From Pseudofrankia sp. DC12 (GTDB lineage: Bacteria > Actinomycetota > Actinomycetes > Frankiales > Frankiaceae), in the NCBI RefSeq assembly GCF_000966285.1, contig NZ_KQ031391.1, positions 186,001 to 250,000 of the forward strand: 64,000 nt of DNA, given 5' to 3'. The notes under the pieces are model-generated. The model saw nothing but the letters and a program-made list of their open reading frames with translations, ran no database searches and was not told where the DNA came from. Position 1 is the first letter of the stretch; each line of letters opens with the position of its first letter. Of this stretch, positions 1-64,000 are shown piece by piece. Both the position numbers and the translations under genes were made by a program.

Positions 1-553
1 CGGACCACCGCCTGCGACGAGACCTGCACCTGTGGGTGGTCGGACCTGGGCACGCCGAGGACCTCGCACACGATCGTCAGCGGCAGCGGATAGGCGATGG
101 TCTCGATGAGGTCGAACTCGCCGGCTCGCAGCGCGTCGTCGAGCAGCTCCTCGGCCAGCGCCTCGATCCGGGGCCGCAGGCCGGCGACGACGCGGGGCGT
201 GAAGGCCTTCGTCACCAGGCCGCGCAGCCGGGTGTGGTCCGGCGGCTCCATCCAGAGGAAGGCCGCGGGGACGCGTCGATGGGCAGCGTCGGGTGCAGCT
301 GGTGGGCCTCACCGTCGTGGCCCCAGTCCTGGTTGCCGAGGATGGCCGAGCAGTCCCGGTGGTCGGTGGCGAGCGGCAGCCCGAACGGCCCGTCATGGAG
401 CGGGCCGAGCGCGCGCAGCCGCGTGTAGATCGAGTACGGGCCGGCCCGGTTCGCCGGGTCGAACAGCTCGGCGAGCAGCCGCCCTGACGGCGTGGCGGCG
501 TACGCCGGCTCGGGCGGACGGGGCAGCGAGGACGGCTCGGCAATGATGACCAT
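1..553 (-). pseudogene. Cytochrome P450, partial at window edge, with frameshift
   Basis: The N-terminal part of a bacterial P450 reads from an ATG at 553 with a good ribosome site (GTAGGAGG) upstream. The reading frame breaks near 274-275. Upstream of the break the protein reads up to HPTLPID; downstream, in another frame, it continues RVPAAFLWMEPPDHTRLRGL, a classic P450 helix-C segment, and then runs on through the window edge. Restoring one C (GACCGCGTC instead of GACGCGTC) rejoins the two halves, so a single-base loss or a sequencing error explains it. The haem-ligand Cys region lies outside the window. Substrate unknown. Confidence 0.75.
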
Positions 554-566
554 CGGGTTCCTCCTA

Positions 567-690
567 CGGGGTCAGGATCGGGGCCGAGGTCGTCGCCGCG
601 GTCCGCGCCGAGGTGGGACCGGACCTTCCCGTGATCTACCGGTCCTCCCACTGGCCGGCCGCCGACCTACTCGTCAAACCAGCCGGGGCC
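567..690 (+). pseudogene. Old Yellow Enzyme (NADH:flavin oxidoreductase) fragment
   Basis: A short open stretch between the divergent P450 and the NYN gene translates as EVVAAVRAEVGPDLPVIYRS followed by SHWPAADLLV. This resembles the mid-barrel segment of Old Yellow Enzyme family oxidoreductases (AVRAAVGPDFPI..R.SQW). It has no start, no FMN-binding ends and no catalytic part, so it can only be a relic. Moderate confidence, because the match is about 35 residues judged by eye. Confidence 0.4.
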
Positions 691-758
691 ACCGTTACCT
701 GGGAGGGGCACGGCGAGGGATCCGTGACACGCCGGCGAGCCCGGCAGGCCGTGGCTGC

Positions 759-1682
759 CTACTTGACGCGGACGTAGACGGCGCCTGACCCGCCTCGGCC
801 GCGCTGCTGGATGTCGAACAGGTCGGTCGCGGCTATCAGGTCCTTCAGCCGCGAATAGCCGTAGGGCTTGAGGATGACCGCGGGGCGCTTGCGGATGGCC
901 TGGCCGATCGCCGAGAGGGACGTCCAGCCGTCCGAGGCGTGGTTCGTCGCGACGGCGTCGCGCAGCCGGCTGACCAACGCGGCATCGGCCTGCAGCTCGG
1001 CGGTCGTCGAGCGGGTGGGAGGCGCAGCCGCGACGGCCTTCGTCTTCTTCTTTCTTCTCTTCTCGGGACTGGCGGCGGCGGTCGGCGCGATCTCGACGTT
1101 GAGCCCGGGAACGGACGCCTCGGCCACAGAGGTCGTCCCGGGCGCGACCGGCGGCGGGGAAGTGTCCGCGGGTCCGAGCGCCTGGGCCTGTTCCGCGGCG
1201 AGGGCGGGCCACACGGAGACCGGCGGGGCCGGCGCCGCGGCAAGGGTCTCCACGAAGACGAAGGTGTCGCAGGCGGCGACGAGACCCGGGTTCGTCTTCC
1301 TCTCCTCGCCGAAGCCGTAGACCGTCAGGCCGGCCTCCCGAATCCGTTCCGCCAGCCGGGTGAAGTCGCTGTCGGAGGAGACCAGGCAGAACCCGTCGAA
1401 CGCGCCGGAGTGCAGCAGGTCCATCGCCTCGATCACCAGCGCCATGTCCGCGGCGTTCTTCCCCCGGACCGCGGCGAACACCTGCACCGGGCGAATCGAC
1501 AGATCAAGCAGGGTCTTCTTCCACGATTTCAGCGAGGCCGCCGTCCAGTCGCCGTAGGCCCGTTTCACCTGCGCTCTGCCGAAGCGGGCGATCTCGGCCA
1601 GCAGCGGCCCGACGGCCGCCAGCGGTGCGTTCTCGGCGTCGACGAGGACGGCAAGCCGCGCGGACGGGACCTCGACCACCAC
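759..1682 (-). CDS. NYN-domain (LabA/DUF88-like) protein with C-terminal OST-HTH/LOTUS domain
   Basis: Predicted 307-residue cytoplasmic protein starting at GTG 1682, preceded by a GGGAGGA ribosome site. Residues about 9-150 form an NYN (PIN-like) nuclease fold with the acidic residues expected for metal binding: Asp15 in LVDAEN, Asp79 in AADMAL, and Asp104/Asp106 in SSDSDF. A low-complexity Pro/Ala linker with a basic KRRKKK patch leads to a C-terminal OST-HTH/LOTUS-type winged helix (about 230-307, with GWTSLSAIGQ and YGYSRLKDLI). NYN-LOTUS proteins are thought to act on RNA; the target here is unknown. It stands alone among broken genes. Confidence 0.85.
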   Translation of the reverse strand: MVVEVPSARLAVLVDAENAPLAAVGPLLAEIARFGRAQVKRAYGDWTAASLKSWKKTLLDLSIRPVQVFAAVRGKNAADMALVIEAMDLLHSGAFDGFCLVSSDSDFTRLAERIREAGLTVYGFGEERKTNPGLVAACDTFVFVETLAAAPAPPVSVWPALAAEQAQALGPADTSPPPVAPGTTSVAEASVPGLNVEIAPTAAASPEKRRKKKTKAVAAAPPTRSTTAELQADAALVSRLRDAVATNHASDGWTSLSAIGQAIRKRPAVILKPYGYSRLKDLIAATDLFDIQQRGRGGSGAVYVRVK

Positions 1683-1789
1683 GTTGGTTCCTCCCGCCCT
1701 CGGCACTCCGGGCCGCCCGCCTGGTGGCGGCTTCCCCGCGAAACCTGGCCGGCGCACAGCCGCCGCGACCGCAAGCCTACGGATCGACG

Positions 1790-2220
1790 AAACGGCACCG
1801 CCGCGGCGCACGCGGCGAACACGGGTTTCCAGGCTGGCAGCGGCGAGCCGAAGCGAAGGACCTTCCCGCCGGGATCGACCACCGCGCCCTCGCGCTGCCC
1901 CCAGTCCGTGTCCTGCGGGAGGTGGACCTCGACTCCGTCCGCGCGCCATTCGCCGACGAGCTCGTCGGCGTCGTCGACGAGGAGATACGCCTGCCGCGCA
2001 GCTCGGGCGGATGATCGGCGACGGCACCGAGAGGCAGCTCGACACCATCGCGGCTCGCGAATCCGTAACCACCACCGACGTACTGCCGGACGGCAAAGCC
2101 GAGCCGTTCGGAATGCGCCAGGGCGGTGGCGAGGTTGCCATCGGTCAGCACGTCGTAGACGTCCTGGGCGGCGGCGTCGATCAGGGCTCCCTGGTGGATG
2201 ATCAGGGTATGTCCATTCGG
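1790..2220 (-). pseudogene. Chimeric remnant: SRPBCC N-terminus joined to frameshifted VOC/glyoxalase protein
   Basis: The minus strand first encodes TLIIHQGALIDAAAQDVYDV, the hallmark N-terminal strand of SRPBCC/AHSA1 proteins. It then runs in frame into NLATALAHSERLGFAVRQY, the N-terminal part of a vicinal-oxygen-chelate (glyoxalase/bleomycin resistance) domain. The VOC frame breaks near 1993; after the break it resumes as QAYLLVDDADELVGEWRADG and ends with VDPGGKVLRFGSPL but finds no normal stop. One missing C (GGCCAG to GGCAG) would repair the break. A deletion probably fused two genes before or after the frameshift. No credible start codon was found for the SRPBCC portion. Confidence 0.55.
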
Positions 2221-2374
2221 GTGGCCGGCCCGTTGCCGGCGTCACCCTCCAGACGAACGCGGTGGCCGCGGGCTTGACCTGGAGCGCGCACCAGGCCGGA
2301 GACTGGGTCAGGGCCCGCGCCGAGACCCGGCGGGCCGGTGCCGGCGGTTCCGGCCGCCAGAGAGGATTGCGCTG

Positions 2375-3370
2375 ATGCAGTTCACCTATCTCGGCCGTAC
2401 CGGGCTGTCCGTGTCTCGCCTGTGCCTGGGCACGATGAACTTCGGCCCGCTGACCAGCGAGGCCGACGCCCACGCGATCATGGATGCGGCGCACGAGTTC
2501 GGCATCAACTTCTTCGACACCGCCAACGCCTACGGCCTGCGCTCGGCCGGCGTCTCCGGCCTCGGCGAGGGCAGGGGCGCCACCGAGTCGATCATCGGCC
2601 GCTGGTTCGCCCAGGGCGGCGGGCGCCGCGAGCGGACCGTGCTGGCTACCAAGGTCTACAGCCCCATGGGCGAGTGGCCCAACGAGGGCAAACTGTCGGC
2701 GCTCAACATCCGCCGCGCCCTGGACGCCAGCCTGGCCCGCCTCCAGACCGACTACATCGACCTCTACCAGTTTCACCACGTCGACCGGGCGACGCCCTGG
2801 GACGAGATCTGGCAGGCCATCGACGTCGCCATCACCGCCGGCAAGATCCTCTACGTCGGCAGCAGCAACTTCGCGGGCTGGCACATCGCCCAGGCTCAGG
2901 CCGCCGCGGCCCAGCACGGGCTGGTCGGCCTGGTCAGCGAGCAGCCGATCTACAACCTGATCACCCGCGAGGTCGAGCTGGAGGTCCTCCCGGCCGCGCG
3001 GCACTACGGCGTCGGGATTCTGCCGTGGTCGCCGCTGCAGAGCGGGCTGCTCGGCGGCGTGCTGCGCAAGCAGCGCGAGGGCCTGCGCCGGCTTGAGGGC
3101 CGGGCCGCGCACACGCTGGAGGCCAAGCGGCCCCAGATCGAGGCGTACGAGGACTTCGCCGCCGAGCTCGGCCACGAGCCCGGCGACGTCGCACTCGCCT
3201 GGCTGCTCCACCAGCCCGCCGTGACCGCCCCGATCGTCGGCCCGCGCACCCGCCAGCACCTCGACGACGCCGTGGGGGCGCTCGACGTCCGCCTCGACGA
3301 GAAGGCGCTGACCAGGCTGGACGAGATCTTCCCGGGGTACCGGGCCGCACCCGAGCACTTCGCCTGGTAG
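2375..3370 (+). CDS. Aldo/keto reductase
   Basis: 331-residue NADPH-dependent aldo/keto reductase with a TIM-barrel fold. The usual tetrad is visible: Asp48 and Tyr53 in FFDTANAYG, Lys93 in ATKV, and His134 in YQFHHVD. The C-terminal cofactor segment contains PIVGPRTRQHLDDAV. The start at ATG 2375 is chosen because MQFTYLGRTGLSVSRL is the conserved beginning of the family and AGAGAGG lies just upstream. It is likely a soluble oxidoreductase acting on carbonyl compounds; the physiological substrate cannot be read from sequence. It stands alone, with no operon partner on either side. Confidence 0.9.
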   Translation: MQFTYLGRTGLSVSRLCLGTMNFGPLTSEADAHAIMDAAHEFGINFFDTANAYGLRSAGVSGLGEGRGATESIIGRWFAQGGGRRERTVLATKVYSPMGEWPNEGKLSALNIRRALDASLARLQTDYIDLYQFHHVDRATPWDEIWQAIDVAITAGKILYVGSSNFAGWHIAQAQAAAAQHGLVGLVSEQPIYNLITREVELEVLPAARHYGVGILPWSPLQSGLLGGVLRKQREGLRRLEGRAAHTLEAKRPQIEAYEDFAAELGHEPGDVALAWLLHQPAVTAPIVGPRTRQHLDDAVGALDVRLDEKALTRLDEIFPGYRAAPEHFAW

Positions 3371-3454
3371 GGACGTGTGACCAGCGCCTCGCCGGCACGC
3401 GTCGCCTGTTACGCGACGCTCCGACCACCGACCACCTAGCGCAGCTAGCTAAGC

Positions 3455-3470
3455 ACTCTACGTATAGAGT
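3455..3470. promoter_or_regulatory. Small inverted repeat, candidate operator
   Basis: ACTCTA-CGTA-TAGAGT is a perfect 6-bp inverted repeat in an AT-richer patch about 80 nt upstream of the secreted GH26-like gene and 85 nt past the aldo/keto reductase stop. It could be an operator for the downstream gene; no regulator gene is adjacent. Confidence 0.3.
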
Positions 3471-3476
3471 CGCAGG

Positions 3477-3513
3477 CGTTCGTCCGCACCAGCCCACGGG
3501 TCGCGGACGAACG
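3477..3513. terminator. Strong 11-bp hairpin between aldo/keto reductase and GH26-like gene
   Basis: CGTTCGTCCGC (3477-3487) and GCGGACGAACG (3503-3513) are perfect complements separated by 15 nt. There is no U-tract, which is common for actinobacterial terminators. It could end the aldo/keto reductase transcript or lie in the 5' leader of the gene starting at 3549. Confidence 0.4.
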
Positions 3514-3548
3514 TCCTGAGGCTCCGGACGAAGGGATGGCCAGCGCGC

Positions 3549-4652
3549 GTGGAAGCCGCCGGTAAGCCGACCCCACCTGTCTCGCACCGCCGGCCGCGGT
3601 CACGCCGCCCCGCGGCCGGCTGGGCCGGCCTGGCCACGCTGGCCGCCGCGTTGCTGATCGAGGCGGCCGCCACCCCGAACGCCGTCGCCGCCGCCGCCGC
3701 GGGACCGGTCCCGAGCCCACCGCCGGTCACCGGCAACGCGTCCGGGCAGCCCTGGCTTTCCGGCGTGAACGGCGACCCGCAGATGACCCCGGCCGCCGTC
3801 GACCAGTTCTGTCTTCTGCGCGGCGACCCCTGCGACGTGGCCCAGGTCTACGTCTCGCGCAGGACCTGGGCGTCGATCGTCGAGCCGTCCTATGCCGAGA
3901 CCAACTTCGCCGGCTGGCCGGGCAAGCTGGCCATCGCCGTCCCGCCGTTCCCGGAGGACGGGACATCCAACCTGCAGGCCTGCGCCGCCGGGACCTACAA
4001 CGGGCACTGGCAGGAGTTCGGCCGGACGCTGAACGCCACCGGCCGCCAGAGCTCGATCATCCGGCTGGCCTGGGAGGGCAACGGCCGCTGGTACCCGTGG
4101 TCCGGCTCGGACCCGGCGGCGTACATCAGCTGCTTCCGCCAGGTCGTCAACTCGATCCGCTCGACCGTGAGCGCGCCGCCGCGGTTTGACTGGTCGATCA
4201 ACGCGCACATCTCGCAGAACCCGCCGAGCCACGTCCCGACCGACCTCTACCCCGGCGACCAGTGGGTCGACGTCGTCTCGATCGACGCGTTCGACCACTA
4301 CCCGGCGTCGCGGACGCTCGCCCAGTTCAACGACCAGGCCGAGGCCATGGGCGGCATCACCTGGCTGTACGACTTCGCCCGCGCGCACGGCAGACTGTTC
4401 GGCATTCCCGAGTGGGGCGTCGCCTCCGGCTCCGGCGCCGAAGGCGGCGGCGACAACGCCAGCTACATCCGGTTCATGCGCGACTGGATGACGGCCCGGG
4501 CCGGCCGGGGCCTCTACTACGAGGCGTACTTCAACACCTGCGACAACCCCAGTGTCGGCTCGAACCTCGACCGGCCGCTCGGGGCTGGCTGCGCGTACGC
4601 GAACCCGGCGGCGGCGACGCTCTACACCCAGCTGTGGCGAGCGCGGCCCTGA
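3549..4652 (+). CDS. Secreted glycoside hydrolase, GH26-like (beta-mannanase fold)
   Basis: 367 residues starting at GTG 3549. A basic N-terminus (RRPRSRR) is followed by a hydrophobic Ala/Leu segment at about 24-52, consistent with a signal peptide or anchor, and a Pro-rich linker. The catalytic (beta/alpha)8 domain carries the two expected glutamates: Glu176 in RLAWEGNG as acid/base, and Glu288 in GIPEWGV as nucleophile. Four or more cysteines suggest extracytoplasmic disulphides. The family includes beta-mannanases and endo-glycanases; the substrate here is unknown. It lies alone, next to gene debris on its 3' side. Confidence 0.8.
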   Translation: MEAAGKPTPPVSHRRPRSRRPAAGWAGLATLAAALLIEAAATPNAVAAAAAGPVPSPPPVTGNASGQPWLSGVNGDPQMTPAAVDQFCLLRGDPCDVAQVYVSRRTWASIVEPSYAETNFAGWPGKLAIAVPPFPEDGTSNLQACAAGTYNGHWQEFGRTLNATGRQSSIIRLAWEGNGRWYPWSGSDPAAYISCFRQVVNSIRSTVSAPPRFDWSINAHISQNPPSHVPTDLYPGDQWVDVVSIDAFDHYPASRTLAQFNDQAEAMGGITWLYDFARAHGRLFGIPEWGVASGSGAEGGGDNASYIRFMRDWMTARAGRGLYYEAYFNTCDNPSVGSNLDRPLGAGCAYANPAAATLYTQLWRARP

Positions 4653-4726
4653 TTCAGGGGGCAGGCGGAAGACCGCGCCTCACCTAGGTCTGAAAGGCTG
4701 ATGACCGGCGCCTGAAGGGAAAACAG

Positions 4727-4850
4727 GTGACCGATCAGTGGGAGGCGAGCCGCGCTCGGGCGGCTCCGCGGGGGGCCGACTGGCGGATGATCCTCTACGG
4801 CGGCGCCGCGCACAGCTTCACCAACCCGGCCGCCGACGGCTCCCGGCGGG
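4727..4850 (+). pseudogene. Dienelactone hydrolase family C-terminal remnant
   Basis: From about 4740 the plus strand reads RGADWRMILYGGAAHSFTNP followed by AADGS, the conserved segment around the catalytic His of dienelactone hydrolase family proteins (YGG..HAFTNPAA). The nucleophile Cys/Ser and Asp parts are absent, and the frame degenerates into Arg/Ala-rich non-family sequence after about 4850. Only this scrap remains. Confidence 0.55.
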
Positions 4851-4974
4851 ATCTGGGGCGGCACCACCCCGGCCGAACGGCTCACGCGCGCGGGCGAGCC
4901 GCTGCTCGGGCTCCGGGCGGCCTGACCTCGCCGGCGCCTGAGCTCGGCGCGCCGGCGCCCTCCGGCCGGCGCCG

Positions 4975-5115
4975 TCAGTGGTGGGCGAGCTTCACGAGGC
5001 CCAAGCAGAAGTCGTCGATGGACTGGACGGGGCCGAGGAACGCGTCGAGGTCGCTGGGCTTGCACACGTAGGCGTTCGCGTGCAGGTCGTAGCTGGACGA
5101 GACGTCGTCCGGCGC
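4975..5115 (-). pseudogene. Response regulator C-terminal remnant
   Basis: The last 45 or so codons read SSYDLHANAYVCKPSDLDAF, then LGPVQSIDDFCLGLVKLAHH and a stop. This is the C-terminal end of a stand-alone CheY/Rcp1-type receiver domain, with the conserved Lys in the CKP motif (normally TKP or SKP). The phospho-acceptor Asp and the N-terminal half are missing. Its 5' end abuts the truncated metallopeptidase on the other strand near 5115-5125, so the join looks like a deletion junction. Confidence 0.6.
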
Positions 5116-5119
5116 GTCA

Positions 5120-5580
5120 CCGTCCTCGCCGAAGGCGGCGACGCCTGGGCACGGTTCGAGGAACTGTTCGGCGACCCCGACGCCGACTACCAGGCTGTCC
5201 TGGACCAGCGCTACCAGCAGTGCCCGCCACCAGGCGGGCAGCAGACCTACGTCTCCGCCTACGCCACGATGCACCCGGCCGAGGACTGGGCCGAGACCTT
5301 CGCGCACTACCTGCACATCCGCGACGCCCTGGACACGGCCGCGGCGTTCGGCTTCGCCCCCGCCGGAGCCACCCTGGCGACCCCGCTCGCCGGCGAGACC
5401 GGCTTCCGGCGGATCGCCGAGCTGTGGCTGCCGCTGGCCTGGTCACTCAACATGGTCAACCGGTCGATGGGCCACCCGGACCTCTATCCCTTCGTCCTCC
5501 CGCCCGCCGCGCTGGAGAAGATGAGCCTCGTCCACCAGCTCGTCGCCGGATCGGGCGCCGCGGGACGGACGCCGGCCTAG
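5120..5580 (+). pseudogene. Putative zinc-binding metallopeptidase (Peptidase_Mx-like), N-terminally truncated
   Basis: The frame begins within DAWARFEELFGDPDADYQAV and continues through the family motif ATMHPAEDWAETFAHYLHIR to a normal stop at 5580. The characteristic HExGH zinc motif, which should lie upstream, is absent because the sequence switches at about 5120 into a response-regulator remnant on the opposite strand. The surviving C-terminal domain (about 150 residues) has no frameshift. Its stop overlaps the convergent stop of the nitrate reductase gene. Confidence 0.65.
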
Positions 5581-8500
5581 TAGACGTCGCGGACGTAGCG
5601 GTTCTCGGCGGCGAGCTGCCGCAGGTAGAGGGTCGCGGCGTCGTGGGTGCGCTGGCCGTGCTCGGCGATGATGTCGCGCAGCGCCTCGTGGACGCCCTTG
5701 GCCATCTGGGTGGCGTCGCCGCAGACGTAGAGGTGCGCGCCTGCGCCGAGCCAGCCCCAGAGGCGGGCGCCGTGCTCGCGCATCCGGTCCTGGACGTAGA
5801 TCTTGGCGTCCTGGTCCCGGGAGAACGCCAGGTCCAGGTGGGTGAGGGTGCCCGCGCGGCACAGCGCGTCGAGCTCGTCGCGGTAGTAGAAGTCGGTGGC
5901 GGCGTTGCGCTCGCCGAAGAACAGCCAGTTCTCGCCGGGGTGCCCGCGGGCGTGGCGCTCGTCCAGGAAACCGAGGAACGGCGCGACGCCGGTCCCCGGG
6001 CCAATCATGATCGCCGGGGTGGCCGGCTCCTCGGGCGGCCGGAAATGCGTGGTCGGGCGGATCGCTACGGGCAGCCGGGCGCCGAGCATGGCGTCGGCCA
6101 GGAGGGTGGAGCAGACGCCCTTGCGGTCCTGGCCGCGCGGGCCGGCGAAACGGACAACGGAGACCAGGACCCGGGCGCGGTCCGGGTCGACCAGGGGGCT
6201 GGACGAGATCGAGTACTGCCGCGGCCTCAGCCGGGTGAGGCTGTCCGCCCACTCCTGCGGGCTGGCCCGGACACCGGACTCGCTGACCACGTCGATGGCC
6301 TGGCGGCCCCACAGCCAGGCGTCGAGCTCACCGCGCTGCTCGGCGCTCAGCCGACGGCGCAGCGCCTCGTCGTGGGTGCGCCCGGCGAGCAGCCGCAGCA
6401 GGCCGCCGGTCGCGGTGGCGATCTCCAGGTGCGCGCGCAGCGCCTCGGCGAACGGCAGGCGCCCGACCCGGGGGATCTCGACGGGCTCGGCGCCGTCGGT
6501 GCCGGTGGCCTGGAGCCATTCGCCGACCAGGCCGGCGTCGTTGGTCGGTGTGACTACCAGCGCGTCCCCGGTCCGGTAGGTGAGCCCGGCGCCGGAAAGG
6601 TCAACGGTGAACTCGCGGACCTCCTTGGTCGCGCCCGGCGCGCTGAGCAGCCGGTTGCCCGTCAGGGTGGCGACGGGGTCGGCGGTCTCGCCCGGCGGAG
6701 CCAGCCTGCTCACCGGGATCGTGACGACCGCGGTGGCGGTCGGCGCCGCGCGCTCGGCGAGGGCCGCGGCGACCTGGTCGAGCCAGGCGGCGGCGGCGTC
6801 CTCGTAGTCGGGCTCGCAGTCCACCCGCGCCAGCAGCCGGGTCGCGCCGAGCTGCGCGAGCCGTTCGTCAAGCCGGCGGCCGTGGCCGCAGAAGTCGCTG
6901 TAGCTGGAGTCGCCGAGTGCCAGCACGGCGTATTGGACGTCTGGTGGCGCCGCGTCGGCGGCGGTCAGCGCGTCGAGGAAGCCGGAGCCGTTGTCCGGTG
7001 CCTCGCCGTCACCGAAGGTGCTCGTGACCAACAGCAGGTCGACCTGCGCGGGCAACGGCCGGCCGGCGAACTCGGCCATCGGGTGCCGGGCCACGGTGCG
7101 TCCCCGCTCGGCGAGGTGCTGGGCGGCGCGGTCCGCGAAGTCCTCGGCGTTGCCGGTCTGGGAGGCCCACAGGACGAGCACCTCCCGCCCGCCACCGGCG
7201 CCGGCCGACCCGGCTGGCAGTGGCGGTGGGGCCTCGGCGGTGTGCGGTCCGTCGAGCGCCCCGGCCTGGCCCGCGGGAGCCCGCGAGAAGGCGCCGGCGA
7301 GCACGCCGTTGACCCAGGCCGCCCGGTCGGGGGCAAGCGGGGCATGCGCCGGCAGCACCGGAACGGCCCGGTCGAGCGCCTGGCCGGGGCCGGGCGGCGG
7401 TTGCGCGGCGAGTCCGGCGAGGAAACCGGCGAGGTAGTGGCGCTCGTCGCCGGTGAGGACGGGCGGGCCCACGTCGCCGATCCCCAGCGCCTGCGCGAGC
7501 CAGCCCGGCGCCGCCGGCCCCTGCCGCGTCTCGCCGCCGGCCAGCGCGGCCAACGGTGCCGGGGCCGAGGCCGGCTCGGCGGGTTCGTCGCCGTCCGCCC
7601 GCGCGCCTGGGGCCTGCGCGCCAGCGACGCCGGACACGGGCGCGACCTTGGTGAGGGTCACCGCGCACACCTTGAACTCGGGCTGGAAGGAGATCGGGTC
7701 GACGGCGTCGTTGGTGACGGCGTTGACCGCCAGGTACTCGCCGAACAGGTCGTTCCAGTGGAACGGGGCGAAGCAGCAGCCGGGCAGCACCCGTTCGGTG
7801 ACGACGGCCGGCAGCACCGCACGGCCGCGGCGGGAGGCGACCTCGACGGCGTCGCCGTCGGTGACGCCCAGCACCGCCGCGTCCTCGGGGTGGATCTCGA
7901 CGAACGGGCCGGCGTTGAGCCGGTTGAGCTTCGCGACCCGGCCCGTCTTGGTCAGGGTGTGCCACTGGTGCTGCACCCGGCCGGTGTTCAGCAGGAACGG
8001 GTACCGCTCGTCGGGCAGCTCAGCGGCGGGCAGGTGCGGGCGCCCGAAGAACACCGCGCGCCCGTCGGGCGTCGGGAAGACCAGCCGCGCGGCCGTGCCG
8101 TCCGGCCGGGCGCCCGCCGGCTGGCTCGGGCTGCCGGCGCGGTACCGGATCGGGTTGCGGGCCGGGCCGCCCGGAGCCGCCGGCCACTGCACCGGCCCCT
8201 CGCGCAGCCGGTCATAGCTGACGCCGCGCAGGTCGTAGCCGGTCACGGGGTTCCACGCCTGCCTGATCTCGTCGAAGATCTCGGCGGCGCTGCCGTAGCC
8301 GAAGGCGTCCTCGAAGCCCATGGCGCAGGCGACGTCGGCGATCAGCCGCCAGTCGGGGCGGGCCTGCCCTGGCGGGCTGGCCGCCGGCCGCAGCAGCGTG
8401 AGGCTGCGCTCGGAGTTGACCATCACACCGTCGGTCTCGGCCCACATCGCGCCGGGGAGGACCACGTCGGCGTAGGCGTTGGTCTCGGTGTCCGCGAACA

Positions 8501-9812
8501 CGTCCTGGGTGATCACCAGCTCGGTCGCCTCCAGGCCGTCGATGACGGTCCCGCGGTTGGCGACGGAGGCGACCGGGTTGGTGCAGATGATCCAGCAGGC
8601 CTTGACCTGCCCGTCGGCCATCCGCTCGAACAGCTCGACGGTGCCCCTGCCCACGTCGGTGCGCAGCGTTCCCGCCGGGAGGTCCCAGAGCCGTTCGACG
8701 AAGGCCCGGTCCTCGGCGACGAGCACGCTGCGCTGGCCGGGCAGGCCGGGGCCCATGTAGCCCATCTCCCGGCCGCCCATCGCGTTCGGCTGGCCGGTCA
8801 GCGAGAACGGCCCGCTGCCCGGCCGGCAGATCGCGCCGGTGGCCAGATGCAGGTTGCAGATCGCGTTGGTGTTCCAGGTCCCGTGGGTGGACTGGTTGAG
8901 GCCCATCGTCCACAGGGTCATCCACTCCCCCGCTTCGGCGATCCATGCGGCGGCGGTGCGGATGTCGGCCTCGGGGATGCCGGTGAGCTCCGCGACGACG
9001 TCGGGCGGGTAGTCGGCCAGGAACTCCGGCATCTGCGCCCAGCCGCGGGTGTGCTCGGCGATGAACTGCTCGTCGACGTGCCCGCCGGCGACGAGCAGGT
9101 GCAGCAGCCCGTTGAGCAGCGCGAGGTCGGTGCCGGGGCGGATCTTCAGGAACAGGTCGGCCTTGTCGGCGGTGGCGGTACGCCGCGGGTCGACCACGAT
9201 GAGCCTCGCACCGGAGGTGCGGACCCGGTCCAGCAGCCGCAGGAACAGGATCGGGTGGCAGTCGGCCATGTTCGCGCCGATCACGAAGAACACGTCGGCG
9301 TGGTCAAGGTCGTCGTAGGAGCCGGGCGGCCCGTCCGCGCCGAGGGACAGCTTGTAGCCGGAGCCCGCGCTGGCCATGCACAGCCGGGAGTTGGACTCGA
9401 TCTGGTTCGTGCCGATGAAGCCCTTGGCGAGCTTGTTGGCCAGGTACTGCGCCTCCAGGCTCAGCTGGCCGGACACGTAGAGGGCGATCGCGTCCGGGCC
9501 GTGAGTGTCGAGGATCGACCGCAGGCGGGCCCCGACCTCGCGGACCGCCTCGCCGACCGGCACGGGGGTGGGCGCCTCGCCCCGGCCGCGGCGGACCAGC
9601 GCGGTCTCCAGCCGGCCGGCGCCGGCCAGCATGTCCGCCGTGGTCGCGCCCTTGGTGCACAGCCGGCCGGCGTTCGCCGGGTGCGCCTTGTCGCCGCTGG
9701 CCTTCACGACGCGGCGGGCACCGGCCTGGTCCCGGACGACGTCGAGGACCAGGCCGCAGCCGACCCCGCAGTAGGAGCAGACGGTGCGCACAGAGGTGTC
9801 CGGCCGCTGCAT
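5577..9812 (-). CDS. Assimilatory nitrate reductase (NasA/NapA-type) fused to CysJ-like diflavin reductase
   Basis: 1,411 residues in one polypeptide. Residues 1 to about 720 are a molybdopterin bis-MGD nitrate reductase with an N-terminal [4Fe-4S] site (Cys12, Cys15, Cys19, Cys52) and the family Lys54. Cys145 in SNSRLCMAS is the likely Mo-ligand cysteine. After an Ala/Pro linker, residues from about 877 form a flavodoxin domain ([16 protein letters not shown]), then FAD- and NAD(P)H-binding modules like sulfite reductase flavoprotein alpha ([23 protein letters not shown]). The fusion would pass electrons from NAD(P)H through FAD and FMN to the FeS/Mo site, removing the need for a separate reductase subunit. 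It diverges from nirB and reduces nitrate to nitrite in the cytoplasm. Confidence 0.93.
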
Positions 9813-9835
9813 GGCTCCGAGGCTAGGAAGCCGCG

Positions 9836-9874
9836 GTTACCCCCGGGTCACGCCGCCGCGCGGCCGGCGGTTAC
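9836..9874 (-). promoter_or_regulatory. Candidate GlnR-type half-sites before nitrate reductase
   Basis: GTTAC-n6-GTCAC lies at 9836-9851 and a further GTTAC at 9870-9874, 24-62 nt upstream of the nitrate reductase start. GlnR of actinomycetes binds gTnAC-n6-GaAAC type repeats, so these are plausible nitrogen-control sites. Spacing to the third half-site is imperfect. Confidence 0.4.
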
Positions 9875-10007
9875 ATCGCCCGCACATCGACGCCTCCTGT
9901 CGGGTGAGGCCCGCCGCCCGGCCCCGTCCGCCGGCCCCGGCGGGTCGCCGGACGGGCCGGGACGCACCGGCCGGCGCCGCGGGCGGAGAGGGAGACGTCT
10001 CGCGCAT

Positions 10008-10034
10008 GTAACGGGTGCGAACCGTCCGGATAAC
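10008..10034 (+). promoter_or_regulatory. Candidate GlnR box before nirB
   Basis: GTAAC-n6-GAACC-n6-ATAAC gives three half-sites at exact 11-bp periodicity, 22-49 nt upstream of the chosen nirB start. The pattern and period match the known GlnR target layout. The rest of the 244-nt divergent intergenic region is very GC-rich with no obvious sigma-70 elements. Confidence 0.5.
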
Positions 10035-10056
10035 CCGTCGCCCGCACAGTGCAGGC

Positions 10057-12660
10057 ATGGCCGACAAGTCGTTGAACGCGCGCGCCCGGGCCAGGGCTGC
10101 GGACCCGGCGCCGATGCCCACCGGCGGGCGGCTGGTGGTGGTCGGCAACGGGATGGTCGGGCAGCGCCTCGTCGAGGCGCTGCGGGAACGGGACACCGAC
10201 CGGCGTTGGCAGGTCACCGTGCTGTCCGAGGAACCGCGGCGGGCCTACGACCGGGTCGCGCTGTCCTCCTACTTCGACGGCGCCAGCGCCACCGAGCTGG
10301 ACCTGGTCGAGCCCGGCTGCTACGAGACGCCCGGCTACGCCCTGCACCTCGACGAGACGGCTGTCGACCTCGACCGGGCCGCCCGCACGGTCACCACCAG
10401 CCGAGGCCGGGTAGTGGCCTACGACGCCCTGGTGCTCGCGACCGGATCGTTCCCGTTCGTGCCGCCCGTCCCGGGCCGGGACCTGGCCGGCTGCTTCGTG
10501 TACCGGACGCTGGAGGACCTGGACGCGATCCGCGCGGCGGCCACCCACGCCCGCACCCATACCCGGGGCCGGCGGGCCGGGCTGGTGATCGGCGGCGGGC
10601 TGCTCGGCCTGGAGGCGGCGCGGGCACTGCGGCTGCTCGGGATGTCGCCGCACGTCGTGGAGCTGGCGCCACGGCTGATGCCGCTGCAGGTCGACGAGGG
10701 CGGCGGCGCGCTGCTGCGGGAGCTGATCGAGGACCTCGACGTCACCGTGCACCTGGGCACCTCGGTCACGTCCATCGCCCGGGAGCGCGACGGCCGGATG
10801 CTGGCCACGCTGACCAGCGGCACCGAGCTGGACCTGGACCTGGTCGTGTTCTCCGCCGGTATCCGGCCCCGCGACCAGCTCGCCCGCGCCGCCGGCCTGC
10901 CGGTCGGGGAACGCGGCGGGGTCGTCGTCGACGACGCCTGCCGCACGGCCGACGAGGCGGTCTTCGCGATCGGCGAGTGCGCGTGCATCGCCGGGCGGGT
11001 CTACGGGCTGGTCGCCCCCGGCTACGCGATGGCCGAGGTGCTGGCCGACGGCCTGCTCGGTGGCACGGCGGCCTTCGCCGGCGCCGACATCTCGACGAAG
11101 CTGAAGCTGCTCGGCGTCGACGTCGCGAGCTTCGGCGACGCGCTGGCCGCCACCCCCGGCGCGCTGGAGGTGACGCTGAACGACCCGGTCCGGCGCAGCT
11201 ACGCCAAGCTCGTCGTCTCCGACGACGCCACGACGCTGCTCGGCGGGGTGCTGGTCGGCGACGCGTCCCGGTACGCGAGCCTGCGCCCGCTGGTCGGCCG
11301 GCCGCTGCCGGGCGACCCGGTCGCGATGATCGCCCCGGGCGGCACCGAGGTCGGCGCCGGAGCGCTGCCCGCCGAGGCCCAGGTGTGCTCCTGCTACGCC
11401 GTGACCCGCGCCGCGATCGACGGCGCGATCGCCGCCGAGGGGCTGACCGACGTAGCCGGCATCAAGGCCTGCACGAAGGCCGGGACCGGCTGCGGCTCGT
11501 GCGTGCCGCTGCTGCGCAGCCTGCTGGCCGAGGCCGGCGTCGCGGTCAGCACGGCGCTGTGCGAGCACTTCAGCCAGACCCGGGCCGAGCTGTTCGAGCT
11601 GGTCCGCGTCGAGGGCACCGCGACGTTCACCGAGCTGGTCGAACGCCACGGCCGGGGCCGCGGCTGCGACATCTGCAAGCCGGTGGTGGCCTCGATCCTG
11701 GCGAGCCTCGAGCACGGCCACATCCTGGCCGGCGAGCAGGCCGCGCTCCAGGACAGCAACGACCACGTGCTCGCCAACATCCAGCGCAACGGCACCTACT
11801 CGGTCGTGCCCCGGGTGCCCGGTGGGGAGATCACCCCGGAGAAGCTGATCGTGCTGGGCGAGGTCGCCCGCGACTTCAGCCTCTACACGAAGATCACCGG
11901 CGGGCAGCGGATCGACCTGCTCGGCGCCCGCCTGGAGCAGCTGCCCGCGATCTGGGGCCGCCTCGTCGATGCAGGGTTCGAGTCGGGGCACGCGTACGGC
12001 AAGGCGCTGCGTACGGTGAAGTCGTGCGTCGGTTCCACCTGGTGCCGCTACGGCGTGCGGGACTCCGTCGGCCTGGCCATCGAGCTGGAGCTGCGCTACC
12101 GGGGCATCCGCTCCCCGCACAAGATCAAGGCCGGGGTCTCGGGCTGCGCCCGCGAGTGCGCCGAGGCCCAGTCGAAGGACATCGGCGTGATCGCCACCGA
12201 GAACGGCTGGAACCTCTACGTCGGCGGCAACGGCGGGTTCCGGCCCCGGCACGCCGACCTGCTGCTCACCGACGTCGGCACCGAGACACTGATCCGCACC
12301 ATCGACCGCTTCATCATGTTCTACGTCCGCACCGCCGACCGGCTGCAGCGCACGGCCGGCTGGGTCGAGTCGCTGTCCCGGGACGGGACCGACGGACTGG
12401 CCTACCTGCGCTCGGTCCTGGTCGACGACTCGCTGGGGATCGCCACCGAGCTCGACGCGGCGATGGCCCACCACGTCGAGCGCTACCAGGACGAGTGGGC
12501 GGCCGTCCTGGACGACCCGCAGCTGCTGGGCCGTTTCGTATCGTTCGTCAACGCCCCCGACGCCCCCGACCCCACCATCACGTTCGTCACCGAGCGCGGC
12601 CAGCCCCGCCCCACCCCGCTGCCGACCCCGGCCCGCCGGGCCGACGTCTCCTGGAGGTGA
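10057..12660 (+). CDS. nirB: Nitrite reductase [NAD(P)H] large subunit
   Basis: 867 residues. An N-terminal FAD/NAD(P)H pyridine-nucleotide oxidoreductase (RLVVVGNGMVG near residue 30, second Rossmann motif VIGGGLLGLEAA) precedes a BFD-like [2Fe-2S] domain beginning QVCSCYAVTRA near residue 440. The C-terminal nitrite/sulfite reductase ferredoxin-like and haemoprotein domains hold the sirohaem/[4Fe-4S] cysteines (SCVGSTWC and GCARECAEA, about 655-700). Assimilatory reduction of nitrite to ammonium in the cytoplasm. Start ATG 10057 is chosen because MADKSLNA leads into the domain; an in-frame GTG at 10015 would place the GlnR-like half-sites inside the gene. First gene of nirB-nirD-nnaR. Confidence 0.94.
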   Translation: MADKSLNARARARAADPAPMPTGGRLVVVGNGMVGQRLVEALRERDTDRRWQVTVLSEEPRRAYDRVALSSYFDGASATELDLVEPGCYETPGYALHLDETAVDLDRAARTVTTSRGRVVAYDALVLATGSFPFVPPVPGRDLAGCFVYRTLEDLDAIRAAATHARTHTRGRRAGLVIGGGLLGLEAARALRLLGMSPHVVELAPRLMPLQVDEGGGALLRELIEDLDVTVHLGTSVTSIARERDGRMLATLTSGTELDLDLVVFSAGIRPRDQLARAAGLPVGERGGVVVDDACRTADEAVFAIGECACIAGRVYGLVAPGYAMAEVLADGLLGGTAAFAGADISTKLKLLGVDVASFGDALAATPGALEVTLNDPVRRSYAKLVVSDDATTLLGGVLVGDASRYASLRPLVGRPLPGDPVAMIAPGGTEVGAGALPAEAQVCSCYAVTRAAIDGAIAAEGLTDVAGIKACTKAGTGCGSCVPLLRSLLAEAGVAVSTALCEHFSQTRAELFELVRVEGTATFTELVERHGRGRGCDICKPVVASILASLEHGHILAGEQAALQDSNDHVLANIQRNGTYSVVPRVPGGEITPEKLIVLGEVARDFSLYTKITGGQRIDLLGARLEQLPAIWGRLVDAGFESGHAYGKALRTVKSCVGSTWCRYGVRDSVGLAIELELRYRGIRSPHKIKAGVSGCARECAEAQSKDIGVIATENGWNLYVGGNGGFRPRHADLLLTDVGTETLIRTIDRFIMFYVRTADRLQRTAGWVESLSRDGTDGLAYLRSVLVDDSLGIATELDAAMAHHVERYQDEWAAVLDDPQLLGRFVSFVNAPDAPDPTITFVTERGQPRPTPLPTPARRADVSWR

Positions 12661-12664
12661 TCCG

Positions 12665-13042
12665 GTGACCTCACCCGCCACCACGCAGACCGCCGACGCG
12701 GCCGAGACCGCCGGCCGGTGGACGCCGGTGTGCCGCGGCGGCGACCTGCTCGCCGAGCGCGGCGCGGCGGCGCTGATCGGCGAGCGCCAGGTCGCGGTGT
12801 TCCGCACCTTCGACGGGTCGCTCTACGCGGTCGACAACCGCGACCCGTTCACCGGCGTCCACGTCCTGGCCCGCGGCATCGTCGGCAGCCGGGGCGACGC
12901 CCCCACCGTCACCTCGCCGCTGCACAAGCAGGTCTTCGACCTGCGTACCGGCGCCTGCCTCGATGACCCGGCCGTCTCCGTCGCCAGCTACCCCGTCCGC
13001 GACCGGGCCGGGCTGATCGAGATCTGGACCCCGGGCCCGTGA
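12665..13042 (+). CDS. nirD: Nitrite reductase [NAD(P)H] small subunit
   Basis: 125 residues from GTG 12665. Its ribosome site (GGAGGTGATCC) overlaps the nirB stop, indicating translational coupling. It is a Rieske-fold protein (RQVAVFRTFDGSLYAVDNRD, SPLHKQVFDLRTGACLDD) that lacks the Rieske CxH and CxxH ligands, as is normal for NirD. It is the accessory subunit of the assimilatory nitrite reductase. Confidence 0.93.
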   Translation: MTSPATTQTADAAETAGRWTPVCRGGDLLAERGAAALIGERQVAVFRTFDGSLYAVDNRDPFTGVHVLARGIVGSRGDAPTVTSPLHKQVFDLRTGACLDDPAVSVASYPVRDRAGLIEIWTPGP

Positions 13043-14247
13043 CCCCGGCCGCCGCCCGCGCCGCCGGGCCGACCGACCAGTCCTCGCCAGCGGGCCAGCC
13101 CGAACAGCTGGAACCGCTGGCCGGCTACACGATCGGCATCACCGCCGCCCGCCGCCGCAAGGAGCTCGGGGCCGCGCTGGAGCGCCGCGGCGCCAAGGTC
13201 GTCTACGCCCCGGCCATCCAGATCGTCCCGCTGGCCGACGACAGCGAGCTGCTACAAGCCACCGAGCGCTGCCTGGCCGCGCCGCTGGACGTCGTCGTCG
13301 CGACCACCGGGATCGGTTTCCGCGGCTGGATGGACGCCGCCGAAGCCTGGGGGCTGGCCGAGAAGCTCACCGAGGCGGTCGACGCGGCCACCGTGCTCGC
13401 CCGCGGCCCCAAGGCCCGCGGCGCGATCCGGGCCGGCGGGCTGCGCGAGACCTGGTCGCCGGAGTCGGAGTCCTCCAGCGAGGTGCTCGACTACCTGATG
13501 TCCGGCGACGACCTGAGCGGGAAGCGGATCGCCGTCCAGCTGCACGGCGAGCCGCTGCGGGACCTGGTCGACACGCTGCGGCTGGCCGGCGCCGACGTGA
13601 TCGAGGTCCCGGTCTACCGATGGGTGCCCCCGGACGACCCGACACCGCTCTACCGGCTCCTCGACACGGTCGCGACCGGCGGGCTCGACGCCGTCGCCTT
13701 CACCAGCGCGCCGGCGGCGGCCAGCTTCCTGCAGACCGCCGACCAGCGCGACTGCGGCCCCGCCGTGCGCGCCGCGCTGCGCGGCCCGGTGCTGGCGGCC
13801 TGCGTCGGCCCGGTGACCGCCGGGCCGCTGGTGCGCGAGGACATCCCCGTCGTGCAGCCCGCACGCAGCCGGCTCGGGGCCCTGGCCCGCGAGATCGTGG
13901 AGCAGGTCCCCGCCCGGCAGGGCCAGGTCGTGCCGGCCGCCGGGCATCTGCTCGACGTGCGCGGGCACGCCGTCGCCGTCGACGGCCGGCTGGTGCCGCT
14001 CAGCAGCGCCAGCATGACCCTGCTGCGCCAGCTGATCGCCAGGCCCGGCCAGGTCGTGTCGCGCCGTGACCTGCTGGGGCTGACTCCAGGCGACGGCGGC
14101 GACGAGCATGCGGTCGAGGTCGCCGTCGGCCGGCTACGGGCCGCCCTCGGGGACCCGCGCATCGTGCTCACGGTCGTCAAGCGCGGCTACCGGCTCGCCT
14201 ACGAACCGGAACGCGCCAGCAGCCGCGACGGACACTGGCGGTACTGA
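13039..14247 (+). CDS. nnaR: HemD-like (uroporphyrinogen-III synthase fold) transcriptional regulator, NnaR-type
   Basis: 402 residues; the GTG start overlaps the nirD stop by 4 nt (GTGA). Residues about 30-270 match the uroporphyrinogen-III synthase fold (IGITAARRRKELGAALERRG, FTSAPAAASF). Residues about 290-385 form an OmpR-type winged helix (LSSASMTLLRQLIARPGQVV, DEHAVEVAVGRLRAALGDPR, VKRGYRLAY). This architecture, directly after nirBD, is that of the Streptomyces nitrate-assimilation co-activator NnaR, which works with GlnR. Whether the HemD domain is catalytic or a sensor is not known; regulation is the more likely job because of the context and the DNA-binding domain. Confidence 0.85.
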   Translation: MTPAAARAAGPTDQSSPAGQPEQLEPLAGYTIGITAARRRKELGAALERRGAKVVYAPAIQIVPLADDSELLQATERCLAAPLDVVVATTGIGFRGWMDAAEAWGLAEKLTEAVDAATVLARGPKARGAIRAGGLRETWSPESESSSEVLDYLMSGDDLSGKRIAVQLHGEPLRDLVDTLRLAGADVIEVPVYRWVPPDDPTPLYRLLDTVATGGLDAVAFTSAPAAASFLQTADQRDCGPAVRAALRGPVLAACVGPVTAGPLVREDIPVVQPARSRLGALAREIVEQVPARQGQVVPAAGHLLDVRGHAVAVDGRLVPLSSASMTLLRQLIARPGQVVSRRDLLGLTPGDGGDEHAVEVAVGRLRAALGDPRIVLTVVKRGYRLAYEPERASSRDGHWRY

Positions 14248-14271
14248 AGGGGCCGAGCTGAAGGGGCCGAG
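14244..14271. repeat. Perfect 14-bp tandem duplication at the nnaR stop codon
   Basis: CTGAAGGGGCCGAG occurs twice in tandem (14244-14257 and 14258-14271). The first copy contains the nnaR TGA stop. It is probably a slippage duplication. Confidence 0.8.
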
Positions 14272-14318
14272 CCCGGCGCCGGTTCGCGCCGCGGTCCGGA
14301 CTACGCGGGCGGTCCGCG

Positions 14319-14942
14319 CTATCCGGAGCCTGGGGAGGGCGTCTCCGAACCTCCGCCCGATGCGCCTCGGCGCAGCTGCACGCATTTCTTCTGGTCATCC
14401 TGGAAGGGCGCGTCATCTGGACAAGGCACCATCTCGATCGATGGGCCGGACTGGGAGACAAAGATCCCCGCGATGGCCACGAGGAGCGCCGTGAACGCAC
14501 CCGTGATGATCTCCCCGATGTGCGGGACGACCTTCAGGTTGGCGCGAATCCCGGTGATCTGGTAATAGTGCGTCCGTACCGCGGGGTCCACTCCGTGGTT
14601 CTCGAGCTCGAGGGTCGAGCCCAGGTCAAGGCTTGCGTCGAAGCGGGTGCCCACACGCTCGGGGGTTCCGACGAGTTCCAGGTCCAGGACGAAGTTGTCA
14701 CCCGCGATCGTGCCGTGGTCGTGCGCGGAGATCCTGGCCGACCAGTCCCCGATGTTGCGGATCGAGAAGGTCACGTTCACCGTGACGTCGCCGGAACTGA
14801 CCGGCACCGACCACGACTGGCTCTGGATATCGATCAACGACCGGACACTGACCGGGAGGTCCCTGCGCTCCAGCTGCGCGAGCGCCCGCAGGCTGAAGGG
14901 CAGATCGCCTCTGAAATCCAGTGATCCTCGGACGGAGACCAC
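14319..14942 (-). CDS. Hypothetical protein with C-terminal transmembrane segment
   Basis: 207 residues from GTG 14942, starting 3 nt after the stop of the upstream gene, so the two are very likely cotranslated. The first 150 residues look beta-rich (DVTVNVTFSIRNIGDW, DNFVLDLELVGTPERVGTRF). One predicted membrane helix (IITGAFTALLVAIAGIFVSQ) at about 145-165 is followed by a short tail with two cysteines (PCPDDAPFQDDQKKC) ending in Gly/Ser/Pro. No family recognised. The layout suggests a membrane-anchored partner of the repeat protein encoded upstream. Confidence 0.6.
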   Translation of the reverse strand: MVSVRGSLDFRGDLPFSLRALAQLERRDLPVSVRSLIDIQSQSWSVPVSSGDVTVNVTFSIRNIGDWSARISAHDHGTIAGDNFVLDLELVGTPERVGTRFDASLDLGSTLELENHGVDPAVRTHYYQITGIRANLKVVPHIGEIITGAFTALLVAIAGIFVSQSGPSIEMVPCPDDAPFQDDQKKCVQLRRGASGGGSETPSPGSG

Positions 14943-14945
14943 CGG

Positions 14946-15539
14946 TTACTCCGTGCCCAGGACGAAGTCGCCAAGCGGTACCTGCACCCAGACCGCGTCC
15001 GTGGAACCGGTGACGGCGTCAGGCCCGACACAGAGCCAGAGTGTGTGCGGGTTGGCGAACAGGGGGTCCGCGTCGACGTTCTGGACGAGGAGCAGGTCCC
15101 CGATGCCGGCCGTCCGGGGCAGCTTGATATCCACGCCCTCGACGACGGAGACCTTCAGATTGAGGTGGGCGCCGCGGATCGTGACGCCGCCCGGATAGTC
15201 TCCGTCGATGTTGAGGGTCAGCCCGTCGTTGGTGTCGTGCGTCAGTGCCCGCCGCTTCCCGCGCGGTGAGTGGCGCCGGCTGGCCGAGTCCAGGTGCAGC
15301 TCATACGAATGCGCCCGGAGCACATCTCCGTCAATGCTGACGCCACCCGGATAGTCACCCTCGAAGTTGACGGTGAGACCGTCGTTCACATTGTGTACAA
15401 GGGCGCGCCGCTCGCCCCCGTCGACCGAACGGCGTTCCGGGGAGTCGAGCTTGAAGTCGGTCGTCTCCGACTTCAGGATTTCCCCTTGAATCGTCACGAG
15501 ACCGTCGTCGGAGTCGTCGAGAATGATATCAGCCGGCAT
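14946..15539 (-). CDS. Hypothetical protein with two internal sequence repeats
   Basis: 197 residues from ATG 15539 with a GAAGGA ribosome site. Two consecutive units of about 45-50 residues share the pattern (E/K)RRAL.H..NDGLT.N..GDYPGGV.I.G: LVHNVNDGLTVNFEGDYPGG, then LTHDTNDGLTLNIDGDYPGG. A weaker first unit (DDSDDGLVTIQGEI) precedes them, so there may be three repeats. The C-terminal part contains HTLWLCVG and AVWVQVPLGDF. No signal peptide, no recognised domain; the repeats suggest a beta-solenoid or stacked beta structure. Forms a two-gene operon with the membrane protein downstream. Confidence 0.6.
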   Translation of the reverse strand: MPADIILDDSDDGLVTIQGEILKSETTDFKLDSPERRSVDGGERRALVHNVNDGLTVNFEGDYPGGVSIDGDVLRAHSYELHLDSASRRHSPRGKRRALTHDTNDGLTLNIDGDYPGGVTIRGAHLNLKVSVVEGVDIKLPRTAGIGDLLLVQNVDADPLFANPHTLWLCVGPDAVTGSTDAVWVQVPLGDFVLGTE

Positions 15540-15579
15540 ACGAGTTCCTTCCCCAGGGGCACTTGTCGGCCCGCGCTGC

Positions 15580-15632
15580 GAAATTCGGTGGAGCGGCCTT
15601 TATACTACGAATTTCGAGACACGCCGAATTTG
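15580..15632 (-). promoter_or_regulatory. Promoter/operator region of the repeat-protein operon
   Basis: An unusually AT-rich island in this GC-rich DNA contains the 9-bp inverted repeat CGAAATTCG (15580-15588) / CGAATTTCG (15609-15617) with 20 nt between, plus a further CGAATTTG at 15625. On the minus strand TAGTAT/TATAAA lies between the arms and could be a -10 element. The repeat may be an operator. The remainder of 15633-15792 shows nothing further. Confidence 0.45.
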
Positions 15633-15792
15633 CGGCCCGTTGGGGTAGGTCTGTCGGCGTGGAAAGAGCCACGCGACCGGCCCGCTGGTACGATCGCCGT
15701 TTTGACCCTCTTTCCGGTGGTTGCCCGGCCCGATTCGCCACCCAGAAAAGAGCCAAAAGCGACAATCAGGAACGGTGGCGGGGCGGGGCCGG

Positions 15793-16167
15793 CTAGCTGG
15801 CCTTCTCGGCCGGTGCCGCGGTGACGATGTCGGCGCGCAGCGGGGCGAGCGCGCCGCCGATCTGGTCGATTGTCTCCGCCGGCACGCCCAGCCCGGTCAG
15901 CGTGTCGACGAGGTGGCCCACGACGGCGTCGAAGTCGGCGTCGGCGATGTTCAGGCCCGTGTGGGCGGCGGCCATGTCCCGGCCGGCGTAGATCTCCGAG
16001 CCGCCGATCGCCGCGGCGATGAAGGACCGCTGGTGCGACTTCAGCCGGGCCAGGCCGGTGCCCGTGAAGAACGGTGCCAGGCTCGGGTCGGCCAGCACCC
16101 GGGTGTAGAAGTCCTCGACGGCTGCCTGCACGGCCGGTGCCCCGCCGATTGAGTTGTAGATGCTCAT
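15793..16167 (-). CDS. glbN: Group I truncated haemoglobin (trHbN)
   Basis: 124 residues from ATG 16167 with GGGGAGA upstream. Opens ISIY-like (MSIYNSIGGAPAVQAAVEDF) and keeps the functional residues of mycobacterial GlbN: TyrB10 (Tyr21 in DFYTRV), Phe at CD1 (about 33), GlnE11 (Gln46) and the proximal HisF8 (His69 in AAHTGLNI). The Tyr/Gln distal pair is associated with O2 binding and nitric oxide dioxygenation to nitrate. Its position beside narK and the nitrate genes suggests it removes NO arising from nitrite metabolism. Confidence 0.9.
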   Translation of the reverse strand: MSIYNSIGGAPAVQAAVEDFYTRVLADPSLAPFFTGTGLARLKSHQRSFIAAAIGGSEIYAGRDMAAAHTGLNIADADFDAVVGHLVDTLTGLGVPAETIDQIGGALAPLRADIVTAAPAEKAS

Positions 16168-16206
16168 GTGCTCTCCCCTTCTCGCACAGTGGATGTCACG
16201 CGTCAC

Positions 16207-16238
16207 CGCTGGGGCCCGGCACCAGCCGGGCCCCAGCG
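16207..16238 (-). terminator. Perfect 14-bp hairpin between narK and glbN
   Basis: CGCTGGGGCCCGGC (16207-16220) and GCCGGGCCCCAGCG (16225-16238) form a perfect stem with an ACCA loop, 15 nt after the narK stop. There is no T-tract, but stem length and placement fit a GC-rich actinobacterial terminator or attenuator separating narK from glbN. Confidence 0.65.
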
Positions 16239-16252
16239 TGATTGTCGATCGG

Positions 16253-17671
16253 TTAGATCACGACGCCGCGTCGGTCTGCGACGCGCAGGTAAACCGCCCA
16301 GGTCAGGGCGCCGCAGAGCAGGTAGTAGGCGATGAACGCGATGTAGGCGCCGTCCCCGGTGCCGTAGCTCAGGAAGGACTGCCGGAACGTGAGGTTGACG
16401 AGCACCCCGCCGAACGCGCCGATCGCGCCGGCGATGCCGATGACCGCGTTGGACAGCCGCCGGGACTCGTGCTCGACCGCCGCCGGCTCCGCGTTCGCCA
16501 CCGCCGCGTCGCCGGCCCGGCCGCGGAAGATCGCCGGGATCATCTTGTAGGTCGAGCCGTTGCCGATCCCCGACAGCACGAACAGGGCGAGGAAGCCGAC
16601 GTAGAACAGCGGCAGCGACTTCTCCCGGGAGGCCGTCAGCACGATCGCGGCGGCGAGCGCCATCAGGACGAAGTTCCACAGCGTCGTGCGGGCGCCACCG
16701 ATGCGGTCGGCGAGCCAGCCGCCGACCGGGCGGATCAGTGACCCGACCAGCGGGCCGAGGAAGGTCAGGTAGGCGATCTTCACGGGGTCGACCTTCGTGC
16801 CGGTCAGGAAGTGGGCGCCGAACTGGTTCTGCAGCACCTGGCCGAAGGCGAACCCGAACCCGATGAACGACCCGAAGGTCCCGATGTAGAGGACCGAGAT
16901 GATCCAGGTGTCGGCATGGCGGCAGGCGTCGCGCATCGCATGCTTGTCGGCGCGGACGTGGGCGATGTTGTCCATCCACAGCGCCGCGGCCAGGGCCGCC
17001 AGCACGATCAGCGGGATGTAGATCGCCAGAATGACCCGGGGATGGCCCTTGCCGGCCGTGGCCAGCACGGCCAGCCCGACCAGCTGGACGACCGCCACCC
17101 CGATGTTGCCGCCGCCCGCGTTCAGCCCGAGCGCCCAGCCCTTGAGCCGCTCCGGGTAGAACGAGTTGATGTTGACCATCGAGGAGGCGAAGTTTCCGCC
17201 GCCCACCCCGGCCAGGGCCGCCATCAGCAACAGCGTGCTGAACGAGACTCCCGGTCGCAGCAGCGCCGCGGCGACGATCGTGGGGATCAGCAGCGCGCTG
17301 GCGCTGACGATGGTCCAGTTCCGGCCGCCGAACTTCGCGACCGCGAACGTGTAGGGCAGCCGGACGCCGGCCCCCAGCGCCGCCGGCAGCGTCGTCAGCA
17401 GGAACTTCTCGGCCGCCGCGTGCTTGGGATCGGCGGACAGCCCGTAGGCCGGCGTCAGGAACAGCACGAACACCGACCACAGGCTCCACACCGAGAACCC
17501 GATGTGCTCGCTGAACACCGAGAGCAGCAGGTTGCGGCGGGCGATCCGGGCCCCGCCCAGGCGCCAGAAGCCCTCGTCCTCCGGACGCCAGTCCGTGAGC
17601 CATCGGCCCCGGCGCTCGGCGCCCTCGGGTCCGGTCGATTCCGGCGTGGTCGTTGTCGTGACGGTCGTCAT
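16253..17671 (-). CDS. narK: Nitrate/nitrite transporter, MFS NarK family
   Basis: 472-residue inner-membrane protein with about 12 membrane segments. The nitrate signature is visible in GVGGGNFASSMVNINSFYPE and again in the second half (SGIGNGSTYKMIPAIF); a conserved substrate Arg occurs in GVRLPYTF. Start ATG 17671 (MTTVTTTTT) is chosen for the GGAAGGACCC ribosome site just upstream; earlier starts lie in poorly conserved sequence. It should import nitrate (and perhaps exchange nitrite) for the assimilation genes nearby. Confidence 0.93.
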   Translation of the reverse strand: MTTVTTTTTPESTGPEGAERRGRWLTDWRPEDEGFWRLGGARIARRNLLLSVFSEHIGFSVWSLWSVFVLFLTPAYGLSADPKHAAAEKFLLTTLPAALGAGVRLPYTFAVAKFGGRNWTIVSASALLIPTIVAAALLRPGVSFSTLLLMAALAGVGGGNFASSMVNINSFYPERLKGWALGLNAGGGNIGVAVVQLVGLAVLATAGKGHPRVILAIYIPLIVLAALAAALWMDNIAHVRADKHAMRDACRHADTWIISVLYIGTFGSFIGFGFAFGQVLQNQFGAHFLTGTKVDPVKIAYLTFLGPLVGSLIRPVGGWLADRIGGARTTLWNFVLMALAAAIVLTASREKSLPLFYVGFLALFVLSGIGNGSTYKMIPAIFRGRAGDAAVANAEPAAVEHESRRLSNAVIGIAGAIGAFGGVLVNLTFRQSFLSYGTGDGAYIAFIAYYLLCGALTWAVYLRVADRRGVVI

Positions 17672-17742
17672 CAGGGTCCTTCCCATCCGTGGCAGCCTCT
17701 GTGACGGCTCGGCACGGACGTTAGGAACCCGTGGTTGCCCCA

Positions 17743-17756
17743 CCATTCGTGAATGG
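17743..17756. promoter_or_regulatory. Inverted repeat upstream of narK
   Basis: CCATTC-GT-GAATGG lies about 70 nt upstream of the narK start in the 392-nt gap 17672-18063 between narK and the patatin gene. It may be an operator (NnaR or another regulator). The rest of the gap shows only short open frames without coding character. Confidence 0.3.
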
Positions 17757-17976
17757 CGACGCCGAGGAAACTTTTCCCGCACCGGACCGCAGCGCGCCCG
17801 GAGAGATTCCGCCGCCCCTCGGCCTCAGCCACGGGAGGGCGGCGCCCACCGGTCGCCCAGGGCTTGATCGGACCGGCGGGACGCGCGATCCTCGGGCTGA
17901 ACCACCACGGACAGCACCGGGGAGACGTCTACCCGTGATGGGGCATACCGCACGGGGGTGTCTGCGTTGGGGAGAT

Positions 17977-17991
17977 TGTCATAGCCTGACA
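17977..17991. promoter_or_regulatory. Inverted repeat upstream of patatin gene
   Basis: TGTCA-TAGCC-TGACA is a 5-bp inverted repeat about 75 nt upstream of the patatin start, within an AT-richer patch (GATTGTCATAGCCTGACATT). Possible operator or part of the promoter. Confidence 0.3.
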
Positions 17992-18063
17992 TTGGCTCTG
18001 GGCGGCGCGCCCTCCACGCGGGGCAGCGGGCCTTCAGGCCACTGAACATGCCCGGGAGGTCCG

Positions 18064-19110
18064 ATGACCGCTCCGCTGCTTCCGTCGCAGCCGTCGTTTT
18101 CCTCGGTCCCGCCACGGGACGACGCCGGCCCCACGACCGACGCTCGGCCCCGCGACGCTGCCGGCGACCTGAGAGCCGTGGCTGGCACCGGCGAGTCGGG
18201 CGATCCCGGGGACGCGCCCGGCGGGCGGGTCGCGTTCGTCTTCCAGGGCGGCGGGAGCCTCGCGGCGGCGCAGGTCGGCATGCTGCGGGCGCTGACCGAG
18301 GCGGGCATCGTCCCGGACCTCGTCGTCGGCGCCTCGGCCGGCGCCCTGAACGCGGCCGCGTTCGCCACCGATCCCACCGAGGCGGGCATCGAACGGGTGG
18401 CCGCGGTGTGGGCCTCGCTGCGCCGCAAGGACGTGGCGCCGCTGTCGCTGCGGGCCCTGGCCGGCGGCCTCATCGGCCGGCAGGACGGGCTGGCCTCCAG
18501 CACCGGGCTGCGCCACCTGCTGGAGAGCGGGCTGGTCGCGGCGCGGCTGGAGCAGACCGTGATCCCGGCCCACGTCGTGACGACAGACCTGGAGACCGGC
18601 CATCCGCTGGTGCTCTCCGAGGGCGACACGGTCCAGGCGCTGCTGGCCACCTCCGCCTACCCGGGGGTGTTCCCGCCGGTCACCATCGACGGTCGGCGGC
18701 TCATCGACGGCGGCGTCAGCGCCGACACCCCGGTCCGCCAGGCCGAGGGCCTCGGCGCGATGACGACCTACGTACTGCCCTCGGTCGGGCCGACCCCGGC
18801 CGCAGCGACGCCGGAGCCGGTCCCGCACGGGGCGTTCGCGCTGGCACTGCGCGCGCTCAACCAGATCCTCGGCAACGCCGCCCGGGCCGACATGTCCGCC
18901 GTCCGCGGGACCGTGTACCTGCTGCCCGCCCCCGGCACGACCATCGTCAACCCGTTCGACTTCCGCGGCACCGGAGCCCTGCTCACCGCCGGCTACCGGC
19001 TCACCCGGGCGTGGCTGCGCGATGCCACCCCGGTCCAGGCGCCTGCCGCGGCCGCCCCGCCGGTGCCGCTACGGCTCCCGCTCACGGCCTCGGCCCCCGG
19101 ACTGGCCTGA
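18064..19110 (+). CDS. Patatin-like phospholipase family protein
   Basis: 348 residues from ATG 18064 with GGGAGGTCCG upstream. After a disordered 50-residue N-terminus, the patatin fold shows the oxyanion-hole glycine loop (FVFQGGGSLAAAQVG), the nucleophile elbow GASAG with Ser91, and the catalytic Asp215 in LIDGGVSADTP. These form the Ser-Asp dyad of patatin/RssA-type acyl hydrolases, probably acting on membrane lipids or acyl esters. Resembles cytoplasmic NTE/RssA-type proteins rather than secreted toxins, as there is no signal peptide. Single gene. Confidence 0.88.
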   Translation: MTAPLLPSQPSFSSVPPRDDAGPTTDARPRDAAGDLRAVAGTGESGDPGDAPGGRVAFVFQGGGSLAAAQVGMLRALTEAGIVPDLVVGASAGALNAAAFATDPTEAGIERVAAVWASLRRKDVAPLSLRALAGGLIGRQDGLASSTGLRHLLESGLVAARLEQTVIPAHVVTTDLETGHPLVLSEGDTVQALLATSAYPGVFPPVTIDGRRLIDGGVSADTPVRQAEGLGAMTTYVLPSVGPTPAAATPEPVPHGAFALALRALNQILGNAARADMSAVRGTVYLLPAPGTTIVNPFDFRGTGALLTAGYRLTRAWLRDATPVQAPAAAAPPVPLRLPLTASAPGLA

Positions 19111-19197
19111 CGATCAGAGCCCGGGCCAGCTCCCCCCGGTCCGTCCCCATCCCGCACCCCAGGCAGCCCCGGCCCCACCCCGCCTGGCCCAACTTCC

Positions 19198-19264
19198 CCT
19201 GCGCAACCAGCGATCAAGGCGGCTCCACGCCCCACCCGAACGTCTTGATCACTGGTTGCGCAGG
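19198..19264. repeat. Palindromic repeat element, copy 1
   Basis: Two 21-bp arms (19198-19218 and 19244-19264), complementary at all but one position, flank a 25-nt loop. Arms begin CCTGCGCAACCAG and end CGATCAAG. It lies in the non-coding 19111-19521 interval, between patatin and desaturase. Geometry is identical to the second copy 105 bp downstream. Confidence 0.75.
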
Positions 19265-19302
19265 CAAAACGACGTTCCATGCCCCGATTTGTTCACTTTT
19301 CC

Positions 19303-19369
19303 CCTGCGCAGTTTTCGATCAAGGAGTAGCACCCAGCCCCGCCACCCGGATGATCGGCGCCTGCGCAGG
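19303..19369. repeat. Palindromic repeat element, copy 2 (diverged)
   Basis: A second 21-25-21 nt element. The left arm 19303-19323 reads CCTGCGCAGTTTTCGATCAA(G); the right arm 19349-19369 ends CCTGCGCAGG. Outer CCTGCGCA and inner GATC blocks match copy 1, while arm centres differ so the stem is weaker. With copy 1 it looks like a REP/BIME-type pair. The remaining DNA to 19521 shows no further structure. Confidence 0.65.
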
Positions 19370-19521
19370 TAAGCCGGCGCTTCGGATCGGCGGGGGCGAC
19401 CGGGGGCGGCGTAGCCTGGGAAGTGCTACGTCAGCGTGGCTGTGTTCTCGTCCGGGTCTGGTCCGAACGCCTATTCCGGGTTCCCTCTCGCTGATGCGTT
19501 GGTCAACTGAGAGGGATGACC

Positions 19522-20658
19522 ATGACGACGGAGATCGTTGCTGGGGTTCGCGCGGGGCAACCGTCCCCGGCGGGGGTGACGGGCGCCCGGGGCACCGAGT
19601 ACGGCGAGCTGGGCCGCCGGGTCAGGCACGCGTCGCTGCTGGATCGCCGGCCTGGCTGGTACTGCGCGCGGATCGCGGTGAACCTCGGCCTGCTGGGCGC
19701 CGGCTGGGTGGCGTTCGTGCTGGTGGGGAACTCGTGGTGGCAGCTGGGCATCGCCGCGTTCCTGGCGGTGATGTTCACCCAGGTCGCGTTCGTCGGGCAT
19801 GACGCCGGGCATCGGCAGATCGTCGCCGGCCGGCGGGCCAGCGACGCCGTGGGCCTGCTGCACGGCGACCTGATGGCCGGGCTGAGCTTCGGCTGGTGGC
19901 TGGCCAAACACAACCGGCACCACAGCCACCCCAACCAGGTCGACCGGGATCCGGACATCGGCGCCGGGGCGTTCGTTTTCACACCGGCCGACGCCCGCCG
20001 TCGCCATGGGCTGGGCCGGTTGCTGACGTCGTACCAGGCCTACCTGTTCTTCCCGATCCTGCTGCTGGAGGGGCTGAACCTGCATGTCGCGAGCGTGCGG
20101 GAGCTCGCCGGGCGGCGCGGGCGGGCCGCCGTGGTGGAGGCGCTGCTGCTGCTGGTGCACTTCACCGCGTACCTGACCGTCGTCGCCCTCGTCCTGTCGC
20201 CGGTCAAGGCCGTGGTCTTCGTGCTCGTCCACCAGGCGCTGTTCGGCCTGTACATGGGATGCACGTTCGCCCCGAACCACAAGGGGATGCCCCTCCTGGC
20301 CCGCGACGAGCCGGACTTCCTGCGCCGCCAGGTACTGACCGCGCGCAACATCCGCGGCGGCCGAGTCACCGACCTGGTGTTCGGCGGGCTGAACTACCAG
20401 ATCGAGCACCACCTGTTCCCGAGCATGCCGCGGCCGAGCCTGCGCCGGGCGCAGCCGCTGGTCCGCGCGTTCTGCGAGGCCCGGGGCGTCGCCTACCAGG
20501 AGGCCAGCGTGCTGGGCTCCTACGGCGAGGTGCTGCGGTGGCTGCACGAGGTCGGGGCACCGTCGCGCCATCCGGGCCGGGAGAACAGGCTAGTCACGGC
20601 CGGGAACCTCGTCGGCCTCCCACCGCGCCTGCGTGCCAGTCAGGGAGCACGTGAGTGA
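19522..20658 (+). CDS. Membrane fatty acid desaturase (acyl-lipid type)
   Basis: 378 residues from ATG 19522; an in-frame ATG at 19516 overlaps the GAGAGGG ribosome site, so 19522 is preferred. Three histidine boxes for the diiron centre are present: HDAGH (about 93-97), HNRHHSHP (about 130) and QIEHHLFP (about 293). Hydrophobic segments at about 48-90 and 150-230 give the usual four-helix membrane domain. The Gln-containing third box (QxxHH) resembles front-end/linoleoyl-type desaturases. It probably introduces a double bond into membrane lipid acyl chains. Confidence 0.88.
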   Translation: MTTEIVAGVRAGQPSPAGVTGARGTEYGELGRRVRHASLLDRRPGWYCARIAVNLGLLGAGWVAFVLVGNSWWQLGIAAFLAVMFTQVAFVGHDAGHRQIVAGRRASDAVGLLHGDLMAGLSFGWWLAKHNRHHSHPNQVDRDPDIGAGAFVFTPADARRRHGLGRLLTSYQAYLFFPILLLEGLNLHVASVRELAGRRGRAAVVEALLLLVHFTAYLTVVALVLSPVKAVVFVLVHQALFGLYMGCTFAPNHKGMPLLARDEPDFLRRQVLTARNIRGGRVTDLVFGGLNYQIEHHLFPSMPRPSLRRAQPLVRAFCEARGVAYQEASVLGSYGEVLRWLHEVGAPSRHPGRENRLVTAGNLVGLPPRLRASQGARE

Positions 20659-21094
20659 TCCCGGCCGGCCTCGCCGCGAGCTGCTGTCCCCGCTGGCGGG
20701 CCAGTCCGGGGACGCCACCCCGTTGGACCGGCTGTGCGTCGGCGTCGTGTCGGCCCTGCCGGTGGACGGGGCCGCGATCGCGGTGACGTCCGACGGTGCC
20801 GCGCGGGTCGCCGGCGCGAGCGACCCGGCTGCCGCATGCCTCGACGATCTTCAGTTCACCCTCGGGGAGGGGCCCGGCTGGGACGCTGTCCGCCACCGGC
20901 GTCCGGTGCTCGTCGCGGACCTCGCCGGGCAGCCTGAGCGTCGCTGGCCGATGTTCGCCCCCGCCGTGCTGGCCGCCGGCTTCCGGGCGGTCTTCGCGTT
21001 CCCGCTGCAGATCGGCGCAGTCCGCCTGGGCGCTCTCGATCTCCTGTGCGGGCGGCCCGGGCCGCTCGGCGACGACACGCTGGCGGACGCGTAG
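20651..21094 (+). CDS. GAF-domain protein, truncated by a premature stop (former GAF-ANTAR regulator)
   Basis: 147 residues from GTG 20651, overlapping the desaturase stop by 8 nt with a CAGGGAG ribosome site. The sequence is a GAF sensor domain of the type paired with ANTAR (LCVGVVSALPVDGAAIAV, FTLGEGPGWDAVRHRRPVLV). At 21092 a TAG stop interrupts it; the same frame continues with the expected linker and the start of an ANTAR domain, so the stop probably arose from CAG. The surviving GAF alone would lack RNA-binding antitermination activity. Confidence 0.6.
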   Translation: MSDPGRPRRELLSPLAGQSGDATPLDRLCVGVVSALPVDGAAIAVTSDGAARVAGASDPAAACLDDLQFTLGEGPGWDAVRHRRPVLVADLAGQPERRWPMFAPAVLAAGFRAVFAFPLQIGAVRLGALDLLCGRPGPLGDDTLADA

Positions 21095-21290
21095 ATCGTC
21101 GCGGACGTCGCGGCGCTGACGCTCCTCGACCCGCCGGCCGGCGCCTCGCCCAGCCTGACCGGCCGGCGGTCAGGGCTGGGCCCGCAGGACACCCTCGGGC
21201 TGTACCGAGCCGAGGTCCACCAGGCGACCGGGATGCTGATGGTGCAGCTCGGAGACGCGCAGGAGGCCGCCCGGCCAGGGGCCCGCGGAC
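21095..21290 (+). pseudogene. ANTAR-domain remnant in frame after the premature stop
   Basis: Downstream of the TAG the frame reads IVADVAALTLL, then LYRAEVHQATGMLMVQLGDA, the first helix of an ANTAR RNA-binding domain. The remainder of ANTAR is missing; sequence degenerates into Ala/Arg-rich residues before the convergent gene at 21301-21543. It has no credible independent start. Confidence 0.55.
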
Positions 21291-21300
21291 TAGCCAGGGC

Positions 21301-21543
21301 TCAGGACAGGCCGGTGGCGGCGGAGGCCTCTGCGAGCGACGGCCAGTCGCGGCCGATCATCACCCAGCCGTCGTGGCCCGCCTGGGGACTTTTGGGATCG
21401 TGCACCTTGACCTGCCAGCTGCCCGGGCTGGTCTCCCGGGCGAGCGCGGCCTTGCCGTCGCACGTACCGTATCGGCTACCGAGCACCGCCGGCGACGTGG
21501 CGGGCGGAGCGGCGGAAGGCGCGGAACCGTTCTCAGCGGACAT
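21301..21543 (-). CDS. Small hypothetical protein
   Basis: 80 residues from ATG 21543, with AAGG about 6 nt upstream. An Ala/Ser/Pro-rich N-terminus leads to a globular segment SRYGTCDGKAALARETSPGS and WQVKVHDPKSPQAGHDGWVM, ending IGRDWPSLAEASAATGLS. No family recognised and no signal peptide. It lies convergent to the decayed GAF-ANTAR gene and downstream of the siderophore receptor gene, separated from it by about 160 nt, so a link with iron uptake is possible but unsupported. Confidence 0.5.
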   Translation of the reverse strand: MSAENGSAPSAAPPATSPAVLGSRYGTCDGKAALARETSPGSWQVKVHDPKSPQAGHDGWVMIGRDWPSLAEASAATGLS

Positions 21544-21702
21544 GAGGGCCTTCACAGAGGAGAGAGGCCACCGAGGTGCCCAACGTCGAGACAGGAGGCT
21601 CAACGGGACCGCGATGGCGAGGCGCGGCAGCCCGTCCGGGCCAACTGTTCGCCAACAGCACCAGCCTACGCCGGGCCCGTCCACCAGACCGCCCGAGGAC
21701 GG

Positions 21703-22701
21703 TCAGGTGGTCGCCGCGGCCTTGGCCAGGACCGGCTTGAGCTGCTCCAGCTGCCATGGGATGTTGAGGATCGTCGGGTTGTTGACCGCGCCCGCGGTGA
21801 ACGCGTCGACCTCCAGCACCCGTCCCGCCCGCACCGCCGGGATGTCGGTGAACAGCTTGTTGGCGTCCATCTCGGTCTTCAGCTCAGGCGCCGCGTAGCC
21901 GACCAGCATGAAGTCGGCGTCGAGCGCCCCGAGCTTCTCCATGCTCAGCTCCCGGTCGACCACGTTGGCGGTCACGCCTGGCGCGAGCTTCATCCCGAGC
22001 TCGGAGTAGAGCTGCACCGACACCGTCTTCGGGTCGTCGATCACCGCCAGGCCGCCGGACTCGTAGTAGAAGGAGTAGCTGAAGGTCTTGCCGGCCAGGC
22101 CGGGCAGGCTCGACCTGGCGTCCTGGATGGTCTTCTCGGTCGCGGCGATCGCCTTCTGCTCATCGGCGGCACGACCGACGGCCTTGCCGATGATGGTGCT
22201 GTTCTCCTGCCAGGTCGCGATGCCGGCGTCATCCGTGTAGCCGACGGTCGGCGCGATCTTCGAAAGCTTGCCGTAGTAGTCCTCGAGGCCGTAGAAGTTC
22301 GTGGCCAGGATCAGGTCCGGGTGCAGCGAGGCGATCTGCTCGAGGTTCAGGTCGCCGCTGGTGTCGAGGGCCGTGCTCTTCGACAGGTCGATCTTTCCGG
22401 ACAGCCAGGGAAAGACGCCGTCGGGCTTGTACGGGTTCCGCGCGTACGCGATCGGCGTGATGCCGAGCGTCGCCAGGGTGTCCTCCTCATAGCTGAGCGC
22501 GATGATCCGCTTCGGCTGGGCCGGGACGACTGTCGTGCCGAACTTGTTCTTCAGGGTGACGGGGAAGCTGCCCGCCGCCGCGCTCGCTGACGCCACCGTC
22601 CCTGCGCCGCCGCTGCCATCGCTGCTGCCGCAGCCGGCGGCCGTGGCCACCGCGGCGACGGCGAGCAGCACCGTCAGGAGGAGTCTCAGTCCGTGTCGCA
22701 C
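21703..22701 (-). CDS. Iron-siderophore ABC transporter substrate-binding lipoprotein (FecB/FepB/FhuD class)
   Basis: 332 residues from GTG 22701. A signal peptide with a lipobox ending AAGC (Cys24) anchors the protein outside the membrane. The mature part has the periplasmic-binding-protein type III fold (PKRIIALSYEEDTLATLGIT, LNLEQIASLHPDLILATNFY). It should bind the ferric siderophore and pass it to FecCD-type permeases such as those at 62418-64000. An IdeR-like box lies about 150 nt upstream, so iron repression is expected. Confidence 0.92.
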   Translation of the reverse strand: MRHGLRLLLTVLLAVAAVATAAGCGSSDGSGGAGTVASASAAAGSFPVTLKNKFGTTVVPAQPKRIIALSYEEDTLATLGITPIAYARNPYKPDGVFPWLSGKIDLSKSTALDTSGDLNLEQIASLHPDLILATNFYGLEDYYGKLSKIAPTVGYTDDAGIATWQENSTIIGKAVGRAADEQKAIAATEKTIQDARSSLPGLAGKTFSYSFYYESGGLAVIDDPKTVSVQLYSELGMKLAPGVTANVVDRELSMEKLGALDADFMLVGYAAPELKTEMDANKLFTDIPAVRAGRVLEVDAFTAGAVNNPTILNIPWQLEQLKPVLAKAAATT

Positions 22702-22852
22702 TGCCTTCTCGTTTCATGGTCAGGCCGCGCGCTAACGGCACGCGGGGCGTGGTGGAGTTGCGCGCCGGCAGCCGTGGCCGGGCGCGAGCCGCGGCCTCGG
22801 CGCGGGACGTGGGCGGCCAGAGCGTTCAAGGGCCCGACGTGACCAGCGAGAT

Positions 22853-22871
22853 TTAAGTAAGGCTTAGTTAA
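22853..22871 (-). promoter_or_regulatory. IdeR/DmdR-type iron box upstream of siderophore-binding lipoprotein gene
   Basis: TTAAGTAAGGCTTAGTTAA agrees with the IdeR/DtxR consensus TTAGGTTAGGCTAACCTAA at 14 of 19 positions by hand count and is an imperfect palindrome in otherwise GC-rich DNA. It is placed to control the gene starting at 22701. Confidence 0.7.
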
Positions 22872-22917
22872 GTGGATCGAGACGCTCCCGTCCAGCCCCA
22901 ACGCGAACAAATCCGGC

Positions 22918-22936
22918 GCGGGCACCGGAGGCCCGC
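22918..22936 (-). terminator. Short GC hairpin at the end of the NRPS operon
   Basis: GCGGGC (22918-22923) pairs with GCCCGC (22931-22936) around a 7-nt loop, starting at the stop codon of the stand-alone A-domain gene. It may end the long biosynthetic transcript; only 6 bp, no T-tract. Confidence 0.3.
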
Positions 22937-24630
22937 TAGCCGCGCACGGACGCGTGGGCGGCTGGCGGCGGCGTCAGGGCTCGGCGGTCGACCTTGCCGC
23001 CAGCGGTGACCGGGAGGGTGTCGAGCACGGTCACGACGCTCGGCACCATGTACTGGGGTAGCTGGGCGGCGCACCAGGCCAGCACCTCGCCGACGACCGG
23101 GTCGCCGGCGACCGCCGCCGCTCCTGGCCCGGAGCCGGCCCGGCCGACGCCGGCGCGGTCCGCGTCGGGGACGACGAAGGCGAGCAGCCGGGGCGCGGCG
23201 GCCTCCTGGGAGAGCACGACCGCCGCCCGGCGCACCCAGGGGTGCGCGGCGAGCGCGGCCTCGACCTCCTCCAGCTCCAGCCGCATCCCTCGGATCTTCA
23301 CCTGGTTGTCGGTGCGCCCCACGAACTCCAGCCAGCCGGCGGCGGCGTTCCAGCGGGCGAGGTCCCCGGTCCGGTACATCCGCGCGCCGCCGCCGGCGAA
23401 CGGGTCGGCGACGAAACGCGCGGCGGTCATCGCCGGGTTGTGCACATAGCCGCGGCCGAGCAGGAAACCGGCCACGTACAGCTCACCGACCGCGCCGCCC
23501 GGCACCGGCTCCAGCCGGTCGTCGAGCAGGTGGAGCTGGGTATGCGGATTGGGCCGGCCGATCGACGCGGCCAGACGCTCCGCGCTGTCCCGGTAGATCA
23601 CGTGGGAAACGCCGATCGTGGTTTCGGCGGGGCCGTACCCGTGGTAGAGCGCGGTACCGAGCTGGGCGCGGAAACGGGCGAAGAGCGCGGGCGTCAGCAC
23701 CTCTCCCCCGCACCAGACGTGGCGCAGCGAACCGAGCGCCGACGTCCCTTCCGCCGCCTCCAGGAGAATGTCCAGCATCGAGGACACGAGATAGACGAAG
23801 GTGACCCGCTCCTGCTCGATCAGATCGACCAGATAGCCCGGGTCGATCTCACCGTCCGGCCCCGCCACGACAACCCGGCCGCCGCAGACCAGCGGCAGCA
23901 GGATCTCGTTGATGGAGATGTCGAACGACAGCGGCGCCTTGAACAGGGACGCGTCATCCGGCCCGAACCCGAACAGGTCCGTGGCCTGCCACCGCAGCCG
24001 CTCGGCGATCGCGTCCTGGCGGATCATCGCCCCTTTCGGGGTCCCGGTCGACCCGGAGGTGAACATGACGTAGGCCAGCCCTGCCGAGGGAATCGGCAGA
24101 TCGAGCGGCTCGCGGGACTGACCGTCCCAGGGCCAGGCGGCCAGGCTGGCCAGGACCGCGGGCAGACCGTCCACCAGCGCGCCGGACGAGGACACCGCGT
24201 CCGGACCGGTCACGACCAGCCGGGCCCGCGCCTCGGCGAGCACCTGGCGGCGGCGCGCCTCGGGCCAGGCCGGCTCGACCGGGACGAACGCGCCGCCGGC
24301 GGCCATCACCGCGAGCACCGCGATGACCATCTCCGCCGACCGCGCGAGCCGGATGCCGACGACGTCCTCCGGGCCGAGGCCCCGCGCGCGCAGCGCCCTG
24401 GCGAGCTGGAACACCCGGGCCCCGAGCTCCCGGTAGGTCAGCCGCCGTTGCGGCGCCACCAGCGCGGGCGCGTCCGGTGAGCGCCGTACCTGGGCGGTGA
24501 ACAGCTCGGCGACGGTCGTGGTGGACGCGGGCACCCTGAAGTCGTTCCAGTCCTCGAGCACCGTGCCCTCGCCGGCCGTCCCGACGGGCGCCAGACCGTC
24601 CTCATAGCGCGAACTCACAACCATTCCCAT
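22936..24630 (-). CDS. Stand-alone NRPS adenylation domain, predicted N5-acyl-N5-hydroxyornithine/graminine-type
   Basis: 564 residues, one A domain without a carrier domain. Core motifs are intact: MFTSGSTGTPKG (A3), FDISINEI (A4), YGPAETTIG (A5), YRTGDLAR (A7), DNQVKIRGMRLELEE (A8) and GGKVDRRAL (A10 Lys). Reading the specificity pocket by eye against GrsA gives D-I-N-Y-W-G-G-I-G-K, the code I recall for N5-formyl/acetyl-N5-hydroxyornithine in coelichelin- and erythrochelin-type synthetases. The N-terminus carries a C-to-A linker motif (LEDWNDFRVP), as if excised from a module. It could load the A-less final module of the giant NRPS in trans. Start ATG 24630 is uncertain; 24624 is also possible. 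Confidence 0.85.
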   Translation of the reverse strand: MGMVVSSRYEDGLAPVGTAGEGTVLEDWNDFRVPASTTTVAELFTAQVRRSPDAPALVAPQRRLTYRELGARVFQLARALRARGLGPEDVVGIRLARSAEMVIAVLAVMAAGGAFVPVEPAWPEARRRQVLAEARARLVVTGPDAVSSSGALVDGLPAVLASLAAWPWDGQSREPLDLPIPSAGLAYVMFTSGSTGTPKGAMIRQDAIAERLRWQATDLFGFGPDDASLFKAPLSFDISINEILLPLVCGGRVVVAGPDGEIDPGYLVDLIEQERVTFVYLVSSMLDILLEAAEGTSALGSLRHVWCGGEVLTPALFARFRAQLGTALYHGYGPAETTIGVSHVIYRDSAERLAASIGRPNPHTQLHLLDDRLEPVPGGAVGELYVAGFLLGRGYVHNPAMTAARFVADPFAGGGARMYRTGDLARWNAAAGWLEFVGRTDNQVKIRGMRLELEEVEAALAAHPWVRRAAVVLSQEAAAPRLLAFVVPDADRAGVGRAGSGPGAAAVAGDPVVGEVLAWCAAQLPQYMVPSVVTVLDTLPVTAGGKVDRRALTPPPAAHASVRG

Positions 24631-24665
24631 CTGTCGGCGATGAAACAGGCGGCGCTCCGCCGGGC

Positions 24666-26189
24666 CTAGAACCTCAGGTACATGTCGTCCGGAATGATCG
24701 GCTGGTGGTACGTACACACCCCAGAAAGCACGGTGGACCCGTGCAGCCGCGATTTCGGGATGAGAATCTTGTCGCCGTCGCTCAGCGAGATCTTGTGCGT
24801 GACGTTGTTCCAGAAATGCATGTCGCCGGACTCGATCATGACCAGCCGGTGCTCGTCGTGGACATGCGTCGTCGACGTCTCGTCGCAGGACTCGACGAAC
24901 GTGTCCAGATCGACCTCGATGCCCTCGGCCGTCAGGTAGGCGTCGATGGCCCGCGCCTTCGCCTTGTGTTCCTCAATCGCGTCCGCCCAGGCCAGCTGCG
25001 CGGCGAGGTCGCGGTCCCACAGCCGGGCGAGCTGGGCCGCGTCGGCGAAGCCCGCGTGGAACGCGGTCAGCGCCGCGTCGCCGGACACCGCGAGCAGCGG
25101 GGCCAGCAGCGCGCCGACCAGCTCGTCGAGCGCGGCCGGGGTGGCCAGCGGCACCGGCTGGGCGAAGAAGGCGGGCCGGTCGCCGAGGCCGTCCTCGACC
25201 GCGTCCGCCCAGGACTCGGCGGTGACCGACTCGTCGACGAGCTGGTGCGTGAACGCGCCGAGCAGCTCGGCGTGGCGCAGCGGCGACCGGGACAGCTGGT
25301 GGCTGTGGTTGCCGCGGGCCAGCGACGTGTTCAGGTACAGCTGCCAGTAGGCGCCGACCGACGCGGTGAGCCCCGCCGCGGCGAGCAGGGCCGCCCAGCT
25401 GGCCGAGCCCGCCACCCAGCGCTGGTAGTGGGCGAGGAGCAGGGCCCGGGCGGCGGGCTGGGCGAGGTCGTACTCGCCGAGCGCGCCGCGCCCGACCGCC
25501 GTGCGCGCCGCCGGCAGGAAGGCCGAGAGCTGCAGCAGCGCGAACGTCGTCGCCTCGCGCCGGTCGAGGGTGCCGCGCAGGACCGCGAACGCGTCTCCCG
25601 GGTGGTCGCGGCGTTCCTCCCAGTACCCGTGCAGGTCGCCCAGCAGCCCACCGAGCCGGCCGCCGGGCGAGGATGGCCGGGCCGAGGCCAGGAAGGAGAA
25701 CAGGTGGCGTTCGAGGACCGGCTGGGCGAGCGCGCCGCGCAGCCGGTTCGCCGGGCCGTAGAAGTCGGCGCCGTCCCGGTCGGCCGCCTCGCTGCGGCTC
25801 GGCGGCAGGTAGAGCAGGTCGGCGTCGTAGATGTTGCGCAGCATCCGGTGCCCGAGCAGGCCGGAGAGCTTCAGCACGTCGGCGGCGGCCAGCTCGGTGG
25901 CGTAGTCCAGCCAGCCCAGGTCGGCGGGCCGGACCGGGCGCCGGTAGGGGTCCGACTCGGTGGTCAGCTCCTCCCACTCGGCGGCCCGGAACGCCGGGTT
26001 GGCCGCGAAGGCACGGACCAGCGCGTGCGCGCCCGCGCCGCGCTGGGCGGCCTCCACCCGGCGGACCAGGTCGTCCCCACCGGCGGTCAGGGTCCGCGCG
26101 TCGTCGGGGCCGGCCGCGGGTGCCGGGTCGAGTGGGTGGTCCGGGCTGGTGAGCTCGGCCAGCGTCGTCGTCGTCTGGTCCGGGGTCAT
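24666..26189 (-). CDS. SznF-like protein: degenerate haem-oxygenase-like domain plus C-terminal cupin
   Basis: 507 residues from ATG 26189 with a strong GGAGGAGG site. By eye it lines up end to end with the streptozotocin N-nitrosating enzyme SznF as I recall it: PYRRPVRP, RNIYDADLLYLPPS, DFYGPANR, AYWQLYLNTSLARGN and a C-terminal cupin. The cupin keeps the three metal histidines His442 and His444 (THVHDEHRL) and His483 (SRLHGS). The central domain, which in SznF holds a diiron N-hydroxylation site, lacks the Glu/His/Asp ligands; for example AQPVPLATP replaces the His/Asp-rich ligand helix. It therefore probably keeps N-nitrosation-type chemistry on a substrate hydroxylated elsewhere. Homologues occur in clusters for graminine (diazeniumdiolate) siderophores. 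Function inferred, not proven. Confidence 0.65.
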   Translation of the reverse strand: MTPDQTTTTLAELTSPDHPLDPAPAAGPDDARTLTAGGDDLVRRVEAAQRGAGAHALVRAFAANPAFRAAEWEELTTESDPYRRPVRPADLGWLDYATELAAADVLKLSGLLGHRMLRNIYDADLLYLPPSRSEAADRDGADFYGPANRLRGALAQPVLERHLFSFLASARPSSPGGRLGGLLGDLHGYWEERRDHPGDAFAVLRGTLDRREATTFALLQLSAFLPAARTAVGRGALGEYDLAQPAARALLLAHYQRWVAGSASWAALLAAAGLTASVGAYWQLYLNTSLARGNHSHQLSRSPLRHAELLGAFTHQLVDESVTAESWADAVEDGLGDRPAFFAQPVPLATPAALDELVGALLAPLLAVSGDAALTAFHAGFADAAQLARLWDRDLAAQLAWADAIEEHKAKARAIDAYLTAEGIEVDLDTFVESCDETSTTHVHDEHRLVMIESGDMHFWNNVTHKISLSDGDKILIPKSRLHGSTVLSGVCTYHQPIIPDDMYLRF

Positions 26190-26249
26190 CGGTTCCTCCT
26201 CCGGCGGGGATGGTGGGGGGCGCGGGGGCAGCCAGTCAGGCGCGGGCGC

Positions 26250-29200
26250 TCAGGCATCGCGACCCGGGCCGTCCGCGTCGGCCCGCACGGCGTCCAGCCG
26301 GCGGGCGAGCCGCTCGACGGTGGTGTGGGCGCACAGGTCGGGCAGCGCGACCCGCCGGCCGAGGCGCGCCTCCAGCTGGGTCTGCACCCGGATCAGCAGC
26401 AGCGAGTGGCCACCGAGCCCGAAGAAGTCGTCGTCGGCCCCGACCCGTTCGACCCCCAGCACCTGGGACCAGACGTCGGCGACGAGCTGTTCCAGGCCGG
26501 CGGCCGGGGCGAGGTGCTCGGCGCCCGAGGGATCCGGTGCCGGGGAGCCGAGCGCGGCGAGCGCGCGCCGGTCGGTCTTGCCGGCCGCCGTGCGCGGCAG
26601 CTCGCCGACCGGGACGAAGACATCGGGGACCAGGTGGCGGGGCAGCCGCTCGGACAGCCAGGCCCGCAGCTGGGCGGCCGTGGGCGGGGCGGCGTCGCCC
26701 TCGGCCAGGTAGTACGCCCGCAGCTCGTCCGTGCCGGCCCGGGCGGTGGCTAGCACGACGACGGCCTGGCGCACGCCGGGGTGGCGGGCCAGCGCGTGCT
26801 CGATCTCCTCCGGCTCCACCCGGAAGCCGCGGATCTTGACCTGGTTGTCGGCCCGGCCCAGGAACTCGATCTCCCCGTCGGGGCGGAACCGGGCCAGGTC
26901 CCCGGTCGCGTACATCCGGCTGCCCGGCACCGGGCTGAACGGGTCGGGCATGAACCGGTCCGCCGTGCGGCGCGGGTCGTTGAGGTAGCCCCGCGCGAGG
27001 GGCAGACCGCTGATGAACAGCTCGCCGACCGCGCCCACCGGCACCGGGTTGTACTCGTCGTCGAGGATCCGGATCTGGGTGTTCGGGTTGGGCCGGCCGA
27101 TCGAGACGCGCGGGGCTGCGCCGCCTGGCTCGAACACCCGGCAGGAGACGCCGATCGTCGCCTCGGCCGGCCCGTAGCCGTGGAACATCCGCGCGTCCCA
27201 CCGGTCCCGGAACCGGCGGTACAGCTCGTCGGGCAGCACCTCGCCGCCGCACCAGACGTACCGCAGCGACAGCCCGGCCACCGCGGCGTCCGGGCGGCCG
27301 AGCATCGCGTCGAGCAGGGACGTCCCGACGTAGCAGAACGTCACGGAGTGCTCGCGGATGATCTCCAGCAGCGCGTCCGGGTCGCTCTCGGCCCGCGGCG
27401 GCGCGACGACGAGGCGCGCCCCGGCCGTCAGCGGCAGGAAGATCTCGTTGACCGAGATGTCGACGCCCAGCGGCGCCTTGTGCAGCAGGACGTCGCCGGC
27501 CGTGAGACCCAGCAGGTCGGCCTGCCAGCGCAGCCGGTTGCAGATCGCCTGATGGCGGATCATCACGCCCTTCGGCGTCCCGGTCGACCCGGAGGTGTAG
27601 ATCACGTACGCGAGGTTCTCCAGGTCGACGCCACCGCTCGGGTCTTCGACCAGGCCCGGGTCCGCGCTCAGATCGGTGGCCGTGGCCTCGACGCCGTCGT
27701 GCACTCCAGCAGGCCGGCCGGCGGGGTCGAGGCGGATCACCGGCACGGTCCCGGTCGACGGAACGCCGGGTGGACCGGCCGTGGGCAGCTCGGGCAGGGC
27801 GACGCCAGCCCCGGTGACCACCGCCGCGATCCCGGCACCGCCGGCGACGGCCACGACGCGCCGGGCCGGCCAGCTGGCTTCCAGCGGCACGAAGGCGCCG
27901 CCGGCCCGCAGGACGCCGAGCAGGGCGACCACGAGCGCGGCGGACCGCGGGACGCAGACCCCGACGGTGACCTCGGGGCCGACCCCCGCGGCGCGCAGCC
28001 GGGCGGCCACCTCTTCGGCCCGTCGTTCGAGCTCGCCGTAGCTGAGCGTGACGGCGGGGCCACCGTCACCGTCGAGGCCGACCACCGCGAGCGCGTCGGG
28101 CGCCCGCTGGGCCTGGTCGGCCACCAGGCCGGTGAGCGAGCGCTCGACGAGCGGGCTCACCGGCCCGCTCGGCCAGTCGTCGACGACGAGCCGGCGCTCC
28201 GCGGCGGACAGGGCGTCGAGCTCGCCGACCACGACGTGCTCATCGGCCTGCTCGCACAACCGGGCGAACCGGCCGACCAGCCGGTCCGCGGCCGCGGCCG
28301 TGAAGACGGTGGCGTCGACGGCCACGGCGACCGTGACGGCGTCCGGGTCGTCCTGCGCGGTCAGGACCAGCGGGAAGCGCGCGGCACCGTTCTCCAGCCC
28401 GAGCTCCTCGACGCTCAGGCCGGGCAGGGCGACGTCGGGCAGCAGCCGCGAGCGGTGGGAGAACGCAACGTCGAAGAGGCCCCCGCCGGTGCCACCGACG
28501 AGGCCCGGGCCCAGCGGGCGGCCGGGCGAGCCCTCGGGCCTGGCACTCGCGGCACACCTGCCCTGGTCGTCGCGCAGCGCCCGGACGACCTCGTCGAACG
28601 GCGCCTCCCGGCGGGCCCTGGCCGCGAAGCTGCGTTCGCGCACCGCCTCGACCAGCGCGCCGAACGTGCGCCTGGCGTCGACCCGGGCCCGCAGCACGAC
28701 CGTGTTGGCGAAGTTCCCGACCACGCCCTCCAGCCCGGTGTGCGGGCGATCGGTGACGGAGGTGCCGACGGCGATGTCCGTCTCGCCGGTGGAGCGGTGC
28801 AGCAGGACCATTCCGGCGGCGAGCAGGACGTCGGCGAGGGAGGTCTGGTGCGCGACGGCGAGGGCGCGCAGCCGCCGGGTGACCTCGGCGGTCAGCGTCA
28901 CCTCGCGGCGCAGTGCCGGACGGTCGGCATCCGCCAGGTCCGGGTGTCGGGCCGGCGCCGGCTCGCGGTCGTCGCGGGCGCCGGCCAGCGCGGCGGCGAG
29001 CAGCGGCGGTGGCGGCGAGAGCGCGTCACGCCACCACGACAGGTGGCGGGTGACCTCGGTCAGCTGCTCGGCCGTGCCCTCGCGCCGGGCATGATCGGCA
29101 TACCGGGCCGACGGCGCTCCCGGCTCGGGCCGGCCGCCCTGGCACCGGGCCCGGTAGCACGCGGCGAGATCGGCGAACAGGATCGCCAAGCTCGGGTCGT

Positions 29201-29708
29201 CGGCGGCGATGTGGGCGAGCACCAGGTACAGGACATGTTCGTCCGGCCCGACCCGCGCCACCAAAGCGCGCAGCGGGATCTGCCCGCCGAGGTCGATCGG
29301 CTCCCGCCCGAAGGCCGCCATCGCCGCCCGCACCGCGGCCGCCGGCCGCGCCGTCAGGTCCTGGAAGGTGACGGTGAACAGCTCGGCGGCCGGGCGGTCG
29401 AGGACGACCTGCGTCGGCCCGCCGGCCGCGTCGGCCGGGTAGACGGTCCGCAGAGTCTCGTGCCGGTCGACGACGTCGCGCAACGCCGCGGTCAGAGCCT
29501 CGAGGTCGAGCGGGCCGGTGAGACGGGCGCCCACCGACAGGTGGTAGGCGCTGCTGTCGGGGGCGAGCCGGTGCAGGAACCACGACCGGCGCTGGGCCGA
29601 CGACAGCGGCGCGGGACCGTGCGCGGCGGCCGCGGGCTCGTGGCCGCCCGGGGCGTCGTCGCGGGGCGGGTGGGACGGCGTGGGTGTGGCAGGCCGGCTC
29701 GCGACCAT
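26250..29708 (-). CDS. NRPS module, C-A-T, predicted N5-acyl-N5-hydroxyornithine/graminine-type
   Basis: 1,152 residues. Start ATG 29708 (MVASRPATP) has GGGA 9 nt upstream; a GTG 24 nt earlier is an alternative. Condensation domain about 40-480 with an altered catalytic motif (AHIAADD: first His lost, second His and Asp kept). Adenylation domain about 520-1020 with a pocket reading D-I-N-Y-W-G-G-I-G-K, identical to that of the stand-alone A domain. Carrier domain about 1070-1140 with FFGLGGHSLLLIR. No thioesterase follows, so chain release is unexplained. It likely adds the last residue of the siderophore. Confidence 0.9.
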   Translation of the reverse strand: MVASRPATPTPSHPPRDDAPGGHEPAAAAHGPAPLSSAQRRSWFLHRLAPDSSAYHLSVGARLTGPLDLEALTAALRDVVDRHETLRTVYPADAAGGPTQVVLDRPAAELFTVTFQDLTARPAAAVRAAMAAFGREPIDLGGQIPLRALVARVGPDEHVLYLVLAHIAADDPSLAILFADLAACYRARCQGGRPEPGAPSARYADHARREGTAEQLTEVTRHLSWWRDALSPPPPLLAAALAGARDDREPAPARHPDLADADRPALRREVTLTAEVTRRLRALAVAHQTSLADVLLAAGMVLLHRSTGETDIAVGTSVTDRPHTGLEGVVGNFANTVVLRARVDARRTFGALVEAVRERSFAARARREAPFDEVVRALRDDQGRCAASARPEGSPGRPLGPGLVGGTGGGLFDVAFSHRSRLLPDVALPGLSVEELGLENGAARFPLVLTAQDDPDAVTVAVAVDATVFTAAAADRLVGRFARLCEQADEHVVVGELDALSAAERRLVVDDWPSGPVSPLVERSLTGLVADQAQRAPDALAVVGLDGDGGPAVTLSYGELERRAEEVAARLRAAGVGPEVTVGVCVPRSAALVVALLGVLRAGGAFVPLEASWPARRVVAVAGGAGIAAVVTGAGVALPELPTAGPPGVPSTGTVPVIRLDPAGRPAGVHDGVEATATDLSADPGLVEDPSGGVDLENLAYVIYTSGSTGTPKGVMIRHQAICNRLRWQADLLGLTAGDVLLHKAPLGVDISVNEIFLPLTAGARLVVAPPRAESDPDALLEIIREHSVTFCYVGTSLLDAMLGRPDAAVAGLSLRYVWCGGEVLPDELYRRFRDRWDARMFHGYGPAEATIGVSCRVFEPGGAAPRVSIGRPNPNTQIRILDDEYNPVPVGAVGELFISGLPLARGYLNDPRRTADRFMPDPFSPVPGSRMYATGDLARFRPDGEIEFLGRADNQVKIRGFRVEPEEIEHALARHPGVRQAVVVLATARAGTDELRAYYLAEGDAAPPTAAQLRAWLSERLPRHLVPDVFVPVGELPRTAAGKTDRRALAALGSPAPDPSGAEHLAPAAGLEQLVADVWSQVLGVERVGADDDFFGLGGHSLLLIRVQTQLEARLGRRVALPDLCAHTTVERLARRLDAVRADADGPGRDA

Positions 29709-29772
29709 CGTCAGTGTTCCCTTCGGTTCCACAGTGGCGGGCGGGCGCCGCTCGACGACGCCCGGGCCGTCG

Positions 29773-30942
29773 TCAGACGGAGACTCGGTCCCGCGCGGCG
29801 ACCGCGCCGGGCCGGCCAGCCCGCGCCCGCGCTCCGGCGCCCGTCGCGGCGGTGCGCCCGGCGGTCGCGGACATGCGGCGCCGCAGGCTGCGCGGCCGCA
29901 GGTCGCCCCAGGCCAGCTCGATGCTGTCCAGGCACTCGCTCCGGGTCCCCGTCACGAACGTGTCGAACCAGCCGAGCGCGTTGCGGCGCTCCTGGGGCCA
30001 CACCGAGTACTGCTGCTCCTGGTTGACGACCACCTTGAACAGGCGGGGCGCCGGCTCGTCGTGGGCCGGCGCGGCGGCCAGCCCGCCGGCAGCCGCCTGC
30101 CCGTGCGCTTCCTTGGTCTCGCCCGAGTGGCCTCCGGCGGCCGGCCCGCCGGCGGCCTCCCACCTCGCCCGGAACGGGCACCCGGCGGCGACCGAGGCGT
30201 CGTCACGCAGGAAGTACTGCTTCCATTCCCGGTTCGCCGGGTCGCCGTACGAGCCCAGCAGCGGGGTCGAGTCCACCTCGTCCATCCGCCGCAGCCGCTC
30301 GCGGATGACCTTCCGGGCCGCCGCGCCCCGCGGGGTGGTCGGTGCCAGCCCCTCGAAGACCCAGCGCGGCTGGAACGTGATGTTGAAGACCGGGTTGCTC
30401 CGGCTGCGCAGCCGGCGGTGGGCCGGCGTGTTGCAGACGACGAAGATCGGGGAGCCGCGGAAGCTGAACTCCCAGGCCGGGTCGTCGGTGTCGGTCGGGA
30501 TGTCCGACGGCCAGGGCTCGCCGTCGCTGTCGTGCAGGTAGCGCAGCAGCGACCAGAACCGCCGCTCGTACCCGAGGACGTCGTCGCTCTCCTGCCCGAC
30601 CGTCCCGTTGCCGGACCCGAAGAACACGACCAGGGAGGTGTTCCGCGAGATCGACTGGTAGGTCGCGAGGTAGCTGGCGAGGATGTCGGGCAGCACCGAC
30701 CAGGTCCGCTCGTCGGACAGGTCGTCGACGAAGCCGAACCGCAGCCCGCCGCTGTTGGCGGCGGCCACCGCGAAGACGCACGGAAACGGCTCGGCCTCGG
30801 ACCGCAGGGTCGCGATCAGGTCGCGGGCGGCGCCGGCGCCCCATTTCGGCATCAGGCCGATGGCGAGGTCCAGCGCCTCCTCGTGGAGGGAACCGGCCGC
30901 GCCGGCGGCACTCACCGCCCGGGCATGCAGAGTGTCTCGCAC
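29773..30942 (-). CDS. YqcI/YcgG-family protein fused to an MbtH-like domain
   Basis: 389 residues from GTG 30942. Residues about 30-260 carry YqcI/YcgG family blocks: EPFPCVFAVAAANSGGLRFG, FVDDL, AWEFSFRGSPIFVVCNTPAH and FNITFQPRWVFEGL. After an Ala/Gly-rich linker, residues about 300-357 form a recognisable MbtH domain (VVVNQEQQYSVWP, LGWFDTF, ECLDSIELAWGDLRPRSLR). As I recall, some YqcI/YcgG relatives are haem-dependent N-hydroxylases of arginine-type guanidines. Here it would supply the N-hydroxylation lost from the SznF-like protein, while the MbtH domain would assist NRPS adenylation. Both roles are inferences. The C-terminal 30 residues are low-complexity. Confidence 0.75.
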   Translation of the reverse strand: MRDTLHARAVSAAGAAGSLHEEALDLAIGLMPKWGAGAARDLIATLRSEAEPFPCVFAVAAANSGGLRFGFVDDLSDERTWSVLPDILASYLATYQSISRNTSLVVFFGSGNGTVGQESDDVLGYERRFWSLLRYLHDSDGEPWPSDIPTDTDDPAWEFSFRGSPIFVVCNTPAHRRLRSRSNPVFNITFQPRWVFEGLAPTTPRGAAARKVIRERLRRMDEVDSTPLLGSYGDPANREWKQYFLRDDASVAAGCPFRARWEAAGGPAAGGHSGETKEAHGQAAAGGLAAAPAHDEPAPRLFKVVVNQEQQYSVWPQERRNALGWFDTFVTGTRSECLDSIELAWGDLRPRSLRRRMSATAGRTAATGAGARARAGRPGAVAARDRVSV

Positions 30943-31000
30943 CTTGGTTCTCTTTCGGGTTGGCCGCGGGCCGGTCCCGGCCCGCGGTCGTGGTCTGGGA

Positions 31001-34000
31001 TCAGCCGCGGCCGGCGGCGGCCGCCGGGGTGGGCGGCCCGAGCCGCGCGGCGCGGGCGGCGAGCGCGTCGAGCGCCCGGTGCCACCCGGCCGCGAGACCG
31101 GCGACGACGGGGCCCGCCGGGCCAGCCGGGCCGGAGGTCCACCGCGCGGTCAGCTCGGGGCCGGCCGGGCCGTCGACGACTCGCACGATCACGTTCAGCG
31201 CGAAGGGGTCAGGCTGGTCGGAGTTCCAGTCGGCGAAGAGCTCCTCGTCCTCCTCGGCGACCGTCCAGTCCGCGATCTCGCCGCGGGTCAGCCGGCCGAC
31301 GTAGTTCAGGTAGACCGTCGGCAGGGGCGCCGCGGCGAGGAGCGGCGCGGTGTGGGGATTGAGGAAGCGCAGCATGCTGTAATCCGTTCCGCCCTCTGGG
31401 ATCCGCTCCATCAGCGCGTGCACCCGGGCGACGGCCGCGTCGAGCGACCGGTCGCCCAGGGGGGCGCCGTCCCCGGCCGCGTGCTCCAGCAGGAACGGGA
31501 AGATCTCGGCGAGCCAGCCCACCGTCCGGGACAGGTCCTGGTCGTCGACGACGTGCTCCTGGCGCCCGTGGGCCTGCACCGCGACGACCGTCCCCGACGG
31601 GCCGGGGCCGGCCTGCTCGGCCACGGCCACGGACAGGGCCGCGAGCAGCAGCTCGTCCACCCCCACCCCGAAGGCGGCGGGGACCGTCGAGAGCAGTGCC
31701 GCCGCCCGCGCCGGTGGCAGGCTCACGGTGACCGTCGCAGGCTCCACCGGTTGGGCCGAGCCTGCCCAGGGCGCGGGGGTGGCGCGGCTGAGCAGGTCCA
31801 GCCAGAAGGCCAGCCGCTGGTCCGTGCGCGACGCACGGGCCTGTTCGTCGAGGCCACGGGCCCAGCCGGCGAACGACACCGGCACGGGCGTGAGCTCGGG
31901 CCGTTTGCCGGCCGCCAGGGCGCCCGCCGCCGCCGCGAGGTCCTCCAGCACGATCGGCCAGGACACGCCGTCGATCAGCGCGTGATGGATGATCAGCAGC
32001 AGCCGGCCCGGCCGCGCGGTGCCGGCGTCGAGCCAGACCGCCCGGATGGTCTGGCCGCCGTCGGGATCGAGCTCGGCGTTGGCCGCCGCGGCGAGCCCCT
32101 GGATCAGCGCCCGCCCGCGCGCGCCGCCGAAGCCGTCGCCCGCGGCGAGGTCGGCAACGTCGACCCGGCGGACCCAGGACCGGACGTCGACGCCGCCACG
32201 CGGGGCGATCGCCAGTGACCAGGCCGGTCCGCCGTCGGCGCTGGTCGCCGGGGCTCCGGCCGGGCGCGGGCCGGGGCGGTCCGAGCGGACGAGCCGGCCG
32301 CGCAGCACGTCATGGTGGTCGACGACCGTCGCGACGGCGGCGGTGAGCGTCGCCAGGTCCAGGCCCGCCGGGGTGCACAGCAGCACGGGCGAGGAGAACG
32401 AGGCGAACGTCGCGCCGCCGGGCCCGGTGTCCCGCGCCCGCGCCGCGAGCAGCGCCGGCGTCGGCGGGACCAGGACGATCCCGGCCGGCTCGCGGTCGTC
32501 GGGGCCGGCGGCGGGACGCCGGGTCGCCCCGCCACCGGCGGCCGACGGCGACGGCGCCCGGTGGCGGACCACCGTGGCGAGCGTCGCGGGTGTGCGGTGG
32601 CCGAACAGCAGCCGCGGGGTCACGGTGAGGCCGGCGGCCCGGATCCGGTTGACCAGCCGCATCGCGACGATGCTGTCGCCGCCGAGGGTGAAGAAGTCGT
32701 CGTCGACGCCGACGTCGTCGACGCCGAGCACCGTGGCGAACGCGGCGACCAGGGCGGTCTCGATCTCGTTCGCGGGCGGCCGCGGCGACGCCGGCGCGAC
32801 CACCTCGACGGAGGGCGCCGCCGGTGGCCGCGCGACGAGGTCCACCGGCCGGGCCAGGACCTCCAGCCCGACGTCCGGGATCTTCAGCGCGCTCAGCGGT
32901 GTCGCCGGGTCCGCCGCGACGGCGGCGAGCACGTGGCGCAGCAGCTCGGCGATCCGCTCGGCGGTCGACCGGTCGAACAGGTCGTCGCTGTAGGCGACGC
33001 CGAGCGTCATCCCGCCGTCGGGCCCGGCCCGTTCGACGAAGTCGAAGGACAGGTCGAACTTGGCGCTCGCCCGGCGCACCGGCTCCGGGCGGGCGCTGAC
33101 GGCGTCCAGCGCCAGCTCGTCGACGGTGTCGGAGGCGGCCAGATAGACGATCATGACCTGGAACAGCGGGTGGCGGGCGAGCAGGCGGGGCGGGTTCACG
33201 GCGTCCACCACCCGGTCGAACGGCAGCTCCTGGTGGTCGAACGCGGCGAGGTCGCCGGCGCGGACCCGGCCCAGCAGCTCGCCGAACGACGGGTCGCCCG
33301 ACAGGTCGGTCCGCAGGACCAGGGTGTTGAGGAAGAAGCCGACGAGGTCGTCGAGGGCGGCGTCGGCCCGGCCCGCGACCGGGCTGCCGATCGGGATGTC
33401 CTCGCCCGCGCCGAGCCGGTGCAGCACGGCCGCGACCGCCGACCGCAGCACCATGAACAGGCTGACGTCGTGTGCCCGGGCGGTGCCGCGCAGCGCGCCG
33501 AGGAGGTCGGCGTCGAGAGCCGCCTCGACGATCCCGCCAATGTGGCTCGGCTCGGCCGGCCGGGGCCGGTCGGTCGGCAGTGCCAGCTGGGCGGGCAGGC
33601 CAGCCAGCGCCTCGGCCCAGAACGCCCGGGACCGGGCGGCCGGGCTCGTCGCCAGGGCCTCGTCGCCGAGCAGCTCCTGCTGCCACAGGGTGTAGTCGAC
33701 GTACTGGACCGGCAGCGGCGCCCAGTCCGGCACGAGGCCGGCGGCCCGGGCCCGGTAGGCGGCGGACAGGTCGCGGGCCAGCGGACGGTCGGAGCCCTCG
33801 TCGGCGGCGATGTGGTGGATCAGCACCTGGGCGAGGTGCAGCTTCGGCGAGCAGCGCACGACGGTCACCCGGATCGGTGCCTCGCGCTCCAGGTCGAACG
33901 CGTAGGCCGCGACCCGGGCGAGGACGTCCGCCAGCGCCGGGTCGCCCACGGCCGGCTCGGCGGCCGAGGCGCCGGGCTGGGCCGACCACTCGACGACGTC

Positions 34001-37000
34001 GAACGGGATCTCCGTGTCGGTCGGGTCGAGGACCCACTGGACCGGCTCGCCGCCGGGCGCGGGGAAGATGGTCCGCAGCGCCTCGTGCCTGGCCACGACG
34101 TCGTGCACCGCGGCGCGCAGCGCGGCCAGGTCCAGCGGGCCGGTCAGCCGCCAGGTGATCGGGATGTTGTAGGTCGGGCTCGGGCCCTCCACCTGCCCGA
34201 CCACCCACAGCCGGCGCTGCGCGAACGACAGCGGCGGGTTCACCGGGCGCGGCCGGCGGCTGACAGCCGGGCTCGCGGTACCGGCCTGGTCGAGCCGGCG
34301 GGCGAGCCGGGCGACGGTCGGGTCCTCGAAGACCGCCCGCGGCGTGATCTCCAGCCCGAAGGCCGACCGGACCGCCGCGCACAGCCGCATCACGAGCAGC
34401 GAATGCCCGCCGAGGGCGAAGAAGTCATCGTCGACGCCGACCCGCTCGACCCCGAGCACGGCGGCGAACCGATCGGCGAGCAGCTCCTCGCGGGTGTCGC
34501 GGGGCCGCCGCCCGGCGGCCGTCGCCGGCGCGGACGGCTCGGGCAGCGCCCGGCGGTCCAGCTTGCCGTTGACCGTGCGGGGCAGCCGGTCCAGCGTGAC
34601 GAACGCCTGCGGGACCATGTACGCCGGGAGCACCCGGGCGACCTGCGCCCGGGCCGCCCCAGCCGGGTCCGCCCCGGCCGCCGCGGCCGGCACCAGGTAG
34701 GCCACGAGCTGGACCGCGGGCGGGGCATCCGGACGGAACCAGACCGCCGCCGCCGCGACGCCGGGCACGGCGTCCAGCACCCGCTCGATCTCCCCGAGCT
34801 CGACCCGGAAGCCGCGCACCTTGACCTGGTCGTCCGCGCGCCCAAGGAACACGAGCGAGCCGCCGGGCCGGCGCCGGGCCAGGTCGCCGGTGCGGTACAT
34901 CCGGTCGCCGGGAGCCCCGAACGGGTCGGCGACGAACCGGGCCGCCGTCAGGCCGGCGCGGCGCTGGTAGCCACGGGCGAGGCCCGGCCCGGACAGGTAA
35001 AGCTCACCGGCGACCCCGTCCGGGACCGGCGCGAGCGCCCCGTCGAGCAGGTAGGCCCGGGTGTTGGCGAGGGGCGCGGCCCAGCCTGGGTCGGCGCCCG
35101 TGCTGTGCCAGCCGTAGGCGTCCACGGAGTACTCGGTCGGCCCGTACAGGTCATGGACGACCATCCCGGGCAGCGCGCGCAGCCGTTCCCACAGCGGTGG
35201 CGGCGTCGCCTCGCCGCCGACGAGCAGGACGCCCGGCCGGTGGCCCTCGGGCCGCAGGAACCCGTGGCTCATCAGTTCCTGCAGGTAGGTCGGGGTCAGG
35301 TCGAGCACGTCGACCCGGGTCCGCTCGACGTAGTCGACGAGGGCAGCTGCGTCCCGCGCGACGGCCTCGTCGACGACGTGCGTCTCGTGCCCGGCCAGCA
35401 GCCACAGCAGCGGCTCCCACGAGCCGTCGAAGCTGAACGAGGCCGCGTGCAGCACGCGTTGGGCGCCCCGGTCGGGACCGGCGGCGCGCTCGACCGGCGC
35501 GATGAGGTCGACCAGGTGCGAGGCGAACAGGTTGGCCAGGCCCCGGTGGGTGCCGATGACCGCCTTGGGGACGCCGGTCGACCCGGAGGTGTAGATGACG
35601 CTGGCCGCCGCGTCCGGGTCGGGCGCCGCCGTGGCCCGGTCGCCGGAGGCCTCCAGGTCGAGTTCGTCCAGGACGAGCACGGTGCCCGGCCCGGCCGGCA
35701 GCCGGCCGGCGAGGGCTCGCGTGGTGAGGACGGCCACCGGCGCCGCGTCGGCGCGCAGGAACGCCAGCCGGTCGGCCGGCTGCTCGACGTCGATCGGCAG
35801 GTAGCTCGCGCCGGCCGCCAGCACCCCGAAGATCGTCGGGACCATCCGGGCGCGCGGCAGCGCGAGCGCGACGAGGGCCTGCGGTCCGGCGTCGAGCCGG
35901 CGCACCAGCCCGGCGATCCGGTCGACCTCGGCCGCGAGCTGGGTGAACGTCGTCCGGCCCGCGCCGGTGACCAGCGCGACCCGGTCGGGATGCGCGGCCA
36001 CGGCCCGGTCCAGCTGCTCCGGGACGGTCGCCCCACCGGCGGCGGGCAGCGCCCGGGCCGGCCCGGCGGCGGCGCGCAGGGCGGCCGCGCGCTCGGCGTC
36101 GTCCACGATCTCCAGCCGGCCGATGGGACGGTCCGGGTCCCGGACGATCTCGGCCAGCAGCCGCGACAGCCGGTCGGCCAGCCGGGCGCCGCCGACCGGC
36201 TCGATGACGTCGGTGGCGAACTCGACCAGCACGGTGACCTCGCCCCGCGCGGCCCGGTCGACGAACGTCACGTCGAGGTCGAACTTGGCGGTCCCGACCT
36301 CGGGGTTGATGAAGGCCACCGGCCCGCCGAGCAGCTCCCGGTCGTCGTCGGCCAGGTGGTGGTAGCCCGCCATCACCTGGAACAGCGGGTTGACCCCGAG
36401 GACGCGGCGCGGGTTCACCGCGGCCACGACGTCCTCGAACGGCAGGTCCTGGTGGTCGAACGCGGCCAGATCGGTCTGACGGGTCCGGCCGAGCAGGTCC
36501 CGGAACGTCGGGTCGCCGGCCAGGTCGGACCGGATCACCAGCGTGTTCACGAAGAAGCCGACGAGGCGTTCGAGCGCGGCGTCGGCGCGCCCGGCGACGG
36601 GCACGCCGATCGGGATGTCGACGCCGGACCCCAGCCGGTGCAGCAGGGTGGCCAGCGCCGCGTGGGCGAGCATCGACATGCTCGTGCCGGTCTCGGCGCA
36701 CAGCGCCCGCAGCCCGGTCGCGACCGGGCCGGGCAGCACCCGCACGACCCGCCCGGACGCGCCGTCGCGGACGGCCGGGCGCGGCCGGTCCAGCGGCAGC
36801 GGGATCTCGTCGGGCAGACCGCGCAGCGCCTCCAGCCAGAACGCGCGCTGGCGGGTGGCGAGGCTGCCGCCCGCGTCCTGGCCGGCGAGCAGCGCCTGCT
36901 GCCAGAGGGCGTAGTCGGCGTACTGGACCGGGAGTGGCGCCCAGTCCGGCGCGCGCCCGGCCAGCCGGGCCGAGTAGGCGGTGTCCAGGTCGAGCAGGAA

Positions 37001-40000
37001 CGGCCGGTCCGACCACTCGTCGGTGACGATGTGGTGCAGCACGACGACGAGCGCGTCGTCGTCCGGCCCGCGCAGCACCGCCAGCCGCAGCGGCACCTCG
37101 GCGGACAAGTCGAAGGGCTCGGCCACCGCCCGGGTGATCCACGCGGTCACCTCGTCCGGCGCGCAGTCGGTGACGTCGAGGCGGGGCCGCGCGGCGGCCG
37201 GGTCCAGGATCCGCTGGTAGGGCTCGCCGTCGGCGACGGCGATGACGGTCCGCAGCGACTCGTGCCGCCCGACCAGGTCGGCGACGGCGGCGCGTAGCGC
37301 GGCGACGTCGAGCCGGCCGGCGACCCGGAACGCGAGCGGGTAGTTGTACGCGTCGGTACCGCCGGCCAGGCGGTCGACCAGCCAGAGGCGCCGCTGCGCC
37401 GGCGAGAGCGGGATGCGCTCCGGCCGCTCCCCCGCGACCAGCGGCGGGCGCCGCGGCGCGGTCTCGGCGCGGCTGGCCACCTTCGCGGCCAGCGCCTCGA
37501 CCGTGGGTGCGTCGAACAGGTCGCGGATGGCGAGGTCGACCTCCAAGGCGGCCCTGGCCCGGCTGACCACCCGGGTCGCGAGCAGGGAATGGCCGCCGAG
37601 GGCGAAGAAGTCGTCGTCCGCGCCGACGGCGGGCAGGCCGAGGACGTCGGCGAACACCTCGGCGAGCCGCCGTTCCAGCGCGGTGGCCGGGGGCCGGCCC
37701 GAGCTGGCCGCCCCTGGCTCGGCCGGCGGCAGCGCCCCGACATCGAGCTTGCCGTTGGCGTTGCGCGGGATCGCCGGCAGCGCCGCGATCGCAGCCGGGA
37801 CGAGGTAGTCCGGCAGGACGGCGGCGAGGTCGGACCGTAGCCGCCCGACGAGCGCGGCGGCGGCGCGGGCCGCGGTCGGGTCGTTGGTGCGGGCTGTACC
37901 GGCGGTCGGCCGGGCGGCCGGGTCGATGGCCGGACGGGTCGCCGGGAGGGCGGCCGGGCCCGAGCCGCGCACGAGCAGGGCGTCGAGGCGCCCGGAGTCG
38001 TCGGGGCGCGGCGTGAGGGCAGCCTCGTAGCCGAGGCCGTCGGCCAGCGCGTACACGTCGTCGGGTTCGACCACGACCGGCCCGGCGGGAGCCGGGTCGG
38101 CGGGCGACAGCTCGTCGGCGATCCGGGCGTCCGGGATCCCGGTCACCAGGACGCGGGCCGGCCGGCGAGCGCCGAGGAGAGCCTCGACCGCCATGAGATC
38201 GGTTCCGTCGACGCCCCAAGCCACCCTGAGGAGGTCATCCCCAGCCGCCGCGCCGTCCGCTGCCCGGTCGGGCCGGCGTAGCACGACGTCGTAACGGTGC
38301 CGGGTCAGCTCGTTGCGCAGCCGGCCCCGCTTGACCCGCACGGACACTTCCAGGTCGGCCTCGGCGGCCAGCTCGGCGAAGAACGCCGGCGCGACGACCA
38401 GTTCCTTCTCCAGGAGGACCCGCCGGTCCACGGCGGCCGTCAGCCGGGCCGGGTCAGGCCCGGCCTCGCCGGAACGGGCCAGCTCGACCGCGCGGTGGAA
38501 GGTGCGCAGCCGGCCGAGGTCGCGCACGTCGCCGACGAACAGGGAGCCGCCCGGGGCGAGCAGGTCGAGCGCGCCACGCAGGACCGAGGCCAGGTAACCG
38601 GCGCTCGGGAAGTACTGGATCACCGAGTTCAGGATCACCGTGTCGAAGAAGGCCGCCGGGAGGCCGTCGGTGACGTGGGCCGGCTGGTGGCGCAGCTCGA
38701 CGCGGCCGAACCGGTCCGGGGCGCCGGCCAGCTCGGCGCGCAGCTTCGCGAGGACCGGGGCGGCGAAGTCCGTGCCCCAGTAAGCCTCGCAGTCGGGCGC
38801 GAGCGGGCCGAGCAGCAGGCCGGTGCCGACCCCGATCTCCAGCACCCGCCGGGGCGCGAGGGCGCGCACCCGGTCGAGGGTCGCCGCCCGCCACTCCCGC
38901 ATGTCGGCCCGCGGGATCGGCTGGCCGTCGTAGCTGGAGTCCCAGCCGGTGAAGTCCTCGACGAGCGCGGCGGCGGGGATCCGCTCGTACTCGTCGCTGT
39001 AGATCTGGCGCCACTCGCCGACCTGGTCGTCCTCGGTCGCGGCCCGGTCGGCGGCGGACCGCTCGGCCGGCACGACGTAGGCGACGAGCCGGCTGGACCC
39101 CGGGGCCGCCGGGTCCGCGGCCGCGATCACCGCCGACTGGCTGACCGCCTCGTGGGCGTCGAGCGCGGCGGTGACCTCGCCCAGCTCGATCCGGTGGCCC
39201 CGGATCTTGACCTGGTCGTCGGTGCGGCCGAGGAAGTCCAGGTTGCCGTCGGTGGCCCGGCGCACGACCAGGTCGCCGGTCCGGTACATCCGCTCGCCGG
39301 GCCGGACCGGGTCCGCCACGAACCGGGTCGCGGTCAGGCCGAACCGGTCGAGGTAGCCGCGGGCCAGGCCGTCGCCGGCGATGTAAAGCTCACCGGCGGC
39401 GCCGTCGGGGACCGGCCGCAGCCAGCGGTCCAGCACGTAGACCCGGGTGTTGCGGATCGGGCGCCCGACGGTCGGCGTCCGGCTGTCGGACGTCGCGGCG
39501 CCGAGGGTGTTGATCGTGTACTCGGTCGGCCCGTACAGGTTGTAGCCGGCCGTCCCGTCGGTGTCGCGCAGCCGGTTCCAGATCGAGTCCCCGACGGCCT
39601 CGCCGCCCAGCATGACCAGGGCCGGCCGGTGGCGGTGGCCCTCGGTGGCTGGTGCTTCGGTGGGCTCGGTCCGGTCCAGCAGCCCGGCCTCGAAGAGATG
39701 GGCCGCGTAGGTCGGGGTGACGTTGACGACGTCGATGCGGTGCCGGTCGCAGTAGGCGACGAGCCCCTCGGCGTCCCGACGCAGGTTCTCGTCGCAGATG
39801 TGCACCTCATGGCCCTCGACGAGCCAGAGCAGCTCCTCCCACGACATGTCGAAGGCGAAGGAGACGGTGTGCGCGACCCGCAGCCGGCGCCGGGCCGCCG
39901 CCACGGTCGGGGCGAAGATCTCGTCCCGGTGGTTGAGCCACATGTTCGTCAGCCCGCGGTAGGGAGTCACCACGCCCTTGGGCCGGCCGGTCGAGCCGGA

Positions 40001-43000
40001 GGTGTAGATCACGTAGGCCGGGTGCTCGAGCCGGTCGGCGCGGCCGCGGGCGAAGGCGCCGAGCTCGGCGTCCGACAGCACACCGGGCGGGGCCGCGGCG
40101 AGCTCGGCGGCGACCGCGTCGTCGTCGAGCACCAGCCAGGTCTGGCCGGCGGCCTCGTCCGGCGCGCCCGCCAGGTAGCGGCCCGTCACCCGGGTGGTGA
40201 CGAGCAGCCCCGCCCGCGCGTCGGCGACCATCTCCAGCAGGCGCGCCGACGGGTGGTCCAGCTCCAGGGGCAGGTAGGCGGCGCCGGTGCGCAGCACGGC
40301 GAACAGGGCGACGACCATGTCGACCGTCCGGCCGAGCCCGAGCGCGACCACGGTCTCCGGTCCGGCGCCGCGCGCGATCAGCAGCCGGGCCAGCTGGTTC
40401 ACCCGGGCGTCGAGCTCGCCGTAGGTCAGCCGCTCGTCGCCGAGGACCAGCCCGACGACGTCGCGGAGCTCGCCGCCGGCCCGGTCGGCCAGCAGGTCGG
40501 CGACGGTGTCCGCGCCGACCGGCAGCGCCGGCACGGCGGCGTCCCGCTCCAGCCGGTCCCGCTCGGCCGGCAGCAGCGGGTCGAGCGAGCCGACCCGGGC
40601 GTCCAGCCCACCGCTGAGCGTGTCGACCATCGCCAGCAGCCGGGCGAACAGCCCCTCCGCCAGCTCGGTGGTGACGACGTCCGCCCGGTACTCCAGCCGC
40701 ACGGTGATCCGCGCGCCGGGGAACAGCACGAACGTCAGCGGGTAGTGGGTGTGGTCGAGGCTGTCCCCGCCGACGATGCCGTGGCGGGCGGTGGTCTGCT
40801 CGTTGGCGACCTCGTCGATGAAGTTCTGCAGGACGTAGAGAGTGTCGAACAGCGCCTGGTGGCCGCTGGCCCGCTGGATCTCGCCGAGGCCGAGGTACTC
40901 GTGGTCGAGCAGGTCGAGACGCTGGCCGGCGACGCGGTCGAGCAGCTCGCCGACCGTCTCGCGCGGGTCGAGCCGGACCCGGACCGGGACGGTGTTCAGG
41001 AACAGGCCGACGACCTCGTCGATGCCGTCGACGTCGGTCGGCCGGCCGGCGACCGTCGTCCCGAACACGACGTCGTCCGTTCCGGTCGCGCCGGCCAGGA
41101 CCAGCGCCAGCGCGGTGTTGAAGATCGTGTTCAGGGTGACGCCGTGGGCGCGGGAGGCCGTGCGGGCGGCGTCGGCCGTCGCCTCGGGCAGTTCGGCGGT
41201 GATCCGGACCGGCGCGACCGGCGGCAGGCCCCGCGCCGCCGGCACCACCAGCGTCGGGCCTTCGAGGCCGGCGAGCGCGCAGCGCCAGGCCCGCCCGGCT
41301 GCGGCCGTGTCCCGCGAGCGCAGCCAGACCAGGTAGTCGCGGTAGGACCAGCGCGGCGGCCCGGCCGGCCGCGGCGGACCGGCCGCCGGGTCGCCCTCGG
41401 CGGCGTACAGGTCGAGCAGGCCCTCGACGAAGAGCGCCCCGGACCAGCCGTCCCACAGCAGCACCTGACGGTTGACGACCAGCCGGTCGCGCCCCGGCGC
41501 CAGGTGGATCAGGGTCAGCCGGAACAGCGGCGGACGGGTCACATCGAACGGGCGGGCCCGGTCGCCGGCGGCGATCCGGTCGGCCTCGGCCAGGCGTTCG
41601 GGCTCGGCCAGGGCCGACAGGTCGATCTCCTCGACCGGCGCGGGCAGCTCGCGCGCGATGACCTGCACGGGCTGGGGAAGGCCGTCGCTGAGGAAGCCCG
41701 CGCGCAGGGTCGGGGTGACCGCCATGAGGGCGCGGCAGGCGCGGCGCAGCCGGTCGGCGTCGAGCCGGTGGTCGAAGTCGAACCAGAACTGCGCGGTGTA
41801 GGCGTCGCTCGTCTGGTCGAGCGCCGAGTGGAAGTGCAGGCCCTCCTGTAGCGGCGAGAGCGGCCAGACGTCGGCCACCGCGGCCGGGAACGTGCGGGCG
41901 AGCCGGTCGCGCTCGGCCGCCGTGAGCGTGACGAGCTCCGCCGGCCGGGTCGCCGCGGCGGCCGGGGCGGCCGGGGCGAGCGCCGCTAGCTCCCGCAGCG
42001 CGTCGACGAAGCCGGCGGCGATCCCGCTCGCCGCCTGGGCTTCCAGCACGGTCGTCAGGTAGGTGAAGGTGGCCCGCAGCACCGGCCCGTCGGCGGTCTC
42101 GACGCACGCGACGTCGACGGTCAGCGGATAGCCCACGCCCAGACCCGGGTCGGGGGTGGCGGCGAGCGCGTCGAACTCGTCCGCCAGCCCCCAGTCGGCC
42201 CGGGCTTCGGCGCCGAAGCGGCCGAGGTAGTTGAACAGAACCTGGGCCTGCCCGGCCCGGGCGAGGGTGGGGCCGGCGAGCGGGTTCGCGTAGCGCAGCG
42301 GGCCGAAGCCGGTCCCCGCGTCGGGGGTGGCCCGCAGCCGGGCCGTCACGTCGGCGAGCGTCGCGCGCGCGTCGGCCCCGGCCGCCGCCAGCCGGACCGG
42401 CGCGATGCTGGTGAACCAGCCGACCGTCCGGGCCAGGTCCAGGCCGGGGGCGATCTCGTCCCGGCCATGCCGTTCGAGATCGACGAGAAGCTCACCGTCG
42501 CCCCCGGGCACGGCGGCGGCCAGCGCCAGCCGCAGGCCGGCCAGCAGCACGTCGGTGACCTCGGCGTTCGCGGCCGCGGGCACACCGGTGAGCAGCGCGG
42601 CGGTGTCCGCCGCCGGCAGCTCGACGACCAGGCGTGCCGTGTCGGCCACGACGCCGACCGCGGCCGGTCCCAGCCGGGAGCCGTCCGGCGCCGTGGCCGG
42701 GGCGGACGGTTCGGGGAACGGGCGGGCGCCCGGGGCGAGCGCCGCGAGCCAGTGGGTCAGCTCGCCGAGGCGGGCGGGCGCGGTGGCGTGTTCGGCCACG
42801 GCCTGGCTGAAGGCGCGCAGCGAGGTGCCGACCGGCTCCAGCTCGGGGGCCCGGCCGGCGTGGGCCGCATCGTAGGCGGTCTCCAGGTCGGCCAGCAGGA
42901 TCCGCCAGGACACGCCGTCCACGACGAGGTGGTGGATCACCAGTACCAGCCGGCCGGGCTCGGTCGGGCCGGCGTCGAGCCACACCGCGCGGACCACCGC

Positions 43001-46000
43001 GCCGGCGTCCGGGTCCAGGCCGCCCGCGGCCGAGTCGGAGGCCGCGGCGACCGCGGCGCGCAACGCGGCCGGATCGAGCCCGGCGACGTCGACGCGGGTG
43101 AGCGGCGCGAGGTCGGCCCCGGCCGCCGGGACGGCGGGGTCGATCTGGAGCAGCCATACGCCGGGCGCGGGTCGCAGCAGCCGGGCCCGCAGCGCGTCGT
43201 GGTGCGCGACCAGCGCGTGCAGCGCGGCGCGCAGGGCCGTCTGGTCGGTGCCGGCCGGCGTCCGGACGAGGAACGCCTGGTTGAACCGCCGGATCTCGCC
43301 GCCCCACTCGGCGAGCCGGGCCACGATCGGCGGCGGGGTGAGCAGGCCGGTCGCCGACGACGGCGCGTCCGCGCCGACCGGGGCCGCTGGCGCGGCCGAG
43401 GTCTCGGGAGCGGTCCCGGAGGCTGCCTCGCGGCTGGCGACGAGCGCGGCGAGCGCGGCCGGTGTCCGCTGGACGAAGACCTCGCGCGGGGTGAGCCGGA
43501 CGCCCTCGCGGCGGGCTCGGTTGACCAGCTGGATGGCGATGATGCTGTCGCCCCCGAGGGCGACGAAGTCGTCGTCGGCACCGACCTGGTCCAGCCCGAG
43601 CATGGCCGCGAACACCGCGCCGAGCGTGCGCTCCAGGTCGGTGCCGCCCGACCGGCCCGAGGCCGAGGCGGCGGCCAGGTCCGGCGCGGGCAGTGCCGCC
43701 CGGTCGAGCTTCCCGTTGTCGGTCAGCGGCAGCGCGTCCAGTACGACGACCGCAGCCGGGACCATGAAGTCGGGCAGGGCCGCCGCGGCCCGGGCCCGCA
43801 GCGCCAGGCCGTCGACGTGCTGGCCGGCCCGGCGCACGGCGTAGGCGATCAGCCGGCGCCGGCCGGCGTGGTCCTCGCGGGCGAGGACGACGGCCCGCTC
43901 CACCGCCGGGTCGGCCGCGAGGACGGCCTCGATCTCCCCCGGCTCGATCCGGAAGCCGCGGATCTCCACCTGGTCGTCGGCGCGGCCGAGGTACTCCAGC
44001 GCCCCGCCCTGGCCCAGCTGGGCCAGGTCACCGGTGCGGTACATCCGGTCGCCCGGCGCGCCGTAGGGGTCGGCGAGGAACCGGGCGGCGGTCAGGCCGG
44101 ACCGTCCGAGGTAGCCGCGGGCGAGCTGCCCGCCGCTGACGTAGACCTCCCCCGCGACGCCCGGCGGGACCGGGGTGAGGTGCCGGTCGAGGATCCGGGC
44201 CCGCAGGCCGGGCAGCGGCGCACCGATGACGCCACGGCGGCCGGCGGCGGCACTGGCCCGGTCCAGCCGCAGGTACGTGACGTGCACGGTGGTCTCGGTG
44301 ATCCCGTACATGTTGACCAGGACCGGGGCGTCGTCCGGGTGTCGCTCGTACCACGGGTGCAGCCGGTCGACGTCCAGCGCCTCGCCGCCGAAGATCACCA
44401 GCCGGAGCGTCAGCCCCGGGCGGCCGGGGTCACGGCGCTCGGCGTCCCGGTCGGCCTCCAGCAGCGCGCCGAAGGCGGACGGGGTCTGGTTCAGGACGGT
44501 GACGGACTCCCGGCGCAGCAGGTCGAGGAACTGCTCGGGCGCACGGGTGACCTCGTGGTCGACGACGACGAGCCGGCCGCCGTGCAGCAGCGGGCCCCAC
44601 AGCTCCCAGACCGAGAAGTCGAACGACACCGAGTGGAACAGCGTCCAGACGTCGGCGGCGTCGAAGTGGAAGTGCGCCTGGCTGGCGGCGAACAAGCGCA
44701 CCACGTTGCGGTGCGTGACCAGTGCGCCCTTCGGCCGGCCCGTGGAGCCCGACGTGTAGATCACGTAGGCGAGGTTGTCGGGCCGGGCCCGGCCTGCCGG
44801 CCCGGGCCGGCCCGGCGGCTGCTCGGCGAGCGCCGCCTCGACCAGCGGGTCGTCGAGCGCGATCAGCGGCACGCCGGCCCGGGCCGGCAGCTCCGCGCGG
44901 GTCGCGACGGTGGTCAGCGCGCAGACCGGGGCGGCGTCGCGCAGCATGAACCTGATCCGGTCGGCCGGGTAGGCCGGGTCGACCGGCAGGTAGGCGCCGC
45001 CGGCCTTCTGGACGGCGAGCAGGCTGACGACCAGGTCGCACGACCGGGGCAGCGCGACGGCGACGATCGACTCCGGCCCGACGCCCCGGGCGCGCAGCAG
45101 CCGGGCCAGCCGGTTGGCGCGGGCGTCCAGCCGCGCGTAGGTCAGCTCCGTGTCGCGCCAGCGCAGGGCGACGGCGTCCGGGGTCCGGGCGGCCTGGGCC
45201 TCGAACAGCTCGGGCAGGGTGGCTTCTGCGTCGCCGGCCGCGACGGCCGCCGGGGTGAGCGCGGCCAGGCCACGCTCGGCCGCCGGCAGCGCCGCGACGG
45301 CGCCCACCGGGCGGTCCGGGTCAGCCGCGATCTGTGCCAGCAGCGCGAGCAGGCGGTCGGCCAGCCCCGCCACCGTCGCGTCGTCGAGGACGCCCCGCTG
45401 GTAGCCGAAGGTCAGCCGCAGCCGCTCGCCGGGGATGACCCGGACGGTCAGCGCGTAGTGGGTCGCGTCGTGGCCGTCGACGGCCTCGAGGCGCGGTCCG
45501 CCCGGCGGGAGCAGCGTCGTCGTGTCGAACGGGTACGACTCCAGGACGAGCAGGCAGTCGAACAGCTCGCCGCGGCCGGCGGCGGACTGGATCTCGGCCA
45601 GGCCGAGATGCTGGTGGGCGAACATCCGGCCCTGGGCGACCCGCGGGTCGGCCATCAGCTCGGCGAACGTCCGCCGCGCGGTCACCGACACCCGCACCGG
45701 GACGGTGGTGACGAACAGGCCGACCATGGCGTCGGCGCCGGCCAGCTCCGGGGGCCGCCCGGCGGCCGCGGCGCCGAACACGACGTCGTCGCGGCCGACC
45801 GCGCGGGCCAGCAGCACCGCGTGCGCTGCGCGCAGGATCGTGCTCAGCGTCAGGCCCCGCTCGCGGCCGAGCGCGGCCAGCCGGGCGGTCAGTTCCGGGC
45901 TCGCCTCGCGCTCGACGGCGGCCGCGGCGCCGCCGGCCGCCTGCCCGCCGGCCGGGGCCAGCAGGGTCGGCTCCGCCAGGCCGGCCAGCTCGGCCCGCCA

Positions 46001-49000
46001 GGCCGCCCTGGCCGCGTCCCGGTCCTGGGCCAGCAGCCAGCGCAGGTAGTCCGAGTACGGGCGGGCAGCCAGGCCCGCTTCGGCCGCGTCGCCGCGCTGG
46101 GCGGCCAGCGCGAAGAGCTCACGCAGCAGCAGCGGCAGCGACCAGCCGTCCAGGATGACGTGGTGGGCGCAGACCGCGAGCCGGGCGCTGTCCGGCCCGC
46201 CGCGGATCCACAGGAAGCGCAGCAGCGGCGGCGCGGCGAGGTCGAACGGCGCAGCCCGGTCGGCCAGGACCAGCCGCTGGGTCTCGGCTGCCCGCTCGTC
46301 GGCCGGCCAGCCGGACAGGTCGACGACCGACCACTCGGGCTCGGCCTGGGCCACGATGGCCTGGGCGGGCGCGGCGCCGTCGGACAGGACGGCGGCCCGC
46401 AGCATGGCGTGCCGGTCGACCAGAACCCGCGAAGCCGCGCGCAGCCGCTCGACGTCGAGCTCGCCCCGCAGGTCCAGGACGAACTGGATCACGTAGACGT
46501 CGGGGGTGTCGTCGCCGTCGACGAGACGGTGGAACAGCAGCCCCGCCTGCGACGGGGAGAGCGGCCACACCTCGGTCAGACCGGGCAGCCGGGCCCGCCA
46601 ACGGTCCAGGTCCGCCGGGTCGGCGGCCAGCAGGTCCGGGAGCTCGGGCGGCGGGCCGGCGGGCGCCCGGCCGGCACCGGTCGGCGCCGGGCCCTCGGTC
46701 GGGCTCGCCGCCGCGGCCAGGCCGGCGGCGGTCGGGGTGTCGAACAGGTCCGCCAGCCCGACGGTCACCCCGGCGGCGGCGGCACGGGTGACCACCGCGA
46801 AGGCCAGGATGCTGTCGCCGCCCCGGCGGAAGAACGAGTCGTCGACCCCGACGTCCGGCTGGCCGAGGACGGCCGCGAAGACGTCCCGCAGGACCGCCTC
46901 CGCGTGGGTCGCCGGCGCCCGGCCGGGCTGGGCCGCCGCGCCGAAGTCGGGGGCGGGCAGTGCGTGGCGGTCGAGCTTGCCGGTGGGGGTGGTCGGCAGG
47001 ACGGGCAGCGTCACGAAGGCCGCCGGCACCATGTAGCCGGGCAGGACCGCCGCCGCGTGCGCGCACAGTTGGTCCGCGAGCGTCCTGTCCTCGGCCGGTC
47101 CGCCCGCCGGGACGACGTAGGCGACGAGCGTCCGGCCGGCCGGGCCGCCGTCGCGGACGACCACGGCGCAGCGCGCGACGGCCGGATGGCGCGCCAGCAC
47201 CGACTCGATCTCGCCCAGCTCGACCCGGAAGCCGCGCAGCTTGACCTGGTCGTCCGAGCGGCCGGACACGACGAGCTCACCGGACCCGGTCCAGCGGGCC
47301 AGGTCGCCGGTGCGGTACATCCGCTCGCCGGTCTCGAAGGGGCTCGCGACATGGCGGGACGCCGTCAGCCCCGGCTGGGCCAGGTAGCCGTGCGTGACGG
47401 CCGTGCCGCCGAGGTAGAGCTCGCCGACGACGCCGGCCGGCACGGGCATCAGCGCGCCGTCCAGCACGTAGGCCCGCGCGTTGGGCAGGGGCCGCCCGAC
47501 GGTCGGTCCGTGGCCGGCCCCATCGGCGTCACGCACCAGGCTCGTGGTCGCCCAGACCGTCGCCTCGGTCGGGCCGTAGACGTTGGTCAGGTTCGACGCG
47601 CGGGCGGTCAGCTCACGGGCGACGTCGGCCGTCAGCGGCTCGCCGCCGGACAGGACCCGCACTCCCGGGTAGGGCGCGGTGCCGGCGGCCAGGATGGAGC
47701 GCCAGCGCGACGGGGTGGTCTGGGCGACCGTGACGGCGCCTGCCTCCAGCAGCCGGGCCAGCTGGGCCGGGTCGCGGACCGCGTCGCTGGCGACGAGCCG
47801 GATCGAGGCGCCCACCGTCAGCGGCGCGAGCAGCTCAACCGTGCTCGGGTCGAAGGCCAGCGTCGTCATGGCCAGCACCCGGTCGGCCGGCCCGATGCCC
47901 ACCGTCTCGGCGAACGACGACAAGAACTCGGTAAGCGAGCGGTGCCCGACGACGACACCCTTCGGCTGGCCGGTCGAGCCCGACGTGTAGATCACGTACA
48001 CGGGGCTGTCCGCGGCGACCTCCGGCGGCCACGGTCCGGCGATCTGGGCCAGCTCGGGCTCGTCGACGAGGACCAGCTTCGTGCCCGGCGCGGCCGGCAG
48101 CCGGGGGGCCAGCGCCTTCGTGGTCATCAGGACCGTCGGCGCGGCGTCCTCGATCATGAAGGCGATCCGGCCGTCCGGGTGGTCCGGGTCGATCGGGAGG
48201 TAGGCGGCGCCGGCCAGGCCGGTCCCGGCCAGCGCCACGACCAGCTCGGCCGTGCGCGGCAGTGCGATCCCGACGACCGAGCCGGGCCCGGCGCCCAGGG
48301 CCGCCAGCCGGCGCCCGAAGGCGTCGGCCGCGGCGGACAGCTCGCCGTAGGTCAGGGACCGCTCGGCGGTGACCACCGCGAGCCGCCCCGGGTCGCGGGT
48401 GGCCCAGGCGGCGAACCGCGCCGGCCATGGCTCGTTCGGGCGGAGACCGTCGGAGCTGGCGCGGCCGTTCCAGGTGCGCACCACCCGGTCGCGCTCGGCC
48501 GGGGCGAGCAGGTCGACCCGGCCGAGCGGCGCGTCCGGCTCGGCCAGCGCCGCGGCCAGCAGGCGCTCCAGCCGCGGTCCGACGGAGCGGGCGAAGGCCG
48601 CCGACACCGCGCCGGGCTGGTAGGTCGTCTCCAGCTCCAGCGAGCCGGGCCCGCCGTCCGCGCCGCCCAGCTCGGCCACGACCATCAGCGGGGACTGGGC
48701 GGTGCCGTTGTGCAGGGGACGGCGCTCGCCGCGCAGGTCCCGGCCGGGGCGGTGCAGGCCGGCCGCCGCCGGGGCTCGGACGGCGAACATCGTGGCGAAC
48801 ACGCTGGAGACGCCGTCGGCGCGGTCGGGGTTGAGGTCGCGGACGACGTCGGCCAGGTCCACGTCGGCGTGCGCGAACGCGCCCAGGCAGACGGCCCGGG
48901 TCCGCTCGACCAGCTCGGTGAAGCTGTCGCCCGGCCCCACCGCGAGCCGCAGGCAGACCGTGTTGCCGAAGTAGCCGATCAGGCCCTCGGTCGCGGCGGC

Positions 49001-49969
49001 GTCCCGGTTGACGACGGGCGAGCCGACGGTGACGTCGGTCGCGCCGGTGACCCGGTGGATCAGGGCCGCGTAGGCCGCGAGCAGCACCATGAACGGGGTC
49101 GCGCCGTGCCGGGCGGCGAACGCCCGGACGGTGCCGACCAGCTCGGCCGGCGCGTGATGGACGAGCTGGTCGCCCGCGTCGCGGCGCTGCGCGGCCGCGG
49201 CGGCCGGGAGCCCTTCGGGCTGGCGGTCCTCAGTGGTCGGCCGGGGCAGCCGCACCGCCTCGGCGAGCGGGAGCAGCCGGTCGCGCCAGTAGGCCAGGCC
49301 CGCCGGCTCGGCCGACGGGTCGGCGACCGGAGCCGCCGCGTCGAGGAACGACACCGTGCCGCCGACGTCGCCCCGGCCGTCGTAGGCGGCGAGCAGGTCG
49401 GCGAAGAAGACGTCCCAGGAGGCGTCGTCCCAGGCGATGTGGTGCGCGGCCAGCGCCAGCGTGTGCCGGTCCGGGCCGTGGCGCAGCACGGTGACCCGCA
49501 GCGGCGACTCGGCGGTCAGGTCGAACGGGCGCCGGGCCGCGCGCAGCGCGATCTCCCGAGCCCGGTCGTCTCGCCCGGCTGCCGGCTCGGTCGACAGGTC
49601 GACGCTGAGCCAGGCCGGCGCGACGTCGTCCCGGATGACCTGCTCGAGCCGGCCGTCCGGGGTGGCGCGGTAGGTCGTGCGGAGGATCTCGTGGCGGCGG
49701 GCGACGGCCAGCAGCGCGCGACGCAGCGCCGGCACGTCGAGCGGGCCGGTCAGCTCGAATGCGGCCGAGATCGTGTAGGCCGCGCTGTCCGGGTCGAGCC
49801 GGGTCAGGAACCACATCCGGCGCTGCGCCGGGCTGACGGGGTACCCACGGCCGGGTTCCCGGCGCGGCCGGGAGCCGGCGGGACCCGCCGGCTCGCGCGT
49901 GAGCTGCTCCGCCGCCAGCCGGCGGCGGAGCAGCTCACGCTTGCGCTGCGCGGAGTCGGGACTCGCCAC
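31001..49969 (-). CDS. Giant siderophore NRPS: C-A-T / C-A-T-E / C-A(MT)-T / C-A-T / C-T-E
   Basis: 6,322 residues from GTG 49969 (GGAAGG upstream). Approximate layout: C1 43-490, A1 520-1000, T1 Ser 1053; C2 1136-1570, A2 1583-2093, T2 Ser 2140, E 2210-2656; C3 2700-3136, A3 3156-4076 with an inserted SAM methyltransferase ([13 protein letters not shown]) 3650-3890, T3 Ser 4126; C4 4186-4626, A4 4646-5140, T4 Ser 5188; C5 5243-5700, T5 Ser 5763, E 5836-6303. Pocket readings by eye: A1 DPVQLGVVWK (no match known to me), A2 DFWNIGMVHK (Thr), A3 DMENMGLINK (one change from the N5-hydroxyornithine code), A4 DGEDLGLVDK (basic-type, unassigned). The last module has no A domain, and C3 has QVLLWDG in place of HHxxxDG. 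No thioesterase. Modules 2-3 (D-allo-Thr, hydroxyornithine) recall coelichelin synthetase. Confidence 0.95.
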
Positions 49970-50084
49970 GATGTACGTCCTTCCGGTGGTGCTGCCCGGG
50001 CTGAGGGCGTCGACGGGTAAGGCGGGCGCGCGAGCGCGCGACGGGAGGGGCCCGGAACGGTGAGGCCGGCCGGCAGGGCCGGCG

Positions 50085-51758
50085 CTAGCCGAGGCGGCGC
50101 CGCAGCTCCCGTTTGTCGATCTTTCCGACGGGGGTCAGCGGCAGCGCGTCGAGCACCGTGAGCAGGTCGGGGAGCATGAAGCGGGCGAGCCCGCGCTCGC
50201 GCAGGTAGGCCTTGACCGCCCTGAGGGTCGGCGCCGCCCCGGGGACCGGGACGATCACCGCGCGGACGCTCTCGCCGACCTGCTCGTCCGGGGCCGCGAT
50301 GACGGCGGCCTGGGCGATCGACGGGTGCGCGAGCAGATGCTCCTCGAGCTCGGTCGCGGAGACGTTCTCGCCGCCGCGGTTGACCACGTCCTTGATGCGG
50401 CCCTCGACGACCAGGTTGCCGCTCGGCGTGACGCGGACGAGGTCGCCGGTCCGGTAGAAGCCGTCCGGGCTGAAGGCGGTGGCGTTGTGCTCGGCGGCCC
50501 GGTAGTAGCCGCGCACGGTGTACGGGCCGCGGGTCCACAGCTCGCCGACGGCGCCGGGCGCCACGTCGGCGCCGTCGGGGTCGACGACCCGGATCTCGTC
50601 CGCGGCGGCGAGCGGCCGGCCCTGGGTGGTGGCGGCCAGCTCGTCGTCCTCGTCGAGGCGGGTGTAGTTCAGCAGGCCCTCGGCCATGCCGAAGACCTGC
50701 TGGACGCGGGCGCCCAGGGCCGGCCGGATGCGCCGGGCGAGCTCCGCGTCCAGCCGGGCACCCCCGACCTGGAGCAGGCGCAGGCTGGAGGTGTCGGGCC
50801 GCTCCCACTCGGCGGCGTCGACCCAGATCCGTGCCAGCGCCGGCACCAGGGCCGTCACCGTCACGCGTTCCCTGGCGATCAGGCCGAAGGCGGTCTCGGG
50901 GCTGGGCGAGGGAGCCAGGACCACGGTCGCGCCGACCCCGAGCGCCCCCAGGACGCCCGGGCACGCCAACGGGAAGTTGTGCGCGGCGGGCAGCGCGACC
51001 AGGTAGGTGTCCTCGGCCCGCAGCCCGCACAGCCGGGCGCTGGCCTCGGCGTTGTAGCCGTAGTCCCAGTGGGTGCGCGGGATCAGCTTGGGCTTGCCGG
51101 TGGTGCCGCCGGAGATGAGCAGCACCGCGACGCCGGCCGGGTCGGGGGGCTGCGGCTGGGCCGGACCGCCGGCCCGGGCGGCGGCGCCGGCCGCGGCCAG
51201 CGCGTCGAGGCCGGTGAACGGGCCGGGAGCCCCGGCCACCAGCACGTGGCGCACGGCCGGGACCGCGGTGACGATCTCCTCGGCCAGCGCCCGGTGGTCG
51301 AAGCCCTCGTGCGTGTCCGGGATCGCGTAGGCGACGGCGCCGGACAGCCGGGCCAGGTGCTCGATCTCTACCCGCCGGTGCGCGGGAAGTGTCAGCACCG
51401 GGATCGCGCCCAGCCGGCACAGCGCGAACAGCAGCGTCACGAACTCGACCCGGTTGGGCAGGTGGACCACGACCCGGTCGCCGCCGCTGACGCCGATCCC
51501 GGCGAGCCCCGCCGCCAGGTCATCGGCGGCCCGGTCGAGGTCGGCGTAGGAGAGCCGGACCGGCCCTGACGGCGGCGCGGCGACGAGGGCGGTCGCGGCG
51601 CCGTACCGCTCGGCCCAGCCGCGCAGCCGCTCACCCAGCGAGCCGCCCTGCCAGTAGCCCTCCGCCACGTAGCGGTCGGCGGCGGCGGCCGGCCAGCGGA
51701 CCCAGCCCGCCGCGAGGCCCGGGCCGGCGGCCGACGCGGCGGCCAGCGGCGCGCTCAC
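50085..51758 (-). CDS. Salicylate-AMP ligase (MbtA/YbtE/EntE family)
   Basis: 557 residues; the GTG start overlaps the upstream stop by 4 nt (GTGA). A stand-alone aryl-acid adenylating enzyme with [18 protein letters not shown] (A3), [13 protein letters not shown] (A4), [13 protein letters not shown] (A5), [11 protein letters not shown] (A7), [16 protein letters not shown] (A8) and [12 protein letters not shown] (A10). The ACPG segment has Cys where 2,3-dihydroxybenzoate ligases usually have Ser, so salicylate is favoured; this fits the fused salicylate synthase encoded just upstream. It should load salicylate on the ArCP of that protein to start peptide assembly. Confidence 0.92.
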
Positions 51759-54700
51759 AGGTCCATCCCGGCGTCCGAGCCGTCGAGCAGCCGGGCCTCG
51801 ATCTCCTCGTCGGACAGGGACTCGATCTCCCAGGCGATCGAGGCGACGCGGTCGAGCCGCCCCGGCGTGGTCTCGGCCGCCCGCAGCTGCTCCGCGAGCC
51901 CGGCCACCGTCGGCGCGCCGAACAGCATCCGGACCGTCACCTCGCCGGTGTCGAGCTCCTCGCGCAGCCGGGCGACCACAGCGGTGGCCAGCACCGAGTC
52001 GCCGCCCAGCGCGAAGAACTCGTCGAGGACGCCACCCTCGCCGACGCCGAGGACGTGCCGCCAGACCGCGAGGATCACCCGTTCCAGATCTGAGCGCGGC
52101 GGCTGGGACGCCGGCCGGGGCCCGGCCAGCTCCCGTTCGAGCAGCACGCCGACGGCGCCGCGGTCGATCTTCCCGTTGGCGCTGAGCGGCAGCTCGGTCA
52201 CGACGACGACCCGGTCGGGAACCATGTGCGGCGGCAGCGCGGACCGCAGGGCGATCCTGATCGCCGCCGGGTCGCCGGCCGCGTCCGGCGCCGGGCCGGC
52301 CGCGACGACCGCGCCGAGCGCCGCCGGGCGTCCGTCCGCGCCTGCGGTCAGCGCTGCCACGCCCGCCCGGACGCCGGGCAGCGCGGCCAGGGCCGCCTCG
52401 ATCTCGCCGAGCTCGATCCGGAAGCCCCGGATCTTGACCTGGTGGTCGCGGCGCCCCAGGAACTCGACGGCCCCGTCCGGCAGGTAGCGGGCGAGGTCGC
52501 CGGTGCGGTACCAGCGCTCACCGCCGTGGGTGACGAACCGGTCGGCCGTCCGCTCGGGGTCGGCCCGGTAGCCCCGGGCGACGCCGGCGCCGCCGATCCA
52601 CAGCTCGCCCGCCACGTGGTCGGGACAGTCGCGGCCGAGCGTGTCGACGACCCGCAGGCGGACGTTGCGCAGCGGGGTGCCGTAGGGCACCGAGCACCAC
52701 TCCGGGCGCGCCGCGCCGCCCACGACCTCGCAGATCGTCGAGTGGATGGCGGTCTCGGTCGTGCCGCCGAGCGCGAGGAACCGGCAGCCGGGAACGGCCG
52801 CGGCGAGCCGGGCCGGCAGGTCGACGCCGACCTTGTCCCCGCCGAGCAGGACCGCGCGCAGCCCTGTGCCCAGGGGTGTGCCGGTGGCGAGGACCAGGTC
52901 GAGCACGGCCGGCACGCAGTTGAGGACCGTAACGCCGTGGCCGGCGATCAGGTCGGCCCACCGGGCCGCCTCGCGGCGGGACTCCTCGTCGACGAGCACC
53001 ACCGCGCCCCCGACGGACAGCGGGGCGAACAGGTCGAAGACCGACAGGTCGAAGTCGAGCGCGGAGACGCCCAGCGTCCTGTCGTCCGGGCCGACCCCGA
53101 GCCGCTCGACCAGGTCGTCGAGGGTGTTCATCGCGGCCCGGTGCCCGACCTCGACGCCCTTGGGCTGCCCGGTCGACCCCGAGGTGAACAGGACGTACGC
53201 CGGCTCGTCGAGGCGCGCCGGGTCGTCGGCCGCGCGCAGGATGAGCTCCGCCGCGACGCCGGTGCCGGCCGCGAGCGCCTCGTCGAGGCGCAGCGGGGTC
53301 ACGCCGGCCGGCCAGTCGGCGTCGGGACGGCTGGTGATGACCGTGGCGAAGCCCGCGGTCGCGACGATCCGCTCGATCCGGGCCGCCGGCTGGTCGACCC
53401 CGACCGGCACGTAGGCCGCACCGGCGGCCAGCACGCCGAGCACGGCGACGACCTGGTCCGGCCCCTTCGGGAGGCTGACGCCGACCAGGTCGCCCGGCCG
53501 GACGCCGCGGGCGGCGAGCACCCCGGCCACCGCCCGCGCCCGCGTGGCGAGCGTGCCGTAGGACAGCGACCGCCGCTCGTGGCCCGGCTCGTCCCACAGC
53601 AGGGCCGGCGCGTCGGGACGGTCGGCCGCCGCGGCGAAGAAGCCCTCGTGCAGCAGCCGGGTGGACGCCGGTCCGGCCACCGCGCCGACCCGGCGGCGCA
53701 CGTCGCGCACCGAGGGGTCGAGCAGCCCGTCGACCGGCTCCGCCCAGGCGGTCGCCGCCGGGCTGGCGGCCGGGCCCGGCTGGGCCAGGCCACGGACGAG
53801 GCGCTCGAACGCGGCGAACATCGCGTCGACGACGCCGGGCTCGAACACGCCCTCGCGGATGTCCCAGTTGACCAGCAGCCCGCCGTCGAGCTCGGTGACC
53901 TGCGCGTCCAGCAGGACCTGCGGGCCCTGCGAGATGATCCACACCGGCCGGCCGAACTCCCGCCGCACCGAGGCGTCGAACAGCTCGCCGAGCCCGAGCG
54001 CGCTGGTGAAGACGACCGGCGCGAGGACGGGCTCGCCATGGTGGCGGCCCAGGTCGCGCAGCACCTCGACGCCGGAGTAGCCGGCGTGGGCGGCGTCGGC
54101 GTGCAGCCGTGTCTGGACCTGGCGGGCGCGTTCGACGAAGGGGACCCGGTCGGTCAGGTCGATCTCCAGCAGCACCGAGCTGGTGAAGTCGCCGACGATC
54201 CGGTTCACGTCGGGGTGCAGCTGCTCGCGGTCGAACAGCGGGACGTTGAGCAGGAAGCGTGGCTGCGCGCTCCAGCCGCCGAGGACCTCGGCGAAGGCGG
54301 TCGCGACGGCCATCGCCGGCGTGACGCCGTGCCGGTGCGCGGCCTGGTCGAGGGCCGCGCGGGCCGACGGCGGCAGCCTGAAGTGGCGCCGGGACACCCG
54401 GGGGGCAGCGGCCGGACCGCCTCCGGTGGGCCTATCAGCGGCCGGGGTGAGCGCGAGCTGGGGCGGGCCGGGCAGGCCGGGCAGCCGGTCAAGCCAGGCC
54501 CGCCGAGCCCGGGCCGCCGCCTCGCCGCGCGCGGTCCCCCGCTCGCCGAGGCGGGCGGCCGCGCGCTCGGCGCGGTACCGGCGGTAGCTGTAAGCCGGCG
54601 CCGGCGCGACCGCGTCCGGGCGGCCGTACAGGTCGGCCAGGTCGGCCAGCAGGACTCGGTAGCTGACGGCGTCGGCGGCGACCATGTCGACGTCAAGGTG

Positions 54701-56776
54701 CAGCCGGGTCGTCCCATCCGGGCGCAGGCTCAGCTCGGTGGCGAAGACCTCGCCGCGCTCGATGTCGAGCAGTTGGTGGGACAGCCGATCGCGGACGGCG
54801 GCCAGCCGCTGCTCGGCGGCGTCGTCGTCCAGGTCGCGCAGGTCGTGCACGGTCAGGCCGCGCCAGCCGGCGGCCTGCTCGACGACCTGGCCACCGAGGT
54901 CGGTGACCCGGGTCCGCAGCGCCTCGTGCCGCTGGATCAGCCGCTCGACCGCGACGGCCAGCCGGGCCGGGTCGACCCCGTCGCCGTCGAACTCGCTGTA
55001 CAGGTGCGCGGCGACCCCGCCGTAGGACTGTCGGGCGCCGCGCCCGATCCAGTAGGCGTGCTGCATGACGGCCAGCGGGAACTCGCCGTCGTCGTCCGGG
55101 CCCGCCGCGGCCTCGGCCGGCCCGGCGCTCACCGGGTTGACGCCGACCGACCCGGTCTCGGCGACCGCGGCCACGGCCCCAGCCGCGGCCGCAGGACGCC
55201 GGGCGGACAGCAGCTTGAACCAGCCGTCCAGGGTCGGGTTCTCGGCCAGCTCGGCGAAGTTCACCTCGACGCCGGCCCGCCGCCACTGCCCGATCGCCCT
55301 GATCAGCGCGATCGACTCCAGCCCGCGCTCGAACAGGTTGTCGTCGTCCCCGAGCGAGGCCGGGTCCTCCTCGATCAGCTCGGCCACGCTGCGCCGCAAC
55401 GCCTCCAGCTCGTCGCCCGGGTCAGCGCCGGCGGTGGCCGGGGCCGGCTGGGCCGGGACGAGGAACCGGCTGACGCTGCGCAGCTTCTCCCGCGTCTCCT
55501 CCAGCTCGCGCTCGGGACGCGACGCGCCGACGATGCCGGCGCCGGCCCGCAGCCAGGTCTGGCCGTCACGCTGGAAGACGGTCCGCAGGACGAGGGCGGC
55601 GTCCAGGGCGCCGTCGGCGGTAGCACTGATCACGGCACCGCTGTAGAGGCCGCGTGGCCTCGGCTCGTAGCGCCGGATCGCCGCGCAGGCGAGGTCCTTC
55701 GGCACGCCGGTCGCCGTGATCGACGGGAAGACGACGGCCAGCGCGTCCCAGGCGTCCCGGTCGGCGGTGAGCTGGCCGCTGACCCGCGAGGCCAGATGCT
55801 GGACGCTGCCCCGCTCCAACACGTTCATGAACTCGTCGACGACCAGGGTGCCCGGCGCGCACAGCGGCCGTAGCTCCTCCTGCGCCGCCTGCACCGACAC
55901 CGCGTGCTCGTAGATCTCCTTCGGGTCCCGCAGCAGCGCCTCGCGCCGGGCCCGGTTGCCGTCCCCGCCGGCCGCGCCGGGGCCGTCGAACGCCGCCGTG
56001 CCGGCCAGTGGCTGGGTCGAGACCCAGCCACCTGCGTCCACCTCGAGGACCATCTCAGGGCTGAAGCCGATCGCGCGCAGGCCGGCCAGGTCGAGCAGGA
56101 ACGACCGTGCCGGCGTGTTCCCGCGCCGGCCGCGCTCGAAGCTCGCGACCAGGTCGATCTCGCCCTCGACGGGGACGACCCGCGAGAGGATCACCTTGCG
56201 CAGCCGGCCGGCGTGGATGTCCTCGACGGCCCGGGTGACGATCTGCCGGTAGCCGTCGGCGTCGTACTCGAGGTCGGCGAGCGCCGCGGGCTCGGCCGGC
56301 TCGGCGGCCACGGCGGCGCCGACCAGCTCGGCCAGGACGTCCAGGTCGGCCGGGTCGGGCGCGCGCAGCAGCGCGCCGGTCGCCGACAGCCGTGCCTCCC
56401 GGGCCGGGATGACCAGATGGACCAGCGGGTCGGGGCCGGCCGGGCCGGGCAGCCCCAGGGTGCGCGGGCCCAGCTCGAAGCCGGCCCAGCCGCAGGCCCG
56501 CCAGTCCGTGACCGGGATCCCGGCCAGGACGCCGGCCAGGACGCGCAGCGGCGCGTCGTCGACCGGCTCGACCCGCCACCGCTCCCCCACCCGGTAGCGG
56601 ATCTCGTCCCAGTACAGGACGATCTCGGCCAGGGCACCGGAGCCGCAGTGCCACACGCCGTCCCGCTCGTAGACGCTGACCGGCCCGTCGGCACGGCGGG
56701 CGAACGACACCGCCGCCGCGAGCGGGTCACCGGCCAGCGGCACCGTCCGTTCGCGGTAGACCGCCGGGGCGGTCAT
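51755..56776 (-). CDS. Salicylate synthase fused to ArCP-Cy-A-T NRPS
   Basis: 1,673 residues from ATG 56776, overlapping the MbtH stop by 4 nt (ATGA). Residues 1-440 are an MbtI/Irp9-type salicylate synthase ([10 protein letters not shown] with the catalytic Lys, [43 protein letters not shown]), converting chorismate to salicylate. Then an aryl carrier domain (about 450-525, Ser485 in GLESIAL), a heterocyclization domain (about 560-1030; DMVAAD is the DxxxxD motif), an adenylation domain (about 1040-1535) and a carrier (Ser about 1590). The A pocket reads DLFNLGLIHK, nearest to the Cys code by memory, but Ser/Thr are possible. Product: hydroxyphenyl-thiazoline or -oxazoline. Making and loading the starter on one polypeptide is unusual. 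Confidence 0.93.
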
Positions 56777-57045
56777 CGCGACGCGCCGGCGTCGGGGCTG
56801 GCCTGGGTGGCCAGGGGGCCCGTCGGCTGACGATCGGCCGTCATCCGGGCGACCAGGCTGGCCGGCCGCAGGTCGGTCCAGTTCGCCTCGACGTACTCCA
56901 GGCAGTCCGGCCGGCTCGCCGCTCCGTACACGGTCGTCCAGCCGGCCGGCACCGGCGCGAACGTCGGCCACAGGGAGTGCTGGCCCTCGGCGTTGACCAG
57001 GACGTAGAAGCTGCCCATTTCGTCATCGAACGGGTTGGTCGACAT
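56773..57045 (-). CDS. MbtH-family protein
   Basis: 90 residues from ATG 57045 with AAGGAGA 10 nt upstream. Canonical MbtH signature: [53 protein letters not shown]. Such proteins bind and activate NRPS adenylation domains. First gene of the biosynthetic operon and directly downstream of an iron box. The C-terminal 20 residues are low-complexity. Confidence 0.95.
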
Positions 57046-57094
57046 GAGGTGCCGTCTCCTTGGATCTCAGCCGGTAGCTTAGGGCCGCTTAATC

Positions 57095-57131
57095 TTAAGT
57101 TAGGTTTACCTAAAACGCTCATGGTTGTCTA
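57095..57131 (-). promoter_or_regulatory. Iron-regulated promoter of the NRPS operon (IdeR-like box plus -35/-10)
   Basis: TTAAGTTAGGTTTACCTAA (57095-57113) matches the IdeR/DmdR consensus at 16 of 19 positions by hand. On the minus strand TAGACA (57126-57131) and TAAACC (57103-57108) are spaced by 17 nt, so a repressor on the box would cover the -10. About 50 nt upstream of the mbtH-like start. Confidence 0.75.
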
Positions 57132-57179
57132 CCCCGATGCGTCATCGGGATTGCCCCCATTTCGACGCTCGGGGCGGGG

Positions 57180-58868
57180 TCAGCTCAGCTGGCCGCTTTC
57201 GACGCGGACGATGCGCGGCAGGCGTTCGATCGTCGCGGGCCGATGCGCGATCACGATCAGAGTCCGGCCCGGGCGCAGCCTTTCCACCGCCGTTTCCAGC
57301 CGTCGCGCGGCGTCCGGGTCCAGGTCGGCGGTCGCCTCGTCGAGCAGCAGCACCGGCGGGTCGACGAGCGCGGCCCGCAGCAGCCCGACGATCTGGCGCT
57401 CGCCGGCGGACAGCCGGGAGCCGCGCATGCCGACGTCCGCGTCCAGGCCGCCGAGCCGCGCCGTCCACTCGCCCAGGCCCAGCCGCTCGACCGCCCGCTC
57501 CATCGCGGCCCGGTCCGGCGCGCCCGGCGCGAGCGCCAGGTTCTCGGCCAGCGTGCCGGTGATGATGTGCACCTGCTGCGGGATGAGCACGATGCGGGCC
57601 CGGACCTCGTCCGGGTGGGCCGCGCGCAGGTCGACGCCGCCGTAGCGCACCGTCCCGGCGTCGGGCTCGTAGAGCCCGGTCAGCAGCTTCGCCAAGGTGG
57701 TCTTGCCGGACCCGGTGACGCCGACCAGGCCGGCCCGGTCACCGGACGGGAACGCCACCGAGACGTCACGCAGCACGTCCGCGCCCTCGGCGTAGCCGAA
57801 GCGCAGCCCGTCGGCAACCAGGTCGCCCCGGGCCGGCAGCCGCGCCCCCACCGCCGGTTCCCCCGCGGCGGGCCCGGCCGGCGCCAGTGCGTCGAGCAGG
57901 TCCGTCAGGCGGCCCAGTCCGGTCCGGGCCAGCTGTGCCTGGCCGGCCAGGCCCGAGAGCGTCAGCATGCTCTCGAACAGGTTGCGGGTCGCGACGACGA
58001 ACACGACGACCGTGCCGACGCTGAGCTGACCGGCCCGCACCAGCCAGACGCTGACCAGCAGCAGCGCCGCGGTGGCCAGGCCCTCGATCATCCCGAACAG
58101 CTCGAGGCGGCTCTGGACCGCGACGGTCCGGTCGGCCGCGCCCAGCAGCGCGTCGTTGTCGACCCGGAAGCGGCGCACCCACTCCTGCGGCCGGCCCGGC
58201 GCGACCAGCGCCTCGTGGGCGTTGAGCGTCTCGGTGAAAGTCGCGGTCAGCGCGGCGTCCGCCGCGGCCTGGCGCCCGAACGCCGCCGGCGCGCCCCGGC
58301 TGAACCAGGCCACGACCACGATCGCGACCGGCATGAACAGGGCGAGCAGCAACAGCGCGAGCAGCCACGAGTAGACCAGCAGCAGCGCCGTCGTGAGCGC
58401 GACGGTCAGCCCGAAGCCGAGTAGGTTGGGAAGCTGGTCGCGCAGGAACAGGGTCAGGTCGGAGATCTCGCCGGTCGACCGGCGCAGCAGGTCGCCGGTG
58501 CGGTGGGCCTCGATGAACCGCAGCGGCGCGCGGGCGACCCGGTCGACGACGAGGTCACGCAGCCCCCGGATCGCGCGTTCCCCGGCCGCCGAGAGCAGCA
58601 CCTCCGACGAGCGCAGCAGCACCACCCGGGCGCCGACGAGGCCGACCATCAGGCCGACCGCCCACCACAGCCGGCGCTGGTCGCCGGCCGTGACCGCGTC
58701 GACCCCGAGGCCGATCGCGGGCGCGATCCCGACCACCGCCGCCGAGCTGGCCACGTTGGCCAGCAGCGCGGCGGCGAAGATCGCCCGGTGCGGTCGCAGG
58801 TAGGGCCAGAAGCGCCGGAACACCCGCGCGGTGGAGGGGTTCTCGGCCAGCACCCGGATCTCAGCCAT
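57180..58868 (-). CDS. ABC half-transporter, IrtB/YbtQ-like, for siderophore transport
   Basis: 562 residues: a six-helix membrane domain (about 15-310) then a nucleotide-binding domain with Walker A GVTGSGKTT (about 385), signature RLSAGERQ (about 483) and complete Walker B with the catalytic Glu, VLLLDEATAD (about 508). Its start overlaps the 3' end of the partner gene by 8 nt. With that partner it should form a heterodimeric exporter-type ABC protein. Relatives near salicylate siderophore genes (IrtAB, YbtPQ) function in ferric-siderophore import, but export of the product is equally possible. Confidence 0.9.
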   Translation of the reverse strand: MAEIRVLAENPSTARVFRRFWPYLRPHRAIFAAALLANVASSAAVVGIAPAIGLGVDAVTAGDQRRLWWAVGLMVGLVGARVVLLRSSEVLLSAAGERAIRGLRDLVVDRVARAPLRFIEAHRTGDLLRRSTGEISDLTLFLRDQLPNLLGFGLTVALTTALLLVYSWLLALLLLALFMPVAIVVVAWFSRGAPAAFGRQAAADAALTATFTETLNAHEALVAPGRPQEWVRRFRVDNDALLGAADRTVAVQSRLELFGMIEGLATAALLLVSVWLVRAGQLSVGTVVVFVVATRNLFESMLTLSGLAGQAQLARTGLGRLTDLLDALAPAGPAAGEPAVGARLPARGDLVADGLRFGYAEGADVLRDVSVAFPSGDRAGLVGVTGSGKTTLAKLLTGLYEPDAGTVRYGGVDLRAAHPDEVRARIVLIPQQVHIITGTLAENLALAPGAPDRAAMERAVERLGLGEWTARLGGLDADVGMRGSRLSAGERQIVGLLRAALVDPPVLLLDEATADLDPDAARRLETAVERLRPGRTLIVIAHRPATIERLPRIVRVESGQLS

Positions 58869-60630
58869 TGCCGCCGCCCACCCTGACGATCTCCTCGTCG
58901 CCCGGTTGACCGGCCGGTTCGGGCTCCCGCGCGCCCAGGTCGGGCGCCGGCCCGGGCTCCCCCGGGCGCGAGCCGGCCGGCTCCAGCCGCAGCACGCGGT
59001 CGGCCCCGGCCAGCACGCTCGGGCGGTGCGAGATCACCAGCAGCGCGGTACCCGGCGACCAGGCCTGCAGCCGCCGCAGGATCGTGGCCTCGGTTTCGGC
59101 GTCGACCGCCGCCGTCACGTCGTCGAGAATCAGCACGTCCGGCCGGCCGACCAGCCCGCGGGCCAGCGCCAGCCGCTGGGCCTGGCCGCCGGAGACGGTC
59201 GCCCCGCGTTCACCGAGCTCGGTGTCGTAGCCGTCGGGCAGGCTCTCGACGAACTCGTCGACGGCGGCGACGGCGCACGCCGCGCGCAGCTCGTCCAGAG
59301 CGATCTCACGCCCGACCCGCAGGTTGTCCGCGACCGTGCCGGCGAGGATCAGCGGCCGCTGCGGTACCAGCCCGACCCGGTTGGCCAGCTCGAGCCGGGA
59401 GACCCGGCGCAGGTCGACGCCGCCCAGGCTGACCGAGCCGGTCGCCGGGTCCTCCAACCGGCACAGCACCCGGGCGAGCGTCGTCTTGCCGCTGCCGGTC
59501 GGGCCGGTGACGGCGACGAGCTCGCCGGGATCGACGCTCAGGTCGACCGGCCCGAGCACCAGGCGCCCGTCGCGCCGGGCGGTCACCCCGGCGGCCGCCA
59601 GCGCCGCGCCCGGCGGCGGGGTCTCGGCGTCGGCGGGGCCGTCGTCGGCGACCGGGGTGTCGAGGATCTCGGCGATGCGGCCGGCGGCGACCAGCGCCTG
59701 GCCGCGCTGGGAGAGCAGGTCGACGGCGATCGTGACGGCCAGCGTCAGGGTGGTCATCCAGGAGGTGAAGGCGACCAGGCCGCCGACGGTCAGGCCGCCG
59801 TGCAGCACGGCCGTCCCCCCGATCGCGAGGCCGGCCGCGATCGCGAGCCGGGGCACGGCCGGCGGCACGGCCGACCACGAGGCGGAGATCCGCGCCGCGG
59901 TCAGCGTGTGGTCGGTGACGGCGGCGCTGCGCTCGTGATGGCGACGCACGAGGGTAGCCTCGCCGCCGAGCCCGCGGACCGCGGCACTGGCCGAGAGCAG
60001 GTCCTCCACGGCGTCGGCGCGGGCCGCGAACGCCGTCGAGAGCTGCTCGTTCGCGGCGTCGAACCGCCCGGGGAAATAGGCGTTGGCCAGCGCGACCAGC
60101 GGGATCGTGGCCACCCCGACGACCAGCAGCGGCCATTCCAGCAGGGCGAGGGCCGGGAGCACCAGAACGATCGTGACGAGGATCCGCACCCAGATGGCGA
60201 GGCTCGCCACCCACAGCCGGATCAGGTCGACGTCCCGGGTGGCCCTGGTCGCCAGGTCGCCGTGCCCGTAGCGGGCCAGGGCGGGGCGGTCGAAGGCGGC
60301 GACCCGCTCGACGAGCGCCGCTCGCAGCGCGTGCGAGACCCGGTTCGCGGCCCGGCCAGACCAGCGCAGGCCGCCGACGCCGCCGAGCATGAACACCACG
60401 GCGACCAGCGCGGTCGGGATCGCCCAGGTGAGCGTGCCGCGCGCCGAGCCAGGGGTGACCCCGCGGTCGAGGGCGCGCTGGATGCACCACGGGAGGGCGA
60501 GCATCGCGGTCTGCTGGACGACGGTGGCGGCCGCGCCGAGCGTGAGGTCCCCCCGCCGACGCAGCAGTTGCGCACGCAACAGCCGGCTGCCCGTCGAGCT
60601 GTTCAACCCAGCACCGTCCTGACGGATCAT
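58861..60630 (-). CDS. ABC half-transporter, IrtA/YbtP-like, with altered Walker B
   Basis: About 589 residues if started at ATG 60630; a GTG at 60657 is an alternative and neither has a clear ribosome site. The six-helix membrane domain (about 20-290) precedes a nucleotide-binding domain with Walker A GPTGSGKTT (about 378), signature TVSGGQAQR and Walker B VLILDDVTAAVD (about 500). Asp replaces the usual catalytic Glu, typical of the degenerate site in heterodimeric ABC proteins. No siderophore-interacting FAD domain as in mycobacterial IrtA. Upstream lies an iron-box promoter. Confidence 0.9.
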   Translation of the reverse strand: MIRQDGAGLNSSTGSRLLRAQLLRRRGDLTLGAAATVVQQTAMLALPWCIQRALDRGVTPGSARGTLTWAIPTALVAVVFMLGGVGGLRWSGRAANRVSHALRAALVERVAAFDRPALARYGHGDLATRATRDVDLIRLWVASLAIWVRILVTIVLVLPALALLEWPLLVVGVATIPLVALANAYFPGRFDAANEQLSTAFAARADAVEDLLSASAAVRGLGGEATLVRRHHERSAAVTDHTLTAARISASWSAVPPAVPRLAIAAGLAIGGTAVLHGGLTVGGLVAFTSWMTTLTLAVTIAVDLLSQRGQALVAAGRIAEILDTPVADDGPADAETPPPGAALAAAGVTARRDGRLVLGPVDLSVDPGELVAVTGPTGSGKTTLARVLCRLEDPATGSVSLGGVDLRRVSRLELANRVGLVPQRPLILAGTVADNLRVGREIALDELRAACAVAAVDEFVESLPDGYDTELGERGATVSGGQAQRLALARGLVGRPDVLILDDVTAAVDAETEATILRRLQAWSPGTALLVISHRPSVLAGADRVLRLEPAGSRPGEPGPAPDLGAREPEPAGQPGDEEIVRVGGGNG

Positions 60631-60734
60631 GCCCGCGCCGTCCGATGACCCACGCACCCGTCGGGGCCCGCGCAGGCGCAGCCCGCGGCCCGCATGCTCG
60701 GCGACAGCGGGCGGCCACTGCCTGCCCGAAGAAG

Positions 60735-60771
60735 TTAGGTATTCCTAACCTAATCTCACGACGATCGTCAA
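60735..60771 (-). promoter_or_regulatory. Iron-regulated promoter of the ABC transporter pair
   Basis: TTAGGTATTCCTAACCTAA (60735-60753) matches the IdeR-type consensus at 15 of 19 positions with perfect outer arms. On the minus strand TTGACG (60766-60771) and TAGGAA (60742-60747) are 18 nt apart, so the box overlaps the -10. Confidence 0.75.
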
Positions 60772-60836
60772 CCCCTCCAATCGGTGCGGTCATCGACTAC
60801 CTGAAGTGTCGATAGTATTACGATGCGTCAATATAC

Positions 60837-60855
60837 TAAAGATAGGTTAACTTAC
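60837..60855. promoter_or_regulatory. Weaker IdeR-like box in the divergent region
   Basis: TAAAGATAGGTTAACTTAC matches the consensus at about 13 of 19 positions and sits in a markedly AT-rich stretch (about 60810-60855) midway between the divergent transporter and N-hydroxylase genes. Could support cooperative repression of both promoters. Confidence 0.4.
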
Positions 60856-60932
60856 GATGCCGGGCCCCGCCAGCCCCAACGCGGCCCGGCCAAGCGACCC
60901 GTCCCGCCGCCGGCCCCAGCCGCGACCGAGGC

Positions 60933-60978
60933 TTGACACCCCGGAGGGTCACCCCGAATATAGGTAAGGTTTCCTTTA
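60933..60978 (+). promoter_or_regulatory. Promoter of the N-hydroxylase/permease operon with overlapping iron box
   Basis: TTGACA (60933-60938) and AATATA (60957-60962) are 18 nt apart. The adjoining ATAGGTAAGGTTTCCTTTA (60960-60978) resembles the IdeR box at 12 of 19 positions and would cover the -10 and start site. It lies about 70 nt upstream of the gene starting at 61048. Confidence 0.6.
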
Positions 60979-61047
60979 GTAGATCTTGCGTACGCGTCTC
61001 GTTACCGACGGGAAAGGGCGGCGCGCCCAGGGACCGGAGGATCGGGC

Positions 61048-62403
61048 GTGGTGAGAGGTCCGGCGTCCACGGACATCGGCATTCTGGACATCGTCGGAAT
61101 TGGATTCGGTCCGTCGAACCTGGCTCTGGCCATAGCCGCGACGGAGCACAACGCGCGGGTGCCGCCGGCGGCGGCGCTGAGAATTTCGTTCCTGGAGCGC
61201 CAGCCGCGGTTCGGCTGGCACCGCGGCATGCTCCTCGACGGGGCCACGATGCAGGTGTCCTACCTGAAGGACCTGGTAACCCTGCGCAATCCGGCCAGCG
61301 ATTTCAGCTATCTGTCATTCCTGCACGAACGCGACCGCCTGGTCGACTTCATCAATCACAAGACGATGTTCCCGCTGCGGGCCGAGTTCCACGACTACCT
61401 GGAATGGGCGGCCCGCCGGCTGGACGGCCTCGTCGAGTACGACACCCGGGTGGTCGACATCCGGCCGGTGACGGTCGACGGCGAGGTCACGATGGTGGAC
61501 GTCGTCGCCGTCCGGGGACAGACCGGCCAGACGGTCGTGCGCCGGGCCCGCGGCGTCGTCATCGCCGCCGGGCTGGAGCCGGTCCTGCCGCCGGGCATCG
61601 AGCAGTCCGAGCGGGTCTGGCACAACCACGACCTGCTCGGCCGGGTCGGGAAGCTGCCCTCGATGGTGCGCGACCGGTTCGTCGTCGTCGGCGCCGGCCA
61701 GAGCGCGGCCGAGGTCACCGAGTTCCTGCACACCCGGTACCCGCGCGCCCAGGTCGTCGCGCTGTTCTCCCGGTACGGCTACAGCCCGGCCGACAACAGC
61801 GCGTTCGCGAACCAGATCTTCGACCCGACCGCCGTGGACGACTTCTACGCCTCGCCACCGGCGGTGAAGGACATGCTCAACGGCTACCACCGGGCCACCA
61901 ACTACTCGGTGGTCGACATCGACCTCATCGACGAGCTCTACCGCCGCGTCTACCAGGAGAAGGTGCAGGGCCGGGAACGGCTGCGGATCATGCGGGCGTC
62001 CCGGCTCGCCGAGCTGCGCCCGGTCGAGTCCGGTGTCGCCGCCGACGTCGAGTTCCTGCCGACCGGCAACCGGGAGACCGTCGAGGCCGACGTCATCGTC
62101 TTCGCCACCGGGTACCGGTCCCGGGACCCGCGCCAGCTGCTCGCCACCATGTCCGGGTACTGCCTGGACGACGCGGCCGGGAAGCCGGCACTGGACCGCG
62201 ACTACCGGCTGGCGACGACCCCCGACGTCCGCGCCGACCTGTACGTGCTCGGGGCGACCGAGCACTCGCACGGCATCTCCTCGACCCTGCTGTCGAACGT
62301 GGCCGTGCGGGCCGGTGAGCTCGTGCGCTCGATGGCAGAGCGCCGCGGCCAGGTCCGCTCGCACGCCGGCGGGCGCGGCGAGGCCGCGGTCCCGGTCGGC
62401 TAG
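61048..62403 (+). CDS. L-ornithine/L-lysine N-hydroxylase (SidA/PvdA/IucD family)
   Basis: 451 residues from GTG 61048 with GGAGG 8 nt upstream. FAD motif GIGFGPSNLALA (17-28), substrate-side motif FGWHRGMLLDGATMQVSYLK, NADPH motif VVGAGQSAAEV (about 212) and the C-terminal VFATGYRSRDP (about 350) are all present. Flavin enzymes of this family N-hydroxylate the side-chain amine of ornithine or lysine. Because A3 of the giant NRPS reads like an N5-hydroxyornithine pocket, ornithine is the more likely substrate. Lies divergent from the ABC pair under an iron-box promoter. Confidence 0.92.
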   Translation: MVRGPASTDIGILDIVGIGFGPSNLALAIAATEHNARVPPAAALRISFLERQPRFGWHRGMLLDGATMQVSYLKDLVTLRNPASDFSYLSFLHERDRLVDFINHKTMFPLRAEFHDYLEWAARRLDGLVEYDTRVVDIRPVTVDGEVTMVDVVAVRGQTGQTVVRRARGVVIAAGLEPVLPPGIEQSERVWHNHDLLGRVGKLPSMVRDRFVVVGAGQSAAEVTEFLHTRYPRAQVVALFSRYGYSPADNSAFANQIFDPTAVDDFYASPPAVKDMLNGYHRATNYSVVDIDLIDELYRRVYQEKVQGRERLRIMRASRLAELRPVESGVAADVEFLPTGNRETVEADVIVFATGYRSRDPRQLLATMSGYCLDDAAGKPALDRDYRLATTPDVRADLYVLGATEHSHGISSTLLSNVAVRAGELVRSMAERRGQVRSHAGGRGEAAVPVG

Positions 62404-62417
62404 GGCCGGCGAAGCGC

Positions 62418-63473
62418 GTGGACGTCATCGATCGGCCTCGCTCCGCCGCGCCGGCCGCCCCGGCCCGCCGTGGCGGCCGGACGGGATCCCGGGCCGCGGG
62501 CCTCGTCGCCGCGCTCGCCGTGCTCGCGTTCGTCGCGCTGGCGAGCCTGGCGGTCGGCGCGAAGCCCATCCCACCGGGCACCGTCGTCCATGAGCTGTTC
62601 CACTACGACGGCTCCGGCGACGGCGTGGTCATCCGGACCCTGCGGGTGCCGCGCACGCTGCTCGGCCTCACGGTCGGCGCCGGGCTGGGGCTGGCCGGGG
62701 CCGTCATGCAGGCACTGACCCGCAACCCGCTCGCCGACCCGGGCCTGCTCGGCGTGAACGCCGGCGCCGCCGCCGCGGTGGTGGTCGCCATAGGGGCGCT
62801 GGGCCTGCGTTCCCCGGCCGCCTACGTCTGGTTCGCGCTGGCCGGCGCCGCGGTCGCCGCGGTCGCCGTCTACCTGCTGGGCGCGAGGGGCCGCTCGACC
62901 GCCACCCCGGTCCGGCTGGCGCTGGCCGGCGCGGCGGTCAGCGCGGTGCTGATCGCGTTCGTCTGGGGGCTCGCCCTGACCAGCCCGACGACCTTCGACG
63001 GCTACCGGTTCTGGTCCGTCGGCGGGCTGGCCGGGCGGAGCCTGTCCGTGGTCTGGCAGACCGGGCCGTTCCTGCTCGGCGGCGCGGTGGTCGCGCTCGG
63101 GCTGGCCCGGCCGCTGAACGCGATCGCGCTCGGCGACGAGGCCGGCCGGGCGCTGGGCGTCCACCTGGGCCGGACCAGGATCCTCGGGATCGGGGCGACC
63201 ACCCTGCTGTGCGGAGCTGCCACGGCGGCCGCCGGCCCGATCGGCTTCGTCGGGCTGACGGTCCCGCACGTGGCCCGCGCCATCACCGGCCCCGACCAGC
63301 GCTGGGTGCTGCCCTACTCGATGGTCCTCGCGCCGATCCTGCTGCTGGCCGCGGACATCGCCGGCCGGGTCGTCGCCCGCCCGGGTGAGATCGAGGCCGG
63401 CATCGTGACGGCGTTCGTGGGGGCGCCGGTCCTGGTGCTGCTGGCCCGCCGGCGGCGGCTGGCCGCGTTGTGA
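62418..63473 (+). CDS. FecCD-family iron-siderophore ABC permease, first subunit
   Basis: 351 residues from GTG 62418, 15 nt after the N-hydroxylase. About ten membrane segments. Family motifs: RVPRTLLGLTVGAGLGLAGA, MQALTRNPLADPGLLGVNAG, and the coupling region GPIGFVGLTVPHVARAITGP. Cytoplasmic-membrane permease for the ferric siderophore, working with the following permease, a binding lipoprotein (candidate at 21703-22701) and an ATPase not seen in the window. Confidence 0.93.
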   Translation: MDVIDRPRSAAPAAPARRGGRTGSRAAGLVAALAVLAFVALASLAVGAKPIPPGTVVHELFHYDGSGDGVVIRTLRVPRTLLGLTVGAGLGLAGAVMQALTRNPLADPGLLGVNAGAAAAVVVAIGALGLRSPAAYVWFALAGAAVAAVAVYLLGARGRSTATPVRLALAGAAVSAVLIAFVWGLALTSPTTFDGYRFWSVGGLAGRSLSVVWQTGPFLLGGAVVALGLARPLNAIALGDEAGRALGVHLGRTRILGIGATTLLCGAATAAAGPIGFVGLTVPHVARAITGPDQRWVLPYSMVLAPILLLAADIAGRVVARPGEIEAGIVTAFVGAPVLVLLARRRRLAAL

Positions 63474-64000
63474 CCAGCCTCGTCGACGCGCGCGCCCCGG
63501 GCCGGGCCGCCCAGGGCCGGGCCCGGGTGCTCGGCACGCCGGGGCGGCGGGTGTCGCTGCTGGTGCCGGTGCGGTCGTGCGTGGTCGGGGCGGCGCTGGT
63601 GGCGCTCCTCGTGGCCGTCGGCTGTGTCGCGCTGACCACGGGCGACTACCACATCCCGCTGCCGGACGTGGTCCGCGCCCTGCTGGGCGGCGGCGACGCC
63701 TCGACGCGCTTCATCGTGATCACCCTGCGGCTCCCCCGGCTGCTGACCGGGGTGCTGGTCGGCGTCGCGCTCGGGGTCGGGGGCGCGATGTTCCAGAGCC
63801 TGTCGTGCAACCCGCTCGGCTCGCCGGACATCATCGGGTTCGACACCGGCGCGGCGACCGGGGCGCTGCTGGTCATCCTGGTGGCGCACGGGACGATGGC
63901 CCAGGTCGCCACCGGGGCCGTCGTCGGCGGTGTCGCCACCGCGCTGCTGGTGTACCTGCTGGCGATGAAGCGCGGGGTGGCGGGCTACCGGCTCATCCTG
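63470..64000 (+). CDS. FecCD-family iron-siderophore ABC permease, second subunit (partial)
   Basis: Starts at GTG 63470, overlapping the previous stop by 4 nt (GTGA), and runs past the window end (177 codons visible). Motifs: TLRLPRLLTGVLVGVALGVG, MFQSLSCNPLGSPDIIGFDT. The partner permease of a FepDG/FecCD pair. The expected ATP-binding subunit should follow outside the window. Confidence 0.92.
   Translation, partial: MTSLVDARAPGRAAQGRARVLGTPGRRVSLLVPVRSCVVGAALVALLVAVGCVALTTGDYHIPLPDVVRALLGGGDASTRFIVITLRLPRLLTGVLVGVALGVGGAMFQSLSCNPLGSPDIIGFDTGAATGALLVILVAHGTMAQVATGAVVGGVATALLVYLLAMKRGVAGYRLIL

What the first reader, a model, noticed from the sequence alone, without database searches (positions are those of the whole stretch)
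24666..26189. SznF-like protein that kept the cupin but lost the diiron site
The cupin histidines (442, 444, 483) align with the SznF triad, yet the central haem-oxygenase-like domain lacks the Glu/His/Asp ligands and has AQPVPLATP where SznF has its His/Asp-rich ligand helix. This suggests division of labour: another enzyme does the N-hydroxylation and this one does only the N-N bond-forming step. It would be a natural single-function relative of SznF.
Basis: partly seen in the sequence, partly recalled or inferred. Interest (0 to 1): 0.78.

Follow-up and report, generated by a model that had tools for sequence, protein, structure and literature searches.

The report
SznF relative with retired iron domain
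This Frankia gene encodes a probable nitrogen-nitrogen bond-forming enzyme whose oxygenase half has lost its iron site, with a separate haem-type enzyme next door that very probably took over that job; the arrangement is already published for relatives in other bacteria, so this is a new member of a known group rather than a new kind of enzyme.

Summary
The central domain has none of SznF's seven diiron ligands, while the cupin histidines (442, 444, 483) are kept. This is the rule in the subfamily: 23 of 23 actinobacterial rows keep the cupin triad, none keeps more than 2 of 7 diiron ligands. I found no complete substitute set. The division of labour is supported too: the operon encodes a YqcI/YcgG protein fused to MbtH, a relative of the haem enzyme ChmN that makes dihydroxyarginine. 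But this is published for ChmM/ChmN, and the likely product is the diazeniumdiolate graminine, not a nitrosourea. Added here: the five SznF-type loci examined have a Rieske neighbour, GrbD-type loci the YqcI gene instead; the degenerate domain is the least conserved part; linked adenylation domains carry a code also found in a coelichelin-like synthetase, whose recalled substrate is an isostere of graminine, so graminine is probably made free and then loaded; a stand-alone adenylation domain co-occurs with an adenylation-less C-T-E module. Salicylate and ornithine-hydroxylation genes share the locus. New member of a known kind.

The parts
24666..26189 (-). GrbD/ChmM-type SznF homologue (507 aa): N-terminal domain, pseudo-HDO domain, C-terminal 3-His cupin
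24981..25664 (-). degenerate haem-oxygenase-like domain (residues 176-403), 0 of 7 SznF diiron ligands
   Evidence: model pLDDT 58-94, mostly 76-94, here
24669..24917 (-). cupin domain (residues 425-507) with H442, H444, H483
   Evidence: weak Cupin_2 match, 18.2 bits, under the 27.2 cut-off
29773..30942 (-). GrbE/ChmN-like YqcI/YcgG protein (predicted haem enzyme) fused to MbtH
   Evidence: PF08892 E 1.5e-70 and PF03621 E 1.5e-14; Cys55 in 29 of 29 rows
26250..29732 (-). NRPS C-A-T, A-domain code DINYWGGIG; no thioesterase match; C motif AHIAADDPS
22936..24717 (-). stand-alone adenylation domain, code DINYWGGIG (start codon uncertain; the ORF as listed overlaps the 3' end of the GrbD gene)
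31001..49969 (-). NRPS of 6322 aa: C-A-T, C-A-T-E, C-A(MT)-T, C-A-T, C-T-E
31004..34234 (-). terminal C-T-E module without its own A domain
   Evidence: same layout in 7 related genomes
50085..51758 (-). aryl-AMP ligase, salicylate/DHB type (code PLPAQGVLN)
51755..56971 (-). salicylate synthase-T-Cy-A-T NRPS
   Evidence: TIGR03494 418.7 bits, cut-off 325.15
57180..60657 (-). two ABC exporter-type half transporters (57180-58868, 58861-60657)
61048..62403 (+). L-ornithine/L-lysine N-monooxygenase
   Evidence: PF13434 E 4.6e-106; the only strong one in the genome
62418..63473 (+). FecCD siderophore permease
   Evidence: PF01032 E 3.9e-86
21703..22701 (-). ferric-siderophore binding protein
   Evidence: PF01497 E 2.3e-21

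Best explanation
The protein is the GrbD/ChmM-type partner of a two-enzyme graminine pathway in a siderophore cluster. Step 1 (shown for ChmN in the literature, inferred here): the YqcI/YcgG haem enzyme, fused to MbtH, hydroxylates L-arginine on Ndelta and Nomega. Step 2 (inferred): the 3-His cupin of the window protein binds that dihydroxyguanidine, joins Ndelta to Nomega and expels the guanidine carbon and one nitrogen, giving free L-graminine (N5-hydroxy-N5-nitroso-ornithine). The central HDO domain keeps its fold but not its metal site and serves as scaffold or interface. Step 3 (inferred): DINYWGGIG adenylation domains, which read graminine as the isostere of N5-formyl-N5-hydroxyornithine, load it; the stand-alone one supplies the adenylation-less C-T-E module in trans, and its epimerase gives D-graminine, as in gramibactin.
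For: Ligand loss with cupin kept; SznF fold. YqcI gene beside GrbD in 17 of 21 genome loci; in 3 of the other 4 the contig ends first. Partner swap: Rieske motif beside 5 of 5 SznF-type loci and in 0 of 19 GrbD-type loci scanned; YqcI beside Tistrella MobE, a known graminine producer, and not within the held flanks of the two SznF-type loci tested. HDO is the least conserved domain: window against 10 non-Frankia relatives 60.9 / 47.7 / 82.5% (N-terminal / HDO / cupin), against 30.0 / 42.2 / 45.8% among 5 SznF-type proteins. GrbD-specific cupin residues R448, E453, W460, N462, H495, Q496 are in 23 of 23 rows and in MobE, not shared as a set by SznF types. DINYWGGIG-type A domains within the held flanks of GrbD in 13 of 21 loci; the same code in a coelichelin-like NRPS with an ornithine hydroxylase and in another NRPS with hydroxylase and formyltransferase; no formyltransferase in this window. 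Stand-alone A domain present in 8 of 8 genomes with an A-less C-T-E. Literature: grbD and grbE are both needed for graminine and fed L-graminine rescues the mutants (PMC6771848); graminine derives from arginine (PMC9679993); passages read.
Against: Nothing biochemical was done here; ChmM showed no activity on the hydroxyarginines tried (PMC10849742), which favours a missing factor or a carrier-bound substrate. Published graminine A domains in proteobacteria use DVHRTGLVAK, not DINYWGGIG (PMC10391617). In the A-domain tree the stand-alone domains are sister to the coelichelin-like domain (SH-aLRT 99) and only the C-A-T ones group with other GrbDE-linked modules (80-89), while a third GrbD-linked domain (Pseudonocardia eucalypti) sits with the domain of the formyltransferase-linked NRPS (83), so the stand-alone one might load something other than graminine. 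In the coelichelin-like locus itself my seeds found no formyltransferase within the 28 kb held, and its substrate is recalled only. One genome with GrbD pieces (G576 = L019/L021, 1310 contigs) shows no YqcI at all. Tistrella MobE may keep 2 or more HDO ligands, depending on the alignment.
Confidence: 0.78

Rival explanations
1. The cupin acts on a carrier-bound substrate: an A domain loads dihydroxyarginine, and the N-N bond is formed on the thioester (offered as an option in PMC10849742, section 12).
For: ChmM was inactive on the free compounds tried (PMC10849742); the N-oxygenase is fused to MbtH, a partner of A domains, and in G434 an A domain and GrbD share one open frame of 1135 aa.
Against: The A-domain code is the one found in a coelichelin-like synthetase, whose recalled substrate formyl-hydroxyornithine resembles graminine (N-CHO against N-N=O) far better than dihydroxyarginine; fed L-graminine rescues grbD and grbE mutants of P. 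graminis (PMC6771848).
Confidence: 0.12
2. This is the frankobactin-type cluster, and its product holds no graminine: the stand-alone A domain loads formyl-hydroxyornithine or another residue, and GrbD/GrbE serve some other end or are decaying.
For: From recall only, frankobactins have a 2-hydroxyphenyl-oxazoline and five further residues, which fits the layout here. Stand-alone A domains are sister to a coelichelin-like domain. A PurN-like fourth formyltransferase exists elsewhere in the genome.
Against: GrbD and YqcI open frames keep their key residues across Frankiaceae, so they look selected; no formyltransferase in the window; the held stretches of G399, G400 and G396 keep GrbD and YqcI with the stand-alone A as the only whole DINYWGGIG domain (other contigs were not searched for the C-A-T type).
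Confidence: 0.15
3. The central domain is not retired but has a re-worked metal site and still oxidises something.
For: H295, H297, E308, H315 and D319 are conserved in 21-22 of 23 rows.
Against: The segment that bears three ligands in SznF is of variable length and unconserved; E189, H225, E281, H311 are kept in 0 of 23; H315 and D319 flank the E281 position on the same helix, so by helix geometry they should face away from it (inference); of the set only H297, and an acidic E at 319, is in MobE. No coordinates were available for distances.
Confidence: 0.05

Closest known systems
ChmM (chalkophomycin, Streptomyces) with ChmN
   Same: SznF homologue without HDO iron ligands but with the cupin triad, in an NRPS cluster with a YqcI/YcgG haem arginine N-oxygenase (PMC10849742). 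ChmO's A domain is likewise predicted as hydroxyformyl-ornithine (PMC11085572).
   Different: Here the YqcI/YcgG protein is fused to MbtH, the assembly line is a salicylate/Cy-domain NRPS without a PKS in the part seen, and one A domain is stand-alone. I did not have the ChmM sequence.
GrbD with GrbE (gramibactin, Paraburkholderia); MobE (tistrellabactin)
   Same: Two-gene graminine cassette in a siderophore NRPS cluster (PMC6771848, PMC10391617); MobE is nearer to the actinobacterial GrbD rows than to SznF types in all three domains.
   Different: Published graminine A-domain code DVHRTGLVAK against DINYWGGIG here; HDO state of MobE is ambiguous.
SznF (streptozotocin)
   Same: Same three-domain fold (Z 28.6) and cupin triad.
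   Different: SznF keeps seven HDO ligands and its relatives examined have a Rieske neighbour; it makes a nitrosourea without losing atoms (PMC10849742).
Coelichelin-type synthetase (candidate, G107 locus L122)
   Same: A-domain code DINYWGGIG and an ornithine N-monooxygenase.
   Different: No GrbD or YqcI match in L122; no formyltransferase found in the stretch held; its substrate, formyl-hydroxyornithine, is recalled, not tested.

Membership tests
GrbD/ChmM-type graminine enzymes | SznF homology over the full length | tested here: met
   phmmer E 1.5e-41; hhalign prob 100 over 441 columns; fold
GrbD/ChmM-type graminine enzymes | 3-His cupin kept | tested here: met
   H442 H444 H483; 23 of 23 rows
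GrbD/ChmM-type graminine enzymes | partner YqcI/YcgG (GrbE/ChmN) gene in the same cluster with an NRPS | tested here: met
GrbD/ChmM-type graminine enzymes | A domain with the published graminine code DVHRTGLVAK | tested here: not met
   None of the 8 A domains read in the window has it; ChmO is also reported to differ (PMC10849742), so this code does not define the ChmM branch
GrbD/ChmM-type graminine enzymes | makes graminine | not testable with these tools
   needs enzyme assay or product structure
SznF (bifunctional N-nitrosourea synthase) | diiron ligand set in the HDO domain | tested here: not met
   0 of 7
SznF (bifunctional N-nitrosourea synthase) | accompanying Rieske gene, as in the SznF-type loci examined (my observation, not a published definition) | tested here: not met
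   motif in 5 of 5 SznF-type loci, none in the window
YqcI/YcgG haem guanidine N-oxygenases (partner protein 29773-30942) | Pfam YqcI_YcgG and a cysteine haem ligand | tested here: met
   Cys55 in 29 of 29 rows. Equivalence to ChmN Cys47 is inferred, not aligned
YqcI/YcgG haem guanidine N-oxygenases (partner protein 29773-30942) | haem binding and arginine N-oxygenation | not testable with these tools
   needs the purified protein
NRP metallophore clusters (antiSMASH rule: C + A domains with GrbD and GrbE, or salicylate synthase, or ornithine monooxygenase) | marker genes present | tested here: met
   antiSMASH's own profiles were not run. Rule seen in PMC12971057 (passages)

The most novel reading that the evidence does not exclude
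Frankiaceae make an uncharacterised three-ligand siderophore (salicyl-oxazoline or thiazoline, hydroxyornithine hydroxamate, and D-graminine) in which graminine is made free by a haem N-oxygenase plus a cupin with a retired diiron domain, and is loaded in trans onto an A-less C-T-E module by an adenylation domain recruited from formyl-hydroxyornithine loading, because N-nitroso is an isostere of N-formyl. It would make NO-donating siderophores a trait of actinorhizal symbionts and their relatives, and would predict that ChmM-type enzymes act on free, not carrier-bound, substrate.
Probability: 0.42. Interest if true: 0.58.

Novelty: new member of a known kind. Interest (0 to 1): 0.4.

Why it matters
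How graminine-type diazeniumdiolates are made is half solved: the hydroxylating haem enzyme is known, but the N-N bond-forming step had not been reconstituted in the papers seen. The Frankia proteins give an independent, well-conserved set to try, a list of GrbD-specific cupin residues that may decide between diazeniumdiolate and nitrosourea, and an adenylation-domain argument that the substrate is free. If the product is real, plant-nodule actinobacteria and their relatives carry a photolabile, NO-releasing metal chelator. The central idea of the finding itself is already published.

Tried and rejected
One search was run on the wrong strand by my error; only its placement of the window (G000:C1:186001-250000, 6,884,336 bases) was used. 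A draw over the phylum with the window protein found only the own genome (1 of 396), too thin to be useful; the genus (6 of 8) and the class draw with SznF (56 of 393 at E <= 1e-8) were better. Of those 56, 11 match over both domains in one piece, 4 in two pieces (G519, G559, G400, G396) and G576 is cut by its contig end; the other 40 match only parts that end before the cupin and were not used.

I first thought that F. torreyi had lost the stand-alone A domain, which would have given a reciprocal-loss argument that both A-domain clades load the same residue; one search found it about 43 kb from GrbD on the same contig, so that argument was dropped. I also first assumed that both DINYWGGIG domains must load graminine; the tree puts them in two clades, so this is left open. 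MobE ligand states differed between nine alignments and are reported as inconclusive. One search was run at E <= 1e-120, too strict to list the own genome's C-A-T domain, so it says nothing about that type elsewhere.

Rows dropped before counts: L019 and L021 (fragments) from the 23-row table; L027-L030 repeat the L004 and L006 genomes; L073-L079 and L081-L084 repeat genomes already held (contig lengths), and these with L080 were left out of the tree, as were A domains under 330 residues. The 29 YqcI rows stand for 21 distinct genomes. Absence of other families in the fold lists is not used.

In the library I found no paper on a graminine or diazeniumdiolate product of Frankia; the code string DINYWGGIGK is in 0 papers. 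The frankobactin paper (Mohr 2021) is not held: only citations and remarks on it were seen, so whether this is that cluster is untested. No supplementary files could be read, and published tables of A-domain codes and homologue lists are in such files.

Full report
What was checked. Its only convincing solved relative is SznF, matched nearly end to end (E 1.5e-41; hhalign probability 100 over 441 columns). The AlphaFold model from 20 sequences (pTM 0.73, mean pLDDT 68.2) has the SznF fold: all 12 Foldseek hits at E <= 0.001 are SznF chains, VIA Z 28.6 over 426 residues, followed by diiron HDO enzymes such as HrmI (21.9) and RohS (21.3). The cupin part of the model is weak (pLDDT 28-61).

The ligands. 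SznF ligand positions were taken from PMC11705231 (passage: E215, H225, E281, H311, D315, H318) and from recall (E189 and cupin H407, H409, H448); the letters fit the 6m9r sequence. In the window protein the seven read A, H, G, L, V, T, A and the cupin triad is H442, H444, H483. In 23 near-complete actinobacterial rows (22 distinct genomes) the triad is kept in 23 of 23; E189, H225, E281 and H311 are kept in 0 of 23, and no row keeps more than 2 of 7. The E215 position is D in 16 and E in 4 of 23, H in the window protein. Four of 4 plasmid SznF-type proteins (Methylobacterium, Azospirillum, Gloeothece, Pantoea) keep all ten. The AQPVPLATP stretch (343-351) lies where SznF has EHIHIDQHH, and that stretch varies in length among the relatives.

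No replacement diiron set. Within residues 176-403 the acidic or His positions conserved in at least 22 of 23 rows are E239, E308, H315, D383, D394 and D403, of which D394 and D403 also exist in SznF as non-ligands. H295, H297, D319, D241 and D392 reach 21 of 23. That gives no diiron set on the ligand-bearing helices of SznF, but H295, E308, H315 and D319 are specific to this branch and unexplained.

The partner. The gene at 29773-30942(-) is YqcI/YcgG (E 1.5e-70) fused to MbtH (E 1.5e-14), the only YqcI/YcgG match in the genome. PMC6771848 (passages) shows that grbD and grbE are both needed for graminine and mentions MbtH fusions of GrbE; PMC9679993 (passages) shows graminine comes from arginine.

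Neighbourhood statistics. Of 21 genome loci that encode a relative, 17 hold YqcI close to GrbD; L003, L009 and L021 end first; L019 does not, and its genome (G576, 1310 contigs) has no YqcI match at all, which may be a gap or a loss. Three other genomes with short GrbD contigs (G602, G660, G536) do have YqcI on other contigs. A Rieske motif lies next to 5 of 5 SznF-type loci (four plasmids and G612) and in 0 of 19 GrbD-type loci scanned, window and Tistrella included, within the held flanks. YqcI is found next to Tistrella MobE but not in the held stretches around the Methylobacterium or G612 SznF-type genes (the other three SznF-type loci were held with too little flank to test); G612 does carry one about 387 kb away. 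So the Rieske neighbour and the YqcI neighbour exchange places, as expected if one hydroxylase replaced the other.

Evolution of the dead domain. Mean identity of the window protein to 10 non-Frankia relatives is 60.9% (N-terminal), 47.7% (HDO) and 82.5% (cupin); among 5 SznF-type proteins, a more divergent set, it is 30.0, 42.2 and 45.8%. The HDO domain has thus become the least conserved part in the GrbD group, while it is not in the SznF group. Rows were found by similarity to the whole protein, so loss of the domain in other members would not show. Cupin residues R448, E453, W460, N462, H495 and Q496 are in 23 of 23 rows and in MobE, and not shared as a set by the SznF types: candidates for the difference in outcome.

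The assembly line. Going with transcription: salicylate synthase-T-Cy-A-T (TIGR03494 over its cut-off), aryl-AMP ligase, a 6322-residue NRPS with C-A-T, C-A-T-E, C-A(MT)-T, C-A-T and C-T-E, then YqcI-MbtH, C-A-T, GrbD and a stand-alone A domain. Codes: DLFNLGLIH, DPVQLGVVW, DFWNIGMVH (threonine type, recalled), DMWNMGLIN (one letter from the third module of the coelichelin-like synthetase), DGWDLGLVD, and DINYWGGIG for both the C-A-T and the stand-alone domain. A domains with DINYWGGIG (once DVNYWGGIG) are visible in the held flanks of GrbD in 13 of 21 loci; the other 8 show none within the held DNA. The published graminine code is DVHRTGLVAK (PMC10391617, passage), so the actinobacterial branch differs; ChmO is reported to be predicted as hydroxyformyl-ornithine (PMC11085572, passage) and to have a distinct code (PMC10849742). 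The same DINYWGGIG code occurs in a coelichelin-like NRPS with an ornithine monooxygenase (L122; no formyltransferase found in the stretch held) and in an NRPS with formyltransferase and monooxygenase (L123, L126). That DINYWGGIG is the formyl-hydroxyornithine code is recalled; the second context agrees with it. Graminine is N5-hydroxy-N5-nitroso-ornithine, so it differs only by N-N=O for N-CHO: an inference that would explain the shared code and favours loading of finished graminine. No formyltransferase lies in the window; the genome's four are PurN, a PurN-like protein just under the cut-off (146.7 against 150.1 bits), PurU and Fmt.

Loading in trans. Eight genomes show the A-less terminal C-T-E (own genome, G397, G399, G400, G396, G628, G620, G519; in G399 the E domain is in another frame than C-T). 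All 8 have an orthologue of the stand-alone A domain (75-88% identity in the 7 others; in four of them the aligned stretch runs over a TGA, which by the frames lies at an edge of the open frame). The one genome with an integrated C-A[DINYWGGIG]-T-E module, G434, has no such orthologue at E <= 1e-120. The C-A-T between the YqcI gene and GrbD is whole in the own genome, G628, G620 and G559, A only in G397, G401, G519 and G434, and a remnant in G399, G400 and G396. In G434 the A domain and GrbD share one open frame with an internal ATG. In the A-domain tree all DINYWGGIG domains form one clade (100); the stand-alone ones are sister to the coelichelin-like domain (99), the C-A-T ones group with GrbDE-linked modules of Amycolatopsis and Streptomyces relatives (80-89), and the Pseudonocardia eucalypti and G434 integrated ones sit with the formyltransferase-linked domain (83) (quick method). 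The groups may therefore differ in substrate; this is the weakest link of the loading model.

Organism and setting. The genome length equals that given for Frankia sp. DC12 (6.88434 Mb), and G397 equals EuI1c (8.815781 Mb), in PMC6624747 (passage), so the strain is inferred, not named by a tool; PMC4541282 (search listing) describes DC12 as an isolate from Datisca nodules that cannot reinfect plants. An ornithine monooxygenase lies at 61048-62403 and at a like distance in G397 (cut by the end of the stretch); none was found in the stretches held for G399 and G434. Together with salicylate synthase and GrbD/GrbE this gives three chelator pathways in one locus; PMC12971057 (passages) reports that its 42 three-chelator regions all had pyoverdine-chromophore genes, so the combination looks unrecorded there, but antiSMASH was not run here.

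Verdict. Observation confirmed; interpretation supported but already published for the relatives; new member of a known kind, with some new detail on loading and on the partner swap.

Noticed in passing
L067 5426-8830 (-) (G434:C1): A DINYWGGIG adenylation domain and GrbD share one open reading frame of 1135 residues (internal ATG between them): fusion or tight coupling.
   Followed up: partly
window 24666-26189, residues 295, 308, 315, 319: H295, E308, H315 and D319 are conserved in the degenerate HDO domain of actinobacterial GrbD proteins but not in SznF types or MobE; role unknown.
   Followed up: partly
window 26250-29732: The C-A-T module between the YqcI gene and GrbD has a C-domain motif AHIAADDPS (first His lost) and in related genomes is reduced to A only or to a remnant: a module that seems to be decaying.
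   Followed up: partly
window 5577-9812 (-): Molybdopterin oxidoreductase fused to flavodoxin, FAD and NAD domains (1411 aa), a one-chain nitrate-reductase-like enzyme.
   Followed up: no
window 13039-14247 (+): Uroporphyrinogen-III synthase domain fused to a DNA-binding response-regulator domain.
   Followed up: no
window 759-2141 (-): NYN domain with an OST-HTH/LOTUS domain.
   Followed up: no
G576 (L019, L021): A Frankia draft genome with GrbD pieces at two contig ends but no YqcI/YcgG match anywhere: assembly gap or loss.
   Followed up: partly
L011 16254-17474 and L018 16099-17319: Salicylate synthase relatives (49-50% identity) close to GrbD/YqcI also in Actinacidiphila and a Streptomyces (weaker ones, 31-33%, in L012 and L017), so the salicylate-graminine pairing is not confined to Frankia.
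   Followed up: no
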